DNA of 64,000 nucleotides. Origin: Nitrospirota bacterium. GTDB lineage: Bacteria; Nitrospirota; Thermodesulfovibrionia; Thermodesulfovibrionales; UBA6898. Position 1 is the first letter of the stretch. The number at the start of each line of letters is the position of its first letter. The translations under genes and the position numbers were made by a program. The notes under the pieces were generated by a model. It had not been told where the DNA came from. It did not search any database and was given only the letters and a program-made list of their open reading frames with translations. The stretch is taken from NCBI GenBank assembly GCA_016214855.1, contig JACRMT010000004.1:186001-250000 (forward strand), read 5' to 3'. Positions 1 to 64,000 of the stretch are shown here, piece after piece.

Positions 1-1854
<1,854 letters not shown>

Positions 1855-1862
<8 letters not shown>

Positions 1863-3255
1863 GATCTTTTATATCGGTTCAGTCGGCATCAACAGGGAGA
1901 TCGAGGAACTGCTTCTCGACAGTGGAGTTGTCCTGTTCCGTTTTCGTTCGATAGGAACAGTGCGATATCGTGCTGATGACAGTCCGGACCTGTTGATCAT
2001 TGAGAAGGCGCAGAGCAGGGAACCCTTATTTAAAGAGTTTCTGAAGAAGTTCCATGAGACCCCTAAGATCGTTCTTTCGGACAATCCATCTTTTTCGGGC
2101 ATCTCTGCCTGGCTGAAATCTGAATTTGTATGCCCCTTGTACTCCCCACCGGCAAAGCAGCTGGAATTTGCGCTTAAGAAGGTAATGCATGAAAAAGAGC
2201 TGATAACGGAAAACCGCATGCTCAGTCAGAGACTTGCGATCACCAAAAAAGAGCTTGATTTTTTTGAAGAGGTAAGCAAGACGCTCACTTCAGCAGTTGA
2301 GCTTAATGAAGTGCTCGGCACGATCATGAAAAAGGCCAAAACCCTTATCAAGGCAGAGGCCTGGTCCATCCTTCTTCTCGATGAAGAGACCGGCGATCTT
2401 ATCTTCGAGAAGACAGCGGGGAAAAAAGAGAGCAGAAAGAAGATCAAGAAGGAACGGCTTAAGCCCGGAGAAGGCATAGCCGGCTGGGTCGCCCGCGAAA
2501 AGATACCGGTTGTTGTACCCGATGTCTCCAAGGACCCGCGCTTCAGCGGCAGGATCGACAAGGAAACAGACTATAGAACGAAATCCATCATGTGCGTACC
2601 TATCATGAACAAGGGCGTCATTCTCGGCGTACTGGAGATCGTGAACAAGACAACCAATGCCCCCTTCACAAAAGAAGACCTTGATCTTGTGCTGCGTATC
2701 GTTGACCATGCAGCTATTGCCATAGAACGGTCTGCGCTCTATCAGAAAATGACAGAGATGTCCATAACTGACGACCTCACGAAACTCTTTAATACGCGCT
2801 ATCTCAACCGCTCTCTTGACCTTGAAATATCGAGGGCAACACGCCACCATACATCTCTTTCTCTGATATTCATGGATGTTGACCACTTCAAACTCATCAA
2901 TGACAGCTATGGTCATCTGGTCGGAAGCAAACTCCTTGTAGAGATGGGACAACTGCTCTTAAAATGCCTGAGGACCGTGGATATTGTTGCCCGGTATGGA
3001 GGAGATGAGTTCGTCATGGTACTTCCCCAGACCGCACCCAAGCATGCAAGTCTGATAGCGGAGAGGATCCGAAAGACGATCGAACATAATGTTTTTCTCA
3101 AAAGAGACGGTTATTCATTCAAGATGACCGCAAGTTTTGGCGTAGCGTCTTATCCTGAAAGTGCAAAATCAAAAGAAGAGCTCCTGAAACTCGCTGATGA
3201 CGCCATGTACAGGGTGAAAAATCAGACAAGAAATGGCGTTTATGCTATAGTATAA
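1855..3255 (+). CDS. GAF-GGDEF diguanylate cyclase
   Basis: Predicted c-di-GMP synthase of 466 residues. Residues 1-115 look like a degenerate receiver-like fold without a clear phospho-acceptor. A short coiled linker follows, then a GAF sensor domain at about 140-295 and a GGDEF domain at about 305-466. The active site is intact (RYGGDEF, G382-F386). An RxxD inhibitory I-site (R373-T-V-D376) lies five residues upstream, so product feedback inhibition is expected. No membrane segment is seen, so it is probably cytosolic. The ATG overlaps the secA stop and the mglA-like gene starts 2 bp after its stop, giving a tight operon. The GAF ligand is unknown. Confidence 0.93.
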
Positions 3256-3257
3256 AA

Positions 3258-4763
3258 ATGGCGCTGTTCAATTATGCAACCAAGGAAATTACCCTCAAAA
3301 TTGTCTATTATGGCCCCGGATTAAGCGGTAAAACAACCAACCTTCAGCATCTTCACGCAGTCCTTAACCCTGAGACAAAAGGGAAGCTGCTCTCTCTTTC
3401 GACCGAGTCTGACCGCACCCTCTTTTTCGATTTCCTGCCGGTCGAACTCGGCAAGATTCGGGAATTCTCGATCCGTTTTCAGCTCTATACGGTCCCGGGA
3501 CAGGTTAGATACAATGCGACCCGAAAGGTCGTCCTGAAAGGCGCAGATGCGGTCGTTTTTGTTGCGGATTCTCAGAAAGACATGAGGGATCAGAATGTCG
3601 AGAGTTTCGAAAATATGCGGGAAAATCTCATATCGAACAATATTAATGCTGATACCATACCGATCATACTGCAATACAATAAGAGGGACCTCAGAAATAT
3701 ACTTTCCCTTGATGAACTCAATCAGGACCTGAATCAGGGCAGTAATCATGAAGTCCTTGAAGCTGCTGCCATAGACGGCACGGGAGTCGAAGAAACATTT
3801 AAAAGGATCACCAAGCTTGTACTCAAAGATATTTCAAAGAAGCACAAAATCGAAATAAAGCCTGTTGAGCAGGTGAAAGAAGCGCCTGTTTTATCAAAAC
3901 CTGTTCTCCAACCCGGCTCTGTGCCGGGTAAACCGGCCATTGTGGCTGAACTTGAAGAGTTCGAAGTAAAAGCGCCTGTTCCGTTAAAACCTCAGATCGA
4001 AACCATGTCTGAACCGAGTGAACCTGACATTGCGCCTGAACCTGAAGAGATCGAAGTGATAGCGCCTGTTCCATCGATCGAGCCCGTGTTCGAGATCGCT
4101 GCGCCTGCGTTCTCTGAAGAAGAACTCGAAATTGTTCCTGATTACGAGGCTGATGCGATTGAAGTGCTGGCAGAGGCTGAGCCTCTGGAGGCAGCCTATG
4201 AACCTGAGTTTATGAGCGGCTCCGGACATGCTGCTCTGGAAGAAACCGAAGTTGAGGCACCTGCTCCGCAGCCTGCATTTGAAGAGACCGCCCCTGCCGC
4301 ATCCGTGGCGCCATGGACCGAGATTCTTCCGGAGACGCTGACAAGAGAAGAGATTGCTCCTGCCGTATCTGCCGCTCCATCAGCCGAGGTTGTCCGGAAG
4401 GTGCCCATCACAGAAGAGCTGCTGCGCAGGGAGGAGAGATCTGAAACCGCACTGCAGCCCTTCCCCATCGAAAAGATCGATGACCTGTCCGATGAACTGG
4501 CAAGGGTCTCAAGGACACTGAACCGGGTCTCTGATGCCGTAACCCTGCTTCAGAAGACAGTATCAGGACTAAATGATGAGGTCGCTTCGATAAAAAATGA
4601 TATGGCACTTTTCAGGGAAAAACCGCCCCAGGAACCTGATCTGATACAGATAAAAGAATTCAGGGAACTGAGGCGTGAACAGAAAGAGATCTCAGACTTG
4701 CTCAGAGATGTCTCAGACCTACTTGGCTCTATAAAAGAAAAAAAGAGCTGGTTTAAGCTGTAA
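3258..4763 (+). CDS. MglA-family small GTPase with long C-terminal extension
   Basis: The first about 195 residues are an MglA-type Ras-like GTPase: P-loop GPGLSGKTT (residues 19-27), switch II TVPGQ and base-recognition NKRD. MglA proteins set cell polarity and position motility machines. The family is normally about 195 residues, but this protein has 501. Residues 200-385 are acidic, Pro/Ala/Glu-rich and repetitive, with recurring E-V-x-A-P-V-P units. Residues 390-501 are predicted coiled coil with heptads such as LARVSRTLNRVSDAV. The tail may be a scaffold or a partner-binding arm; that is inference. No MglB-like gene is present in the window. A PilT gene lies 22 kb away. Confidence 0.88.
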   Translation: MALFNYATKEITLKIVYYGPGLSGKTTNLQHLHAVLNPETKGKLLSLSTESDRTLFFDFLPVELGKIREFSIRFQLYTVPGQVRYNATRKVVLKGADAVVFVADSQKDMRDQNVESFENMRENLISNNINADTIPIILQYNKRDLRNILSLDELNQDLNQGSNHEVLEAAAIDGTGVEETFKRITKLVLKDISKKHKIEIKPVEQVKEAPVLSKPVLQPGSVPGKPAIVAELEEFEVKAPVPLKPQIETMSEPSEPDIAPEPEEIEVIAPVPSIEPVFEIAAPAFSEEELEIVPDYEADAIEVLAEAEPLEAAYEPEFMSGSGHAALEETEVEAPAPQPAFEETAPAASVAPWTEILPETLTREEIAPAVSAAPSAEVVRKVPITEELLRREERSETALQPFPIEKIDDLSDELARVSRTLNRVSDAVTLLQKTVSGLNDEVASIKNDMALFREKPPQEPDLIQIKEFRELRREQKEISDLLRDVSDLLGSIKEKKSWFKL

Positions 4764-4783
4764 CGTATCGCTGCGGGGAGACC

Positions 4784-5212
4784 ATGGTCGGAACGAAGCT
4801 ATATACCAAAAAGAGTCGCGTGTATCTGTTCCTTGTGCTCTATGCCATCCTTGCTGTGGCCGGAGGTCTTCTCAGCGCCCAATCGGTTTCCCGTAATGAG
4901 GCGCTGCCCGGTTCAGTCGGATTCATGGTGATCTTTGGCGCAGGCATGTTCATCATGACCCTGGTCAAGAGCAGGCAGCCTCAGATATCGGTACACCAGG
5001 ATTTTTTGGAGGTGCACCAGTCCCGTGCAAAGCAGCTTATCCGCTACCGCAATATTGTGAGCATAGCGCGTCCTGATGCGAAGCGGCTCGTCGTGACACT
5101 TCGTGAGGACAGTTCACGAAAGGACATGACGATCTGGCTTAAAGAGCTTGAACAGAGCGAAATTGAGAGACTGGCTGCATTTCTGGAGCAGGAAAAAGGC
5201 AGATCGAGATAG
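4784..5212 (+). CDS. Small membrane protein with PH-like C-terminal domain
   Basis: Unrecognised 142-residue protein. Two hydrophobic segments (about 12-32 and 43-61) form a hairpin in the membrane. The remaining about 80 residues have the alternating strand pattern of bacterial PH-like domains (ISVHQDFLEVHQSRAKQLIR... LVVTLRE) ending in an amphipathic helix. GGGGAG before the ATG is a good ribosome binding site. It follows the MglA-like gene by 20 bp and is probably in the same operon. The PH-like assignment rests on pattern only. Confidence 0.7.
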   Translation: MVGTKLYTKKSRVYLFLVLYAILAVAGGLLSAQSVSRNEALPGSVGFMVIFGAGMFIMTLVKSRQPQISVHQDFLEVHQSRAKQLIRYRNIVSIARPDAKRLVVTLREDSSRKDMTIWLKELEQSEIERLAAFLEQEKGRSR

Positions 5213-5334
5213 TTGTTATTGCAGACCGATTTTATCGGCATTAACTCAGGTGGAGACTGTCAGAAAGGATGAAACGGATCAGATTCAGCAGTAGCTTCCT
5301 TATTACTAACTTTTCATATTAAAGGGGGTAGCTT

Positions 5335-5763
5335 ATGGGTTTATTCGGTAATCTTTTCGGAAAAAAGGAAGAGCTTCCGCAGCTCGATCCGTCGAGTCAG
5401 GCGGCAGCCAGGCTGAACGAATTCAAATCTTCTCTGGAGCCCTTTGTGGGCAAGATCCATGACAAGATGGAATTTGTGCCATCACCCAAAACGGTCTATG
5501 TGTACATCGGCAAACCGCCCGGCATGTTCGGGCTCGCCTGGTTCGAGAATGGCCAGGAGATCAACTTCAAGACCTTTACGGCGAGCAAGGGCCTTAAGCA
5601 GAAGCAGGTCCAGAGCATCTATGGAAGACTGGGAGAGGCTTACGCGGCGAGCGAGACAGCTGCGCGATTTGAGACAGTCATCGCCGGGAAAAAAGTGGTA
5701 GTCATTCCCTCCGAGGATCTGGCAAAGAAAATAGACGAGATCGTACACACCGTAGCTGATTGA
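5335..5763 (+). CDS. Conserved-looking hypothetical cytosolic protein
   Basis: I do not recognise this 142-residue protein. It begins MGLFGNLFGKKEELPQ, a short amphipathic start typical of small bacterial soluble proteins. A mixed alpha/beta body follows (KTVYVYIGKPPGMFGLAWF, then helix, then KKVVVIPSEDLAKKIDEIV). There is no signal peptide or membrane segment. A strong ribosome binding site (AAAGGGGGT) precedes the ATG and an excellent terminator follows the stop, so it is a real expressed gene. The 122-bp gap upstream may carry its own promoter, but I see no clear one. Confidence 0.7.
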   Translation: MGLFGNLFGKKEELPQLDPSSQAAARLNEFKSSLEPFVGKIHDKMEFVPSPKTVYVYIGKPPGMFGLAWFENGQEINFKTFTASKGLKQKQVQSIYGRLGEAYAASETAARFETVIAGKKVVVIPSEDLAKKIDEIVHTVAD

Positions 5764-5775
5764 CTTTGTTATAGC

Positions 5776-5814
5776 CATGTCCTATCCTGCTGTCAGGATA
5801 GGACATGTTTTTTT
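5776..5814 (+). terminator. Intrinsic terminator, strong
   Basis: Perfect 14-bp stem (5776-5789 pairing with 5794-5807), 4-nt loop CTGT, followed by seven T. It ends the secA-side plus-strand transcription unit. Confidence 0.93.
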
Positions 5815-5882
5815 GTTTACTGTCCGGGCAACGCTTCTTCACTAGTTCAAATATGTTCTTTCCGAAAAACCTATAAATTCCC

Positions 5883-6881
5883 TTATCTGGACATAAACAG
5901 CAACAGCAAATTGACTATGTAGACTATGAGAATTCCTATTGAATCCCATGCCACAAACAATCTCTTTTTTTCCGCACGGTAGGTCAGTCCGATAATCGCA
6001 ATGGTGGTCATTGCAATAGCAGCCAATGCCGATATTATGTGATTAGGATTTGTATATGTCAGCAGAGGGCCTTTGAGAAAAAAGATGTCGTCAAGAGCCA
6101 AAATGAAGATGTTGAACATATTGCTTCCGAAGAGATTACCGATCGCGAGGTCAATAGCCCCCATCCTGACGGCTGCGATCGAGACAACGACCTCAGGCAG
6201 AGAAGTTGAAATAGCAATAAAGATATTGGCGACAAAAGTCTGGCCCAATCCGGTTGTCACTGCTATACCTTCGCCGATTTTCGGGAGAAAAATGGCTGCG
6301 ATGATCACAATGAGTGCATTTATGCCGTAGTTCAGCAGAGCCGTCTTTATACTGATATCTTTGTACTGCAATTTCTCCGCTATTTCTTTCAAAAATTCCG
6401 CTATCTTTCGTCTTTCGTAAGTGAAAACCAGTCTCATGGCGATAAAATAGATCATCACAAAGAGGAAGCTGTATGAGCCTAACCAGCCGATGGGCGATAA
6501 CCGCTCTCTCAGAAACATACTGACGCATACTATGCTCAAGAGAAGAAGTCCAAAAGCTGCTGAGAGCACATGACCCTGATGCGCCCTGGTGGATATTGGT
6601 GAGGGACGATACATGGTGTCCAGGATTGCAAGGATAAACATATTAAAAACACAACTGCCTAACACATCTCCCACTGCAATATCAGGAACTCCGGCATACG
6701 TCACAGAGCCTATTCCTGTAACAAGTTCCGGGAGAGAGGTAACAGAGGCCATGAGCACAATGCCGATCCAGGCCCTGCCAAGCCCTGTCTTTTCAGCTAT
6801 TATATCGCCGTACTTCGACAGTCTTGTGCCGGAATAGACGATTGCGATGGTGCAGACAAGGAAGCTGACCCAAAGAAGCAT
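5883..6881 (-). CDS. Ca2+/Na+ exchanger family (CaCA, YrbG-like) antiporter
   Basis: 332-residue inner-membrane protein with about ten hydrophobic segments in two inverted halves. Each half has the alpha-repeat signature of CaCA exchangers: SVTSLPELVTGIGSV at 46-60 and ISTSLPEVVVSIAAV at about 225-240. The acidic residue in each repeat (PEL, PEV) is the usual cation ligand. Each repeat is followed by a GNxxGSNxFN-like segment (GDVLGSCVFNMFI and GNLFGSNMFNIFI). The likely role is Ca2+ export driven by Na+ or H+; the ion is not determinable from sequence. The start is supported by GGAAAGG 6 nt upstream. It is convergent with the plus-strand unit and appears monocistronic. Confidence 0.9.
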   Translation of the reverse strand: MLLWVSFLVCTIAIVYSGTRLSKYGDIIAEKTGLGRAWIGIVLMASVTSLPELVTGIGSVTYAGVPDIAVGDVLGSCVFNMFILAILDTMYRPSPISTRAHQGHVLSAAFGLLLLSIVCVSMFLRERLSPIGWLGSYSFLFVMIYFIAMRLVFTYERRKIAEFLKEIAEKLQYKDISIKTALLNYGINALIVIIAAIFLPKIGEGIAVTTGLGQTFVANIFIAISTSLPEVVVSIAAVRMGAIDLAIGNLFGSNMFNIFILALDDIFFLKGPLLTYTNPNHIISALAAIAMTTIAIIGLTYRAEKKRLFVAWDSIGILIVYIVNLLLLFMSR

Positions 6882-7024
6882 TCTTCACCTTTCCATGAAA
6901 AGAGTAAATGCAAATATTTACAGTAGTTCTTATAATATACATCATGAGGCTGATCGTACGCATATTCTGACCCACGGTGCCCTCGACGACCTGGCAAGGC
7001 CTTTGAACGCGAAGCGCTGCAGCC

Positions 7025-7738
7025 TTAGATCCCATCAGGCTTTCTGGCCCAGACAAGGTCAAACCACTTCCACCAGGGCGTTATTTCGACCTTCTCGAAA
7101 CCAACAGCCAAGAGCTGTTCGGAAAAGATCTCAGGACGGCATTCAGAGCCCTGAATTCCCCATTCTCCGGTATTCCGCGATATCATCAAAATGCCGCCTG
7201 GCTTCATGACCCGGTAAAACTCGCTCAAGTGAGCATGCCTGTCCGGCAACAGCTCAATGGTCTCGAGACAGCTCACCACATCGAAGGTGCCTTCCGGAAA
7301 GGGCAACGCCAGAGCAGGCTGATTCAGTGAAACTGCCCTGCTCCCGTATTTCGCGAGCTTTATAGAAGCCTGCTTCAGCATGTTGGGAGAGATATCAAGG
7401 CCGATTATCCGACCGGTGAACAGCGGATTACCAAGAAGAACTGCAGGGAAGCGGCCGGTCCCTGTTCCGACATCAAGCACAAGGATATCAGGTCCCGTTG
7501 CGCTGTTCGAGGTCAATCTCTCTATGAGGGGTCCGGCAAGATTGCGATCATCATAGTTCTGCACCTTCTTTTTATCGCGATCGTATGTCAGTGCCCATCG
7601 GTCATACAGCCACCGGTGCAGACGCCCGCCTAATCTGATGCCCTCGAAGAAGAAGACCTCACGGTACAGGCGCTCCGCAGCAAGACCGATAACAACGACA
7701 AGAATACCGCCGAGAACAGTGATGATCAATTCAGGCAT
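7025..7738 (-). CDS. Membrane-anchored class I SAM-dependent methyltransferase
   Basis: 237 residues. An N-terminal hydrophobic helix (about 3-20) is followed by a Rossmann methyltransferase domain: motif I VLDVGTGTGRF at about 88-98, the acidic end of strand 2 in IIGLDIS, and the post-motif YRVMKPGGILMISRN. It belongs to the methyltransferase 11/25 (UbiE-like) group, but the substrate cannot be told. The N-terminal anchor suggests a lipid or membrane-associated acceptor (inference). It stands alone, with 69 bp to the next gene upstream. Confidence 0.82.
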   Translation of the reverse strand: MPELIITVLGGILVVVIGLAAERLYREVFFFEGIRLGGRLHRWLYDRWALTYDRDKKKVQNYDDRNLAGPLIERLTSNSATGPDILVLDVGTGTGRFPAVLLGNPLFTGRIIGLDISPNMLKQASIKLAKYGSRAVSLNQPALALPFPEGTFDVVSCLETIELLPDRHAHLSEFYRVMKPGGILMISRNTGEWGIQGSECRPEIFSEQLLAVGFEKVEITPWWKWFDLVWARKPDGI

Positions 7739-7807
7739 ATAATCGTGTACAGATCAATACATGTTCCGGGAAAAGCCTGCTATGGTATGGCGCAGAATCC
7801 CGGCGTT

Positions 7808-8359
7808 CTACTTTATTCTCTTTGATAGTGTCTTGAATTCTTCAGTCCCGGCTTTTACCAGGAGCTGGAACAGAACGGTTTCCGTGCAGGTTATGACAGC
7901 GCCGGCATCGCGCATGTACTCCAGAGCGGTCTTGTAATTCTGCTTTGTCCGGGAGCATATGGCATCAGATACAACATGAACATCATACCCCTCCCGAAGC
8001 AGGTCGATGCAGGTCTGTAATACGCATACATGAGTTTCCATGCCGACGAGGATGATCTGTTTTTTTTCGGTCTCCTGCACAGCCTCCATAAAGAACTTTT
8101 CTCCGCAGCAGCTGAAGGTGATCTTTTCGATCGGCGCGTAGGACTGTACGGCATTTCTCACCTCAGGCACGGTTGGCCCGAGCCCCCTGGGGTACTGCTC
8201 GGTTATAAGAAGCGGCACCCCAAGCAGCCTGGCAGACTCGATCAGATGAAGCGTATTGGCGACCACCCTCTCCTTCTCGGTCATTGCAACCGCAAGGCGC
8301 TCCTGGATGTCAACGATGACCAGCAGCGAGTCATCCTTTTTCAGCATGAACTTGTCCAT
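7808..8359 (-). CDS. Isochorismatase-family (cysteine) hydrolase
   Basis: 183-residue hydrolase with the cysteine-hydrolase triad of the isochorismatase/nicotinamidase group: Asp17 in VIVDIQ, a Lys in IEKITFSCCGE and the nucleophile Cys in ETHVCVLQT. The cis-peptide region and ITEQYPRGLG are typical of YcaC/SnnR-like enzymes. The substrate is unknown. A TTG two codons upstream (8365) is in frame, but AAAGGAG is 7 nt before ATG 8359, which I therefore take as start. The stop of the upstream gene lies 2 bp from this ATG, so translation is probably coupled. Confidence 0.88.
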   Translation of the reverse strand: MDKFMLKKDDSLLVIVDIQERLAVAMTEKERVVANTLHLIESARLLGVPLLITEQYPRGLGPTVPEVRNAVQSYAPIEKITFSCCGEKFFMEAVQETEKKQIILVGMETHVCVLQTCIDLLREGYDVHVVSDAICSRTKQNYKTALEYMRDAGAVITCTETVLFQLLVKAGTEEFKTLSKRIK

Positions 8360-8361
8360 GA

Positions 8362-8928
8362 TCAATCTCCTTTATGAAGCAGTCCGGCCTCAAGGCACTG
8401 TTTTCTTGCCTTCTTATACTTTTTTATGCTGTCGTCAGCATAGGTAATTATCCAGAAGGAAACATTTTTTTCCGGATATGATGATCCCTTGCCAAAGAGG
8501 ATCTCACCCGCCTTCAGCCCGAACTCGTCGTGGTGCCCGGTAAACTCATCCCAGCAGAGGCTGTAAGCCTTTAACTTTGGTGTAAGGGCAGCTTTTCTCT
8601 CGCTTATATCCGAAAGAGATCCAAAGTAGTGCATATGCATTTTTTCAGCAAGGTCCTTCATATATTTTGAAAATACCTTCTGCATCATCCAGAAGTTCAT
8701 AATAAGTATCTCATGAAAAAAAGCGTTTCTTTCAAGCCCGCTGAACGGCGACTCAGATCTCCGTAAGCTGTCATAAACAAAAGCAGCGGCATCCTTAAAG
8801 GCAAGCTCATAGAACAATGACCGGAGTTCCTGTTCTCTTTGATCAGATGGCAATGCGGCCAACCGGGCGATATCTGCCTTCTTTACGACAGAACCCCTTC
8901 CTACCAACTTTTTCAGGCGCTCAATCAC
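8362..8928 (-). CDS. Hypothetical protein, all-helical, unknown
   Basis: Unrecognised soluble protein of about 188 residues, mostly helical and rich in aromatic residues (FHEILIMNFWMMQKVFSKYM). There is no signal peptide. I place the start at GTG 8928 because GGGAGGA lies 5 nt upstream; an ATG nine codons earlier lacks a ribosome binding site and would run towards the neighbouring terminator. It ends two bases before the isochorismatase-like gene, so the pair is likely one operon. Confidence 0.62.
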   Translation of the reverse strand: MIERLKKLVGRGSVVKKADIARLAALPSDQREQELRSLFYELAFKDAAAFVYDSLRRSESPFSGLERNAFFHEILIMNFWMMQKVFSKYMKDLAEKMHMHYFGSLSDISERKAALTPKLKAYSLCWDEFTGHHDEFGLKAGEILFGKGSSYPEKNVSFWIITYADDSIKKYKKARKQCLEAGLLHKGD

Positions 8929-8953
8929 TATAGTCCTCCCTGAGATATGATCC

Positions 8954-8987
8954 AAAAAAAACAGGAGCAGGATTTACCTGCTCCTGT
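8954..8987 (-). terminator. Intrinsic terminator after the lipoprotein gene
   Basis: 11-bp perfect stem (8961-8971 with 8977-8987), 5-nt loop, and a run of seven A on the plus strand at 8954-8960 that reads as U tract in minus-strand RNA. It isolates the lipoprotein gene from the gene pair downstream. Confidence 0.9.
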
Positions 8988-9027
8988 ACAACACTCTTAA
9001 AATAATGCCGGATTGCGAGGGCTGATA

Positions 9028-9369
9028 CTATTTTGCCTCTGACGCATTCCAGACATTTGCGCCCATGTCATTAACAGACGGCGTGAGATTAAATTTTGCA
9101 GTCACCTTCTTTGTCGTGCCATCCGGATTTGCAAGCGTGTATTCAACCTTTACCGGATAATCACCAGTTGGCAGCTTCTGTCCCTTTTCCAATATGACTA
9201 CCGGCGCCTTAAAAGATGGACCATTGGGACTGCTCTCAATGAAAGCCTGGATAACCTTTACCGCGTCTTCATCCTTCGGCCCTGCAGGTTTTGCAGCACA
9301 CCCATAGATCCCAAAGGCAACCAGCAATACCATGACAACAACACAAAATAAACCCTGACTTCTTCTCAT
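9028..9369 (-). CDS. Small lipoprotein, unknown role
   Basis: 113 residues. Signal peptide with hydrophobic core VVVMVLLVAFGI and lipobox IYGC (Cys24), so a lipidated periplasmic or outer-membrane protein is expected. The mature part is one small beta-rich domain (VKVIQAFIESSPNG, PVKVEYTLANPDGTTKKVTAKFNL) that could be a cystatin/NTF2-like fold; I do not recognise the family. It is monocistronic: 160 bp separate it from acs and a terminator follows it. Confidence 0.8.
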   Translation of the reverse strand: MRRSQGLFCVVVMVLLVAFGIYGCAAKPAGPKDEDAVKVIQAFIESSPNGPSFKAPVVILEKGQKLPTGDYPVKVEYTLANPDGTTKKVTAKFNLTPSVNDMGANVWNASEAK

Positions 9370-9484
9370 TCTTCCTTCTCCTTAAAATTTAAAATGATAT
9401 AAGTGCTTCTATTATAAGAAATCCTTTTTGACTCTGGCAAGTCATGTCATTGAAACGCCAGGATACAAACTACAGCAAAGAGCA

Positions 9485-9522
9485 GGAGACAGGGAGAGGA
9501 ACTACTCATCCCCTCCTGTCTC
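9485..9522 (-). terminator. Probable terminator after acs
   Basis: Inverted repeat GAGACAGG/CCTGTCTC with further imperfect G/C pairing inside, just downstream of the acs stop on the minus strand. The U tract is weak (CTCTTT), so efficiency is uncertain. Confidence 0.55.
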
Positions 9523-9529
9523 TCACGAT

Positions 9530-11506
9530 CTACAGCCTTTCCTTGACCAGATTCTCCACAACCGAAGGATCGGCAAGCGTTGAGGTATCTCCAAGCTCGT
9601 CAACCTGATTATGGGCGATCTTGCGAAGTATCCTTCTCATGATCTTGCCTGACCGTGTCTTTGGCAGGCCCGGAGCAAACTGGAGCTTGTCCGGCGTGGC
9701 AATAGGGCCGATCATTGTACGGACATGACCCACAAGGATCTTTTTGAGGGCATCAGTCGGTTCAACGCCCTGCTTGAGGGTTACATACACATAGATGCCC
9801 TCACCCTTAATATCATGGGGATAACCGACAACCGCAGCCTCTGCAACTGCCTCATGGCTCACCAGCGCTGATTCAACTTCTGCTGTGCCGAGACGGTGGC
9901 CAGAAATGTTGATGACATCGTCAATACGGCCCATCAGCCAGTAGTCGCCGTCTTCGTCCACCCTGGCGCCGTCACCGGTAAAGTATTTCCCGGCGTACTG
10001 CGAAAAATAGACTTCCTTGATCCTCTTATTCTCAGGATCTCCATAGGTTCCGCGCAGCATACCTGGCCAGGGCTTTTCAATAACAAGCTTTCCGCCTTCA
10101 TTGGCTCCTGCAGGACTGCCGTCATCCTTAAGAACTCTGGGGACGACACCGAAAAATGGCCTGCAGGCAGAGCCCGGTTTCAGGGTCATGGCGCCTGGAA
10201 GCGGGGTGATCAGTATGCCGCCCGTCTCTGTCTGCCACCAGGTATCGACAATAGGCAGTTTTTCCTTGCCGACATTCCTGTGATACCACATCCATGCCTC
10301 GGGATTGATCGGTTCTCCCACAGAGCCCAGAACTCTGAGTGATGAAAGGTCGTGGCTTGAGACCCACTGCTCACCTTCTCTCATAAGCGCCCTGATGGCA
10401 GTAGGTGCGGTATAGAAAATATTTACCCGATGCTTTTCGACAAGGCTCCAGAACCTGCCGGGGTTGGGATACGTGGGAACACCTTCGAACATAAGGCTGG
10501 TCGCACCATTGGAAAGAGGGCCATACACGATATAGCTATGGCCGGTAACCCATCCGATGTCAGCAGTGCAGAAGTGGATATCCTCCTCATGATAATCGAA
10601 GATGTAACGGAACGTAAGGTTCGTGTAAAGACAGTATCCGCCGGTGGTATGGAGTACGCCCTTCGGTTTTCCGGTCGAACCTGACGTATAGAGAATAAAG
10701 AGCGGATCTTCTGCATCCATCTGCTCGGGCTCGCAGTAGTTCTTGATATCTGCAGAGGCCATTTCATCATGCCACCAGATATCCCTGCCGGGCTTCATCG
10801 CCACTTCACCGTCGCCGCGTTTTACAACGATTACCTTCTGCACGGTCGGGCATTCTTCAACAGCTCCGTCATTGTTCGTCTTGAGCGGTACGAATTTACC
10901 GCCGCGCACTCCTTTGTCAGAGGTGATAACGAGTGATGACTGACAGTCCTGAATACGATCACGGAGCGCTGTTGCGCTGAAGCCGCCGAATACAATGCTG
11001 TGAATGGCCCCGATCCTTGCGCATGCCAGCATCGAGATAGCAAGTTCAGGGATCATCGGAAGATAGATGGTCACACGGTCGCCCTTTTTGATCCCCTGCT
11101 TCTTGAGCACATTGGCAAACCGGTTAACTTCCATGAAGAGCTGCTGATACGTATAGGTCTTGTATGAGCCGTCGTCAGCCTCCCATATGATAGCTGCCTT
11201 GTTCCGGGTCGGAGTGTTTATGAACCGGTCAAGACAATTATAGCTTGCGTTAAGCTTGCCGCCTGAGAACCATTTGATATACGGTTTATGGAAATCGTAG
11301 TCAAGCACCTTATCCCATTTCTTGAACCAGGTGAGGTTCTGCGCTGCCATGTCGGCCCAGAAGCCCTCAGGGTCTTCTACAGAGCGCTTGTAGAGTGTGT
11401 CATACTCTGCCATGCTCTTCACATGCGCCTTGGCGCTGAATTCCTTTGATGGAGGGAAGGTCCTCTTCTCATCCATTAAAACATCCATCTGCTTAGCATC
11501 TGACAT
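9530..11506 (-). CDS. acs: Acetyl-CoA synthetase, AMP-forming
   Basis: Activates acetate with ATP and CoA to acetyl-CoA via acetyl-AMP; cytosolic. The 658 residues match the family length. Motifs: adenylation P-loop [11 protein letters not shown] at about 272, [28 protein letters not shown], and the C-terminal TRSGKIMRR with the catalytic, acetylatable lysine at about 623. AAAGGAGGAG lies 8 nt before the ATG. It is the last gene of the block that includes the SLC5 symporter, as expected for acetate scavenging. A sigma-70-like promoter overlapped by a palindrome sits in the 126-bp gap upstream. Confidence 0.97.
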
Positions 11507-11567
11507 ACAATAACTCCTCCTTTATGAATATGGTTTACTGCAGAATACAGTGCTATAACGGCAAATA

Positions 11568-11596
11568 AGTATAATATAAACAATAGGTATAAGCAA
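11568..11596 (-). promoter_or_regulatory. Possible sigma-70 promoter of acs
   Basis: On the minus strand TTGCTT (11596-11591), 17-bp spacer, TATACT (11573-11568), about 60 bp before the acs ATG. The -35 is a half match. It overlaps one arm of the 25-bp palindrome. Confidence 0.4.
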
Positions 11597-11612
11597 TATA
11601 TAATTGCTTATA
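11588..11612. repeat. 25-bp palindrome in the acs leader region
   Basis: TATAAGCAA (11588-11596), 7-nt AT spacer, TTGCTTATA (11604-11612): a perfect 9-bp inverted repeat overlapping the -35 of the candidate acs promoter. It could be an operator or a weak hairpin. Confidence 0.5.
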
Positions 11613-11632
11613 AGCATAAGTAATGGGCATGA

Positions 11633-11956
11633 TTATTTGTAGTTCACGATGATAACACTGACGATGATCCGTATCAGCGGACGAAGGATAACATAGATAC
11701 CGAGGATCAATATTATGGGGACCAAACCGTCAAGTACTCCCCACGTGGTCTGTTTTTTTTCTTCTGAAACGCGGGAAAAGGGGAATATCTTCTTTACGGC
11801 GTTGTACAAAGGCTCAGTGAAGCGTATGAACATGGTGCGAATCACATTGTTCGGGTTCCGAATGACCAGCTGAGCCGCAACCCTGCCGATCACCAGCCAC
11901 ATGAAGAACTGCAGTGTGTAGTCAAAGTAATAATATATCTGTTTTAGTATTTCCAT
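11633..11956 (-). CDS. YggT-like small membrane protein
   Basis: 107 residues with hydrophobic segments at about 12-30 and 74-102. The intervening RNPNNVIRTMFIRFTEPLYN and VKKIFPF resemble the TEP-x-L-x-P-I/F pattern of YggT proteins, whose function is poorly defined. It lies between the symporter large subunit and acs on the same strand, so it is probably a member of the acetate block. A role in assembly or regulation of the transporter is only inference. Confidence 0.6.
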   Translation of the reverse strand: MEILKQIYYYFDYTLQFFMWLVIGRVAAQLVIRNPNNVIRTMFIRFTEPLYNAVKKIFPFSRVSEEKKQTTWGVLDGLVPIILILGIYVILRPLIRIIVSVIIVNYK

Positions 11957-11968
11957 TTTTTATAGGCA

Positions 11969-11995
11969 TCAGCCCCCCTGTTACAGGGGGGCTGA
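11969..11995. repeat. Strong intercistronic hairpin between symporter and YggT-like gene
   Basis: 12-bp perfect stem, mostly G/C, with 3-nt loop TTA. There is no U tract in the minus-strand direction; on the plus strand ACTTTT follows. It probably works as an mRNA processing or stability element, or as a partial terminator within the operon. Confidence 0.75.
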
Positions 11996-12014
11996 CTTTT
12001 GAGCCTTCCTTTTC

Positions 12015-14036
12015 TTAGTGACCTGTGGTCATTCCTTCTTCATGTTCTTTTGCTGCGCCCCTCGGAATACGGACGGACTCAACAAAATCCTGCAGTTCCT
12101 GTGAAGGAGGAGCAGTCATCCTCGAAACTACAAAGGTAGCAATGAAGCCCATCGGGATACCGAAGAGGCCAGAAGAAATGGTCTTAATGCCCCAGATGTC
12201 AAAACCGTAGAAACGGCTTGCGATCATGTAGCTGACGCAGGAGAAGAAGCCGATGTACATACCTGCGAGACAGCCCCACTTGTTCGATCTCTTGTCCCAG
12301 ATGCCCATAACAAGCGCAGGGAAGAACGAAGCAGCAGCAATAGAGAAGGCCCAGGCAACGAGCTCAACAATGATCGTCAGCTTGAAGGTTGCAACATAAG
12401 CAGAGATCAAGGCAACGATAACGAGCAGGGTCCGCGATACTGCCAATCTCATATTGATGGATGCCTTAGGATTAATTATTTTGTAATACAGGTCATGTGA
12501 CAGTGCATTCGAGATGGTCAGAAGCAGACCGTCAGCAGTCGAAAGCGCTGCAGCAAGACCGCCGGCTGCGACCAGGCCTGAGATGGTGTAGGGAAGACCT
12601 GCTATCTCAGGCATTGCAAGCACGATGGCGTCAGCACCGATCGTCAACTCATAGAACTGGAGGATGCCGTCTCCATTGATATCCTTGAACGATACCAGAC
12701 CGACCTTGCCCCAGTTTGCCATCCAGGCAGGCAGACTGGCAATTGGTAGTCCAACGACGCTGTTTAAGACCTCGTTCCTTGCAAAGGCTGCAACAGACGG
12801 GGCTGTAAAATAGAGCAGAAATATAAAGAAAAGAGACCAGCCGACCGATTTACGCGCATCCTGAACAGACGGGGTCGTATAGTACCTCATCAGGATATGC
12901 GGAAGTCCTGCTGTTCCGACCATGAGGCAGAAGGTAAGGGCCAGCATGTTCTTCATATCAAGCCTTGCAAACGGCTGAAGATAAGGCTTGATCTCCTTGG
13001 CCTGGGTATCTGCCTTCTTCTTTGCTGCTTCCCACTTTTCTTTTGCCTCTTCAGGAGTCTTGGGGAGTCCTGCTATGGCCTTTGAGATCTTCTCCTTGTC
13101 AGCAGGAGTTGCCTCAGGCGGGAGAGCTGCGAGCTTTGCCTCAAGATCTGCCTTCTTTGCGCCGAGAGATGCAGGCAGTCCCTTGATATCGGCAGCTATC
13201 TTTTCTGAGTCAGCCTTCCAGAGAGCACGAACATCCTTCTCCTTCTGATCTGCATTAATAACCTTCTCCTTTGCATCGATCTTCTGGAGAACCTGTCCAT
13301 ACATGATCTCAGGGATAGGAATGCCGGTAACCTTCTGCGACATGGTAATAGGAGGGATCAGATACGCGATGATCAGAATGATGTACTGGGCAACCTGGGT
13401 CCAGGTGACTGCCTTCATACCGCCGAGCATGGAGCAGACCAGGATACCGCCCAGACCGACGAATACGCCAGTTGCAAAATCAAGACCGAGGAACCGGCCC
13501 ATGATGATACCGACGCCCGTAACCTGTGCGATCAGATAGGTAAAGGAAGCAGTAATTGCTGCAACAATACCGATCGACCGGGCAGCATGACCGCCAAACC
13601 GCGCGCCAAGAAAGTCAGGGATCGTGTACTGGCCGAACTTTCTGAGGTACGGTCCAAGGAAGACAGCAAGCAGAACGTACCCGCCTGTCCAGCCCATGAT
13701 GTATGCAAGACCGTCATATCCGAGGCCGAAGATCGTGCCTGCCATACCGATGAATGAAGCAGCAGACATCCAGTCCGAACCGGTCGCCATGCCGTTAAAG
13801 AGAGGAGGCACAGAACGTCCTGCAACATAATACTCAGAGACCTTGGCAGTCCTTGAAGATATGCCGATAAAGGCATACAGCGCAATGGTCAGACCCATAA
13901 AGGTGTAACCGATCGCCTTGTTCGACAGTCCCATCTGTTCTGCAATAGCCAGACCTATAACGAAGATGATGAATCCGCCGGTATAGATCGCATAAATTTT
14001 AGCTAAATTGTCGAGAAATCCTTTTCCTCCGACCAT
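12015..14036 (-). CDS. SLC5 sodium:solute symporter, large subunit (acetate-permease-like)
   Basis: 673-residue inner-membrane transporter of the SSS family, VC_2705-type branch related to ActP; probably a Na+ or H+/acetate symporter. SSS features include SEYYVAGRSVPPLFNGMA, SDWMSAASFIGMAG and ALSTADGLLLTISNALSHDL. Between transmembrane segments at about residues 240-350 it carries an about 110-residue Lys/Glu/Ala-rich, coiled-coil-like hydrophilic insertion, not usual in ActP. GAGGAGG lies 5 nt before the ATG. The small subunit gene ends 1 bp upstream. Context with acs supports acetate uptake. Confidence 0.9.
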   Translation of the reverse strand: MVGGKGFLDNLAKIYAIYTGGFIIFVIGLAIAEQMGLSNKAIGYTFMGLTIALYAFIGISSRTAKVSEYYVAGRSVPPLFNGMATGSDWMSAASFIGMAGTIFGLGYDGLAYIMGWTGGYVLLAVFLGPYLRKFGQYTIPDFLGARFGGHAARSIGIVAAITASFTYLIAQVTGVGIIMGRFLGLDFATGVFVGLGGILVCSMLGGMKAVTWTQVAQYIILIIAYLIPPITMSQKVTGIPIPEIMYGQVLQKIDAKEKVINADQKEKDVRALWKADSEKIAADIKGLPASLGAKKADLEAKLAALPPEATPADKEKISKAIAGLPKTPEEAKEKWEAAKKKADTQAKEIKPYLQPFARLDMKNMLALTFCLMVGTAGLPHILMRYYTTPSVQDARKSVGWSLFFIFLLYFTAPSVAAFARNEVLNSVVGLPIASLPAWMANWGKVGLVSFKDINGDGILQFYELTIGADAIVLAMPEIAGLPYTISGLVAAGGLAAALSTADGLLLTISNALSHDLYYKIINPKASINMRLAVSRTLLVIVALISAYVATFKLTIIVELVAWAFSIAAASFFPALVMGIWDKRSNKWGCLAGMYIGFFSCVSYMIASRFYGFDIWGIKTISSGLFGIPMGFIATFVVSRMTAPPSQELQDFVESVRIPRGAAKEHEEGMTTGH

Positions 14037-14037
14037 C

Positions 14038-14319
14038 TTATTCTTCCTCCTCTTGTACTCCGTAGTCTACGTCCGCTTTATTCATCTTATTCGAGTAGTT
14101 AAAGATAAGAATAACGAAGACGATCAGCGAACCCTGAGCACCCATGTAGTACCCAAACGGGAAACCGAAAATCACGATCTTGTCCAGCTCAGGTGCAAAG
14201 AAGATCGCTACGTACGTCACCACAAACCAAATGATCATCGTTATGCTGGTAAGTTTTACGTTGTAACTCCAGTAATCTTTTAGCTTCTGTTTGTCTAATC
14301 CTGCTAATTCCTTTGCCAT
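14038..14319 (-). CDS. Symporter small subunit (DUF4212 family)
   Basis: 93 residues with two transmembrane helices (about 23-43 and 54-75) and the family core YWSYNVKLTSITMIIWFVVT. DUF4212 proteins are the constant small partner of VC_2705-type SLC5 symporters, and here the large subunit follows after 1 bp. GAAGGAGGA precedes the ATG. Probably a stable subunit of the same transporter in the inner membrane. Confidence 0.92.
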   Translation of the reverse strand: MAKELAGLDKQKLKDYWSYNVKLTSITMIIWFVVTYVAIFFAPELDKIVIFGFPFGYYMGAQGSLIVFVILIFNYSNKMNKADVDYGVQEEEE

Positions 14320-14409
14320 TGTTCCTCCTTCTGTAATTTCGTAATGTTTTACTCTCCCCTAAGCACATCCCTAAAACCCTTCCCTTGCACCACCTCCTTC
14401 TCTTTACTG

Positions 14410-15078
14410 TTAAGGTTTCCCGATCCTCAGAAGATCTCTGAGCGTCCTGACTCCAAGCGTTATGAGCATGTTGATAAAGCGCTGAAAAAGCTGTGCAGTA
14501 ACATATGCGTCCATAAGCGCATTATGCGCACCGTGTACCGGAACCTGGAACTTCTTTGCAAGAGCAAAAAGGTCCTTGCTCTCTGCATCGTTAAAATACT
14601 TACTGCTGAGATCACCCCTGTTCTGGCTCATCCATTCATGAAGAACGCAGGTATCTACAGCAGGGTTCTTGAGGGAACCGTACCCGATCCGTTTCATCTC
14701 CTTTGCCAGAAACCTCAGATCGAGAGAGATGAAATGGCCCACGATCACAGCTCCCTCGCAAAACCTGAGAAAACTCTCCATGATCCCCTCGATCCCTGGC
14801 TTCTGTTCGGTCTCAGAGTGGGTGATCTCATGGATCACTATGCTTTTTGAGGTGAGCTCGGTGCTGGGCCTTACTACTTCATAGAAGGACCTGCCCAGTT
14901 CTATCCTGGTGCCGGTCATCCTCAAGGCCCCGACAGAGACAATAGAATCTTTACGGAAGTCCAGACCGGTCAGTTCCGTATCCATCACCACATAGGGAGC
15001 AGAATCCAGGGGCATGGACATGTCAATCCCGGATGCGGCAAGAAGACCTCCGCTGGATTTCCTGAATAAACTGAACAT
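14410..15078 (-). CDS. DnaQ-like 3'-5' exonuclease (DEDDh)
   Basis: 222 residues with the three exonuclease motifs: ExoI DTELTGLDF (about 34-42), ExoII GHFISLDLRF and ExoIII HNALMDAYVT. They are close to the proofreading subunit epsilon, but without the polymerase-binding tail. In proteobacteria such a protein recurs beside DUF294/CBS proteins and SLC5-Acs genes; its role there is unclear. It shares one base with the upstream gene (TGATG), so it is translationally coupled to the cNMP-CBS protein. Confidence 0.88.
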   Translation of the reverse strand: MFSLFRKSSGGLLAASGIDMSMPLDSAPYVVMDTELTGLDFRKDSIVSVGALRMTGTRIELGRSFYEVVRPSTELTSKSIVIHEITHSETEQKPGIEGIMESFLRFCEGAVIVGHFISLDLRFLAKEMKRIGYGSLKNPAVDTCVLHEWMSQNRGDLSSKYFNDAESKDLFALAKKFQVPVHGAHNALMDAYVTAQLFQRFINMLITLGVRTLRDLLRIGKP

Positions 15079-16991
15079 CAGCCGCCCACCATGCCTGCAC
15101 GGTAAATCTCTGCTATGCCGTCCTGTATCCTGAGAATGAGCTGAAAGGATTCCTTCAGCGACTTCTTCTCAAGATTCGAAAGTTTCGTCGGGTTGATAAA
15201 GTTGTCCAGCGGCACCTTTCTCTCCATCTGATCAAGCTGATGATGGATCCTCAGCAGATTGATGAATTCAAATGCCTGCTCTATCTCGTCGCCCAGTTCG
15301 ATCGCAATGGGATGTGACTCTTTCATGGCATGAAGACGCTCCATGCTTGAGGTTTCATGAATGCCGGACTCAAGGGCGAACAGACGAATGAGATCAACCA
15401 AAGGCCCTATGCCGCTCAGCTTGAGATTCAGCTGGTCCTTATGTTCACCTTCCTTGTTGACCGTAAAAGACCTGAAAAAGCCGAGAGGGGGCCTGTTTTT
15501 CAGTATAAGACTGGCGATCCGTGCGAAGAAAATATTCTGATCCTTAAGATTTCGTATGAGATATTCCCGCAGTTCTCCGGCAAGACTGAGGTTGCCGTAC
15601 AGTCCCCTGAAGTCAAAAAATATCACGGAACGGAGCAGCGCCTCAGGATTCGGATGCTGTATCCAGCCCAGAAAATATTTTTTCCATACGCTGATCGGCT
15701 GACACCACTGAGGATTGGAAGCCATGTAATTCGCTTCGCAGGGTGGAAAACCGGACTTTATGAGTCCGTCACGGACAAAGACCGCAAATTCGGCAAAGTA
15801 TTTCTTTGCAGCCTCTTCCTGTTCAGGCGTCTTCGGGTCAGCATAGATGATCGCATTGTCCTGGTCAGTCTTGAAGGTCTGCTCTTTCCTTCCCTCGCTT
15901 CCGTAGGCAACCCAGCAGTATGAGACCGGCGGTGCACCAAACTTCTTCTCTGCTATCTCAAGGACCTTCTTCACCAGCCTGTCGTTCAGCTCGCTGATGA
16001 TCTTGGTGATATTGCTCGCCTTTGCTCCCTCTTTCAGGAGCAGGCCGATGATCTTGTTCAGTTTGGTCGCAAGCGGTTCAAGACCTTCAAGCGTATGCTG
16101 GTTTTCGATGTCCTTTGCAAAAGAGAGGGGTGAGGTGCCCTGAAGGAGCATGAGATCGTGGTTCGTGATAACTCCCTTGAGCACGCCGTCCCTGACGACC
16201 AGGACATGATGGATATTGTATTTGATCATCTTCAGGACTGCCTCAAAACAGTAGTCAGTGGCATCGACCCGTATGAGAGGCAGACTCATGATATTCTTTA
16301 CCTGATCTGCAACAGACCTGTTCTTTGCAACGACCTTTTCCCTCAGATCACGGTCCGTAACTACCCCTCTGGGGAAATCGTTCTCATCGTAAATAACCAG
16401 AGAGCTCACCTTGTTCTGGCACATGATCAGGGCAGCTTCCTGAATGGTGGCATCCTCTTTTACCGATACAACGTCCCTGATGGCTATGTCGCCGACCTGG
16501 GATGTGAAGAGGATGCGGTCGGAGCCGCCATACATCATGCTCTTGTTATGCATCTCGCTGTATGTTCTGTCTATATATTTAGTGAGGTGGGATTTGAGAA
16601 AATATTCCGTAAATACCGGCTGGCTGTTCATGATCTTTTGGGCGTTGTCCTTATCAAGCAGATAGCAGATCGTATCGTCAACGGCCACAATGTTTGCCCT
16701 GACCTTGTCCTTGCCGATGAGCGAGAGAAAGCCGAAGGTATCGCCCTCGCCCCGATAATCGATCACAACCTCGTCGCCATCCTCAGAGGTTATAAAGACC
16801 TTAACCCCGCCCTTCTTGATAATTCTGAGGTGCTCACTGGCAGGCTCATTCTGCTTCATGATAACCATACCCTTTGGGTAATAGTCCATAGAAACATTTT
16901 GCGCAATACTCTTCAGCGCGGCCCCATCAAGAAATTGAAAAGGAGGCACCTTACCGAGAAACTCTATTATCTCTTCCTGTATCACTGCCAA
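15078..16991 (-). CDS. cNMP-binding/CBS/DUF294 nucleotidyltransferase-like regulator
   Basis: 637-residue cytosolic signalling protein. It has a cyclic-nucleotide-binding domain at about 10-125, a CBS pair at about 170-290, and a DUF294 nucleotidyltransferase-like domain with GSEGRKEQTFKTDQDNA at about 364-380. A DUF294 C-terminal helical domain follows (about 490-637). The GlnD-like nucleotidyltransferase motif is intact. The family recurs with ActP-type symporters and Acs, and is thought to tune acetate or energy metabolism (context inference). No ATG exists near the N-terminus: an in-frame TAA lies at 17006-17004, leaving TTG 16991 or GTG 16985 as start, neither with a clear ribosome binding site. 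Confidence 0.9.
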   Translation of the reverse strand: MAVIQEEIIEFLGKVPPFQFLDGAALKSIAQNVSMDYYPKGMVIMKQNEPASEHLRIIKKGGVKVFITSEDGDEVVIDYRGEGDTFGFLSLIGKDKVRANIVAVDDTICYLLDKDNAQKIMNSQPVFTEYFLKSHLTKYIDRTYSEMHNKSMMYGGSDRILFTSQVGDIAIRDVVSVKEDATIQEAALIMCQNKVSSLVIYDENDFPRGVVTDRDLREKVVAKNRSVADQVKNIMSLPLIRVDATDYCFEAVLKMIKYNIHHVLVVRDGVLKGVITNHDLMLLQGTSPLSFAKDIENQHTLEGLEPLATKLNKIIGLLLKEGAKASNITKIISELNDRLVKKVLEIAEKKFGAPPVSYCWVAYGSEGRKEQTFKTDQDNAIIYADPKTPEQEEAAKKYFAEFAVFVRDGLIKSGFPPCEANYMASNPQWCQPISVWKKYFLGWIQHPNPEALLRSVIFFDFRGLYGNLSLAGELREYLIRNLKDQNIFFARIASLILKNRPPLGFFRSFTVNKEGEHKDQLNLKLSGIGPLVDLIRLFALESGIHETSSMERLHAMKESHPIAIELGDEIEQAFEFINLLRIHHQLDQMERKVPLDNFINPTKLSNLEKKSLKESFQLILRIQDGIAEIYRAGMVGG

Positions 16992-17014
16992 AAACTGTGC
17001 AACTTATATGCCTG

Positions 17015-17029
17015 ACAATTTTGTTGCCA
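17015..17029 (-). promoter_or_regulatory. Sigma-54-like -24/-12 element
   Basis: On the minus strand TGGCA (17029-17025), then TTGT ending at 17015, with the canonical spacing between the GG and the second element. It matches TGGCAC-N5-TTGC except for T in place of the last C. The predicted start of transcription at about 17003 leaves a 12-nt leader before TTG 16991, which is short. An enhancer-binding regulator is encoded next door. Confidence 0.45.
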
Positions 17030-17086
17030 TTTATGCTATTGATTTTAAATGATAATTTGCAAAAGCTGGATATCATGACGAGCAAA

Positions 17087-17104
17087 TTACAGGTCAAATT
17101 GTAA
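17087..17104. promoter_or_regulatory. Inverted repeat TTACA-N8-TGTAA, possible activator site
   Basis: 18-bp inverted repeat about 60 bp upstream of the -24 element, where enhancer sites for NtrC-type activators usually lie. A second TTACA/TGTAA pair occurs at 17176. Confidence 0.4.
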
Positions 17105-17175
17105 CTTATTGTATCTATTTATTAAATTTTATTAATTCTCCTATTAATTCAATTAGTTAGACTGGCATAGTTAAA

Positions 17176-17188
17176 TTACAATATGTAA
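17176..17188. promoter_or_regulatory. Inverted repeat TTACA-N3-TGTAA, possible activator site
   Basis: 13-bp palindrome with the same half-site as 17087-17104 but a different spacer; about 150 bp upstream of the -24 element. Confidence 0.35.
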
Positions 17189-17361
17189 CAACATGCATGC
17201 ATAACGGTAACATTCCCAAATTTATCATTATTACTAAATAGTTAGGATGCTAATTTACTTGCTATTCATAATGCTGAATTGACTCGTTGATAATGCTGAT
17301 TTTAGATGAATAGGTAATAATAAATTCAGAAGAAGGGGAGCCAGACAGAAACGATGACCTG

Positions 17362-18708
17362 CTACTTGCGCGCTATATTCCAGCGCTTTCTTTTCTCCCA
17401 GAGAGATTTTCTGGTTATGCCGAGCATAGTAGAGAGCTCCTGCTCATTGAACCTGTTCTGATACACGGTTATAAACTCCTTTGTGTAGTCTTCGATCGAG
17501 AGGGCCTTATCGAGGGCGATCGCAGGAAAAAGATTGCCCATTTTCAGACTTTCAGGCAGGTGCTCGGCAAGAAGAGCCGGTCCGTCTGTGATCAGAACAG
17601 CCCTTTCGATGATATTCTGCAGTTCCCGGACATTTCCGGGCCAATGGTAATCAAGGAGTATCTTTGCAGCCGCATTGTCGATCCTGCGCACCTCTTTGCC
17701 TATCTCATCAGCATATTTCCGCAAAAAATGATCGGCAAGGACAATAATATCATCCTTTCTTTCCCTGAGCGGGGGGAGTTCAAGCCTGATGACATTGATC
17801 CTGTAGAAAAGGTCCTCCCGAAACGACCCGTCAGCAACGCTTTTTGTCAGATCACGGTTCGTTGCCGTAATGAGTCTGATATCCACTCTTTTGCTCTGCA
17901 CGCTGCCTAGAGGCCTGATCTCCCGGTCATCGATCACCCTGAGCAGCTTTGCCTGGAGTTGATGGCTAAGGTCACCGATCTCATCCAGAAAGACCGTGCC
18001 GCCGTCAGCCTCTTCAAAGAGCCCGCGTTTGTTCGATACAGCGCCGGTAAATGCGCCCTTCATATATCCGAACAGTTCAGACTCGAGAAGGTTATCAGGA
18101 ATGGCACTGCAGTTGATCGGGATAAACTGCTTGTCCTTCCGCGAACTGCTGTAATGGATCGACCGGGCGAACAGCTCCTTGCCGGTTCCGGTATCACCCA
18201 ACAAAAGCACATTGCTCTTTGAATCAGCGATCTTCTTGACCTCTTCGATCAGAGACAGGACAGCCCTGCTCTGCCCGATAATATGCTCGAAATCATACCG
18301 GTCCCCGATCTGCTTCTTAAGGATCGCATTTTCAGCCCTGAGAGACCGCTCCCGCAGAGCATTTTTTGCAATACGCTTTATCTCTTCATGGATGATCGGC
18401 TTTATAATGTAATCATATGCACCGCCCCGTAAGGCTTCAACCGCCGTTTCAAGAGAGGCAAAGGCGGTCATGACGATGATCAACTGCTCGGGGTTCTGCT
18501 CCCTGCAGCGCTTCAGCAGTTCGATGCCGTCGATGCCGGGCAGAATGATGTCGGTAATAATAAGATCATAGGATCGCTCCTGAAGAAATACAAGGGCTGT
18601 CTCAGCATCGGCTGCTGCCTCAACATCATAACCCTCCCGGATAAAAACACGCTTGAGGGACTCTCTGAGCGTTTCCTCATCCTCAACAAGCAGAAGCCGC
18701 TCAGCCAT
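17362..18708 (-). CDS. NtrC-family sigma-54-dependent response regulator
   Basis: 448 residues. The receiver domain at 1-120 has acidic pocket E9/D10 and phospho-acceptor Asp53 in [10 protein letters not shown]. The AAA+ domain at about 138-375 has Walker A GDTGTGKE, the sigma-54 contact loop GAFTGA and Walker [14 protein letters not shown] Fis-type helix-turn-helix sits at the C-terminus ([17 protein letters not shown]). It activates sigma-54 promoters when phosphorylated. The probable partner is the SLC5-histidine kinase two genes upstream on the same strand. The nearest candidate target is the acetate operon immediately downstream. Confidence 0.95.
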
Positions 18709-18723
18709 TATTGATCACCCGGC

Positions 18724-19962
18724 TCAGGGCTGGACCAGAAGACCAAGTTTTTTTGCAAGAAGCTTGGTCGTTGAGGCCTGTATCAGGATAGTCATCATAA
18801 TGGCGATGAAGGTCACTGAAGCTATCATTTCGGCACCCGGAGCCTTCATGCCGACCAGCATGCCTGCGAGTGCGGCAGGTATAACACCTGTCTCGCGCGT
18901 CCAGCACATGAAGAGCATCTCATTCAGGGACCATTTTGCCCTTCTGTCAGGAATGGCGCAGAGAAAGACGGTTACCGGTCTTGCAATCAGCATGAATACG
19001 GCAATTACTATTGCCCCGCCGGCCAGATACTTGTTCATAAGGCTGAAGTTAACCTGGGTCCCCAGAAGAATAAAGATGAACATTCTCATAATGAATGCAG
19101 TTGTCAGGATGTACTCCTCCAGTTTTTCGTCCTCGCCCTCTTCTATTCTGAAACCAAAGGCGTCCTTGTTCCCAAGAACAATACCAAAGACAAACACAGC
19201 CATAAAACCGCTTGCATGAAGCCCGTCGGCCCCAAGATAGGAACCGATGACCGCCATCAGGGTAACGACCGGCGCATACTCTTCAAGAAATGCATATTTC
19301 TCATGGGCGATCAGCCAGGCTGCAGCATAACCGAGCACGCCCCCGGTCAGTATGCCGAGGACAGACTCCTTTACGAGCGAGATCAGGGATCTCTGGATCG
19401 AGAATTCGGAGGTCCCCATCGCTACCGCCAGTACGGCAAAGGTTATGATCGCTCCCATCGCGTCATTAAAGGCAGACTCTGACATAACGGTCTGCGCTAC
19501 GCGGTCTTTTATCCTGACCTGCTTGAAGATCGGGACGAGCGTGGCAGGATCTGTTGAGGCTATGGTTGCGCCGAGAAGAAGTGCAACCATGATTGGCACA
19601 CCAAACGCATAATACGCTGCCACCGCGGTTATACCGCCGGTAATAACGACGCCAACGGTCGCGATGACAACGATAGTGATCCAGACCTCTTTCAGTACCT
19701 TGAGCCTGAGCGAGGCACCTCCGTCAAAGAGGATGTAACAGGAGCCGAAGATCAGAATGATCTGATTCAGCACTGAATCGGCCTTAATGTCTATTGCATT
19801 GGTCATTTCAGGGCCAAGGACTATGCCGACCACCAGAAAAACAACAATATCCGGCACCCTGATCTTTTGTGCCAAAAAAGCGCAGAACGCACCTACGGCA
19901 AGAATAATACCGATTGACAGAAGCGTCGCTTTTGCTACCTCAATTGTCGCAGCAGACTCCAT
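18724..19962 (-). CDS. Cation:proton antiporter (CPA1/NhaP-like)
   Basis: 412-residue inner-membrane antiporter with about twelve hydrophobic segments. The core is STDPATLVPIF followed by SESAFNDAMGAI, the ND/DP-type ion site of CPA1 Na+(K+)/H+ exchangers. There is no cytosolic C-terminal regulatory domain, so it is a short form. AAGGAGGG precedes the ATG. It lies between the sensor kinase and the response regulator genes (31 and 15 bp gaps), an unusual position that suggests co-regulation of ion balance with acetate/Na+ symport (inference). Confidence 0.9.
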   Translation of the reverse strand: MESAATIEVAKATLLSIGIILAVGAFCAFLAQKIRVPDIVVFLVVGIVLGPEMTNAIDIKADSVLNQIILIFGSCYILFDGGASLRLKVLKEVWITIVVIATVGVVITGGITAVAAYYAFGVPIMVALLLGATIASTDPATLVPIFKQVRIKDRVAQTVMSESAFNDAMGAIITFAVLAVAMGTSEFSIQRSLISLVKESVLGILTGGVLGYAAAWLIAHEKYAFLEEYAPVVTLMAVIGSYLGADGLHASGFMAVFVFGIVLGNKDAFGFRIEEGEDEKLEEYILTTAFIMRMFIFILLGTQVNFSLMNKYLAGGAIVIAVFMLIARPVTVFLCAIPDRRAKWSLNEMLFMCWTRETGVIPAALAGMLVGMKAPGAEMIASVTFIAIMMTILIQASTTKLLAKKLGLLVQP

Positions 19963-19992
19963 CGTTACCCTCCTTGCAATGATTTATCTGTA

Positions 19993-22941
19993 TTATGGTT
20001 CTAAAGGGAGCGAGATGGTGAAGGTCGTGCCCTCACCTTTTTTGCTTTTTACGTTTATCGTTCCGTTGTGCTCCCTGATTATACCATAGCAGATACTGAG
20101 ACCAAGTCCGGTCCCCCTGCCGAGCGGTTTTGTCGAAAAGAAGGGATCAAAGATCTTTTCCATCACCATCTCATCAATACCATACCCAGAATCCCGGATA
20201 ACAATAACAATATTTTTCCCCTCTGTATTCATCCCGATCCAGAGGCTGCCGCCTTCCGGCATTGCATCAAGGGCATTAATGATGAGATTCATCAACACCT
20301 GCTGTATCTGGTCAGGATTGACCTTTATGGCCGGCGCTGCTCCGATCTCCAGGGAAAGTTCTATGCCTCTGAAACGGTTATCATAACGCACAAGATTCAG
20401 CGTCCTGTCGAGGATCTCGCTGATGCTGCAGAGCACTTTTTCCTTGGTAGAGATACGGGCAAAATCGCCGAGGCTTCTTACGATCCTGGCTATCCGTTCG
20501 ATATGGTTGTTGATGGTAGAGAGGCTGTCGCTGAAGAACGCTGCTTCGCTGTGGGATTCTGCCGGAATGGATCGCAGTTCCTGCACCAGAGACGATATCG
20601 AAGCGAGGGGATTGCCGATCTCATGGGAAATACCGGCAGTCAGTTTACCGATGCTGGCGAGCTTTAATGCCTGCAGGAGCTGCTCCTCCATCTTCCGCTT
20701 GTCCGTAATATCCTCAAAGATGACAACAAATCCTCCGGAAGGGTCGGTAAAAGGATTGATATCGATCTTGAAGTACTGCTGAGAAGGAGTGTGGAGAGTA
20801 ACCTCCCGCTTCTCGCTCTTTTCAAAGGTATTGACACTTATCCAGGGCAGCAGCGTGGTGATCCTTCTATTAGCCGCGTCAGCCCTTCCGATGCCGGTGA
20901 TCGCTTCCATCTCTTTGTTCCAGTAGGTCACCCGCTTTGCCGCGTCGATCGTCACAATGCCGGCAGGAGCGCTTTCGATGATATTTTCACTGAACTCTTT
21001 GAGGTAAGCCAGGCTCCGGTTGGCTTCCTGGAGTTCCTGCCGCGAGAGCCTCAGCGTGGCTGTCATCTCTTTGATGGAACGGGAAAGATCTCCTCTCTCT
21101 TTTTCTGTGATAAGGAGTTTGTCCTCCAGGATGATCGTTGCAATGGCAGAACCGAGGGAGCCAGACAGAATACGCATAGCCTCATCACGGAGCCTGCCGA
21201 GATCGAGAGGGGACAGATTTTCACGCTGCACCTGATTTCTGAAAAGGAAACCATCCACAATCTCTGCTGCGTCGCGCCGGCCTAAATACTGTTCAAGCAC
21301 TGCCTCGATCTCCTGCAATGAATAGTCGGCCCGGCCCGGCAGGGCCTGCGGAGCATAGGACTCGACAAATATCAATGCCTGACGCTCTTCCTCAGGAGAC
21401 TGCCTTGTGAGAATAGAGAGACTTACATAGAAGAAAAGATTAAAAAAAAGTCCCCAGAAGAGCGAATGGCTCCACCGGTCAAGTCCCTTTAATCCGAAGA
21501 GGGCATGGGGGTTCAGGATCGTTGAATTGAATACCATAGAGAAGAACCCCTGATCCCCGATAATGCCGGCCTTGAGCAATGCCGGCACAAGCAGCGTGTA
21601 GAACCAGACGATAAAACCCGCGGTGATCCCTGCAAGGGCGCCGATCCTGTTCCCACGCTTCCAGTACAGACCCATAATAATCGATGGCGCGAATATCGTC
21701 ATAGCCTCAAACGATTTCAGCCCTATATCAACGAGTGAATAGAACTCTCCGATCGAAACGGCAAAGATATAGCCCAAAAAAACACAGGCAAGGATTACGA
21801 TCCGCTTGAGATTCAGAATGACCCGGGGAAAACCCGTCATCGCGTTAAAACGGAAGATTGCCGGCATCACGAGACTGTTCATCACCATCGTGCTTAGCGC
21901 CAGTGATTCGACAATGATCATGCCGGTCGCAGCAGAAAAGCCGCCGATAAACGTCAGGAGCGCTATCATGGAGTTTCCCTGGCCCATCGGTATGGTCAGC
22001 ATGAACATATCGGCATCAGCCTGACTTCCGCCAAGCAGGAGACCGCCAAAAGCAACCGGCATCACAAATATATTGATAATAAGGAGATAGAGCGGGAAGA
22101 GCCACATGGCCTTTGACAGATGCCGCATGTCAGAGTTCTCCACAACAGCGACATGAAACTGCCGGGGCAGGAACATAATGGCGGTCATAGACAGAAAAAG
22201 GAGCGAGGCCCATTCCATATAACTTACCTGGGTGCCTCCTCCCAGATAGAGGAGATCTCCGTATGCCGATCCTTTTATCCTTTCAAAGATGTCCCCTATC
22301 CCTTCAAAGAGAAAATAGGTGACATAGAATCCTACAACCAGAAATGCGATAAGCTTTATGATGGACTCGAAGGCTATCGCAAAGATCAGCCCTTCATGGC
22401 GCTCTGATGCATCAAGCCTGCGGGCGCCAAAGATGATCGCAAAGATGCCGAGGAGAAAAGTTATATACCACCCGGCAGCAGCAATGCCCTTTGTCTGGCC
22501 CGAAAGAATCGTGAGAGTATTGATGATGGCCTTGATCTGCAGTCCGAGATAGGGCGTAATGCCGACGACCGCCACAAGGGTAACGAATGCAGAGAGAAAG
22601 AGCGAATTGCCGTAACGCGAGCCGATGAAGTCCGCAATCGTGGTGATCCTGTTTTCCTTTGCTATGCGAATGATCTTTTTCAGGAAAACCATCCATAACG
22701 CTGCCATCAGCGTCGGACCGAGATAGATGGTCAGGAAAGAAAAACCTGACGTAGCTGCCTTTCCCACGCTGCCGTAAAATGTCCAGGATGTGCAATACAC
22801 CGCAAGAGAGAGTGAATACACATAGGGGTTCGACACGATACTCTTCCCTATCCGCTCACGCCTCTCGGCAAAATAGGCGATCGCGAAGAGAAGACAGAGG
22901 TACCCGAGTATCAGACCAAAGACGATCCAGCCTTTAAACAT
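19993..22941 (-). CDS. SLC5-transporter/PAS/histidine kinase hybrid (CrbS-like)
   Basis: 982 residues. The first about 500 form an SSS-type transporter with about 13 helices (SLAVYCTSWTFYGSVGKAAT). A short linker and a PAS domain follow at about 640-750 (APAGIVTIDAAKRVTYWNKE). The HisKA domain has phospho-accepting His773 (SHEIGNPLA). The HATPase has N box NLIINALDAMPEGG and G boxes DSGYGIDE and GRGTGLGLSI. There is no receiver domain. The architecture is that of CrbS/MxtR kinases that control acs. In those systems the partner is a LuxR-type regulator, whereas here the nearby one is NtrC-type. Probably senses or transports a carboxylate or Na+ at the inner membrane. Confidence 0.93.
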   Translation of the reverse strand: MFKGWIVFGLILGYLCLLFAIAYFAERRERIGKSIVSNPYVYSLSLAVYCTSWTFYGSVGKAATSGFSFLTIYLGPTLMAALWMVFLKKIIRIAKENRITTIADFIGSRYGNSLFLSAFVTLVAVVGITPYLGLQIKAIINTLTILSGQTKGIAAAGWYITFLLGIFAIIFGARRLDASERHEGLIFAIAFESIIKLIAFLVVGFYVTYFLFEGIGDIFERIKGSAYGDLLYLGGGTQVSYMEWASLLFLSMTAIMFLPRQFHVAVVENSDMRHLSKAMWLFPLYLLIINIFVMPVAFGGLLLGGSQADADMFMLTIPMGQGNSMIALLTFIGGFSAATGMIIVESLALSTMVMNSLVMPAIFRFNAMTGFPRVILNLKRIVILACVFLGYIFAVSIGEFYSLVDIGLKSFEAMTIFAPSIIMGLYWKRGNRIGALAGITAGFIVWFYTLLVPALLKAGIIGDQGFFSMVFNSTILNPHALFGLKGLDRWSHSLFWGLFFNLFFYVSLSILTRQSPEEERQALIFVESYAPQALPGRADYSLQEIEAVLEQYLGRRDAAEIVDGFLFRNQVQRENLSPLDLGRLRDEAMRILSGSLGSAIATIILEDKLLITEKERGDLSRSIKEMTATLRLSRQELQEANRSLAYLKEFSENIIESAPAGIVTIDAAKRVTYWNKEMEAITGIGRADAANRRITTLLPWISVNTFEKSEKREVTLHTPSQQYFKIDINPFTDPSGGFVVIFEDITDKRKMEEQLLQALKLASIGKLTAGISHEIGNPLASISSLVQELRSIPAESHSEAAFFSDSLSTINNHIERIARIVRSLGDFARISTKEKVLCSISEILDRTLNLVRYDNRFRGIELSLEIGAAPAIKVNPDQIQQVLMNLIINALDAMPEGGSLWIGMNTEGKNIVIVIRDSGYGIDEMVMEKIFDPFFSTKPLGRGTGLGLSICYGIIREHNGTINVKSKKGEGTTFTISLPLEP

Positions 22942-23119
22942 CCGTATCCCTGCCCTTTGTTTCCCTCAGGGTTGCAACAATGGATACCACGAGGATGAAA
23001 AGGCTCCAGACACCGAATAAATAGTAGGGCAAGACCAGGCTGAAGATATCAAGGAAAGGCCAATTGAAAAGCAGGACCCCAAGAAAAAAGAGAAAGACCC
23101 AGAATTCCTTTTTTTTCAT
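22934..23119 (-). CDS. Two-helix small membrane protein overlapping the kinase gene
   Basis: 61 residues with hydrophobic segments at about 7-24 and 29-50 and a positively charged start (MKKKEF), so N-in topology is likely. Its end overlaps the kinase start by 8 bp, indicating translational coupling and possibly a physical partner of the transporter-kinase. The family is not recognised. No clear ribosome binding site is seen. Confidence 0.65.
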   Translation of the reverse strand: MKKKEFWVFLFFLGVLLFNWPFLDIFSLVLPYYLFGVWSLFILVVSIVATLRETKGRDTDV

Positions 23120-23148
23120 CAGAAGATAGCCGGGCCTTTCATGCTTCG

Positions 23149-23400
23149 TTACTTCCCGGTCCTGGATCTCTGCTCACGGTCTTTGGTTTCAACGGGGATC
23201 TTTTTATCCTGTCCCGCGTTGGCTTCTTTCTTTACACAGCATTCCTGTTTGTCTGAACAGTCAAGGAACGCACCTTTCTCAATCTCCTCATGAGCAGCGC
23301 AGACGTCCCTGCAGGTGCCGCCCACCAGAGAGCAGTCCTCGCCGGCGAATGCAACGGCCGGAAATATGAGCATGAGGCATAACCATCTCATAAATTCCAT
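23149..23400 (-). CDS. Small secreted Cys-rich protein with beta-defensin-like cysteine spacing
   Basis: 83 residues: signal peptide (1-19, cleavage after AFA), then a Cys cluster C23-x6-C30-x3-C34-x13-C48-x5-C54-C55, followed by a charged, probably disordered tail. The spacing, including GG before the second Cys, matches the general beta-defensin pattern. Homology is not implied by spacing alone. The start may be the second ATG (codon 4), as AAGGAG is only 2 nt before the first. It lies 29 bp upstream of the small membrane protein of the kinase operon. Function unknown. Confidence 0.68.
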   Translation of the reverse strand: MEFMRWLCLMLIFPAVAFAGEDCSLVGGTCRDVCAAHEEIEKGAFLDCSDKQECCVKKEANAGQDKKIPVETKDREQRSRTGK

Positions 23401-23454
23401 TTCTCCTTATATTTGAGTATCGTTCAGTTATTACTTTAACCAAGATTTGCAAAT

Positions 23455-23928
23455 ATGTATAGTGTTACAATACGCACGGTTATGCAGGCACTGTTAAAGC
23501 ATATTGCTACCCTTGGTCCGATCGGGTATATACCTTTTGCACCAGGAACATTCGGCAGCCTGGCCGGACTGATATGCCTTTGGTCCTTTCCCCTGTCCCT
23601 TCCATGGCACTTCCTGTTGATCATTATGGGCTCTGTCATCGGTTCGATATCTGCAACAGCTGCTGAAAAACAGTTTGAACAGAAAGATAGCGGAAAGATC
23701 ATTATTGATGAGTTTATCGGTTTCTATGTATCCATGTTTTTTCTTCCGCAGACTTCAGCACTGCTTCTGGCAGCATTCTTATTGTTCAGGTTTTTTGATA
23801 TATTCAAGCCACTTATGATCCGTAAGGTAGAAAGAACTTTAAAGAACGGCACGGGAGTTATGGCAGATGACATTCTTGCCGGAATATATGCAAATGCGGT
23901 CTTGCAGATATGGGTAAGACTTATTTGA
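23455..23928 (+). CDS. pgpA: Phosphatidylglycerophosphatase A
   Basis: Dephosphorylates phosphatidylglycerol phosphate in phospholipid synthesis at the inner membrane. 157 residues, typical length. Family motifs: GYIPFAPGTFGSLAG, IIDEFIGF, FRFFDIFKP and GVMADDILAGIYAN. The active-site Asp/Glu residues are all present. Codon 10 (ATG 23482) is an alternative start; neither start has a strong ribosome binding site. It is divergent from the Cys-rich protein gene. Confidence 0.95.
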   Translation: MYSVTIRTVMQALLKHIATLGPIGYIPFAPGTFGSLAGLICLWSFPLSLPWHFLLIIMGSVIGSISATAAEKQFEQKDSGKIIIDEFIGFYVSMFFLPQTSALLLAAFLLFRFFDIFKPLMIRKVERTLKNGTGVMADDILAGIYANAVLQIWVRLI

Positions 23929-23930
23929 CG

Positions 23931-23988
23931 GCAACGCCCCCGCCTTCGGCACCCCCTCTTAAGATAAGAGGGGGATGGGGGAGTTATG
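23931..23988 (+). repeat. Dispersed intergenic repeat, copy A, with hairpin
   Basis: Contains a perfect hairpin (10-bp stem 23952-23961 with 23965-23974, loop AGA) and closely resembles 62255-62317 read on the minus strand. Shared blocks are GCCTTC-r-GCACCCCCTCTT, GATA-r-GAG and GGGGATG. It directly follows pgpA and may also stop transcription. Confidence 0.75.
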
Positions 23989-24049
23989 ATTTCAGCTGAG
24001 GGGAGATTTTTTATTTGAAAGGTGCCAGCTTACCTATGAATTTATTATT

Positions 24050-24652
24050 ATGACCATTCGATGCTTTGTTGCGGTTAACCTGCCTGATCGCATAAGGAGG
24101 TCATTGGCCGACCTGATCGCCGGGCTCAGAAAGACCGGTGCCGATGTCGCCTGGGTACAGGCGGAGAGAATTCATCTTACCCTCAAGTTCCTTGGCAACA
24201 CTGACTCTGCAATGATCCCGGAGATAACAGAGCGCCTTAGCAAAAAACTCTCACATTACAATGCCTTTTATATTAAAATAGGCGGGGTCGGATGCTTCCC
24301 ATCGGAGAAGCGTCCAAGAGTGTTCTGGGTCGGTATCGAACATTCTGCTGTGCTGAACAGCATCAGGAAAGATATGGATGCTGAATTCGCACAGCTTGGT
24401 TTTGCACCGGAGGAGAGACCTTTTTCTCCTCATCTGACGATCGGTAGGGTAAGGTCTCTCAGGGGCATTGGTGAAATGCTCAGGAGCTTCGCCGAACACA
24501 GGGGAACTGATCTCGGTGCAGTTGAAGTAAAAAGTATTCATATCATGAAAAGTGATCTTAAACCAGCAGGCGCAGAGCACACGAGCATTGCTGAGATACC
24601 AATGGGTGCAGGGAGGAACAATGTCGAAGGATTCGAACAAAGAACCGAATAA
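24050..24652 (+). CDS. thpR: RNA 2',3'-cyclic phosphodiesterase (LigT/ThpR)
   Basis: 200-residue 2H phosphoesterase with both HxT motifs: IHLTLKFLG at about 42-50 and PHLTIGRV at about 128. The N-terminus [10 protein letters not shown] is typical. It hydrolyses 2',3'-cyclic phosphate ends of RNA, and the family also has 2'-5' ligase activity. The gene overlaps the start of recA by 32 bp; thpR (ligT) next to recA or cinA is a common arrangement. Confidence 0.93.
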
Positions 24653-25640
24653 AGAGAGGCTGAAGGCCCTTGAGATGGCCATTTCACAGATCGAAAAGAA
24701 TTTTGGCAAAGGATCTATCATGCGGCTTGGTGAAGTTGTGGTCCCGGAGGGGATACAGTCTATCCCTACCGGTTCGCTCGGTCTTGATATAGCGACCGGC
24801 ATCGGCGGCCTGCCAAAGGGAAGGGTCGTCGAGATCTACGGACCTGAATCATCAGGCAAGACAACGCTCGCCCTGAACGCAATCGCTCAGGCTCAGGCTG
24901 CAGGCGGTTCTGCTGCATTCGTTGATGCAGAGCATGCACTGGATGTCGCGTATGCAAAGAAGATCGGCGTGCAGGTTGATGATCTCCTTGTTTCCCAGCC
25001 TGATACCGGTGAGCAGGCACTCGAAGTTACTGAAGCGCTCGTGCGGAGCGGAGCCCTTGATATTATTGTGGTAGATTCAGTTGCTGCGCTCGTTCCCAAG
25101 GCAGAGATCGAGGGCGATATGGGGGATTCCCTTCCCGGCCTTCAGGCGCGGCTTATGAGCCAGGCACTGCGGAAGCTTACCGCTTCGATATCAAAATCTA
25201 ACACGACCGTTGTCTTCATCAACCAGATCAGGATGAAGATCGGTGTCATGTTCGGCAGTCCGGAGACAACAACCGGCGGAAACGCGCTCAAGTTCTACGC
25301 ATCCATGAGACTCGATATCAGGAAGATCGAGAATCTGAAGGATAATCAGGAGATCATCGGCGGACGGGTAAGGGTCAAGATCGTCAAAAACAAAATGGCC
25401 CCGCCCTTCCGGCAGGCCGAATTCGATATCTACTTCAACGAAGGTGTTTCGCGCATGGGCGAGATCGTTGACCTTGGCGTTGAAAGGAACATCATCGAGA
25501 AGGCCGGGGCATGGTACAGCTACTCAGGCAACAGGATAGGACAGGGGAGAGAAAATTCAAAGGAATTTCTCAAGAACAATCCTGAAATGGCCAAGGAGAT
25601 CGAAGCAAAGATCATCGAGGCGATCCACCTTAAGAAATAA
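24621..25640 (+). CDS. recA: Recombinase RecA
   Basis: 339 residues, usual size. It forms filaments on ssDNA, drives strand exchange and triggers LexA cleavage. Walker [10 protein letters not shown], the [15 protein letters not shown] Walker B/L1 region and [20 protein letters not shown] (L2) are all present. I choose ATG 24621, with GGGAGGA 3 nt upstream, over an ATG 69 bp earlier inside thpR. No LexA-type palindrome is visible upstream, though the promoter would lie within thpR or before it. Confidence 0.98.
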
Positions 25641-25653
25641 CAGGAGATGACAG

Positions 25654-26802
25654 ATGGATGTCAATGAGTTACTAAAGGAAGCACATGGGCAGGGAGCATC
25701 GGACCTTCATCTTAAGGTGGGCACGCATCCCATCCTCAGGATCAACGGAGAGCTTGCCCCTCTTTCATCCGAGAAGCGCCTGAGCCAGGAAGATACGCTC
25801 AAAATGGCCTTTGCCGTCATGAGCCCGGGACAGCGGGAGATATTCAAGAAACGCAATGACATTGATCTCGCGTACAGCGTTCCCGGTCTTGGCCGCTTCA
25901 GATGCAACATCTTCATCCAGAGGGGTACGGTCGGCCTTGTTTTCAGGGTCATTCCGATGAGAATACCGACGACCGAGGAACTCCTGCTTCCGGACGTCAT
26001 CAAGAAGATCGCCATGGAGTCGAGAGGACTTATCCTCGTTACCGGGACAACGGGAAGCGGCAAGTCAACAACCCTTGCTGCCATGATCGATCATATCAAT
26101 ACAAACAAGACCGATCATATCATGACCATAGAAGACCCGATCGAATACCTGCACCGGGACAAGCGGTCCATTGTCAATCAGAGAGAGATCGGCAGTGACA
26201 CCGAATCTTTCAGCAAGGCCATGCGGGCCGCAATGAGACAGGACCCTGACGTCATTCTTGTCGGAGAAATGCGTGATTTTGAAACGATCCAGACAGCATT
26301 GACCGCTGCTGAAACAGGACATCTTGTGCTCAGCACGCTCCATACGAGCGATGCGGCCGAAACAGTGAACCGCATTATCTCGGTATTCCCGCCCTATCAG
26401 CACAAACAGGTGAGAATACAGCTTGCATCAGTGCTCAAGGGCATCATTTCGATGAGGCTTGTCCCCAAATCAGACGGCAAGGGCAGAGTTCCTGCGGTTG
26501 AGGTGCTTATTGCCACGGCAACCATCAAAGACTGCATCCTTGATGCTGACAAGACAAAAGCTATTAATGATGTAATTGCCCAGGGCGCAATCCATTATGG
26601 CATGCAGACCTTTGATCAGTCGCTCTTCAACCTCTTTAAATCAGGACTGATATCCTATGAGGAGGCACTGAGAAGAGCCACAAATCCTGATGACTTTGCA
26701 CTCAAGGTAAAGGGCATTCAGTCAACAAGCGACGCATCACTTGAGGATCAGCAGCAGCAGATGGGTAAGGATGAGATGAAGATTGACCGTTTCGGCAGGT
26801 AA
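25654..26802 (+). CDS. pilT: Type IV pilus retraction ATPase PilT
   Basis: 382 residues. Hexameric secretion-type ATPase that depolymerises type IV pili for twitching. Walker A GTTGSGKST, Asp box IEDPIEY, Walker B VILVGEMRD and His box HLVLSTLHTSDA. The C-terminal AIRNLIRE-like motif is replaced by ATATIKDCILD, which places it near PilT variants rather than PilB. Lacks the PilB N-terminal domain. It sits 13 bp after recA; pilus structural genes are not in this window. Confidence 0.93.
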   Translation: MDVNELLKEAHGQGASDLHLKVGTHPILRINGELAPLSSEKRLSQEDTLKMAFAVMSPGQREIFKKRNDIDLAYSVPGLGRFRCNIFIQRGTVGLVFRVIPMRIPTTEELLLPDVIKKIAMESRGLILVTGTTGSGKSTTLAAMIDHINTNKTDHIMTIEDPIEYLHRDKRSIVNQREIGSDTESFSKAMRAAMRQDPDVILVGEMRDFETIQTALTAAETGHLVLSTLHTSDAAETVNRIISVFPPYQHKQVRIQLASVLKGIISMRLVPKSDGKGRVPAVEVLIATATIKDCILDADKTKAINDVIAQGAIHYGMQTFDQSLFNLFKSGLISYEEALRRATNPDDFALKVKGIQSTSDASLEDQQQQMGKDEMKIDRFGR

Positions 26803-27259
26803 TGCGCGCAGATATGCCCTGCTTCTGCTCAGATACCGGGGAAGAAGCGAAAAAGAACTGCGGCAACGGCTCAGGAAGAAGGGATATCAGTCAGAGGAGA
26901 TAGAGACTGCAGTTGCCTATCTTCTGGATGCCGGCTTCCTTGACGACAGGGCTCTTGCAGAGAACCTGAAACGCCAGGCCATGGCCAATAAGCTTCTCGG
27001 ATTTGAGGGAGCGCGGCGGTTCATGCAGTTGAGAGGTCTCCCAAAGGAGATCATAGACGAGGTCCTTGAATATCGCGAAGATGATGAATTGCAGAACATC
27101 AGGACGCTCATAGAAAAGAAACAGAGAATTTTTAGCAGACATCCTGAACCGAAAAGAACACAAAGCCTCATGGGGTCTCTGATGCGAAAGGGCTATTCGT
27201 TGGCTCTGATCAGAAAGGCCCTGAAAAATACCGCCAGAGACGAGGAAACGGAAGAATGA
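26783..27259 (+). CDS. recX: RecA regulator RecX
   Basis: 158 residues with the three-helix repeats of RecX (ALLLLRYRGRSEKELRQRL; VAYLLDAGFLDDRALAENL; FEGARRFMQLRGLPKEIIDE). RecX inhibits RecA filament extension. The start is probably TTG 26783, inside the end of pilT (20-bp overlap). An insertion of pilT between recA and recX is less usual than direct neighbours. It overlaps alaS by 4 bp (ATGA). Confidence 0.93.
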   Translation: MTVSAGNARRYALLLLRYRGRSEKELRQRLRKKGYQSEEIETAVAYLLDAGFLDDRALAENLKRQAMANKLLGFEGARRFMQLRGLPKEIIDEVLEYREDDELQNIRTLIEKKQRIFSRHPEPKRTQSLMGSLMRKGYSLALIRKALKNTARDEETEE

Positions 27260-29892
27260 TGAACAGTAGTGAGATAAGAAATATTTTTCTTGAATATTTC
27301 AGGTCGAAGGGCCATGAGATCGTGAGGAGTTCGTCTGTTGTCCCTGGCAACGACGCAACCCTTCTGTTCACGAATGCAGGCATGGTGCAGTTCAAGGGAG
27401 TTTTCCAGGGCGAGGAGAAGAGACCTTACCGCCGCGCTGCAACAAGCCAGAAATGCATGCGTGCCGGCGGCAAGCATAACGACCTGGAGAACGTCGGACA
27501 CACTGCCCGGCATCATACCTTCTTTGAGATGTTGGGCAACTTTTCTTTTGGCGATTACTTCAAGAAAGACGCTATACTCTTCGCCTGGGAACTGCTGACT
27601 GAACAGTATAAGCTGCCGAAGGACAGGCTTTGGGCAACAGTATATGAGGAGGATGATGAAGCCGAGCAGCTCTGGAAGGATCACACCGGTATCCCGGCAA
27701 AGAGGATCGTCCGCCTCGGTGCAAAAGATAATTTTTGGCAGATGGGCGACACCGGCCCCTGCGGCCCCTGCTCGGAGATCCTTATCGACCAGGGTGAGCA
27801 TATCGGATGCAGGAGGCCGGACTGCGCTGTTGGCTGCGACTGCGACCGCTTCCTCGAGATCTGGAACCTCGTCTTCATGCAGTTCGACAGACAGCAGGAC
27901 GGAACACTCAATCCCCTTCCCAAGCCGAGCATTGACACTGGCATGGGTCTTGAGAGGCTTTCGGCCGTGCTGCAGGGCAAATACAATAATTTTGATACAG
28001 ACCTTTTTTCCCCCATCATTGCTGACATCTGCGCCCGCTCGGGCAAAACCTACAATACCGACAGGCTTACCGATATTGCCATCCGGGTCATTGCAGATCA
28101 TATCCGGTCCATTACGTTCCTCCTTTCCGAGGGTTGCGTACCCTCAAATGAAGGCCGGGGCTATGTACTGAGACGGATCATCAGACGCGCTTCGCGTTAT
28201 GCGAAGAGTCTTGATATCAGCGAGCCGGTGCTCTATCAGATCTCCGATGCCGTGGCAGAGACCATGAGCAGTGTCTATCCCGAGCTCAACGAGGAAAAGA
28301 CCCGGGTGCAGAAGATGCTCAGGCTTGAAGAGGAACGCTTTATGAAGACCCTGGAACAGGGTCTGCTTATACTGAACGATGTGATCAGACAGACCAGAAA
28401 GAGCGGCCTGAGCAGTATTCCCGGAGCCGAACTCTTCAGACTTTATGATACCTATGGATTTCCGCTCGATATTGCGCGTGATGTTGCATCTGAGCATGAC
28501 CTGCCTATTGATGAGCCGGGATTTCACCGGGAGATGGAGCAGCAGAAGACAAAAGCCCGCGCCTCATGGGTTGGCGAGGAGACGTCAGCATCAGCGTCCG
28601 TTTACAAAGAGCTTCTCCAAAAACACAAAGCTACAGAGTTTGCGGGTTACGATTCCTTCGACGCAGAAGGAGAGGTGCTGGCCCTTATCCGGGACGGCAG
28701 ATCAGTGGATGAACTGCCTGCAGGGATTGAGGGAGAAGCCCTCCTTGACAGGACAGCATTCTATGCCGAGTCCGGAGGGCAGATCGGCGACAAGGGACAG
28801 TTGACTGCTGACAATGTCCGCGTGCTTGTTCTTGACACAAGGAAGCCCGTTGAAGGTATGCATCTGCACAGAATAAAGGTTGTCGAGGGCACGCTCAGGA
28901 CCGGCATGAAGGTCATGGGCGCAGTTGAAAAACAGAAGCGTTTGTCGATCATGAGAAACCACACGGCAACTCACCTGCTTCACGCTTCCCTCAGGAATAT
29001 CGCAGGAGAGCATGTGAAGCAGGCAGGATCATTTGTATCTGACGAAAGGCTCCGCTTTGACTTCACGCATTTCCAGTCTCTTGATGCGCGGACGATCGAA
29101 GCTATCGAGGATGAGGTGAACGAGAGCATTCTCAGAAACATCCCGCTCGACATAAAGACCATGGAGACAAAGAAGGCTATGGAGGCCGGTGTTACCGCGC
29201 TCTTCGGCGAAAAATATGGCGATCTGGTTCGGGTCATCTCGGTGCCTGAGGTAAGTTCAGAGCTCTGCGGCGGCACGCATGCACATGCCACCGGCGATAT
29301 CGGGCTCTTCAAGATCATCTCCGAAGCCAGCGTTGCAGCTGGCATACGGCGAATTGAGGCCGTGACCGGTAAAACAGCAGTCGCATTCTTCCGGGACGAA
29401 GAGACAGAGCTCAGGAGTGTTTGTGAGACCCTGAAAGTTTCCGAGAAACCTGCTGACAGGATCTCAAAGCTTCTGGGCGAGATGAAGGCTCTCGAAAAGG
29501 AGCTTGAATCGCTGAAAGGCAGGAGTGCAGCCGAACAGTCGGGAGATATTGTGAAGGCAGTCAGGGAGATCAATGGCGTAAAGGCTGTTGCATACAGGGT
29601 GGACGGGCTGGATGCCAAAGACCTCCGTATCCTGGCTGACAATGTGAGGGATGGGCTCGGCTCCGGCATCCTGGTGCTGGCATCGGTCAGGGACGGACAG
29701 GCATCGATGGTGGCCATGGTAACGGGCGACCTTACCGGGAAATTCAGCGCCGGTGCTATTCTCAAAGAGATCGCTGCTGCTGCGGGCGGTAAAGGCGGCG
29801 GGAAACCTGACACGGCGCAGGGCGGGACCAAAGAAGTTGTCCTGCTGGACAAAGCGCTCGAATCATTATACGATATTCTTAAAAGAACATAA
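27256..29892 (+). CDS. alaS: Alanyl-tRNA synthetase
   Basis: 878 residues, full length. Class II catalytic core at 1-460 (FTNAGMVQFK, FEMLGNFSFGDYFK, DTGMGLERL), editing domain with the zinc/hydrolytic motifs HTATHLLH and CGGTHAHATGDI, then the C-Ala oligomerisation domain with GGGKPD. It charges tRNA-Ala and clears Ser/Gly. It overlaps the recX stop. A second ATG immediately follows the first, so the exact start is ambiguous by one codon. Confidence 0.98.
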   Translation: MMNSSEIRNIFLEYFRSKGHEIVRSSSVVPGNDATLLFTNAGMVQFKGVFQGEEKRPYRRAATSQKCMRAGGKHNDLENVGHTARHHTFFEMLGNFSFGDYFKKDAILFAWELLTEQYKLPKDRLWATVYEEDDEAEQLWKDHTGIPAKRIVRLGAKDNFWQMGDTGPCGPCSEILIDQGEHIGCRRPDCAVGCDCDRFLEIWNLVFMQFDRQQDGTLNPLPKPSIDTGMGLERLSAVLQGKYNNFDTDLFSPIIADICARSGKTYNTDRLTDIAIRVIADHIRSITFLLSEGCVPSNEGRGYVLRRIIRRASRYAKSLDISEPVLYQISDAVAETMSSVYPELNEEKTRVQKMLRLEEERFMKTLEQGLLILNDVIRQTRKSGLSSIPGAELFRLYDTYGFPLDIARDVASEHDLPIDEPGFHREMEQQKTKARASWVGEETSASASVYKELLQKHKATEFAGYDSFDAEGEVLALIRDGRSVDELPAGIEGEALLDRTAFYAESGGQIGDKGQLTADNVRVLVLDTRKPVEGMHLHRIKVVEGTLRTGMKVMGAVEKQKRLSIMRNHTATHLLHASLRNIAGEHVKQAGSFVSDERLRFDFTHFQSLDARTIEAIEDEVNESILRNIPLDIKTMETKKAMEAGVTALFGEKYGDLVRVISVPEVSSELCGGTHAHATGDIGLFKIISEASVAAGIRRIEAVTGKTAVAFFRDEETELRSVCETLKVSEKPADRISKLLGEMKALEKELESLKGRSAAEQSGDIVKAVREINGVKAVAYRVDGLDAKDLRILADNVRDGLGSGILVLASVRDGQASMVAMVTGDLTGKFSAGAILKEIAAAAGGKGGGKPDTAQGGTKEVVLLDKALESLYDILKRT

Positions 29893-29904
29893 CAAGGAGG
29901 CTTT

Positions 29905-30213
29905 ATGGCTATTTTCGAGATCATCAGAAATGCGATGCTCCTGGGGTTTGGGGTCCAGGAAAAAGTTAAGGAGTTCGTTGATGAAGTTGTCAAAAAGGGT
30001 GAGCTGAGCGAGTCTCAGGGCGCAAAACTGGTCAAAGAATGGACAGACAAGGCCGAAAAGAACACTGAGGACATAACCAATAGTCTGAATGACCTCCTGA
30101 AGAAAACGGTCGATAAGATGAAGCTTCCGTCAAAGGAAGATATTGACAGAATGAATGAGCAGATCGCAGCGCTCACGGAGAGGGTAAAGAAGCTCGAGGA
30201 ACATAAGGATTGA
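29905..30213 (+). CDS. Phasin-like (PhaI/PhaF-type) coiled-coil protein
   Basis: 102 residues, almost fully helical. An amphipathic start (AIFEIIRNAMLLGFGVQEKV) is followed by FVDEVVKKGELSESQGAKLV and a heptad coiled coil at about 75-100 (MNEQIAALTERVKKLEE). This is the pattern of small phasin-family proteins that coat polyhydroxyalkanoate granules. They also occur as stand-alone partners of UbiB-like kinases, as here (17 bp upstream). No PHA synthase is in the window, so a role in lipid or membrane association is equally possible. AAGGAGG precedes the ATG. Confidence 0.78.
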   Translation: MAIFEIIRNAMLLGFGVQEKVKEFVDEVVKKGELSESQGAKLVKEWTDKAEKNTEDITNSLNDLLKKTVDKMKLPSKEDIDRMNEQIAALTERVKKLEEHKD

Positions 30214-30230
30214 TCTGTTAGGGTTTTCTG

Positions 30231-31925
30231 ATGCCTTTTAGTTTCTTCAGGCTTCGCCGGAGCGCAAACAGGATCCGGCAGATCGTCAATGTCTTCCTGA
30301 AATATGGATTCGGCAAGGTCATAGACCAGATCCAGCTTGGCCGGTTCATTCCTTTCCGAAAGCGCATCAGGGAATTCGGACAATGGCCAGGAGTCAAGGG
30401 ACCCGGGGCTCCGGAACGCCTCAGAATGGCTTTTGCCGAGCTCGGACCGAGCTTCATAAAACTTGCACAGATCCTTTCCTCCCGGCCTGACCTCATCACC
30501 ACGCTCTACGCCGATGAATTCAAAAAACTTCAGGACCGGGTGCCGCCCTTCTCTTCTGACGAAGCCATCCGTATTGTTGAGTCCGAGATCGGCCTTCAGA
30601 TCGATATGGTTTTTACGTCGTTCGAGAAGATACCGGTGGCCGCGGCATCTATTGCGCAGGTCCACAATGCACAACTCCTTGATGGAAGCGAGGTTATTGT
30701 AAAGATCCAGCGTCCCAATATCCTTGAGCAGCTCGAGACGGACATAGGAATTCTGACCTATGCAGCGAATCTTCTGGAAAAATATGTACCCGAAAGCAAG
30801 TTCTTCAATCCGACGGGTATTGTGGAGGAGTTCTCAAGAACGGTCAGGAAAGAGCTGGATTTTGTCGAGGAAGGCCGGAACTGTATGCGATTCGCCAAGA
30901 ATTTTGCTGCAAACCCGGATGTCTGTATCCCGTCAATATATACCGATTTCTCGACATCAAAGGTCCTGGTCATGGAGCGCATCAGGGGTGTCCGCATCGA
31001 TGATATTCCCGGCATCACACAGCTTGGCCTTGACAGGAAACGATTGGCCCAGCTCGGCGTTGATTCATACTTCAAGATGGTCCTTGAGGACGGATTTTTT
31101 CATGCAGATCCCCATCCCGGAAATATCTTTGCCATGCCCTCCGGCTCAATAGGCTTTATGGACTTCGGCATGGTAGGCAGAGTGACGCCTGAGCTCCGTG
31201 AAACCATGGCAAATACATTTCTCGCGCTCATCAACAAGGATTTTGACGGACTCATCGACCACTATCTCGAGCTCGGCGTTATTCCTGAACATGTGGATCT
31301 GGATGCCTTCAGAAAAGAATTCAAGGCTGACCTTTCAGATTTTCTCGAACCGCTCTACGGCAAGTCGATCAAAGAGATCAATTTTGCCGAGTATCTTGAT
31401 ACGGTGACCCATCTTGCGATCAAGCACAAGATGAAAATTCCGTCTGACCTGCTCCTGGTCAACAAGGCAATGCTTACGCTTGAGAACCTGGGCAGGGAAC
31501 TGGATCCTGACTTTGACTTCATTGCAGCCGCAGAACCCTATGCCTCCAGGATCATCAAGGAACGCATGAGGCCCGGCAAGATCTTCGACAAGGCACGCAA
31601 GAATGTGATGGATCTGAGCGAGTTTGCCCTTGTATTCCCCAAACAGATCCGGCAGCTCATTCAGAAGACCCTGCGCGATGACCTGCATGTAAAGATGACC
31701 CATATCGGCCTTGATCGACTGATCCGCGACATGGACCGGTCAAGCAACCGCATAGCGTTCGGCATGATCATCAGCGCCATTCTGCTCAGTTCTGCAATCA
31801 TGCATGCCACCGGAGCAGGGCCCACAGTCATGGGTTTTTCCCTCTTAGGCATGTCCGCCTTCTTTTTTGCTCTTCTTCTTGGTATCTGGCTTATCATCTC
31901 GATCATCCGTTCAGGGCGTCTTTAA
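30231..31925 (+). CDS. UbiB/ABC1-family atypical kinase
   Basis: 564 residues. ADCK/UbiB kinase-like fold at about 50-430 and two C-terminal transmembrane helices (about 508-527 and 534-558). The family's KxGQ motif reads KLAQ here (GPSFIKLAQILSSRPDL). Other motifs are AAASIAQVH, the catalytic-loop-like FHADPHPGNIF and the DFG-like FMDFGMVG. The family supports quinone or isoprenoid-lipid metabolism through ATPase activity; the substrate in this organism is unclear. Co-transcribed with the phasin-like gene. Confidence 0.9.
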   Translation: MPFSFFRLRRSANRIRQIVNVFLKYGFGKVIDQIQLGRFIPFRKRIREFGQWPGVKGPGAPERLRMAFAELGPSFIKLAQILSSRPDLITTLYADEFKKLQDRVPPFSSDEAIRIVESEIGLQIDMVFTSFEKIPVAAASIAQVHNAQLLDGSEVIVKIQRPNILEQLETDIGILTYAANLLEKYVPESKFFNPTGIVEEFSRTVRKELDFVEEGRNCMRFAKNFAANPDVCIPSIYTDFSTSKVLVMERIRGVRIDDIPGITQLGLDRKRLAQLGVDSYFKMVLEDGFFHADPHPGNIFAMPSGSIGFMDFGMVGRVTPELRETMANTFLALINKDFDGLIDHYLELGVIPEHVDLDAFRKEFKADLSDFLEPLYGKSIKEINFAEYLDTVTHLAIKHKMKIPSDLLLVNKAMLTLENLGRELDPDFDFIAAAEPYASRIIKERMRPGKIFDKARKNVMDLSEFALVFPKQIRQLIQKTLRDDLHVKMTHIGLDRLIRDMDRSSNRIAFGMIISAILLSSAIMHATGAGPTVMGFSLLGMSAFFFALLLGIWLIISIIRSGRL

Positions 31926-31968
31926 CCCCGATACAGGGAGATCAGATTACTGCCTTTGGTATCTGCCT

Positions 31969-31986
31969 CGCCTGACTGATCAGGCG
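31969..31986. terminator. Possible terminator between convergent units
   Basis: 7-bp stem CGCCTGA/TCAGGCG with loop CTGA, between ubiB-like (+) and the CsgG gene (-). U tracts are weak on both sides. A perfect 12-bp palindrome lies at 32015-32026. Confidence 0.45.
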
Positions 31987-32053
31987 TTCCTGCTTATATT
32001 GACGTCCTGCACCGAGTCCCGGGACTATTGATCTTTCTGTCCCGCCTGCAAAA

Positions 32054-33049
32054 CTATTGAAGCTTTAAGACGTCACCGCGCTTAAGGGTTCCATTGCCTG
32101 AACTCATATATCCGACAGAAAACTTATCCTGCACATCGCGCACTTCAACCGTGCCTATGAGTTTTTCATCAGCGCCAAGTTTCAGGCCGGTCTCAGGATC
32201 TACAAGGTCTTCTCCCAGTGCATAGGCGTACATCTTCGTGCCAGGCCTTATATTCATATTCGAGCCAATATTGATGTAGATCTTCTTGCCATCTATTTTG
32301 ACAACCTTTGCAGTGAACGGGACGGTTTCCATGGTGTTAACAATAAAATTCACCGCTTCCTCAATAGCCTGTCTTGTTGCCTGGCCTATCGGCGCATTCT
32401 TGAAGGAATCTGCACCAAAGTCGACCATGCCGCGGGAAACCCCAACCGCTATTCCGGATGATTCAGCCTTGCCGACTGAATTGTGTGACGTCAAAACCTG
32501 GCCGCTTGTAGCGTCAATCAGGCGGATATCTATGCCGACATGGGCGTTGGACGATTTACCCCCAATCCTGAAGCCACCGTACCCGATCCCCCCGCCACCG
32601 CCTGATTCGGCCTGCTCGAATTCGGAAACAACACCACGTATCAGGATCTGCGCACCGAGCACCTGACCAACCTTTGCCTGGGTCTCTTTTTTGATAATGC
32701 CGGTCTGCCCGAGTTCCTGCTCGCCAAGGACTTCCTGCAGCGCCTGGCGTTCTACGACCACAAAGCGGTTGGTTTTGATCAGCGCAGTAGCCAACTGATC
32801 AGCCATGCCCTCACCAATGTTCCAGCTTCCATAGGTTCCCTTTACCTTATTTTCGAACTTGGTAACTGCAATACGCTTTTTGGGTCCGGTATAAGTCCCG
32901 GATCCAGTGCTCTGAACAGGCGCTTTTTTTGCCGGCTTACTGTAATCACTCTCCTGCTGATCTCCTGCCGTCGAATCATATGCAAATGAAACAGGGGCAA
33001 AACCTGACATGAAAACCACAACCATTGATAATAATAAAAGTTTTCTCAT
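32054..33049 (-). CDS. CsgG-family exported protein with FlgT-C-like end
   Basis: 331 residues. Signal peptide (cleavage near SFA/YDS) without a lipobox Cys, then a CsgG domain at about 58-245: RIAVTKFENK, GMADQLATALIKTNRFVVVE, LGAQILIRGVVSEF. A C-terminal small beta domain at about 250-331 (IDGKKIYINIGSNMNIRPGTKM.. GTVEVRDVQ) resembles FlgT-C. CsgG proteins form outer-membrane secretion channels or periplasmic assemblies. The missing lipidation Cys argues against a standard curli channel. It is the last gene of the nine-gene envelope operon, 94 bp after the FecR-LPP20 gene. Confidence 0.82.
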   Translation of the reverse strand: MRKLLLLSMVVVFMSGFAPVSFAYDSTAGDQQESDYSKPAKKAPVQSTGSGTYTGPKKRIAVTKFENKVKGTYGSWNIGEGMADQLATALIKTNRFVVVERQALQEVLGEQELGQTGIIKKETQAKVGQVLGAQILIRGVVSEFEQAESGGGGGIGYGGFRIGGKSSNAHVGIDIRLIDATSGQVLTSHNSVGKAESSGIAVGVSRGMVDFGADSFKNAPIGQATRQAIEEAVNFIVNTMETVPFTAKVVKIDGKKIYINIGSNMNIRPGTKMYAYALGEDLVDPETGLKLGADEKLIGTVEVRDVQDKFSVGYMSSGNGTLKRGDVLKLQ

Positions 33050-33143
33050 TTCCTTCCTCCTGACTCTTTATGATAACACTGAAATGCCTGCATACCATGA
33101 CAACCCAAACAAATTACAGGGTCGGTCAATATTAGGGCTGCTA

Positions 33144-34115
33144 TTACTTCTCAATCTGTTCGAGAAACATCCTTCTGAACCCGATTCCCAGGGCAAGCTC
33201 CATATCAACTTCCATTGTGCCGTCAGCAAGTTCCCTCTCCTCAGAGATCCAGGCGCCCTTTATAAAGGAATCTACACGGGACTTGATCGTATCATGTTTT
33301 GTCACAAAATCACGGATACTGGTATCAGAAACGATAGTGACACCGGAGACCTGCTCAGCAAGGTTTCTCATGGCATCAACTTTTGCCGCTCGCAATGCCA
33401 TAAGCCGCGCCTGTGCAGGATTCACGGAGCCGGGCGGTGGTATGCCGCTTCCGGTTGCCTTGAGCAACTTAGGACCCCAGCGTTCTTCCGGCTCGAGCGT
33501 CTCATCATAAAATCTCTTTATAAGATCAGGATTGGTTCTGGTCGCAATAACCGGCGGTTTTCCGATCTCAACATAGCTTGTTCTTCCGGCCGGAACAAGG
33601 ATCTTCTTATCAGGAGCAGCGTTGATCTCACTCAGATCGACCCTGCCCTCAGTGACCGCAAGGCCGGTTTTGGTGCCTTCTACCCAGACGAGATACGATG
33701 TGCCGCGTGCAGCGGTTACTGCAGACGGAGTCCTCACCTCGAACTTCGACTTGCCAACGATCACGTTCATCACGCCATCGATCAGATTAAATACCGATAT
33801 ATTTTTGCTGCCCCTGATATACTCTGTCACAACAAAGCTTGTATTTTCACCAACCATGACTACCGAATCATCAATAAAAAGAAGCTTGGCCCTCGATTTT
33901 CCGGCAGTCCTGACCGTGTCTGATCCGAAAACAGGTTCATTTTTCTGCGCCTCATTTTTCTGTTTTTCTCGCAGAATATAGGCCGTCCCCCTCAGTTCAC
34001 GGATATTGCCGACCTCTTTCAAGGCAGCAGCCGTTTCTCCACGAGCCAGCGGCACGATGAAGATGGCAACCACAAAGATACTGAAACTTTTTTTTAAAAA
34101 CCGCAAAAAATGCAT
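33144..34115 (-). CDS. FecR-domain/LPP20-domain exported protein
   Basis: 323 residues. Signal peptide with core FSIFVVAIFIVPLA, a FecR domain at about 40-165 (GTAYILREK.. FGSDTVRTAGKSRAKLLFIDD.. VRTPSAVTAARGTSY), and an LPP20 domain at about 235-320 (QARLMALRAAKVDAMRNLAE, DFVTKHDTIKSRVD). The start ATG 34115 lies 2 bp after the stop of the preceding gene, which fits better than an upstream ATG overlapping that gene. The FecR part probably binds a polymer or partner; the LPP20 part is shared with four other domains in this operon. Confidence 0.82.
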   Translation of the reverse strand: MHFLRFLKKSFSIFVVAIFIVPLARGETAAALKEVGNIRELRGTAYILREKQKNEAQKNEPVFGSDTVRTAGKSRAKLLFIDDSVVMVGENTSFVVTEYIRGSKNISVFNLIDGVMNVIVGKSKFEVRTPSAVTAARGTSYLVWVEGTKTGLAVTEGRVDLSEINAAPDKKILVPAGRTSYVEIGKPPVIATRTNPDLIKRFYDETLEPEERWGPKLLKATGSGIPPPGSVNPAQARLMALRAAKVDAMRNLAEQVSGVTIVSDTSIRDFVTKHDTIKSRVDSFIKGAWISEERELADGTMEVDMELALGIGFRRMFLEQIEK

Positions 34116-34117
34116 AT

Positions 34118-34621
34118 TCAATTTCTGTAACAACCTTTCTCCGGCACAAAGTAATACCCAGGAGGGCAGGACCTTCCCCGTCTCCATTTCAGCCCGAAAG
34201 AAGGAGAGCGGAATCCTGAACGATAAAAAGAAGATCCCCCTCTATAACAGTATTCATATGCCCCTGCATAAGGATTATAGCAGAGAGGATATTGAGTTAT
34301 ATCATACTTGGGCTCAACTTCAGGAATTTGACTGCCAGGAGTGGCCTGATACTCTCTCGGTTGAGGGATTGCGTAAAAATTGTCATCCGGTGATCTCTGC
34401 CGGGACCATGGCCCCTGATTCTGAAAGTCCTCGCCAAGCCTGTCTGCTTTTTCGATATTGTCAGAATTCCTTTCGTGCAGAGTATCTGCTTCGCAATAAA
34501 CGAGACACGGGGGGATGAAACAGAAGGCCATGACAAACGCAGGCAGTAATCTCGTTTTCAGAACCCTACCCCAATACTCGGCAGTATCCATGCCATAATG
34601 TCCAGTGATCATCAACGTCAT
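34118..34621 (-). CDS. Small exported protein of unknown function
   Basis: About 167 residues. The ATG at 34621 overlaps the stop of the 1393-residue protein gene (ATGA), suggesting coupling. An internal start at 34591 would put the hydrophobic stretch (LLPAFVMAFCFIPPCLVYC) closer to the N-terminus as a signal peptide and is also possible. The mature part is Pro/Tyr/Arg-rich: YPLCYNPYAGAYEYCYRGG, then SCPPGYYFVPEKGCYRN with paired Cys. No family recognised. Confidence 0.65.
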   Translation of the reverse strand: MTLMITGHYGMDTAEYWGRVLKTRLLPAFVMAFCFIPPCLVYCEADTLHERNSDNIEKADRLGEDFQNQGPWSRQRSPDDNFYAIPQPREYQATPGSQIPEVEPKYDITQYPLCYNPYAGAYEYCYRGGSSFYRSGFRSPSFGLKWRRGRSCPPGYYFVPEKGCYRN

Positions 34622-37600
34622 CTCAGACCTGTTGTACAGGCCAGACTCTTGGGCGCCGAGAATTTTACTACGGGAACCCTGCTCCATGAATCCGGGGTAT
34701 AGTCCCATTTACACTCCGCAAGCTTCTGCCCGTTTCTGCCTGCTATGAATTTGACATATCCTCCGCCTTTTGGAACCTTGATGCTGACCTTTTTCTTTTC
34801 CCCCGGGAGCAGCTTATTCTGTGGACCAAAATTATCCTGGCCATCAGCAAATATATGGACATTCTCACCAGCTCTGTTTTCGAGCTCAGCTATAACTTCA
34901 CCAGTCCCGCCAGCAGTCGTTCCGAGCCCTGCCCTGTAGCCTTCATCGAATCCGCTGTACAAACATGAGCCCCATCCCTTCTGTGTGTCCCTGTTCATAT
35001 GCCCCTGAGAAGCTGCTTTACATTCAGTGCTCATCGTACCCTTATTCTGTTTTGCCTTCTGCCCGCACTTAACCCCTTCCTGGTATGCAGCCTGCTTCTG
35101 TGATGCGTCGCAGTTCACTTTTGAAGAGCTGCTGCTGTCCCCTCTGCTGCCATTGCCATGATCTCCCCGATCTCCTCTGTCCCAACGATCTCCACGGTTT
35201 TTTGTCCAGTCAGTCCAATCTTTTCCGGGGGTTCTATTGTCATCAATATAAGGAGGCGAATAAGTATTTTGACTGCTGGAAGAGTCATCCGGCTTTCTGG
35301 TATTACCCGTATATGTCTCAGATTGTGCAACCGGAGGTGACTGTTTGTCCTTAGGCGATTCTTTCTGTTTGACGCCCGTTTGATCGCCTTGGAATTCATT
35401 GCCGATCTTGTCTACCGCAGCAACGTCGACTATTTTATTGCCGGGTTCTGTAATGTTTATATCATCCAGTGGATTATATCCCTTATCGCTCTGATATGAA
35501 GCACTACCTTTAATTACCTCTATAATTGCGGTTGCAGGTTTCACATTTTTCTTTAAGTACTCCTCAGTATCTTCGCCTGTATCGATATATTTACTGTATA
35601 TCCACCGGGGATTAGAAACACCGCTGTAATATGCGGTCACGGTAAATTTCCTGCCGGGCATTACATCTTTATTTATATTCACCGCAAATAACTTCTCCCT
35701 GCCCCATTTTTCAGGTTTGCTGATGCGTGTTAAAGATGCGCCACTGTCTGAGGGTTCTATCATGAAGGTTGTCGCAGACGGCGCTTGAATAATATATTCC
35801 ATCTTGTCTGAATTCATATTTTTATGTTCATAGGTAAATAACAAGGGTTGGCTTTGCTCTCCCGGTGGTAATTTCAATTTAAGCGGTGAGATAGAAGTCT
35901 CCGGTTTAGTGCCGATTACAATTATTTTGCTTTGCCCGATCCTGACGGAGGTTTTTACCGGAGGTTTTGATGTCGTCTCGCCGATAACAGTCAGCACAAT
36001 GCTTCCTGTGGCCCTTCTTCCGCCTGCATCGGTTACATCTGCAGTCACCGTATACTCGCCTGGCGAGGATGCACCCACAAAAGGCACCTTGCCACCCTGA
36101 TCACCAAGCCCCTGCGCATGGCCACCCCACCGTAAGATATAGGGAGGCTTATGATTTTGAACATTAATATGAACATATGTCCTCTCATTCAATTTAAGTT
36201 GGGTCTTGTCTGCCCTCAGTGCCACAGTCATTTTCGACTCGGCCTTAGGCTTATTCTCAACAGTCTTCTCCTTGACCGGTAGCACATCAAGTGAGACTTT
36301 CCTTGAATCACTCTCCCCGCATGAATCCACTACGGTAACGTAAAAGTTGTTGCCTCCCGGTTTTTCAGTCTGATAGTTGATGTTGAACCCCCTCGCCTCG
36401 GACTGCTGGGTATAGGAGTAGTCACCCGTCATGTCAGCTGAAAACGGCGGCTGGCCTCCCTTTATCGACAAATTTAGTATCACCCTTCCGCCGACTGCAA
36501 CTTCTTTTTTGTCTGCACTGAATTCAAGGACAAGAGGCTTCTCATCCTTCTTTGCCCCATCAAGGATGCCTTTGATCTTCTCCTGCTGACAATCGCAGAG
36601 CCCCGGCTTCGAAAGCAGCTTTTCGGCATTCCTGACCGCGCGGGTATCACAGATGACCGGCGCTGAATTTTTCTTCAGCTCCTCCTGATTGATATAGGGG
36701 GACCTTCGAAGGAACTTGGTGGTCTCATAATCAATCAGATCTTTCATCTCCTTTGTGTTCATTGCAGGATTATCGGCGCATGCATTCTTTGCCCTGGACA
36801 GGCTGTCCTTAAGTTCATTATAAATCTTGTCTTTTTCAGGCAAGGGGCGTGGAGTTCCTGTAGCGGTACTGATTGACCATTTTTCAGAGGAAGCAAATTC
36901 GTAGATGGTCAGGGAGTTGGCAGCAGGGGTAATCTTTTCACTATTAAGTTTGTCGCACGCACATACCCTTTTGTCCTTGATAAGGGCCTGACATACCGGT
37001 ATCTGACTTCTCAGGATCTGCCAGTCTTCCTTCCATTTCTCGAAATTTCCGATCAAGCGCTGTATGTTTTCACCGAGAGGATTAGACTTGCCCGCCTTGT
37101 AGAATTCCGCAGCCTTACGCAAAAGATAGAGGCCCTCGTCAAATTCAAATTCGGTAGCTATGTTAAGGCTTGCCTTGGACATGATAATTGCAAATTCCGC
37201 AAGGATATTTGTGGTCTCACCGGAAGCTTTTCTGTCAGGCATTACTGACTCAGCAGACCTGACAAGCCCCAGTGCCCTGTCAGGGTCGCCACGCCTGTTC
37301 TTCTCCCTGACCATCTCTGCATAGGCAGAGGGTGCATTTTCTGCAGAGACTGCAGCAAAAAGAATTGGGGCCAGGGATGCATCGTCGGGGAAATTTCCCG
37401 CCAATTGTATAGAGTGCCTGTTAATTCCAGGGTAGGTCTTTCCCTGAGAGAACCTGGTCTTATAGGCAAGGTATTCTTCAATGATACTCCGGGCCTCGCC
37501 AAGAAAATCATTGTATGCCTTAAATCTTGTCTGATAAATCTCTGTCTTGACTTCCTGCGGCTTTGCGCCAGCCGCTGCAACACACTGCTCAAAACATTCC

Positions 37601-38799
37601 CCGTCACTTCTCATATGCTCTCTCCAGCAGCCGAGGCCAAAACCGACGCAAGGACCATATCTCGCATCATCGCAGCTGGGAGAGGCATTTTTCCATGGTT
37701 TTGGGTCGTAGGTAGCACCCACGCCGATTGTCGGGTTAATAGTGCAGCGGCAAAGACAGCCGTTAAGGACGTTCAGATCAGCCTTAATAAGTGAGCTTGA
37801 GATGGCAGGAGGTTCCGGCGGCTTTTGAACGCTGTCAGTCTTCTTCGCCTGAGGGCAGTCCCTGCCAAGGGAAGCCATCATCTCATCACAGGATTTTTCA
37901 AGGAGAGGTCTTCTGTACTGATTGAGCACTCCCCGCTGAATCTCAAGCGATGCAATCTCGTAGAGGATATCTGCCCGCTCTGCAGCCTCCTGACGGGCAA
38001 ATTCAGACTCTTTATCAAAAAAAGTCTGCCACGCCGTGCTCGGATTGAGCCTGTTGTATGGCTGCTGAGGCCGATATTGCTCAAGTTTCTGACCGTATTT
38101 GACAGTTAGGCTGTTCAGCTTTTTCTCATGGGAGATAATTAATGTCCCAAGCCTCGCCTCCTCCTGATCCACACCCTCTTTCTTCATCCCCCGTGTTTTC
38201 AGAAAGATGTCATGTGCATCCCTGATGAGTTTGTTCGCCTTCCTCTGCTGCAGCTCATCCTCTACAAGTTTGCCCAATGAGACAACGGTGATAGTTGTTC
38301 CGATAACAGGGCCAAACACATATTTATCGAGGACTCTCTTGATAGCTGCTTTTACGCCAAAGCTACTCACCTTTTCGTCGCTAATAACCCATTCCCCCTT
38401 CTGACTTTCAAGAAATAGCTTGAGTTCAATTGAGGCTTCGCATGGGTTGGGAGCAGACCTGATAATTCCGGCAGCCTCTGCGTACGTGCCCTCCCTGTAT
38501 GCACCCCCCGAAGAGGCTTCTGCGAAGTTGTCAGGCAGCGGCAGACACTTCTCCTTGTACTGCTGAAGTGTGACAGCAACTAATCCGGTCGGTGATTCGA
38601 ATTGCGGGGTATCACTCTTGACGCCCGGCGATGGTGATATAGTATCTCCAGGAATCCCCCAGAGGCTCTGCGAAGGCTTGCCGGCAGGGGAGCCCTGTGC
38701 CCAGGCACCTGCTGCTGAAAAGCAGAGAACAACCAGCAGACAGGGAAGTATCAGGGCATGACTTTGAGCTTGCCTGTGAACGCGGCTCTTTCTGTTCAT
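34618..38799 (-). CDS. Giant secreted Cys-rich protein with Ig/PKD-like domains
   Basis: 1393 residues, the largest gene here and not recognised. Signal peptide (LILPCLLVVLCFSAAGAWA). A helical region at about 80-340 includes one hydrophobic stretch near 162-180. A Cys cluster lies at about 350-410 (GCLCRC, GPCVGFGLGCW, ECFEQC). Helical repeats run to about 740. Two Ig/PKD-like beta domains follow at about 755-845 and 853-940, each with a K-P-P-[YF] or QPPF bend. A beta-rich region leads to a low-complexity RGD/DRGD stretch at about 1196-1216. A final Cys-containing domain has a small beta sandwich (GENVHIFADGQDNFGPQ). Presumably the main structural or surface component of the operon (inference). 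Confidence 0.78.
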   Translation of the reverse strand: MNRKSRVHRQAQSHALILPCLLVVLCFSAAGAWAQGSPAGKPSQSLWGIPGDTISPSPGVKSDTPQFESPTGLVAVTLQQYKEKCLPLPDNFAEASSGGAYREGTYAEAAGIIRSAPNPCEASIELKLFLESQKGEWVISDEKVSSFGVKAAIKRVLDKYVFGPVIGTTITVVSLGKLVEDELQQRKANKLIRDAHDIFLKTRGMKKEGVDQEEARLGTLIISHEKKLNSLTVKYGQKLEQYRPQQPYNRLNPSTAWQTFFDKESEFARQEAAERADILYEIASLEIQRGVLNQYRRPLLEKSCDEMMASLGRDCPQAKKTDSVQKPPEPPAISSSLIKADLNVLNGCLCRCTINPTIGVGATYDPKPWKNASPSCDDARYGPCVGFGLGCWREHMRSDGECFEQCVAAAGAKPQEVKTEIYQTRFKAYNDFLGEARSIIEEYLAYKTRFSQGKTYPGINRHSIQLAGNFPDDASLAPILFAAVSAENAPSAYAEMVREKNRRGDPDRALGLVRSAESVMPDRKASGETTNILAEFAIIMSKASLNIATEFEFDEGLYLLRKAAEFYKAGKSNPLGENIQRLIGNFEKWKEDWQILRSQIPVCQALIKDKRVCACDKLNSEKITPAANSLTIYEFASSEKWSISTATGTPRPLPEKDKIYNELKDSLSRAKNACADNPAMNTKEMKDLIDYETTKFLRRSPYINQEELKKNSAPVICDTRAVRNAEKLLSKPGLCDCQQEKIKGILDGAKKDEKPLVLEFSADKKEVAVGGRVILNLSIKGGQPPFSADMTGDYSYTQQSEARGFNINYQTEKPGGNNFYVTVVDSCGESDSRKVSLDVLPVKEKTVENKPKAESKMTVALRADKTQLKLNERTYVHINVQNHKPPYILRWGGHAQGLGDQGGKVPFVGASSPGEYTVTADVTDAGGRRATGSIVLTVIGETTSKPPVKTSVRIGQSKIIVIGTKPETSISPLKLKLPPGEQSQPLLFTYEHKNMNSDKMEYIIQAPSATTFMIEPSDSGASLTRISKPEKWGREKLFAVNINKDVMPGRKFTVTAYYSGVSNPRWIYSKYIDTGEDTEEYLKKNVKPATAIIEVIKGSASYQSDKGYNPLDDINITEPGNKIVDVAAVDKIGNEFQGDQTGVKQKESPKDKQSPPVAQSETYTGNTRKPDDSSSSQNTYSPPYIDDNRTPGKDWTDWTKNRGDRWDRGDRGDHGNGSRGDSSSSSKVNCDASQKQAAYQEGVKCGQKAKQNKGTMSTECKAASQGHMNRDTQKGWGSCLYSGFDEGYRAGLGTTAGGTGEVIAELENRAGENVHIFADGQDNFGPQNKLLPGEKKKVSIKVPKGGGYVKFIAGRNGQKLAECKWDYTPDSWSRVPVVKFSAPKSLACTTGLR

Positions 38800-38847
38800 T
38801 AAATACCCCTTCCTTTGGACAGCTGTTACAGGTCTATTGCCTGAATA

Positions 38848-40029
38848 TTACTTCTCCAAAACCGCCTTTACATCTATCCTGTGGGGTGTGACATTTGTCG
38901 GCTCCAGTCTGAAACCGGTAAACTTTCTTGCTGCCAGCTCATCAGCGATATTGGATGACTTGCCGCCGTAATCAAGGGCCAGTTCGGCAACCCCTCCGGT
39001 AAAGCTCCGCTGGTGCACGGCCTTTACGCCCTGGGTCTCTTTTTCAAGGATCTTCTTGACCGCAGCAAGATGCCGGTAGGAAACCAGACCATTTATCATA
39101 ACCGTGATCTCCTGGGAACGGCCATAGACCTCGCCGCTCCACTGTTTTACGATCATCTCGATAAGTTCGTCAGAAAGTTTCTCGCTCGCCTCCTTGATCG
39201 CAAGGGCACCTCCCTGCATTTCATCTATATGCACCTGCGCCCCCTGGGCGCTCTTTGACGCTATTACCTTGCCGGTGTCAGTCCTGACAACCCTGGCCTG
39301 AAGCGTTGCCTGAATGGACTGCATATTGGTCCCGTACAGCTTGCCGCCCGCATTCTTCGAAAATGCCTTGCCGGTGATAACAACCTGGGCTCCGTATTTC
39401 AGACCCTCTGCTGCTGCAGCCTTGTTGTCGCCCTCAAGGATTCGCAATGCCTTGTCCCGTGTGATATTCGCCCTGACCGTATCTGCGTCGACCACATTGA
39501 AGCCTGAACCAAGCAGTTTCTCGATAATAGTCGATTCGGCCTGCCCGACGCTCTCCGATCCGGTCGTTCCGTATAACCCGCCCACCTTCTCATCGATGAT
39601 CACCATCACCTTCGGCTTTTCGACCATAACATGCAGCAGTCCGAGTGCGCTCAGGTCGCTCGTGAGATCGGCCCTGCCTATCTCAGCCTGCAGCCTGACG
39701 CGGTAGAGATCGCCTTCCGGACCTTCCGAGAGGATCTTGTACTTTTCGACATATCCGGATGTGCGGGCCAGGATCTTGTCATGGATAACCTTATAATTCT
39801 CGGTCATGGAATCGGAAGAGACCATAGTGCCGACCGCCTGTTCGACCGCCTTTCTCAAGGCGTCATCAATGGCCTTGTCCCTGGCAATGACCTTGTTCCC
39901 TCCAATCATTGCGGCAAACCCGTCAGCAGTGATCATCTCTGCCGCCATGGCTGCGGATACTATAATCCATAATGAAATGGCCAGAATGCCAAAAAGGATG
40001 CGCGGCGTTCTGCTGAAACTCCGGTTCAT
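38848..40029 (-). CDS. FlgT-like periplasmic protein
   Basis: 393 residues with a signal peptide ending near AMAAE. The N-terminal domain (KAIDDALRKAVEQAVGTMV; KILARTSGYVEKYKIL) resembles FlgT-N. The middle domain (VMVIIDEKVGG, ESTIIEKLLGSGFNVVD, KYGAQVVITGKAF) resembles the TolB/CsgG-like FlgT-M. FlgT builds the H-ring around the flagellar motor in Vibrio, but no flagellar genes are visible here. The C-terminal about 95 residues form a separate small alpha/beta domain with a repeated-helix look. It overlaps the LPP20 lipoprotein gene by 4 bp. Confidence 0.78.
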   Translation of the reverse strand: MNRSFSRTPRILFGILAISLWIIVSAAMAAEMITADGFAAMIGGNKVIARDKAIDDALRKAVEQAVGTMVSSDSMTENYKVIHDKILARTSGYVEKYKILSEGPEGDLYRVRLQAEIGRADLTSDLSALGLLHVMVEKPKVMVIIDEKVGGLYGTTGSESVGQAESTIIEKLLGSGFNVVDADTVRANITRDKALRILEGDNKAAAAEGLKYGAQVVITGKAFSKNAGGKLYGTNMQSIQATLQARVVRTDTGKVIASKSAQGAQVHIDEMQGGALAIKEASEKLSDELIEMIVKQWSGEVYGRSQEITVMINGLVSYRHLAAVKKILEKETQGVKAVHQRSFTGGVAELALDYGGKSSNIADELAARKFTGFRLEPTNVTPHRIDVKAVLEK

Positions 40030-40484
40030 GGGAACATTCTCCTGAACTGATAGTCGAGGATGATCTCCATCTCTATCTCGACGCTGCCGTCACTGAGATA
40101 CCGCGTATCAATCACCTTTGCACCCTTGATGTACGCATCGACTCTCGCCTTTATCGTATCATTCTGGGTGATAAAGTCCTTGACCGTAGTGCGGGATTTG
40201 ATCGTCACGCCATAGGCCTGTTCAAGCAGGTTCCTCATTGCATCGACCTTTGCAGCACGTTCGGCCATCAACCTTGCCTGAGCCTGATTAACCGCATTCG
40301 GAGGAGGTGCGCCGCCACCCTTTGCCGTAACCTTGAAGGGGACCCACTCCTCCCTTTGAACAGGCGCGTCGTACGCCGGACCAACTTCCCCGAGCGGCCG
40401 GCCTTCACGCACTTCAGACGTCTGACATCCTGCCAACGCAAACATCATTACCATCAATATCCCTGCCAAAACTCTCCTATGCAT
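40026..40484 (-). CDS. LPP20-domain lipoprotein
   Basis: 152 residues. Signal peptide and lipobox LAGC (Cys20), so lipidated. A Pro/Gly linker leads to one LPP20 domain at about 65-150: QARLMAERAAKVDAMRNLLE, DFITQNDTIKARVDAYIKGA, SDGSVEIEMEI. LPP20 is named after a Helicobacter lipoprotein; the fold is like FlgT-N. It ends with FRRMFP, as does the FecR-LPP20 paralogue (FRRMFL). Overlaps the FlgT-like gene (ATGA). Confidence 0.85.
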   Translation of the reverse strand: MHRRVLAGILMVMMFALAGCQTSEVREGRPLGEVGPAYDAPVQREEWVPFKVTAKGGGAPPPNAVNQAQARLMAERAAKVDAMRNLLEQAYGVTIKSRTTVKDFITQNDTIKARVDAYIKGAKVIDTRYLSDGSVEIEMEIILDYQFRRMFP

Positions 40485-40515
40485 AATGCCTCCTGTTAAG
40501 GTTAAAATAACTGAA

Positions 40516-41292
40516 TTATCTGTCCGGAAAAATTCTCATGAGCGGAGCCAGCTCCAGCTCTACCTCCACCTCATAGCTGCCATCGCCGAGAGCGCGTTCA
40601 GAAACGACCCTCGCACCCCGGACAAATGCATTCACGCGGGCCTTCATGTCATCGCTCTGGGTCACAAAATCCCTGACCGTCGTCTTCGACCTCAGCGTAA
40701 CGCCATAGACCTGCTCGAGAAGATTCCGCAATGCATCAAGCTTTGCCGCACGTTTACCCATGAGTGCTTTTTCTGGGGGCGACATGGAAGGATCATTGGG
40801 TTCAACCCCATTCCCCTTTGCCCGGATAACATCGTTCACAGGAGCTGCCGGTGCAGGCGCATAGCCGCGCGCAGGCTCACCGTTCGGGGCTCCATAGCCC
40901 ACTGCAGTAAAGACCTGCTGGTCATAGAGCAGGCGACGGCCCAGGATGTCCTCAACACGGCCCAGGGTTATTTCAACGGTAACCTCTGCAGTGCCGTCAG
41001 GTCTCTCGACATAGTCCACCTCGCGGGCGCCCTGTATCACCGTAGCAAGCTTGGCGCGAATAGTATCAGACTCGGTAATAAAATCCCTTACCTTGGTCTG
41101 GGAATTGATCTGAACGCCGTAAATCGTCTCACCAAGATTTCTTAAGGCATCCACCTTGGCTGCACGTTTCGCCATTAACCGCTGCTGCGGCCCTACCTGG
41201 GCTTCTGCCGCCGGTGTGGATATTGCCGTGATCAGCAGGGCGCTCAACATGTACAGGCTGCCCAGCGTGAAACATTTAATGATTCTTTTCAT
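40516..41292 (-). CDS. Tandem LPP20-domain exported protein
   Basis: 258 residues with a signal peptide (SLYMLSALLITAISTPAAEA) and two LPP20 domains at about 38-120 and 175-255, joined by a Pro/Ala/Gly linker. Copy 1 contains QRLMAKRAAKVDALRNLGE, copy 2 contains KALMGKRAAKLDALRNLLE; they differ enough to be an old duplication. The start is set at ATG 41292 because GGAGGA is 5 nt upstream; an ATG nine codons earlier lacks this. The start overlaps the upstream gene by 17 bp. Confidence 0.85.
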   Translation of the reverse strand: MKRIIKCFTLGSLYMLSALLITAISTPAAEAQVGPQQRLMAKRAAKVDALRNLGETIYGVQINSQTKVRDFITESDTIRAKLATVIQGAREVDYVERPDGTAEVTVEITLGRVEDILGRRLLYDQQVFTAVGYGAPNGEPARGYAPAPAAPVNDVIRAKGNGVEPNDPSMSPPEKALMGKRAAKLDALRNLLEQVYGVTLRSKTTVRDFVTQSDDMKARVNAFVRGARVVSERALGDGSYEVEVELELAPLMRIFPDR

Positions 41293-41794
41293 GGAGTCCT
41301 CCGTTTTGATTTTTTTCATACCTGACCAGATCCCTGATTATCAAATACCATTCATCCAGAGTAACAGATTGAGGGCCCCGCCGAACATCTGACCGTCTTA
41401 TTTCCGGACCGGCCGACAGCAAAACCGTAGTTTTCGGCACCGTCGCCGTGATTCTGATCCCCCCGTCTTTCAGATATTCCTCTTTGATAATTTTCATGCC
41501 GCTCACAATTCCTGAAAGTTCATCATAGTGTATATCCGATCCCTGTCCCTGAACGGACCTGTTTGCAAGGGCATTTCGATATGCATCTACAACGGCTGCA
41601 CGTTTCGCCATCAAATGGGCCTGAGCAACACTTTCAGCTCTGATAGGCGGGTACCCGAGGCCCTGCACTGTTGTCAACTCCGTGGTATCCTGGGCCATAC
41701 AACGCGCGCCAAACAAAAATACACTGATAATGCACATAAGAACATAAACGAACTGCTTATGGACAAAAGCTGAGAAAAAAATCGGCCGGTTCAT
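41276..41794 (-). CDS. Divergent LPP20-like exported protein
   Basis: 172 residues with a signal peptide (FVYVLMCIISVFLFGARCMA). One shortened LPP20-like domain at about 55-120 (QAHLMAKRAAVVDAYRNALA, SGMKIIKEEYLKDGGIRI) lacks the DFxTxxDTIKARV block found in the other copies. A basic tail follows. The gene overlaps its neighbours at both ends (4 bp and 17 bp), the tightest packing in the operon. Confidence 0.75.
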   Translation of the reverse strand: MNRPIFFSAFVHKQFVYVLMCIISVFLFGARCMAQDTTELTTVQGLGYPPIRAESVAQAHLMAKRAAVVDAYRNALANRSVQGQGSDIHYDELSGIVSGMKIIKEEYLKDGGIRITATVPKTTVLLSAGPEIRRSDVRRGPQSVTLDEWYLIIRDLVRYEKNQNGGLHEKNH

Positions 41795-41988
41795 CGGGCA
41801 GGTCCGACAGCACCGGAAGGCCGCTCATCATAATATGAGGGGGCAGCCCCTCCTATTGCCCCGGCTGGCTGATAAGAATCGCGGGCAGGTCCGACAGCAC
41901 CAGAAGGACGGGAATACTCCTGACAACCAGAAACACATGCCAGCAACAAACAGACTATCAAGAACTTCAATGCCGATATTCTCATCAT
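41791..41988 (-). CDS. Short lipoprotein with repeated SGAVGPAR motif
   Basis: 65 residues: signal peptide, lipobox VSGC (Cys22), then a 43-residue mature tail made of RPSGAVGPAR, QPAGAIGGA and RPSGAVGPAR. The two exact copies correspond to a near-identical DNA direct repeat at about 41798 and 41881. First gene of the envelope operon, with GGAGGATGTT before the ATG. Function unknown; perhaps a peptidoglycan or partner tether. It overlaps the next gene by 4 bp. Confidence 0.7.
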   Translation of the reverse strand: MMRISALKFLIVCLLLACVSGCQEYSRPSGAVGPARDSYQPAGAIGGAAPSYYDERPSGAVGPAR

Positions 41989-42031
41989 AACATCCTCCAG
42001 TTAATGATTTCCCTCTATGCCGGGCATCACT

Positions 42032-42059
42032 ATTTTACTGAATTCATCACCCTTTTGAA
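42032..42059 (-). promoter_or_regulatory. Possible promoter of the envelope operon
   Basis: On the minus strand TTCAAA (42059-42054), 16-bp spacer, TAAAAT (42037-42032), about 45 bp before the first gene. Match is moderate. Confidence 0.35.
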
Positions 42060-42092
42060 AGCAGCTCCCGAGCAGACCATGATCAAAGCCGG

Positions 42093-43550
42093 TTAAAGCA
42101 TTTTCAGGGTACTAATCAGGGCTTCAGCCTTCTTTAAGCTCTCGTAATATTCGCGTTCAGGCTCGGAATCGGCAACGATCCCGGCGCCGGCCTGTACATA
42201 TGCCTTACCCTCTTTCAGCAGGAACGTCCTGATGATAATATTGAGATCCATATTCCCGTTGTATCCGATATAGCCGATCGAACCCGTATATGGCCCCCGC
42301 CTTCTCGGCTCCAGTTCATCGATGATCTCCATACAGCGCACTTTCGGCACTCCCGTAATAGTGCCTCCCGGGAACGTTGCCCTGATCACATCAAAACAGT
42401 CCATGCCTTCCGCGAGCACGCCTCTGACGTTGGATACGATATGGATAACATGCGAGTACTGCTCGGTGATCATGAGCTCATCCACATGTACGCTCCCGTA
42501 GTCGCAGACCTTGCCCATATCATTACGCTCAAGATCGATGAGCATGATATGCTCTGCCCGCTCTTTTTCATTCAGCAGAAGCTCTGCCTTCATGTCATCG
42601 TCACCCTGCAGATCCTTTCCTCTGGGCCGCGTGCCGGCAATAGGCCGCGTATCCACAGCTCTGCCCTTGACACGAACCAGTCTTTCCGGTGAGGAACTGG
42701 CAATCTGATAATCACCAAGATCGAGATAAGCTGCAAAAGGGGACGGATTGATCCGGCGCAGGATCTCATAGACGTGCAGAGGGGGCACGCCGCCGATATC
42801 CGCAGAGAGCCGGAGAGAAAGATTGGCCTGAAATATATCTCCCGCAGCTATATAATCCTTGGCCTTTCGAACCATCGCCATATACTGCTCCATATCCGTC
42901 TCAGAAAATATGGCCGGGGTCTCCTGACCGCTGTCCCCTGATGTGATATCTGACTCACGATCGATCTGAGCAGCTATTCTCTCCATATGCTCAGCCGCTT
43001 CTCTAACGAGCTCTTCCTGAGGCCTGACGATATCTGAACGGCCGGCTGCCCTGTCGCGTGCTCCGGGGCTTATGATGATCCAGCACTTTTCCTGCATCAG
43101 GTCAAATGCGATCACACGGTCGAACATAAGGAAGTGCGCATCCGGAATATTGAGATCATCGTCAGCGATGCTCGGCAGGCTCTCAAAATACCGCACAAAA
43201 TCATAACTGAGCATGCCGGCTGCACCTCCCTGAAAAGGAGGCAGACCTTCAACGGGATCCTGAATGACAGCGGCCAGAAGTTCCCGTAAATGCTGCAGCG
43301 GTCTTCCCTGCAGAACGGTCCTTCTGCCCATACCGTTGATCTCGATGAGGCTATCCTTGACCGTGAAGATCAGATAGGGTTCAATGCCGATGAATGAGTA
43401 GCGGGAGATCTGCTCCGGACCCTTCAGACTCTCCATGAGCAGGCTGTTTTCCGTGCACACCTTCTTATACGCGTCAAAAGGGCTTTGAAAAGGGATCTCC
43501 CGGAAAACAGGCTGACAGCGAAATGCGGTCGAATCTTTTGGTGAGGACAT
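42093..43550 (-). CDS. pabB: Aminodeoxychorismate/anthranilate synthase component I
   Basis: 485-residue chorismate-utilising enzyme. C-terminal catalytic domain at about 215-485 with SSSPERLVRV, DTRPIAGTRPRG, LIDLERNDMGKV and FPGGTITGVPKVRCMEIID. The PGGTITG form is typical of PabB (4-amino-4-deoxychorismate for folate); TrpE usually has PAGTLSGAPK. PIAGT (Ala rather than the Lys of E. coli PabB) occurs in both. No glutamine amidotransferase or PabC gene is nearby to decide. Lies 18 bp after pyrF. Confidence 0.8.
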   Translation of the reverse strand: MSSPKDSTAFRCQPVFREIPFQSPFDAYKKVCTENSLLMESLKGPEQISRYSFIGIEPYLIFTVKDSLIEINGMGRRTVLQGRPLQHLRELLAAVIQDPVEGLPPFQGGAAGMLSYDFVRYFESLPSIADDDLNIPDAHFLMFDRVIAFDLMQEKCWIIISPGARDRAAGRSDIVRPQEELVREAAEHMERIAAQIDRESDITSGDSGQETPAIFSETDMEQYMAMVRKAKDYIAAGDIFQANLSLRLSADIGGVPPLHVYEILRRINPSPFAAYLDLGDYQIASSSPERLVRVKGRAVDTRPIAGTRPRGKDLQGDDDMKAELLLNEKERAEHIMLIDLERNDMGKVCDYGSVHVDELMITEQYSHVIHIVSNVRGVLAEGMDCFDVIRATFPGGTITGVPKVRCMEIIDELEPRRRGPYTGSIGYIGYNGNMDLNIIIRTFLLKEGKAYVQAGAGIVADSEPEREYYESLKKAEALISTLKML

Positions 43551-43568
43551 CGGTCATTTGAGATGGCG

Positions 43569-44288
43569 TTATGCCCTGGCCATCTCTTCCTGTATAAGTT
43601 TGATCGCCTTCTCAGGATCAGCATGATTCAGAATAGCTCTGCCCATGACAAGGTAGTCAGATCCCTCCTGGAGAGCTTTTTTAGGCGTCATCATCCTGTG
43701 CTGATCGTCTGCAGATGCCCAGGAAGGCCTGATCCCGGGCGTCACGATAAGAAAACCCCTCCCGCAATGCCCCCTGATCAGGGCCGCCTCAAGGGCAGAT
43801 GCAACAACACCATCAATCCCTGCCTTAAGCGCAAGTCCGGCGAGGTGTCTCACCTGTGTTCTGAGGCTGTGCTGTATACCGATCTCATTCTTCAGAACTT
43901 CCTGCGACATGCTGGTCAGCACCGTAACGGCTATGATCCTCGGTCTCGCGATATTCTCAGCAAGACAGACGTTCACAACTTCGTCCCTGCACTTCTGCAT
44001 CATATCCAGTCCGCCTGATGCATGGACGTTGAACATGAAAACGCCCAGCCGTGCCGCTGAAATGCCGGCCTTTGCAACAGTATTGGGAATATCATGGAAT
44101 TTGAGATCCAGAAACACCTTCCTGCCTCTTTTATGAATAGCCTCAATTATTCTCGACCCGGCAATAGTATGCAGTTCAAGTCCCACCTTGAATATCTCTA
44201 TATGCGGAGAAAATCTATCAACCAGATCGACTGCGTAAGAGTAATCATCGACATCAAGGGCAAGAATGAGTTTTTCGTTTAGGCTCAT
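43569..44288 (-). CDS. pyrF: Orotidine 5'-phosphate decarboxylase
   Basis: 239 residues. Last step of UMP synthesis (OMP to UMP + CO2), a TIM-barrel dimer. Substrate and catalytic residues are in ALDVDD, FKVGLEL, the DxKxxD motif as VFLDLKFHDIPNTV, and the phosphate loop VTPGIRP. Overlaps dcd by 4 bp (ATGA) and is followed by pabB, giving a nucleotide/folate operon. Confidence 0.97.
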   Translation of the reverse strand: MSLNEKLILALDVDDYSYAVDLVDRFSPHIEIFKVGLELHTIAGSRIIEAIHKRGRKVFLDLKFHDIPNTVAKAGISAARLGVFMFNVHASGGLDMMQKCRDEVVNVCLAENIARPRIIAVTVLTSMSQEVLKNEIGIQHSLRTQVRHLAGLALKAGIDGVVASALEAALIRGHCGRGFLIVTPGIRPSWASADDQHRMMTPKKALQEGSDYLVMGRAILNHADPEKAIKLIQEEMARA

Positions 44289-44842
44289 ATTTTCTCTACC
44301 TTTGGCAGCACAATATCTTTCTGCGCCTGGTATTTACCCTTTTTGTCGGCATACGATGTCACGCAGACCTCATCCGCACGCAGAAATACCAGCTGCGCAA
44401 GTCCTTCGTTCGCATAGAGTCGTACCGGAAAAGGCGACGTATTCGAAACAGAAATGGTTATATATCCCTCCCACTCGGGCTCAAGAGGCGTGATATTGAC
44501 GACAACACCGCTCCGGGCATAGGTAGATTTTCCAAAACAGATCACGAGTACGTCACGAGGTATCCTCAGATATTCGAGTGAGCGGCAGATGACATAGGAG
44601 TTTGCCGGTATCAGGCAATCATCGCCCTTGAAGTGCTCGAAATTGTTTTCGTCGAAATTCTTGGGATCGATCACCCTGCCGGTCTGAGGTTTTGGGACCT
44701 TGAAATCATCGGCAATCCTGATGTCATAACCGTATGCACTTACGCCATAGGAAATGACGCCTTTCCTCACCTGTGCCTGCTCAAAGGGCTCTATCATGCC
44801 CTTCTTTGCGGCCTCTATGATCCATCGGTCGTTCTTTACCAT
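44285..44842 (-). CDS. dcd: dCTP deaminase
   Basis: 185 residues, usual length. Deaminates dCTP to dUTP for dTMP synthesis. Family motifs: SYGVSAYGYDIRIADDF, FGKSTYARSGVVVNITPLEP (with the catalytic Arg/Glu region) and YANEGLAQLVFL. The trimeric-dUTPase-like fold is expected. GGGGGAAG precedes the ATG. First gene of dcd-pyrF-pabB. Confidence 0.96.
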   Translation of the reverse strand: MVKNDRWIIEAAKKGMIEPFEQAQVRKGVISYGVSAYGYDIRIADDFKVPKPQTGRVIDPKNFDENNFEHFKGDDCLIPANSYVICRSLEYLRIPRDVLVICFGKSTYARSGVVVNITPLEPEWEGYITISVSNTSPFPVRLYANEGLAQLVFLRADEVCVTSYADKKGKYQAQKDIVLPKVEKI

Positions 44843-44895
44843 ACATTCACTTCCCCCTGTGCGCGAGCTATTATATCACGGGCAACCTGTTTTTA

Positions 44896-44925
44896 TTGAA
44901 GAAGACGATTTTGAAAGAGTATAAT
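44896..44925 (+). promoter_or_regulatory. Sigma-70-like promoter before the zinc-ribbon frame and yajQ
   Basis: TTGAAG (44896-44901), 18-bp spacer, perfect TATAAT (44920-44925). Predicted start at about 44932 is one base before ATG 44933, so the first transcript codon would be nearly leaderless. Confidence 0.6.
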
Positions 44926-44932
44926 TCAGCAG

Positions 44933-45124
44933 ATGGAATGGTGCCAGATATGCGATAGCCCGCCGGATAAGTGCATCTGCTGCCCTGAATGAGGGCATGT
45001 CTGCCCCCTGGATCTGGGGGAACTTTTCTGTCCGGTCTGCAGACCTGAACCCAGGAAAGACCGGGAGAAGGATAAAGGGGAACGAATGAATTTAAGATCG
45101 AAAGGAGATACAGATGGCAGATGA
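44933..45124 (+). CDS. Zinc-ribbon-like frame with in-frame TGA (selenoprotein candidate or disrupted gene)
   Basis: Frame of 63 codons if TGA 44990-44992 is read through, ending at TGA 45122 and overlapping yajQ by 11 bp. Up to the TGA it has C4-x2-C7, then C14-x-C16-C17; after it, G-H-V-C24 and C33-x2-C36. The TGA stands at codon 20 exactly where CPxC needs its second Cys (C17-P-E-stop-G-H). The Cys pattern continuing on both sides indicates real coding. A hairpin (45004-45008 with 45016-45020, loop TGGATCT) begins 11 nt after the TGA. Either selenocysteine, a fresh nonsense mutation, or a base error. There is no good ribosome binding site. Confidence 0.5.
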
Positions 45125-45611
45125 GCATTCTTTTGACATTGCGAGCAAGATAGACCTGCAGGAGGTCCTGAACGCTGAACAGCAGGCCACAAAAGAAATA
45201 TCACAGAGGTTCGACTTTAAGGGCAGCAAGAGCTCGATAGAGCTGAACAAGGAAAAACACGAGATCACCCTTATCTCTGACGACGAGCTTAAACTGAAAA
45301 CGGTTGTCGATATTCTTCAGACAAAACTGGTCAAACGAGGCATATCGCTAAAGGCTCTCGACTACGGCAAGATCGAACAGGCGTCCGGCAATAGTGTGCG
45401 CCAGATAGTGACCCTTCAGCAGGGTATTCCGGTCGAGAAATCAAAAGAGATCGTCAAGATCATCAAGGATACGAAGATGAAGGTCCAGGCAGAGATACAA
45501 AAAGACCAGGTCAGAGTAAAAGCCAAGAAGATCGACGACCTTCAGGCGCTGATAGCCCTGTTACGGGGAAAGGACCTCGGGATCCATATCGACTGCATTA
45601 ACTTCCGCTGA
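45114..45611 (+). CDS. yajQ: YajQ-family nucleotide (c-di-GMP) binding protein
   Basis: 165 residues of the DUF520/YajQ family with two tandem RRM-like ferredoxin folds. Signatures: [32 protein letters not shown] and the C-terminal [19 protein letters not shown]. Some members bind c-di-GMP and act in transcription control; general function is still vague. AAAGGAGAT precedes the ATG. Its last 51 bp overlap the 3' end of rnc on the other strand. Confidence 0.95.
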
Positions 45612-46316
45612 GCCTGACACTATTTCAAGCGCTTTTTTTGCAGCAAGGGACTCAGCTTCCTTTTTTTTCCGCCCTGAGGCGATGCCGAGCTGTTTTCCAT
45701 TCAACGAGACGGCTACCGTAAATATTCGCTCGTGCTCTTCACCCTGCTGTTTGATGACATGGTACTGCGGCAGGTTCCCGAACAACATCTGACTTTTCTC
45801 CTGAAGTTCCGTCTTGTAATCAAAAAAGTCTCCGCTTTCCAATGCGCGTAAAATACGCTCGCGAAACAGGTTGTGGATCATCTTTCTGACGGTCTCAAAG
45901 CCGCCGTCAAGATAGATCGCACCCATGACCGCCTCAAGCGTATTGGCAAGAATGGACTTCTTTGTTGTGCCCCCTGTTGATTTCTCGCCCTTCCCCAGCA
46001 AAAGAGAATTGCCGAGGGAAAGCTCCTGCGCAATCCCGGCAAAGACCGGTTCGCTCACGATATAGGACTTGATCTTCGCCAGGACCGCTTCACTGCAGGT
46101 CTGTTCATGAAGGAAAAGGAATTCCACTATAACAAGGCCTATGACCGAGTCGCCCAGGAACTCGAGCCGCTCGTTATGCACGTCGGTTCTTTCCCTGTTC
46201 TCGTGATAATAGGACTTATGGGTGAGTGCTTCGAGAAGGAGTTCTTTGTTGCTGAAGCAATACTGAAGGTTCTTTTCCGCTTCCTGAATAAGGTCTTTTT
46301 TGTTCAGCCGGATCAA
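45561..46316 (-). CDS. rnc: Ribonuclease III
   Basis: 251 residues. dsRNA-specific endonuclease for rRNA and mRNA processing. RNase III domain at 1-160 with the signature [16 protein letters not shown] and second metal-site Glu in [15 protein letters not shown]. dsRNA-binding domain at about 168-238 ending [16 protein letters not shown]. Overlaps fabF by 4 bp. The acpP-fabF-rnc order is widely conserved. Confidence 0.97.
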
Positions 46317-47557
46317 TTCTCGAACTTTTTAAAGAGCAGGCAGGCGTTGGTGCCGCCAAATCCAAAGGAATTGGAAAGTGCATAGCGCACTGATGCAGGC
46401 CTTGCCTTGTGAGCCACATAGTCAAGATCACACCCCTCGTCAGGGTTGTCGAGATTTATCGTCGGCGGCAGCATGCTGTTATGAATACTGAGCACGCTGA
46501 ACACGGCCTCAACGCCGCCTGCAGCGCCCAGAAGATGACCGGTCATGGATTTTGTAGAACTCACGGCAAGGGTATATGCGTGATCCCCAAAAACAGTCTT
46601 AATGGCATTCGTTTCAAGCTCATCGCCGTGCTTTGTTGAGGTGCCGTGGGCATTGATATAGTTGACCTCGGAAGCCGGTACGGCAGCATCCTTAAGGGCC
46701 ATGTTCATGCAGCGAACAGCGCCCTCCCCGCCCGGCGCAGGAGACGTGATGTGATAAGCATCGCCGGTCAGTCCATATCCCACGAGTTCAGCATAGATCT
46801 TTGCATTACGGTTACGTGCATGCTCGAGCTCCTCAAGGATAACGATACCCGCCCCTTCGCCCATGATAAATCCGTCGCGGTCGCGGTCAAAGGGTCTGCT
46901 CGCCTTTTCAGGCTCATCGTTTCGCGTAGAAAGCGCCTTCATGGCATTGAACCCGCCGATACCCATGGCAGTGATAACTGACTCGGTGCCGCCTGCTATC
47001 ATGGCATCAGCATCGCCGCGCTGAATGATCTTGAAGGCATCGCCGATGGCGTGACTCCCTGTTGCACAGGCAGTCGCCGGAGCGGCATTGGGGCCTTTTG
47101 CGCCAAACCTGATCGATATCTGCCCGGCAGCCAGATTAATGATAAGCATCGGAATAAAAAAGGGTGTTATCTTTCTCGGTCCTTTTTCAAGGAGGACCTT
47201 GTGATAATGCTCAATTGCCGGAAGGCCGCCCATACCGGCACCCACGTAAACGCCAACGCGCGGAGCCTCCGTTTCGTTGATCTTCAGGCCCGAGTCCTCC
47301 ATCGCCATGGCAGCAGCAGCGATCCCGAACTGGATGAACCGGTCCATCTTCTTGATCTCTTTGATCTCGATATAATCTTCGGGATTAAAACCATCGACCT
47401 CTCCCGCTATCTGCGTGGGAAAGGTCGATGCATCAAAATGCGTTATTCTCCGGATCCCTGATCTTCCCTGCATGAGTCCCGCCCAGCTCTTTTCGACGCC
47501 GATGCCGAGAGGGGTAACAAGGCCGAGCCCGGTTACGACTACGCGTCTTCTGTTCAT
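46313..47557 (-). CDS. fabF: Beta-ketoacyl-ACP synthase II
   Basis: 414 residues. Condensing enzyme of type II fatty acid elongation. Catalytic Cys in [15 protein letters not shown] at about 164, His residues in [15 protein letters not shown] and in [14 protein letters not shown], and the C-terminal glycine-rich [15 protein letters not shown]. Shares one base with acpP. Cytosolic homodimer. Confidence 0.98.
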
Positions 47558-47787
47558 TAAGCCTGTTTCTTGCTTATGTAGCTGATGGCGTCCTTGACCT
47601 TCGTGATCTTCTCTGCATCTTCGTCAGGGATTTCTACATTGAACGCCTCTTCAAACGCCATAACCAGTTCAACCGTGTCGAGCGAATCGGCACCCAGATC
47701 CTCCACAAATGAAGACTCTGTCGTGATCTCTGCAGCATTCACCCCAAGCTGCTTCGCTATGATCTCTTTTACTTTTTCCTCTACCAT
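47557..47787 (-). CDS. acpP: Acyl carrier protein
   Basis: 76 residues, acidic. Carries acyl chains on a phosphopantetheine attached to the Ser in [26 protein letters not shown] precedes the ATG. Between fabG and fabF in the conserved fab order. Confidence 0.98.
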
Positions 47788-47835
47788 TCTTCTTCCTCCA
47801 TAATAATTTTCTTATTTTGTTTCCGAGCTTGAAAA

Positions 47836-48576
47836 CTACATGTACATGCCGCCGTTCACATGGATCACCTGGCCGGTGACATAGCCGTTTCCCGGCGCAG
47901 CAAAGAAGGCAACTGCACCGGCAACATCCTCCACAGAGCCGAACTTGCCGATAGGGATAGATTTTAACATTTCCTGCCGTATATTTTCACTCAGCCCATC
48001 AGTCATGGCAGTTGAGATAAAACCCGGCGCAACCGCATTTGCAGTAATTCCCCTGTTGGCATATTCCCGGGCCGTTGTCTTTGTCAGGCCGATGATGCCC
48101 GCCTTCGACGCGCTGTAGTTGGCCTGTCCGGGATTGCCCATGAACGCCACAACAGATGCAATATTGATGATCCTGCCATAGCGCTGCTTCACCATCACTT
48201 TTACCGCTTCCTTCGTACAGAGGAAAACACCCTTGAGGTTGATGCCGAGCACAAGGTCCCAGTCTTCCTCCTTCATCCTCAATAACAGGCCGTCCCTGGT
48301 GACGCCCGCATTATTGACCAGTATGTCCACTCTGCCGAAATCCTTTATTACTTCCTCGAATACGTTGGCAACTTCGGCTGATTTCGAGACATCCAGCCTT
48401 GCTGCCCTTGCCCGGACGCCTTTTTGGGCCAGTTCCTTTGCCGTTTCTTCTGCGCTCTCGAGGGATACGTCAGCGATCACGAGATCTGCTCCCATGAGGG
48501 CAAACTTCTCAGCAATGGCCTTGCCTATGCCACGAGCGCCGCCGGTTACCATTACCACCTGTCCCTTAAGTTCCAT
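47836..48576 (-). CDS. fabG: 3-oxoacyl-ACP reductase
   Basis: 246-residue short-chain dehydrogenase, NADPH-dependent, second step of fatty acid elongation. Cofactor loop TGGARGIGKAIA, NNAG, catalytic Ser/Tyr/Lys with YSASKAG, and PGFISTAMT. AGGAGGTGTT before the ATG. fabD and fabH are not upstream; instead a 200-bp gap separates it from divergent copZ. Confidence 0.97.
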   Translation of the reverse strand: MELKGQVVMVTGGARGIGKAIAEKFALMGADLVIADVSLESAEETAKELAQKGVRARAARLDVSKSAEVANVFEEVIKDFGRVDILVNNAGVTRDGLLLRMKEEDWDLVLGINLKGVFLCTKEAVKVMVKQRYGRIINIASVVAFMGNPGQANYSASKAGIIGLTKTTAREYANRGITANAVAPGFISTAMTDGLSENIRQEMLKSIPIGKFGSVEDVAGAVAFFAAPGNGYVTGQVIHVNGGMYM

Positions 48577-48701
48577 AACACCTCCTGAAAATCGGTGTTA
48601 ATTTTAACAAAGTATGGCGTGCTTTCGCCAGCTTTTTCTCCTGATTTTATGGGTACTTATTGAGGGCGCCAGGCTCTTCTTACGTGAAGACTGACGTTTA
48701 T

Positions 48702-48730
48702 TTGATTTTTCTCTTTTTATAACATAGAAT
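48702..48730 (+). promoter_or_regulatory. Promoter of the copZ-like gene
   Basis: TTGATT (48702-48707), 17-bp spacer, TAGAAT (48725-48730), about 48 bp before the ATG. No CueR- or CsoR-type operator is evident. Confidence 0.5.
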
Positions 48731-48777
48731 GAAGTAAATAAGTTTAGCACCTCAATACCTGTGTAAGGAGACCGTCT

Positions 48778-48981
48778 ATGACTGAAACAACAATAGTGAT
48801 CGATGGAATGTCGTGCATGCATTGTGCCATGAGAGTAAAGAAGGCCATTGAGGCCCTTGCCGGAATCAGCAGCGCAAATGTCGAAGTGGGCAAGGCAGAA
48901 CTGCAGTACGATGAATCTCAGATAAGCCGGCAGGATATTGAAGCGGCTATCATCAAGGCAGGCTACAAGATCAGGGCCTGA
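48778..48981 (+). CDS. copZ: Heavy-metal-associated domain protein (CopZ-like chaperone)
   Basis: 67 residues, one ferredoxin-like HMA domain with metal motif GMSCMHCAMRV. Such proteins carry Cu(I) (or other soft metals) to P-type ATPases. AAGGAG is placed well before the ATG. No metal ATPase or regulator is adjacent, so it is an orphan chaperone. Its TGA directly abuts the stop codon of pheT on the opposite strand. Confidence 0.9.
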   Translation: MTETTIVIDGMSCMHCAMRVKKAIEALAGISSANVEVGKAELQYDESQISRQDIEAAIIKAGYKIRA

Positions 48982-51048
48982 TCAATCAGCTCCCCGAATT
49001 CTTGCACCTGCTTTTCCGGCAACATGCTCAACAAGCGCAAGGTGTACAGGTTCAACATCTTCTTCAGCGAGCGTATGATCTTTGCTTCTGTACGTCACAC
49101 GAATGCCGAGACTCTTCGTCCCCTGCGGCAGGTTCTTTCCCTTATACTGATCAAACAGCTCAACATGCTCAATAATATCGGCCGGATATGCCTTGAATAA
49201 GGCGATAATATCGGCTGAAGCGATCTGATCATCCATAATAAGGGCAACGTCACGTTCAACAGACGGGTATCTCGGCATCGGATGATAGACGATCTTCTGT
49301 TCCAAAAGCAACAGCATCTGTTCCAGATCAATTTCAAATACGATCACCTGAGGCTTCTGGATCTTGAGTGACAGCTTCTCTATAACCTGTGGTCCGAGTT
49401 CGCCCAGATACCCGATCTTTTGATCACCCGCGTATATGTCAGCAGACTTCCCGCTATGCAGGAATATCTCCCGGGACGGAACAAAGGTGTACTGCCGAAG
49501 GCCTGTTTCCTCGAACAGTGCTTCCAGAACACCCTTGACCTGATAGAATACCGGGACCGCCTCTTTCCACAGGGAAGGCATCATATCCTGGAAAAAAAGG
49601 CCTGCCAATCTCAATCCCTCTGAGGGAAGCGGCTTTCCCCAATCAATAAAGACACGTGAGATCTCATACAGCCTGATATCCCTGATTCCCCGGGACAGGT
49701 TATAGATAAAGTTATTCACTATGGCCGGCATTAGAGTGGTCCTCATAAGGCACTCCTCCTGCCGCAGCGGGTTTCTGAGCGTCACATGCTTCCGTCTCTG
49801 CTCATGTTCATGCAATTCGATCGAAAGGATGTCGAGATCTGCACGGTTCATAAAGCTGAAATTGACGACCTCTGTAAAGCCGTTCTTCCGGATTGATTCA
49901 CGCACCGCAAAAAGAGTGCGTTCGGCAGCGTTCAGCACGCCATCAGAGACCGTTGCACGCGGGGGCCTCGCAGGGATACGGTCATAACCGTAGCAGCGCA
50001 CCACCTCCTCAATGATATCCACGGGAGCGCTGATATCTGCCCGGAAGGGAGGCGGCCATGCAACCAACTCCTCGCCTCTGTCCTCTGTTTTGATGCCGAT
50101 CGCATTCAGAAGAGCAAGCACTTCTTCCTTGCCGATCGATATGCCGATCAGCGCATTGATCTTGCGATAGGAAACCGTGATCTGAACAGGGACATAAACT
50201 ACTGGATACTTATCAACCATGGCGCAGATACGTCCGCCTGCAAGCTCTGCGATCAGAAGCGCAGCCCTGTTCAATGCCGTTTCGAGAAATACCCGGTCAG
50301 TGCCGCGTTCAAAGCGGTAGGATGACTCGCTTCTGAGGCCGAGCGCCTTTGACGATCTTCTGATCGATGCAGGTGCAAAGTAAGCGCTTTCGAGAAAAAT
50401 ATCCGTAGTATCGTCCGTAACGGACGACCCTTCCCCGCCCATGATGCCAGCAACTGCCACGGGTGAAGCGGCATCCCAGATGAGCAGCGTCTCTTCGGGA
50501 ATTATTCTTTCGATCGTGTCCAGCGTAGTCATAACCCGGTCTTTGCCTGCCCTTGCAACGCGGATCTCCCGGCCGGAAAGCTTTCCGGCATCAAAGGCAT
50601 GGAGCGGGTGTCCAAGTTCGAGCAGTACATAGTTTGTGATATCGACCACATTGTTGATCGACCGTATGCCGCATTTTTCCAGTCTGTTTTTCAGCCATGC
50701 AGGAGAATCGCTGACCGCAGCGCCTACTATCGATCTTCCCGTATAACGCGGACACAGGTCAGGATCATCAATCGTCACCTGAATATCGGAAGGGAGAAGA
50801 TCATGCGGCATTTCGGTCCGCGGTGATTTAAGAGGCAGCCGGTACAAGGCTGCAACCTCGCGTGCAAGCCCGAAGACATTAAGACAGTCCGGTCTGTTGG
50901 GTGTAACATTAACCTCCATCACAACGTCGTCACCGATCTTTTCCATGCCCTCGATCTCGAGTCCTGCCATGGTCAATTGATGAGCAACATCCTCCGGAGA
51001 TGCGGTGACATCCACAAATTCCTTTATCCACTCAAGTGATACGCGCAT
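48982..51048 (-). CDS. pheT: Phenylalanyl-tRNA synthetase beta subunit, short form
   Basis: 688 residues, about 100 shorter than the E. coli type. It starts MRVSLEWIKEFVDVTASPED and passes from GLEIEGMEKIGDDVV straight to EVNVTPNRPDCL. The EMAP-II/tRNA-binding domain that normally sits there is absent. B3/4 editing domain (NVVDITNYVLLELGHPLHAFD), B5, core and the C-terminal anticodon-binding ferredoxin domain (YPSVERDVALIMDD) are present. Works as alpha2beta2 with PheS. Last gene of the thrS operon. Confidence 0.96.
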   Translation of the reverse strand: MRVSLEWIKEFVDVTASPEDVAHQLTMAGLEIEGMEKIGDDVVMEVNVTPNRPDCLNVFGLAREVAALYRLPLKSPRTEMPHDLLPSDIQVTIDDPDLCPRYTGRSIVGAAVSDSPAWLKNRLEKCGIRSINNVVDITNYVLLELGHPLHAFDAGKLSGREIRVARAGKDRVMTTLDTIERIIPEETLLIWDAASPVAVAGIMGGEGSSVTDDTTDIFLESAYFAPASIRRSSKALGLRSESSYRFERGTDRVFLETALNRAALLIAELAGGRICAMVDKYPVVYVPVQITVSYRKINALIGISIGKEEVLALLNAIGIKTEDRGEELVAWPPPFRADISAPVDIIEEVVRCYGYDRIPARPPRATVSDGVLNAAERTLFAVRESIRKNGFTEVVNFSFMNRADLDILSIELHEHEQRRKHVTLRNPLRQEECLMRTTLMPAIVNNFIYNLSRGIRDIRLYEISRVFIDWGKPLPSEGLRLAGLFFQDMMPSLWKEAVPVFYQVKGVLEALFEETGLRQYTFVPSREIFLHSGKSADIYAGDQKIGYLGELGPQVIEKLSLKIQKPQVIVFEIDLEQMLLLLEQKIVYHPMPRYPSVERDVALIMDDQIASADIIALFKAYPADIIEHVELFDQYKGKNLPQGTKSLGIRVTYRSKDHTLAEEDVEPVHLALVEHVAGKAGARIRGAD

Positions 51049-51063
51049 GCTCTCCCCTGTCTC

Positions 51064-52077
51064 TCAAAATTGCCGCAGGAACCGAAGGTCGTTCTCGTAA
51101 AAAAGACGAATGTCGTCGATCGCGTATTTCAGCATGGTGAGACGCTCTACCCCCATCCCAAAAGCAAAGCCGGTAAACTCATCCGGCGCATAGCCCGACA
51201 TTTCGAATACGCGGGGGTTCACCATGCCGCATCCCATAACCTCAAGCCATCCCGTTGTCTTGCAGACCCTGCAGCCTTTGCCCGCACAGAAAATACAGCC
51301 GATATCGACCTCTGCGCTCGGTTCCGTAAAGGGAAAGTAGCTCGGCCTGAACCTTACCGGCGTGTCCTTGCCGAAGAAACTATGGATAAAAAGCCCGAGC
51401 ACCCCTTTCAGGTCGCAGAAAGAGATGTCCGTGTCAACCATAAGACCTTCCACCTGGTGAAACATGGGCGTATGCGATATGTCGGCATCACAGCGATAGA
51501 CCTTGCCGGGAGCAATGATCTTCAGCGGCGGTTTCTTCTTCTCCATGACCCGGACCTGCACCGGAGAAGTATGCGTCCTGAGCACTACGTCATCGGAAAC
51601 ATAGAATGTGTCCTGCATATCACGGGCTGGATGATGTTTCGGGATATTAAGGGCCTCGAAATTATAATAGTCGAGCTCTATTTCCGGCCCCTCATGAATG
51701 CTGAAGCCCATCGGGACAAAGATGTCCTTGATCTCATCAAGGACCTTATTCAAAGGATGGGTTTTGCCAAAGAGACAGGGTTTCCCGGGAAGCGTGATAT
51801 CGATCTTTTCGGAAAGCAGTCGTTTTTGTTTTTCGGCATCCCTGAACAGTAATTCTTTCTGTTCGATGGCCTGATCGACAAAGTCTCTCAGTTCATTGAC
51901 TGACTTGCCAAAAGCGGGTTTTTGTTCAGGCGGGACAGTGGAAAGGGCCTTCATCTGGGCTGTTACCAGCCCTTTCCGTCCTGTATATCTTGCCTTGAGC
52001 TGCTGAAGTTCTGCTATATCCGAAACCGTATCGATCTCGGAGAGAAAAGATTGCTTTAGGGAGAGCAGATCACCCAC
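51064..52077 (-). CDS. pheS: Phenylalanyl-tRNA synthetase alpha subunit
   Basis: 337 residues. Catalytic subunit: N-terminal coiled coil at 1-85, class II core with THTSPVQ, VYRCDADISHTPMFHQVEG, FPFTEPSAEVD and the motif-3 segment FAFGMGVERLTML. A CxxCxGxxCxxC-like Cys cluster (CIFCAGKGCRVCKTTGW) is present in the core, as in many bacterial PheS. 15 bp before pheT. Confidence 0.97.
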   Translation of the reverse strand: MGDLLSLKQSFLSEIDTVSDIAELQQLKARYTGRKGLVTAQMKALSTVPPEQKPAFGKSVNELRDFVDQAIEQKELLFRDAEKQKRLLSEKIDITLPGKPCLFGKTHPLNKVLDEIKDIFVPMGFSIHEGPEIELDYYNFEALNIPKHHPARDMQDTFYVSDDVVLRTHTSPVQVRVMEKKKPPLKIIAPGKVYRCDADISHTPMFHQVEGLMVDTDISFCDLKGVLGLFIHSFFGKDTPVRFRPSYFPFTEPSAEVDIGCIFCAGKGCRVCKTTGWLEVMGCGMVNPRVFEMSGYAPDEFTGFAFGMGVERLTMLKYAIDDIRLFYENDLRFLRQF

Positions 52078-52083
52078 AGCAGA

Positions 52084-52443
52084 CTATGATGCAAGCTTTG
52101 CCTTGGCGGCCTCTGCGATCTCACTAAACGCCTTCGGATCATGGTAAGCAAGATTGGCAAGAGCTTTTCTGTCAAGAGTTATCTCCGCCTTCTTAAGGCC
52201 ATTCATGAACTGACTGTAGTTCAGTCCGAGCGTCCTCACAGCCGCACTTATCCTTATGATCCAAAGCGCCCTGAATTCACGCTTCTTTGCTTTTCTGTCA
52301 CGGTAGGCGTATTGAAGGGCCTTGTCAACGGTCTCTCGTGCCGCTTTAAAAAGACGGCTCTTTGCCCCGTAATATCCCTTGGCCTGCGAAAGGAGCTTCT
52401 TTCTCCTTCTTGTATTCTTTGTACCACTTTTTGCTCTGGGCAT
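52084..52443 (-). CDS. rplT: Ribosomal protein L20
   Basis: 119 residues, highly basic. 23S rRNA-binding assembly protein. Conserved segments RRRKKLLSQAKGYYGAKSRL, YRDRKAKKREFRALWIIRI and YSQFMNGLKKAEI. Also a translational repressor of its own operon in other bacteria. 66 bp after rpmI. Confidence 0.98.
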   Translation of the reverse strand: MPRAKSGTKNTRRRKKLLSQAKGYYGAKSRLFKAARETVDKALQYAYRDRKAKKREFRALWIIRISAAVRTLGLNYSQFMNGLKKAEITLDRKALANLAYHDPKAFSEIAEAAKAKLAS

Positions 52444-52509
52444 CTTCCTATCCTCCTGATTCTATATTACTCGCGATGGGCACACAGTACCGCCCGCTGA
52501 TCTCGTGTC

Positions 52510-52707
52510 TTAACCGTACGGTAAAAGTGTCTTGATGTTTCTCTGGTCAGTCTTGTCAACAACCGTTGACTGACGCAGACTGCGTTTCCTCTTTGCCGGC
52601 TTGCTGGTAAGCAGATGGCTCGTAAAACCCTTGTTCCGCTTGACCTTGCCAGTACCGGTAAGCTTGAACCGCTTGGCAGCACCCTTGTGCGTCTTCATCT
52701 TTGGCAT
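52510..52707 (-). CDS. rpmI: Ribosomal protein L35
   Basis: 65 residues, basic, beginning [20 protein letters not shown]. The start is ATG 52707, with GGAGGAAAC just upstream, and not an earlier ATG that would lie within this ribosome binding site. Confidence 0.97.
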
Positions 52708-52738
52708 CGTTTCCTCCAATAATAAATATTCCTGTCCC

Positions 52739-52761
52739 GAGCAGACAATCCTGTCCTGCTC
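52739..52761 (-). promoter_or_regulatory. Hairpin in the rpmI leader, possible L20 autoregulation site
   Basis: GAGCAG/CTGCTC 6-bp stem extended by three more pairs after a bulge, loop GGAT, about 30 bp before rpmI. L20 represses this operon in other bacteria through leader RNA; similarity to the known operators was not tested. Confidence 0.35.
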
Positions 52762-52777
52762 CTGAACAAGAGTGGGT

Positions 52778-52807
52778 AGTATACCCCAAATGGATTTATT
52801 TTGTCAC
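52778..52807 (-). promoter_or_regulatory. Possible internal promoter before rpmI
   Basis: On the minus strand GTGACA (52807-52802), 18-bp spacer, TATACT (52783-52778), just after the infC stop. Would allow separate expression of rpmI-rplT-pheST. Confidence 0.45.
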
Positions 52808-52817
52808 TCAGAAATTG

Positions 52818-53330
52818 CTATGATTTCGGCGCGACAACCATAGTTATGTGATTGCCCTCAAGTCTGGGATTCGTCTCGATCTGAAATTTACCGGTAAGGC
52901 TCTGGATGATCTTGTCAAAGACCTTCATGCCCAATTCCGGACGGATGATCTCACGCCCCCTGAAATACATTACGACCTTTGCCTTGTCGCCGTCCTCAAT
53001 GAAGCGGTTGATATTCCTGATCTTGAGCTGAAGATCGTGCTCGTCGATCTGCGGCCTGACCTTCACCTCTTTGAGGTCAATGGTCTTCTTCTGCGTATGC
53101 TTCTTATGGAGCTGATATTTGTATTTGCCGAAATCAAGGATCTTGCATACCGGAGGTGCTGCCGTAGGCGACACCTCAACAAGGTCAAGCTCCCTCTGTT
53201 CGGCAACATGAAGGGCTTCACGCACGGTCATTACGCCGAGCTGACCGCCGTCGCTGTCAATGACCCTGAGCTCTTTTGCCCTGATCTGCTCATTTACCCT
53301 GATATTTTTGCCAATGTCCCTGTTACTGAT
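52818..53330 (-). CDS. infC: Translation initiation factor IF-3, ATC start
   Basis: 170 residues. N-domain (VNEQIRAKELRVIDSDGGQL), linker helix and C-domain (IEDGDKAKVVMYFRGREI). IF-3 controls start-codon fidelity and subunit dissociation. The only fitting start is ATC 53330-53328, 5 nt after a perfect AGGAGGTG; the next upstream ATG lies far inside thrS. Non-canonical infC starts (ATT/ATC/ATA) are a known autoregulatory feature. The ribosome binding site overlaps the thrS stop. Confidence 0.93.
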   Translation of the reverse strand: MSNRDIGKNIRVNEQIRAKELRVIDSDGGQLGVMTVREALHVAEQRELDLVEVSPTAAPPVCKILDFGKYKYQLHKKHTQKKTIDLKEVKVRPQIDEHDLQLKIRNINRFIEDGDKAKVVMYFRGREIIRPELGMKVFDKIIQSLTGKFQIETNPRLEGNHITMVVAPKS

Positions 53331-53334
53331 GTTT

Positions 53335-55230
53335 TCACCTCCTGAGGTTGATCTCTTCACAAAGAAAAGATATAAGTTCATCGATCGCAAACGGGCCGAC
53401 ATTCTCCCCATTGCGCTTCCTTAAGCTTATTGAGCCCTGCTCCATCTCTTTATCGCCGATCACAACGGCATACGGGATCTTCTTAACCGTGCTTTTCCTG
53501 ATCTTGTTGCCGATCTTTTCACTGTCTGCATCAAGCTCGGCACGAATGCCTTTCCGGATGAGGTCCGATGCGATCTTTTCGGCATATTCCCCGTGCTTCT
53601 CTGATATCGTGAGCACGGATACCTGCACCGGCGCAAGCCAGAGAGGAAAGGCTCCGGCATAATGCTCGACCAGCACGCCAAAAAAACGTTCCAGAGAACC
53701 CATAAGCGCCCGGTGGACCATGATCGGCCTATGCTCTTTTCCGTCAGAACCGCGGTACGTCATATCAAACCGTTCCGGCAGATTGAAGTCAACCTGGATC
53801 GTACTGCACTGCCATGCCCTGCCGAGCGAGTCCTTCACTTTTATGTCGATCTTCGGCCCGTAAAAGGCGCCGCCACCCTGGTCAATATTGTAGCTGAGAC
53901 CCTTTGCCTTAAGTGCATCCTCAAGAGCGGACGTGGACTTCTGCCAATGCTCGTCACTGCCGACATACTTTTCAGGGCGCGTCGAAAGATAGGTTTCGAA
54001 CTGCTCGAATCCAAAGGTGCGCAGGATGAACAGGATAAAATCCAGGACCTGCAGGATCTCGGTCTCTATCTGATCCTCACGGGTAAAGATATGCGCGTCG
54101 TCCTGCGTAAAGCCGCGGACGCGGAGCAGCCCATGGAGTACGCCCGACCGCTCAAAACGGTACACGGTCCCGAGTTCGGCATACCGCATCGGGAACTCAC
54201 GATAACTCCTGAGCGAATTCTTGTAGATATAAATATGGAACGGACAGTTCATCGGCTTGAGCTCATACGGCGCGCCCTCGACTTCCATCGGCGCGAACAT
54301 GTTCTCATGATAGAAATCGAGATGGCCGCTCGTCTTCCATACGTCAAGACGTGCGATATGAGGACTGTACAGGAGCTTGTATCCTGCCTTCTGATGCTCA
54401 TCACGCCAGAAATCCTCGATCGTTTTCCGGATCATGGCTCCGTTGGGGTGCCAGAGGATCAGGCCCGGTCCTACCTCTTCATTGATACTGAACAGATCCA
54501 GTTCCTTGCCGAGGCGCCGATGGTCACGCTTCTTCACCTCTTCAAGAAAATCGAGATATTTTTTCAGGTCCTTCGGATTATTGAATGCTGTGCCGTAAAT
54601 CCGCTGGAGCATCTTGTTCTTTTCATCACCCCGCCAGTAAGCGCCGGCAATGCTCAGAAGCTTCACTGCAGCGATCTTTCCGGCAGAAGACAGGTGGGGG
54701 CCTCTGCAGAGATCCATAAAGCCGTCCTCATCATAGACCGTCACGGTCTCGGCATCAATGCCCTGAAGCAGTTCCACTTTGTAGGTCTCTCCGCTCTCGG
54801 CGAACAGATTCATCGCCTCGTCCTTTGTCAGCTCCCTGCGCACAAAGGGCGCGTCCTTCTTTATGATCGACTCCATCTCTTTCTCTATGGCAATCAGATC
54901 TTCAGGAGTAAAGGTCCGGTCAATATCAAAGTCATAGTAAAAGCCGTCCTGGATGGATGGCCCTATGGCTACCTTTGCCTGCGGGAAGAGTTTTTTGACC
55001 GCGTGGGCCATGACATGGGAAGTGCTGTGACGATAAAGGTCTTTTCCCTCGTCGGAGTCAAACGTAACTGCCTCGACAGTATCGCTATCCTTGATCTCCT
55101 TAAGGGAACTGAGGTCTGAAAGGTTTCCGTTGATCCTGACCGCTAAGGCTCTTGCTTTTGCGAGATATTTTTCCAGATCGGAAAGTTGGCTGAAATGTCT
55201 CTCGCTTCCATCACTTGCTCGTACGTTAAT
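53335..55230 (-). CDS. thrS: Threonyl-tRNA synthetase, apparent ATT start
   Basis: 631 residues when read from ATT 55230-55228, close to the family norm of about 640. From the first ATG (55011) only 558 residues result, cutting through the N2 domain motif RHSTSHVMAHAV. The 73 upstream codons encode a TGS domain (INVRASDGSERHF, VRINGNLSDLSSL, EAVTFDSDEGKDLYRHSTSH) and contain no ATG, GTG or TTG; an in-frame TAA lies at 55239-55237. GGAGGT is 8 nt before the ATT. The N2 editing domain, catalytic core with zinc ligands (PMNCPFH, HRALMGSLERF) and anticodon domain are intact. Confidence 0.93.
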   Translation of the reverse strand: MNVRASDGSERHFSQLSDLEKYLAKARALAVRINGNLSDLSSLKEIKDSDTVEAVTFDSDEGKDLYRHSTSHVMAHAVKKLFPQAKVAIGPSIQDGFYYDFDIDRTFTPEDLIAIEKEMESIIKKDAPFVRRELTKDEAMNLFAESGETYKVELLQGIDAETVTVYDEDGFMDLCRGPHLSSAGKIAAVKLLSIAGAYWRGDEKNKMLQRIYGTAFNNPKDLKKYLDFLEEVKKRDHRRLGKELDLFSINEEVGPGLILWHPNGAMIRKTIEDFWRDEHQKAGYKLLYSPHIARLDVWKTSGHLDFYHENMFAPMEVEGAPYELKPMNCPFHIYIYKNSLRSYREFPMRYAELGTVYRFERSGVLHGLLRVRGFTQDDAHIFTREDQIETEILQVLDFILFILRTFGFEQFETYLSTRPEKYVGSDEHWQKSTSALEDALKAKGLSYNIDQGGGAFYGPKIDIKVKDSLGRAWQCSTIQVDFNLPERFDMTYRGSDGKEHRPIMVHRALMGSLERFFGVLVEHYAGAFPLWLAPVQVSVLTISEKHGEYAEKIASDLIRKGIRAELDADSEKIGNKIRKSTVKKIPYAVVIGDKEMEQGSISLRKRNGENVGPFAIDELISFLCEEINLRR

Positions 55231-55273
55231 GTGCTCTTACCTCCAAACGCCAGAATGACTGCAGAATGCGGAT

Positions 55274-55303
55274 ATGATACAGGATAGTTTAATTCAATTT
55301 CAA
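55274..55303 (-). promoter_or_regulatory. Candidate promoter of the thrS operon
   Basis: On the minus strand TTGAAA (55303-55298), 18-bp spacer, TATCAT (55279-55274), leaving a leader of about 40 nt before the ATT start. No T-box-like leader is seen. Confidence 0.5.
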
Positions 55304-55513
55304 TCACTTTGGCATCATGCCGCTGCCCCGCCTGTAGCCTTATGGACCGGTTCCCCCTGAATATCCTGTCATTCTTTTCGCTCTCTCGTGGTATGATTGT
55401 GAAAATAACTATATCTTTTTTCGTATGATCATCCTCACATCGTTCAGAAAACAATGGTTGACAGACTAACGAGCTTCCGAAAGAGAAGCGGAACCACAAC
55501 CGGGGAGGACACG

Positions 55514-56596
55514 ATGGAACTGACACATGCAGACCTCAGGAAGTACACCTATTTTTCCGGCCTTTCTCAAAGTTCATTGCAAGTCCTTGCTGACAGGATC
55601 AGGACCGTTGATTTCCCGGCTGGATCGGTGATCGTGGAGGAAGGTTCTGTTGGCGATGCCTTTTATTTCGTACAAAAGGGCGAACTGATCGTAACGAAAA
55701 AGACGAATTCCGGTCCTGAGGCTCAACTGTCCGTTGTACGAAGCGGTCAGGGTTTTGGCGAGATGGCCCTGCTGACCTGTTCCATCAGATCGAGTTCTGT
55801 TCATACCATAACTGACTGCACACTGTACGAGCTGCAAAAAAAAGATTTCGAAGAAGTCCTGCTGCATGAATCAGCATTTAAGGAGCGCCTGAACAGAAGG
55901 GCTGATGACCTGTCAGAGATAACGAAGATCAAAACCCTTCAGCCCTTTGCACTGCTTGACCCGGAAAAGATGTGCGCGGTCATGGAAGCGATGACAGAAG
56001 AGAGTTATGCTCCGGGTGAGAATATTATTGTTCAGGGGGACAGGGGCAATACCTATTACATAATCAGGTCAGGCCGGGTAGCTGTTCTGAAAAAGAAAAA
56101 AGGGGATGAGGAACTGCATCAGATAGCAGCATTAGGTGAAGGAGAGGCCTTTGGGGAAGAGGCGCTTATACGCGATGACCCGCGTAACGCAACGTGCCGG
56201 GCAATAGAGGCCACAACCGTTTTTGTACTCCAGAAGAAGGATTTCAATCAGATCGTCAGATCTGCTTTTATTGACAATATATTCCCTGAAGAGATCTCTC
56301 TGGATACATACCTTGACGATTACATGCTCATTGATGCAAGGATCCCGTCAGAATATGAGGAAGAACACATTCACGGGGCAATTAATATCCCCGTTGAACT
56401 ACTGCGTCAGAAATGCACTGAGTTCGACAGGTCAAAGCGCTACATTACCTACTGCCTCAACGACTCACGGGGTATGGTTGCCGCATTCCTCCTGAAGAAC
56501 CGCGGCTTCGACGCAAAATGTCTGCGCGGCGGTGTCAGTGCCTGGCCCGGTGCGCTGGTAACCGGTTCTGATGGGATACATCTGCCAGGTCAATAG
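55514..56596 (+). CDS. Double cNMP-binding domain/rhodanese fusion protein
   Basis: 360 residues, cytosolic. cNMP domain 1 at about 8-120 (PAGSVIVEEGSVGDAFYFV, GQGFGEMALLT), cNMP domain 2 at about 140-255 (APGENIIVQGDRGNTYYII, GEGEAFGEEALI), and a rhodanese domain at about 265-345. The rhodanese has DARIPSEYEEEHIHGAINIP and catalytic-loop Cys in YITYCLNDSRG. The start is ATG 55514 with GGGGAGGA upstream; an in-frame ATG 20 codons earlier has none. No DNA-binding domain, so it is a sensor or sulfur-relay regulator rather than a CRP. Divergent from thrS. Confidence 0.88.
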   Translation: MELTHADLRKYTYFSGLSQSSLQVLADRIRTVDFPAGSVIVEEGSVGDAFYFVQKGELIVTKKTNSGPEAQLSVVRSGQGFGEMALLTCSIRSSSVHTITDCTLYELQKKDFEEVLLHESAFKERLNRRADDLSEITKIKTLQPFALLDPEKMCAVMEAMTEESYAPGENIIVQGDRGNTYYIIRSGRVAVLKKKKGDEELHQIAALGEGEAFGEEALIRDDPRNATCRAIEATTVFVLQKKDFNQIVRSAFIDNIFPEEISLDTYLDDYMLIDARIPSEYEEEHIHGAINIPVELLRQKCTEFDRSKRYITYCLNDSRGMVAAFLLKNRGFDAKCLRGGVSAWPGALVTGSDGIHLPGQ

Positions 56597-56742
56597 TTCC
56601 ACCGGTATGGCAGCGATACGGAATGGATCGACCGGCCTGAGCTGAGACGCGGCTACTGCGGTCTGGCCGGATTACCAAAGTTATAAAATGAACTTCCTGG
56701 TATTTAACATGCCCTATCTTTTATATTATTCGGCTCAACCTG

Positions 56743-57900
56743 CTATTCGGCTCTGCTCTTCCTGCTCCCGCTATAGAGTTCATATGCAAGCAGGCGGCAT
56801 TCGATCGGTCCGTTGAAAAAGAGCATCTTTTTGCTGCTTCTGAGGCCTATTATTTTTGCCAGATCAGGATTGCCGGTCAGCACATACCCCGTATATCCAC
56901 GACATTTCTGTTTCAGGAAATCCCCTATTCTTCCATATACCTTCTCAAGTTCTGCTGCCCTGCCCAGCCGCTCCCCGTATTCAGGGTTCATCACTACAAC
57001 GCCGCCGCCTTCAGGGACCTCAGTATCGGCAAAGTCAGATACACTGAATTCGATCAGATGTTCAACGCCCGCAGTGCGGGCATTTTTCATGGCCGCTTCG
57101 ACAGCTTCTGGACTGATATCGGTCGCAATGATCCTGCTCTGCAGACCCTTCTTAACTTCAGTCTTTGCATCGTTTCTCAGCTCTTCCCAGGCATGAGCAT
57201 CGTAACCCTTGAGGTGCATAAATCCAAAGTTGTTTCTCAGAATACCTGCCGGCCTGTTCAATGCGATAAGAGCAGCTTCGATGGCAAGCGTGCCACTTCC
57301 GCACATGGGGTTTATAAAAGAACCGCTGTCATTCCACCCTGATGCCTTAACAAGGGCAGCTGCAAGCGTCTCCTGCATGGGTGCCTTGTAAGGAATCTTG
57401 CGGTATCCCCTTTTGGAGAGCGGTTCTCCCGAGGTATCGATATAAATCCTGCAGTCCTCGCCCTGCCAGTGAAGATGAAGCACTGCCCGGTCGCGTTCAG
57501 GACCCGAGTCAGGCCGCTTATTGAATTTCTTCAAGAACCTATCAACGATGGCATCCTTGCACTTCTGGCTTGCGTACCGCGTATTGTCTATGGTGGGAGT
57601 ATCAACCGTTGAGGTGATGCTGAAATATCCGCTCAGGGGGATTACTTCTTCCCAGGCAATATCATGGATCTTCCGGTACAGCGCTTCAGGATCTTCCGCC
57701 GTAAACTCGGCGACAAGAAAAAGCACCCTGAGCCCTGTCCTCAGGCGCAGATTAAGGTCCATGGCATCCATCATGGTACCCTCGGTCTCTATGCCGGCCT
57801 GTGTTCTGAAAAAAATCGAGAAACCGAGCTGCGCTGCTTCCTGCTCGATATAATGATCTATGCCGCGGCTGCAGGTAATGAATATCCTGTTCTTTATCAC
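56743..57900 (-). CDS. rlmL: THUMP-domain 23S rRNA guanine-N2 methyltransferase (RlmL-like)
   Basis: 385 residues. N-terminal ferredoxin-like plus THUMP region at about 1-155, then a Rossmann methyltransferase: INPMCGSGTLAIEAALIA (motif I) and VVMNPEYGERLG (motif IV). The E. coli RlmKL fusion is longer; this is the RlmL half only. Motif IV has NPEY where NPPY is commoner, but the catalytic Asn is kept. The protein likely methylates G2445 of 23S rRNA. 4 bp after the LOG-family gene. Confidence 0.88.
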   Translation of the reverse strand: MIKNRIFITCSRGIDHYIEQEAAQLGFSIFFRTQAGIETEGTMMDAMDLNLRLRTGLRVLFLVAEFTAEDPEALYRKIHDIAWEEVIPLSGYFSITSTVDTPTIDNTRYASQKCKDAIVDRFLKKFNKRPDSGPERDRAVLHLHWQGEDCRIYIDTSGEPLSKRGYRKIPYKAPMQETLAAALVKASGWNDSGSFINPMCGSGTLAIEAALIALNRPAGILRNNFGFMHLKGYDAHAWEELRNDAKTEVKKGLQSRIIATDISPEAVEAAMKNARTAGVEHLIEFSVSDFADTEVPEGGGVVVMNPEYGERLGRAAELEKVYGRIGDFLKQKCRGYTGYVLTGNPDLAKIIGLRSSKKMLFFNGPIECRLLAYELYSGSRKSRAE

Positions 57901-57904
57901 GCGA

Positions 57905-58597
57905 TCATCCGATGAGCCGCTTTCCAGACCGCTTCTTTGTCCTCATCTTCGGCCTGATATCAGCAAAGACCCTGAAATGTTCATTAATAAGAAATCTCAC
58001 TTCCTCCGGCTTATCAACCAGAGAAAAGAGCGCAAAGTCTTCTCTCTCGATAGTACCCTCTGCAACAAGCGTCTTTTTCATCCAGTCGATCAGACCCGCC
58101 CAGTATGCCGACCCATAGAGAATTATCGGGAAGGACTTGATGCGCTTAGTCTGGACAAGGGTAAGTGCCTCGAAGAGTTCATCCATTGTGCCAAACCCGC
58201 CCGGAAAAATAATGTACGCAATGGCATATTTTACGAACATCAGCTTCCTGATAAAAAAATAACGGAAGGAAAGGCTGATATCCTGATATTTGTTCGGTAT
58301 CTGCTCACTCGGTATCTCAATGTTCAGACCGACTGAATGGGCCTTTCCTTTCTTTGCCCCCTTATTCGCTCCCTCCATGATGCCAGGGCCGCCGCCCGTG
58401 ATGATGGCAAATCCGTCATCCGCAAGTTTTCTTGCCACGGTCATGGCATCGTCGTAATAGTTATTGCCCGGTTTCAGCCGAGCGCTGCCGAAGATCGTGA
58501 CCGCAGGGCCAAGATCATTGAGCGTTTCGAACCCTTCCACGAGCTCTGACTGTATCCTGAATACGCGCCATGTTTCAGATGTCTTAAGATCTTCCAT
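57905..58597 (-). CDS. LOG-family Rossmann protein (nucleoside 5'-monophosphate phosphoribohydrolase-like)
   Basis: 230 residues. Signatures of the LOG/lysine-decarboxylase-like family: ITGGGPGIMEGANKGA and PGGFGTMDELFEALTLVQ, giving the PGGxGTxxE active site. Members hydrolyse the N-glycosidic bond of (cytokinin) nucleotides; bacterial physiological substrates are mostly unknown. AAGGAG precedes the ATG. Lies 14 bp after the DRTGG protein. Confidence 0.92.
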   Translation of the reverse strand: MEDLKTSETWRVFRIQSELVEGFETLNDLGPAVTIFGSARLKPGNNYYDDAMTVARKLADDGFAIITGGGPGIMEGANKGAKKGKAHSVGLNIEIPSEQIPNKYQDISLSFRYFFIRKLMFVKYAIAYIIFPGGFGTMDELFEALTLVQTKRIKSFPIILYGSAYWAGLIDWMKKTLVAEGTIEREDFALFSLVDKPEEVRFLINEHFRVFADIRPKMRTKKRSGKRLIG

Positions 58598-58611
58598 ATG
58601 AGCTATCTCCT

Positions 58612-59673
58612 TTATCTGACTTTCAGTTCTTTCAGCAGCCGTGCAATATCAAACTCTTTCTGCATGATCTCTTCTGTCTTCTGCACCTTCTTCTGCTCCC
58701 TGATACTGATCTTGCCCATCACTGATTCGATCTTCTGCACCGTTGCAAACGTGTCCTCATGCACTGAAATGATCGGCGTGTTGGTCAATTTTGCCTTGCC
58801 GATGATCACGTCGTTCGTATAGAGCCCGCCGGTCAGGATAATGCATCGGGTCGAGGTCTCAAGCGCTGCAAGCTGAATATCAGAGCGGTGTGCGCCGGTA
58901 ATGACAGCCTTGTTCGGTGTCCGCCTGAAATATTTCAAAGCACTGTCTACATCCATGGCTCCGATCGAAAATGATTCAACGAATGCATCCAGACCCTCTT
59001 CGCAGCAGAGCACCTTGCCGCCGAGGATCTCGTTCAACTGCCGCACGGTTATCGCATCAAGCAGCATATCCTTCTGGAGAGCAGCAAATACCGCAATGCC
59101 CCTTTTTTCGAGGAAAGGACGGACAGATTGTTTTATATGCTCATGGACCGCATCGGGCACCTTATTGATCACGGCACCCATAAAGTCCTGACCGAGCAAC
59201 TCCTTTGCGCCGACAATTGCGTCAATCGAACTATCGCCATTCCAGGGCTCTACGATCAGCGTCCTTGCCTTAAGGTGACGGATCAGCTTCAGACCATGAA
59301 TACCAAAGGTAACTCCTTCGTAAAGATCAGCCGCACCGTTGACCAGCACCAGATCTTTGTTCGTAATAGAAGAAATCGCCCTGTTAATATCATCGAACTT
59401 ATCCGAGGGTCTGCCTTTCAGAAGGTTATTCTGAAGCTCATAGGTCACGACAAAGGGAGAGACAATCTCTGCGGGCTCGCTGATATCGAGCGCTTTTCTC
59501 AGGAAATCGGCATCAGCGTCAACAATGCCTGTGCCCTGCTGCAGGGGGATCTTGCCGTATGGTTTGATGTACCCGATCGAAAGACCCTTTTCCTTCAACA
59601 TAAGGCCGAGTCCCAGAGTGATCAGGCTCTTGCCTGAGAACCCTGTAGTGGACGCTATATACAGGTAATGCAT
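58612..59673 (-). CDS. BioD-like P-loop/DRTGG-domain protein
   Basis: 353 residues. N-terminal P-loop domain of the dethiobiotin-synthetase/Pta-N type (IASTTGFSGKSLITLGLG) at about 1-205, then a DRTGG domain at about 215-325 (GAHRSDIQLAALE, IILTGGLYTND) and a helical tail. The same two domains form the N-terminal regulatory part of long phosphotransacetylases, but the catalytic Pta domain is missing. It lies directly downstream of the ADP-forming acetyl-CoA synthetase (stop and start region abut), so a regulatory role for that enzyme is likely (inference). Confidence 0.87.
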   Translation of the reverse strand: MHYLYIASTTGFSGKSLITLGLGLMLKEKGLSIGYIKPYGKIPLQQGTGIVDADADFLRKALDISEPAEIVSPFVVTYELQNNLLKGRPSDKFDDINRAISSITNKDLVLVNGAADLYEGVTFGIHGLKLIRHLKARTLIVEPWNGDSSIDAIVGAKELLGQDFMGAVINKVPDAVHEHIKQSVRPFLEKRGIAVFAALQKDMLLDAITVRQLNEILGGKVLCCEEGLDAFVESFSIGAMDVDSALKYFRRTPNKAVITGAHRSDIQLAALETSTRCIILTGGLYTNDVIIGKAKLTNTPIISVHEDTFATVQKIESVMGKISIREQKKVQKTEEIMQKEFDIARLLKELKVR

Positions 59674-61779
59674 TTACGTACCTCCTTTATCTTCATGACT
59701 GAGGATGATCCTTGAGTCAAGGGCTACAGCCCCATTATTCAAAACGACAAGGGGATTGATATCAAGCTCATGTATCAGCGGAAAATCCGTTGCGAGCATC
59801 GAGAGCCTCACAATGCTCCGGGCAATGGCATCAAGATCAGCAGGCTGCTCTCCGCGAACACCCTGAAGAAGCTGGATCGTCCTGATCTCATGGATCATCT
59901 CACTCGCCGCTGAAAGGCTGACCGGCACGATCCTGAACGAAACATCCTTTAATACCTCAACATAAATACCGCCAAGGCCGAACATGATCATATGGCCAAA
60001 GGTCCTGTCAAAGGTGATGCCGAGAATCACCTCTTTGCCCTTCGGCACTGTCTCATACACCGTTACGCCGTTGATGAACGCCTTGGGCATGAATTTCCTG
60101 GCATTCAGGGTGATGGCGGTAAAGGCATCCTTTGCCTCTTTTTTGGAATTGATATTGAGCTTCACCCCGCCGATATCGGTCTTGTGGAGAATATCAGGCG
60201 ATGAGATCTTCATGACGACCGGAAACCCAATGGCAGCGGCAGCATTTGCAGCCTCATTCGGTATCTTTGTCAGCTGCTTCGTCGGGAACCTGAACCCATA
60301 GTGCATCAGGATCTCGCGCGCACTGTCCTCTGCAAACTGTATCTGCCCATTCACACGTGCCTTTCTGATGATCTCTGCAACAGCATCCCGGTTCACTTCA
60401 GGACAGAAAGACAGATCCTCTTCCTTCTTCTTCCAGAGTGCGTAGTTGTAGAGTTTCCTGAACGACTTCACTGCAGGCTCAGGATAGGAAAAATTCGTTA
60501 TCGCTGCAGCCTTGAGCATGGCCACTGACGACCGCACCCTTTCCTCTCCCATGAAGCTCGCGATCAGGGGCTTGTCGGTCTTCATCGACGACTCGATCAC
60601 GGTCTTTGCAGTCTCCTCAACATTCACCATAGCCTGCGGCGTGAGAATGATCAGCATGCCGTCCACATTCGGGTCATTCAGCGTGCGCTCGATCGCCGCA
60701 GCGTACCGCTCAGATGTCGCATCGCCGATGATGTCAACCGGGTTATAGAGCGATGCGTTCTTCGGAAGCGCGGTCATAAGCTGTTCGATCGTTTCCCTGG
60801 AAAGCTGCGGCAGATTAATACCGAGCTTTTCCGCCATATCTGCAGCGATAATGCCAGGGCCGCCCGCATTCGTGATAATAAGCAGGTTATTCCCTTTGGG
60901 CAGCTTGCCGAAATGAAATGCCAATGCTGACTCAAAAAGGTCTTCTACGCCTTCTGCCCTGATCACCCCGGTCTGTTTGAACGCAGCGTTAAACGCATTT
61001 TCAGAGCCCGCAAGCGCACCGGTATGGGACGATGCAGCGCGGGCTCCAGCCTGCGTGCCGCCGGATTTGACAAGGATGATAGGTTTGACCTTTGTGGCTT
61101 TTTTGGCGATCTCAAGGAACCTCCTGCCCTCGACCACATCCTCGATATACCCAAGGATGATGTCTGTCTCAGGGTCCTGCATAAAATATTCTATGAAGTC
61201 CGTCTCGTTCAGGTCAGCCTTGTTGCCGAGACTGATGAACTTTGAAAAGCCGATCTTGTTGCCGATGGCCCAGTCGAGTATCGCAATACCGAGCGCCCCT
61301 GACTGGGAGAAGAATGCAAGTCTGCCTTTGGGGAGCATGCCTGCTGCAAAGGTGGCATTCAGGTCATTTGTGGTATTGATGATGCCAAGACAGTTCGGGC
61401 CGAGTATCCGGATATCGCCGGTCTTTCTGAGGGCTTTAAGCTCTTCCTCAAGCAGTATGCCTGCAGAGCCAGCCTCCTTGAATCCGGCGCTGATGATGAC
61501 CGCTGACCTGATTCCTCTTTTTATGCAGTCCCTGATGCAGTCCGGTACCATGGCAGCAGGGATCGAGACAACGGCTAGGTCGATCTCTTCAGGAACGTCA
61601 AAGATGCTTTTGTATGTCTTGATGCCGAGGATCTGGTCTGCCTTGGGATTGATCGGAAAGATCTTATCCTGATACCCGAACTTTTGGAGGTTATTCAGGA
61701 TCGCAAAGCCGACCTTCTGGGAGTCCTGCGACGCGCCGATGACAGCAACTGACTTTGGATAGAAAAGTGTATCAAGCAC
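59674..61779 (-). CDS. Acetate-CoA ligase (ADP-forming), fused alpha-beta
   Basis: 701 residues. Converts acyl-CoA + ADP + Pi to acid + ATP + CoA, or the reverse. Order: CoA-binding domain (SVAVIGASQDSQKVGFAI), succinyl-CoA-synthetase-like ligase with the phospho-His loop ASSHTGALAGS, then an ATP-grasp beta part at about 460-701 (FPVVMKISSPDILHKTDIGG). The start is GTG 61779. It provides substrate-level phosphorylation in many anaerobes and complements the AMP-forming Acs at 9.5 kb. First gene of the operon with DRTGG, LOG and RlmL-like genes. Confidence 0.95.
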   Translation of the reverse strand: MLDTLFYPKSVAVIGASQDSQKVGFAILNNLQKFGYQDKIFPINPKADQILGIKTYKSIFDVPEEIDLAVVSIPAAMVPDCIRDCIKRGIRSAVIISAGFKEAGSAGILLEEELKALRKTGDIRILGPNCLGIINTTNDLNATFAAGMLPKGRLAFFSQSGALGIAILDWAIGNKIGFSKFISLGNKADLNETDFIEYFMQDPETDIILGYIEDVVEGRRFLEIAKKATKVKPIILVKSGGTQAGARAASSHTGALAGSENAFNAAFKQTGVIRAEGVEDLFESALAFHFGKLPKGNNLLIITNAGGPGIIAADMAEKLGINLPQLSRETIEQLMTALPKNASLYNPVDIIGDATSERYAAAIERTLNDPNVDGMLIILTPQAMVNVEETAKTVIESSMKTDKPLIASFMGEERVRSSVAMLKAAAITNFSYPEPAVKSFRKLYNYALWKKKEEDLSFCPEVNRDAVAEIIRKARVNGQIQFAEDSAREILMHYGFRFPTKQLTKIPNEAANAAAAIGFPVVMKISSPDILHKTDIGGVKLNINSKKEAKDAFTAITLNARKFMPKAFINGVTVYETVPKGKEVILGITFDRTFGHMIMFGLGGIYVEVLKDVSFRIVPVSLSAASEMIHEIRTIQLLQGVRGEQPADLDAIARSIVRLSMLATDFPLIHELDINPLVVLNNGAVALDSRIILSHEDKGGT

Positions 61780-62003
61780 GCTTCATCATACTAAAGAACC
61801 GGTACGATGGCAAGGACGAATGACAAATGCATACCATAAGACCGGAGCGGGATAAATGCCTCTGCATATGCTATTACTATGGTATAAAATCAGGATCAGG
61901 AAAGCCGGGGACTACCATAAAAATTGCGGAAGTATATGCGCATCAGAAGAGTTTTACGATGCTCCGGCTGTCATGGAAAGCATGACAAAAATCCTCATGT
62001 CCA

Positions 62004-62177
62004 CTACTTGCCTTCTATCTTTGTCTTGTCCTCGATTACTCCCTCAGCGATGCCCTTTTTGAAGTTCCTGATCGCCTCACCGAGGCTTTTCCCTGCAGAA
62101 GGCAGCTTGCTGGGGCCGAAGAATACAAGCGCTATCACCAACACAACGATCATCTCAGGCAATCCGAGTCCGAACAT
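62004..62177 (-). CDS. tatA: Twin-arginine translocase subunit TatA/E
   Basis: 57 residues: short periplasmic start, transmembrane helix with hinge (LPEMIVVLVIALVFFGPSKLP) and amphipathic helix (GKSLGEAIRNFKKGIAEG). The FGPxKLP hinge is diagnostic. Forms the pore of the Tat system for folded proteins. GGAGGAAAC precedes the ATG. Very short tail. No tatB or tatC nearby. 224 bp separate it from the ADP-forming synthetase gene. Confidence 0.93.
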   Translation of the reverse strand: MFGLGLPEMIVVLVIALVFFGPSKLPSAGKSLGEAIRNFKKGIAEGVIEDKTKIEGK

Positions 62178-62254
62178 GTTTCCTCCATATGAAACGCTTA
62201 TCTCTATAATATGCTTACATTGCCAACAAGTTCAAGGGCAGGCGGAAGAACGCC

Positions 62255-62317
62255 AATAACCTCATCCCCTCCCAGCTCCTATCGTAAAGAGGGGGTGCTG
62301 AAGGCCGGCGCGTTATT
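62255..62317 (-). repeat. Dispersed intergenic repeat, copy B
   Basis: Read on the minus strand it matches 23931-23988. The ends are short inverted repeats AATAAC/GTTATT, as in small palindromic or MITE-like elements. It fills most of the gap between the RNase G/E stop and tatA. Confidence 0.72.
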
Positions 62318-62318
62318 G

Positions 62319-64000
62319 TCAGACGCCTTCCTGAATCGGGTCATGGACCGTATCCTCAGAGGCAGCTGCCGACGACTCCGAAGAAGAAACCTCGCCTCCT
62401 GCCGGACGCTTTTTCCCTCTGCGGGGTCTCCGCTTTCTGCGTCTCTTCTGCTCCTGCGGCAGAGCAGGCACAGCTTCGTTCACCGCGCCTGCCTGTTCTG
62501 TCGGTTCCTCAGCCTGAGCAGGTTCAGCCGCCTTCGCATGTTTCTGGGGAATCTGTTTCTGCTGTGACTGCTTCTGCTGGGCATGCTTCTGTTCAGGCCG
62601 GACATGCTCTTTCGGCGGTTCAGGTCTGTCTGTTTCGATTTTGTACTGGCCGGTCAGGAGCTTCGGGTCAGCGATCAGGGCGACCGTAATGCCGAATTCT
62701 TTTTCCGTGGCCGCAATATCAGACCGCCAGGTATTGATCATATAGTTCATGCTCTCGACCGGGAGACGGCAGGTGATCTCTTTGGCACCTTCCTTTGTTG
62801 CCTGCACATGCATCTCACGGAGTGCAGCGACCGCTGCCATCTCGGCGCTCTTGACAACACCGGTGCCTCCGCAGAGCTCGCACTTATGGTGGCTCGACTC
62901 CTGGTACGCAGGCCGCATACGCTCCCGGGTCATCTCGACAATACCGAACTTCGAAATGGGGGTCGTCTCAAAATGAGCCTTGTCCGGGCTCATCGCATCC
63001 TTCAGACGCTGCTCGACCTCACGCCGGTTCTTGGAGGATTCCATGTCGATAAAATCAATCACCACAAGTCCTCCCAGATCGCGAAACCTGAGCTGCCGGG
63101 CTATCTCATCAGCAGCCTCAAGGTTCGTATTGAGCGCTGTTGCCTCGATATGCTCCTCCTTGCGGGACCTTCCAGAGTTGACATCAATTGCGGTCAGTGC
63201 CTCGGTCTTGTCGATCACAATATACCCGCGGGAAGGAAGGTACACAAAGCGCTCATGGATCTTGGCGATCTGTCCCTCGATGTTATGGCATGCGAAGATT
63301 GGTTTCTTGTCCTTGTACTGCCTGATGTTTATCTTGCGCCAGGGAACGGTCTTTCGAAGGAATTCCTTGGTGTTCTTGAACGCCTCCGGATCATCGATCA
63401 GGACCTCATCGACATCCGAGGTGAGATAATCACGAACGGTCTTAACTGCAAAATCCTGTTCCTTATAGATAAGCGCCGGCGCATGCACCTTCTTTGATTC
63501 TGCCTGTATTTTTGCCCAGAGCTTGGTCAGGTACTTCAGGTCATTATCAAGGTCCTCTTCTGTCTTGTCGCTGCCTGCGGTCCGCAGGATAAAGCCCATC
63601 TTCTTCGGAAGTTTCAGGGAATTGAAGATCTCCTTCAGTCTGCCCCTGTCCTCCCGGTCCTCGATCTTCCTCGATACGCCAACCTTTTCCTGGCCGGGCA
63701 TCATGACGATGTACCTGCCGGGGATAGAGAGATAGGTGGTCAGACTTGCGCCCTTGTTGTCCCGTTCGTCCTTCTCGACCTGTACGATAAGCTCATGACC
63801 CTTTGCTATGACGTCCTGCATCCTCGGCTTCTTGCTGCCTTCGACCGTGTGCTGATAAAATTCGGGTTTTATCTCGCGAAGCTGGAGGAAACCGTGCTTC
63901 TTCTGGCCGAAATCAACAAAAGCAGCCTGCAGGCCCGGCTCCACCCTCACCACTTTCGCCTTATAAATATTGCCTTTGAGATGCTCCTTGCCTGCGGTCT
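62319..64000 (-). CDS. rng: Ribonuclease G/E (5' end outside window)
   Basis: The frame continues past base 64000 without a stop, so the N-terminus is missing. Visible: end of the S1 domain (GNIYKAKVVRVEPGLQAAF), RNase H-like and 5'-sensor region, catalytic DNase I-like domain with AIDVNSGRS and GGLVVIDFIDM, and the zinc-link CELCGGTG. A non-catalytic tail of about 95 residues is Gln/Pro/Glu-rich with an Arg/Lys block (RRRKRRPRRGKKR), a possible RNA-binding or degradosome arm. Endonuclease for rRNA maturation and mRNA decay. Length is nearer RNase G than E. coli RNase E. Confidence 0.95.
   Translation of the reverse strand, partial: TAGKEHLKGNIYKAKVVRVEPGLQAAFVDFGQKKHGFLQLREIKPEFYQHTVEGSKKPRMQDVIAKGHELIVQVEKDERDNKGASLTTYLSIPGRYIVMMPGQEKVGVSRKIEDREDRGRLKEIFNSLKLPKKMGFILRTAGSDKTEEDLDNDLKYLTKLWAKIQAESKKVHAPALIYKEQDFAVKTVRDYLTSDVDEVLIDDPEAFKNTKEFLRKTVPWRKINIRQYKDKKPIFACHNIEGQIAKIHERFVYLPSRGYIVIDKTEALTAIDVNSGRSRKEEHIEATALNTNLEAADEIARQLRFRDLGGLVVIDFIDMESSKNRREVEQRLKDAMSPDKAHFETTPISKFGIVEMTRERMRPAYQESSHHKCELCGGTGVVKSAEMAAVAALREMHVQATKEGAKEITCRLPVESMNYMINTWRSDIAATEKEFGITVALIADPKLLTGQYKIETDRPEPPKEHVRPEQKHAQQKQSQQKQIPQKHAKAAEPAQAEEPTEQAGAVNEAVPALPQEQKRRRKRRPRRGKKRPAGGEVSSSESSAAASEDTVHDPIQEGV

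Follow-up and report, generated by a model that had tools for sequence, protein, structure and literature searches.

What might be built by nine adjoining genes that combine FlgT-, CsgG- and LPP20-type modules in a Nitrospirota bacterium? The initial annotation of the window (the whole 64,000-nucleotide stretch of DNA that was analysed) had suggested an outer-membrane assembly, either a ring or a secretion device, and we infer that this is still the best-fitting reading. The ORF calls fill the minus strand from 32054 to 41988 with nine tightly spaced open reading frames, whose gaps to the previous gene, from g2 to g9, are -4, -17, 31, -4, 48, -4, 2 and 94 nt. The arrangement first described, with all genes in one direction and overlaps or short gaps (-17 to 94 nt) between them, is thus what is found:

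41791..41988, minus strand: g1, a 65-residue lipoprotein of the outer-membrane type with a repeated [SA]GA[VI]G motif
41276..41794, minus strand: g2, 172 residues, with an LPP20/FlgP-like domain lacking the ring hairpin and a conserved C-terminal PxxVxxxEWYxII motif
40516..41292 (alternative start 41319), minus strand: g3, 258 or 267 residues, a tandem pair of LPP20/FlgP-type domains
40026..40484, minus strand: g4, 152 residues, an LPP20/FlgP-type lipoprotein whose lipid cysteine has a g1-like GEVGPA motif close by
38848..40029, minus strand: g5, 393 residues, FlgT_N plus an FlgT_M-like domain and an extra C-terminal domain; LipL46-like
34618..38799, minus strand: g6, a 1393-residue exported client
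35293..35481, minus strand: client tag in g6 (residues about 1107-1169), matched by the tag HMM
34118..34621, minus strand: g7, a small exported client of 167 residues
34334..34486, minus strand: client tag in g7, matched by the tag HMM
33144..34115, minus strand: g8, 323 residues, a FecR domain followed by a C-terminal LPP20/FlgP-type domain
32054..33049, minus strand: g9, 331 residues, a CsgG-family domain spanning almost the whole profile plus an FlgT_C/TsaP-C-like C-terminal domain

A start for g7 at 34708 is unlikely, because from 34621 the gene overlaps g6 in an ATGA, just as it does in genome G003. All nine products, as had been proposed, begin with a hydrophobic segment of the export type, and g1 and g4 carry a lipobox cysteine; these calls come from a simple rule, not SignalP. 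The description of g6 as Cys-rich applies to one part of it: 28 cysteines among 1393 residues is a modest content overall, whereas eight of them are packed into residues 348-406. The RNA feature and tRNA scans of the window returned nothing, and counts from the promoter and terminator scan were near the shuffled expectation.

The cluster is a patchy accessory operon, present in 12 of 176 genomes of the order (Nitrospirota), and its retention in other genomes shows that the arrangement is not due to chance. The core g1-g5 recurs in the same order in Nitrospirota, in Syntrophus and in a Desulfobulbaceae MAG (Desulfobacterota). Its most conserved member is g5, with 57-93% identity across three phyla, while orthologues of g1 in Nitrospirota and Syntrophus mostly consist of a lipid cysteine, a Pro-rich spacer and a terminal GAVGPAR. 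The nine genes had been taken as one set; they are probably not all one machine. The core of the machine comprises g1-g5 and, as a rule, g8 and g9, whereas g6 and g7 occupy a variable slot for tagged proteins. In the Desulfobulbaceae and Syntrophus loci, TPR-CsgG or LpoB-like proteins replace the g9-type channel, so that a pore of the CsgG type is perhaps dispensable. A plasmid-borne element was rejected (one weak FlgT_N match among 72,556 plasmids), as was a role in anti-phage defence (no PADLOC match).

That FlgT, CsgG and LPP20 modules are divided among several exported proteins is borne out by sequence matches and predicted folds alike. The Pfam FlgT_N profile matches g5 (1.6e-10), whose alignment rows lie mostly in the M domain (133-303) and assign no match to the last ~90 residues. 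The Pfam CsgG profile matches g9 (5.1e-44) over positions 9-203 of 210, and the alignment of g9 with E. coli CsgG (2.2e-10) is ungapped across the first membrane-hairpin region; the C-terminal domain of g9 matches the TsaP C-domain (2e-6), and no lipobox is found in g9 by the simple rule. FlgT_M and FlgT_C fall below the Pfam cut-off in g9; the predicted structure of the whole protein nonetheless matches FlgT first (2.6e-16) and CsgG next (4e-9). FlgT is likewise the first match of the g5 model and CsgG the next, so that neither model appears unrelated to FlgT and CsgG, at modest model confidence (pLDDT 69 for g9 and 73 for g5) and with the putative membrane hairpins at low confidence. The FlgT domains are thus not united in one protein, N and M being found in g5, and M and C in g9. 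Likeness to Leptospira lipoproteins is more distant: g5 matches NCBIfam LipL46 along its length (2.6e-19; 69.2 bits, the cut-off being 400) and g8 matches Lsa33 (Lsa33/LipL45) through FecR, both far under the family cut-offs, and we know of no single operon of this kind that holds the Leptospira genes.

Four further proteins carry ring-type modules. Pfam LPP20 is matched by g3 (1.2e-16, two copies), g4 (8.5e-9) and g8 (6.6e-6), and the FecR protein reported in the operon is g8 (Pfam 7.8e-14); profile matches to FlgP extend to all four (g3, 2.2e-10; g4, 6.1e-15; g8, 1e-13; g2, 1.5e-7), including g2, which has no Pfam match and, relative to FlgP, an 11-residue deletion at the hairpin. Five LPP20 domains (two in g3 and one each in g4, g5 and g8) align through the ring-forming hairpin of FlgP with no or minimal gaps, that of g4 being ungapped across the hairpin region. 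In the FlgP family, ring oligomerisation accompanies the hairpin insert (PMC12222027). By sequence, then, g3, g4, g5 and g8 have FlgP-type hairpins.

Among the nearest known assemblies is the Vibrio FlgT/FlgO/FlgP H- and T-ring (LPHT ring; 3W1E, 8Z5N), which shares the FlgT_N, FlgT_M and FlgT_C types and FlgP-type LPP20 domains with the cluster and provides the nearest folds of g5 and g9. Here, however, the FlgT modules are divided over two proteins with an M-like domain in each, FecR and tagged clients are added, and there is no flagellum in the genome. The Campylobacter FlgP basal disk shares the LPP20/SHS2 domain with its ring-forming hairpin and an outer-membrane lipoprotein context, but here five hairpin-bearing domains are spread over four proteins and the motor is missing. 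The cluster could still encode an accessory of a flagellum or type IV pilus, in the form of an H-ring, basal disk or TsaP-like collar round a motor or secretin, to which the FlgP/FlgT homology, the TsaP match of g9 and a prepilin-like GFxVL hydrophobic start in some clients (L099, L044; seen by eye, with no Pfam support) would point. We consider this very unlikely: FlgI is missing from the host genome, which is 100% complete, it shows no association with the cluster (6/10 genomes with it, 20/51 without; P 0.3), and no flagellar or pilus genes were recognised next to mapped clusters. On the absence of FlgI and of any association, a flagellar accessory was rejected. As for TsaP, the collar of the type IV pilus secretin, g9 shares its C-terminal domain but has no Pfam LysM match.

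Membership of g9 in the CsgG family, at channel length, equally raises the possibility of a divergent curli (type VIII) system that exports amyloid subunits. CsgF (PF10614) was found neither in the host genome nor in cluster-positive relatives, yet the same search detects it beside CsgG in three other genomes (G008, G035, G056), and the eight cluster proteins scanned gave no Pfam match to curlin repeats. Compared with CsgG-CsgE-CsgF, g9 also lacks the lipobox and has an extra FlgT_C domain, and the clients are large and multidomain. A curli-type system is therefore extremely improbable, and curli proper was rejected for want of CsgF. With FlgI and CsgF both absent from the host genome, the locus is neither flagellar nor curli, in agreement with the lack of such genes noted at the outset.

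What the machine may handle is suggested by the slot. Its occupants are g6 and g7 here and unrelated proteins of 277-2271 residues in other genomes; they share a tag of about 60 residues, Y[DN]PxxDP...[IV]xxADxxGx[DE]FQ...QPxxY, often followed by DWTxW, and a variable slot with a shared tag makes g6 and g7 look like clients or adaptors. In g6 an N-terminal region, the Cys-rich minidomain (348-406) and an Ig/PKD-like region precede the tag, which reads YNPLDDIN...VDKIGNEFQ...VAQSETY, then PPYIDDNRTPGKDWTDW, and a C-terminal domain follows. In g7 the tag, IEKADRLGEDFQ...IPQPREY, lies close to the mature N-terminus, ahead of a Cys-rich C-terminal part. The tag HMM hits both (G000:C4:221293-221478, 1.7e-22, for g6; G000:C4:220334-220486, 1.4e-19, for g7), each being a training row of the model. 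Tagged proteins have unrelated architectures (PKD/Ig/SprB, carboxypeptidase-regulatory-like or small Cys-rich).

The tag co-occurs with the cluster, in 10 of 12 cluster-positive genomes of the order (it is absent from G023 and G025) against 0 of 164 cluster-negative ones (Fisher 1e-14, which ignores shared ancestry), and among 258 genomes of the class of a Desulfocapsaceae genome only the cluster-positive one has it. This co-occurrence is largely built in, since most tagged genes lie within the cluster and only two are clearly unlinked. Six further tagged proteins were found by a tag model built without them (E 1.5e-5 to 1.5e-9), two of them outside the cluster, on contigs (G009:C81, G032:C15) that carry no cluster gene, in genomes that are cluster-positive. 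A match in G074 (E 0.008, two internal stops) was discarded as noise, and the tag-like sequences of L071 and L074 were seen by regular expression, with HMM matches weak or absent. The tag could be a mere linker module without a binding role, copied by recombination between neighbouring genes, as tagged genes are mostly neighbours and the tag sits in Gly/Pro/Gln-rich, disorder-like sequence. We regard this as very improbable: amid a diverging linker, the key positions F, Q, QP and Y are retained in different phyla and also in unlinked genes, and control models (30 column-permuted and one reversed) matched nothing.

These observations would fit a platform in which the lipoproteins g1 and g4, together with g2, g3, g5 and g8, form a predicted stack of FlgP/FlgT-type rings, lying against the outer membrane on its periplasmic side and encircling g9 as a CsgG-family pore. 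Exported clients of large or small size, encoded in the slot or elsewhere in the genome, carry the tag in a disordered-looking stretch; through it they would dock on the platform, with g5 as the likeliest site, and would then be exported or put on display at the cell surface. A precedent is the Caulobacter holdfast anchor HfaABD, in which a CsgG-family outer-membrane protein serves adhesin-like clients, HfaB being required for HfaA and HfaD to reach the surface (PMC6707917); by comparison, g9 scores 14.2 bits against the HfaB NCBIfam cut-off of 300, HfaA and HfaD were not recognised here, and ring proteins are added. Domain homologies, folds, hairpins, the conserved g1-g5 order, tag-cluster co-occurrence, the unrelated architectures of tagged proteins, the tag-like neighbour of g5 in Methylomirabilota and the HfaB precedent all count for such a docking and export or display platform, to which we give an even chance. 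Against it stand the loci with TPR-CsgG or LpoB-like proteins, the low confidence of the putative membrane hairpins, the missing lipobox of g9 and the small number of unlinked tagged genes.

Instead of exporting its clients, the assembly could be a static scaffold between outer membrane and periplasm that holds tagged proteins and perhaps neighbouring RHS shells, with g9 as a non-conducting ring of the CsgG/FlgT-M type and export by other routes. The best fold match of g9 is indeed a ring protein, FlgT; the CsgG-like lipoprotein of the Desulfobulbaceae locus (L074 6280-6915) is too short to have space for membrane hairpins; and the Methylomirabilota contig has g5 ahead of a protein with a tag-like sequence, the other core genes being missing from that contig. 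Against this, g9 covers almost the entire CsgG profile and is ungapped relative to E. coli CsgG at the first hairpin, with FlgT_M under the cut-off. A pure anchor stays a serious rival, since the only CsgG proteins of some relatives are ones without hairpins, and we judge it rather unlikely.

A literature search on LPP20 with CsgG (and FlgT) gave no relevant paper, in keeping with the earlier suggestion that the system may not have been described. It is conceivable, at somewhat less than even chances, that the platform is an undescribed outer-membrane export or display system, in which a CsgG-family pore wears a collar of FlgP/FlgT-type rings and clients are recognised from a short tag within them; as an accessory operon, it would have spread through Nitrospirota, Desulfobacterota and Methylomirabilota. 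To our knowledge, FlgP/FlgT rings are known only as flagellar parts, and CsgG is known mainly from curli and holdfast. If the platform exists, such rings would be a general outer-membrane module, independent of the flagellum and joined with CsgG; the tag would be a concrete search key for surface proteins in poorly cultured bacteria, and g5 is suggested as its candidate receptor.

RHS proteins as general cargo were rejected, there being no enrichment with the cluster (5/10 versus 19/51). In three genomes, from three phyla, the cluster does have RHS genes as neighbours.

Gene calling within the window recovered the nine genes that the initial annotation had proposed (32054-41988; g1 at the 41988 end, g9 at the 32054 end), all on the minus strand and lying between two flanking genes whose names are readings of their sequence:

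30231-31925, plus strand, ubiB-like gene
42093-43550, minus strand, trpE-like gene

At g1/g2, g4/g5 and g6/g7 the genes are coupled through a four-base ATGA overlap, g2 and g3 overlap by 17 nt, and the remaining junctions are gaps of 2 to 94 nt; for g7, the start at 34621 is best placed and is preferred. By simple rules, an export-type hydrophobic segment opens 9/9 products, in agreement with the suggestion that all are exported, and a lipobox marks g1 and g4 as lipoproteins. The g1 product (41791-41988) and its orthologues (L062, L063, L068, L069 and L070) are tiny lipoproteins with a Pro-rich spacer ending in GAVGPAR, a motif repeated up to three times, and resemble lipid-tethered peptide ligands; GEVGPA lies close to the lipid Cys of g4.

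Pfam assigns g9 to the CsgG family (5.1e-44), and identifies FecR and LPP20 in g8, FlgT_N in g5, and LPP20 domains in g3 (two) and g4 (one); the Pfam scan gave no match for g2, and the g2 family matches FlgP at 1.5e-7. The g9 tail is FlgT_C-like and matches the C-terminal domain of TsaP at 2e-6. AlphaFold models built from family alignments (pLDDT 69 for g9, 73 for g5) each match FlgT first and CsgG next; thus the FlgT modules, thought to be split over separate proteins, are spread over two (N and M in g5, M and C in g9). Compared with FlgP (9hmf, from its length presumably the Campylobacter protein), the LPP20 domains of g3, g4, g5 and g8 have no large gap across the hairpin between the SHS2 helix and the second strand, and g2 lacks 11 residues there. 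This hairpin goes with ring formation in the FlgP family (2025 study, PMC12222027), and rings of the four hairpin-spanning proteins are predicted from sequence rather than demonstrated.

The host genome (3.3 Mb, 100% complete) lacks FlgI and CsgF, in line with the reported absence of flagellar and curli genes around the cluster. FlgI occurs in 6/10 cluster-positive and 20/51 cluster-negative genomes among 61 relatives (P 0.3), showing no association with the cluster, and a flagellar system is rejected for the host. So is a curli system, given the missing CsgF; the search has a built-in control, as it recovered CsgF beside CsgG in three relatives. These are true curli-type pairs within the order (G035:C1:788317-789515, G056:C49:24549-25754 and G008:C103:17565-18618).

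Orthologues of g5 (68-93% identity) occur in 10/61 genomes, including the window's own, and are patchy even within the genus (3/8); with g3 as marker, the count is 12/176 genomes of the order. Named matches comprise Nitrospirota/Nitrospirae MAGs, Syntrophus sp. GWC2_56_31, two Methylomirabilota and two Desulfobulbales-type MAGs. Nitrospirota, Syntrophus and Desulfobulbaceae have the same gene order from g1 to g5 (g1-g2-g3-g4-g5); g8, g7 and g9 vary. Conservation is highest for g5 (57-93% identity) and lowest for g2, g6 and g7, and the large proteins encoded in the slot 3' of g5 and around g8 differ from lineage to lineage. The cluster is conserved, accessory and made of known parts. It was not among the named systems in the literature and databases searched, and might, tentatively, deserve the name of a new export/display system. 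Related clusters found in further families of this order (L050:6784-14111, L052:9259-16923, L055:12494-17459, L058:9525-14648 and L059:9341-14970) combine FlgT-like, CsgG-like and FlgP-like LPP20 proteins with a ~400-aa lipoprotein (CTxPEDNPxHHY), without the tag described below, and some add an LpoB-like and/or a 'KTLILDG' protein; we regard them as a second FlgT/CsgG/LPP20 system, which we matched to no named one.

The slot proteins compared look otherwise unrelated (g6, 1393 aa; others 694, 635, 2271 and 998 aa), but share with the small g7 a tag of ~60 residues, Y[DN]PxxDPN followed by [IV]xxADxxGx[DE]FQ and QPxxY. In g7 it directly follows the signal segment; in large clients it is internal, and in many of these, by eye, a PPY...GxDWTxW stretch comes next. 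A model built from 14 sequences matched six extra proteins outside its training set (E 1.5e-5 to 1.5e-9). Among them are proteins of 1232 aa (G009) and 279 aa (G032) whose contigs carry no cluster genes. Against the same 786 proteins, 30 column-permuted models and one reversed model gave no match. The tag occurs in 10 genomes of the order, all cluster-positive, and in 0/164 cluster-negative ones; in the class of a Desulfocapsaceae MAG (258 genomes), that cluster-positive genome alone has it. The association is uncorrected for relatedness and follows in large share from tagged genes sitting in the cluster; independent support comes from the two unlinked genes and the lack of stray matches. In a Methylomirabilota MAG, g5 is the only core gene on its contig, and the next gene encodes a protein bearing a tag-like stretch (weak HMM match, 0.015); we therefore favour g5 as the putative tag receptor. 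A different contig of the same MAG has two LPP20-type genes.

In the Syntrophus client there are PKD, Ig and SprB repeats, as found in surface adhesins. Other clients carry a carboxypeptidase-regulatory-like domain and a ~250-residue domain common to Nitrospirota and Desulfobulbaceae (SCPYLYVWTGxxYxxENDIYSxAR ... EGFYIPxPxIxFA), for which no Pfam family was found:

L099:4978-7182, client with the ~250-residue domain
L095:7934-9640, client with the ~250-residue domain
L074:1-3828, client with the ~250-residue domain
L074:11298-13361, client with the ~250-residue domain

At the start of some tagged clients (L099:4978-5100, L044:3400-3520), a prepilin-like segment (GFIVLALVTLALTAVIGG) takes the place of the usual signal peptide, a reading to which Pfam lends no support. 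Exported RHS/YD-repeat proteins with DUF6531 directly adjoin the cluster in one genome from each of three phyla (a Nitrospirota, a Methylomirabilota and the Syntrophus genome), and RHS proteins show no genome-wide enrichment with the cluster:

L046:8805-11288, RHS/DUF6531 neighbour
L071:13459-19311, RHS/DUF6531 neighbour
L070:12334-13305, RHS/DUF6531 neighbour

Most likely, a g9-type CsgG-family pore would carry a ring collar, and this platform would recruit tagged clients, which would then be exported or displayed. A precedent is the HfaABD anchor, where non-curli proteins depend on a CsgG relative for their placement at the surface (PMC6707917). The main doubt concerns the existence of any pore: the membrane-hairpin regions of g9 are about as long as those of CsgG and Gly-rich, and are the least certain parts of its model, and the Desulfobulbaceae locus encodes a CsgG relative that is LpoB-like and too short to accommodate hairpins. 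With the pore in doubt, a pure anchoring scaffold is the strongest rival.

Elsewhere in the window (9530-22941), an acetyl-CoA synthetase, two SSF symporter-type genes (one of which is a histidine kinase fusion), a DUF294-CBS-cNMP protein, a sigma-54 response regulator and a Na+/H+ antiporter lie side by side, and look like an ordinary acetate-uptake module.
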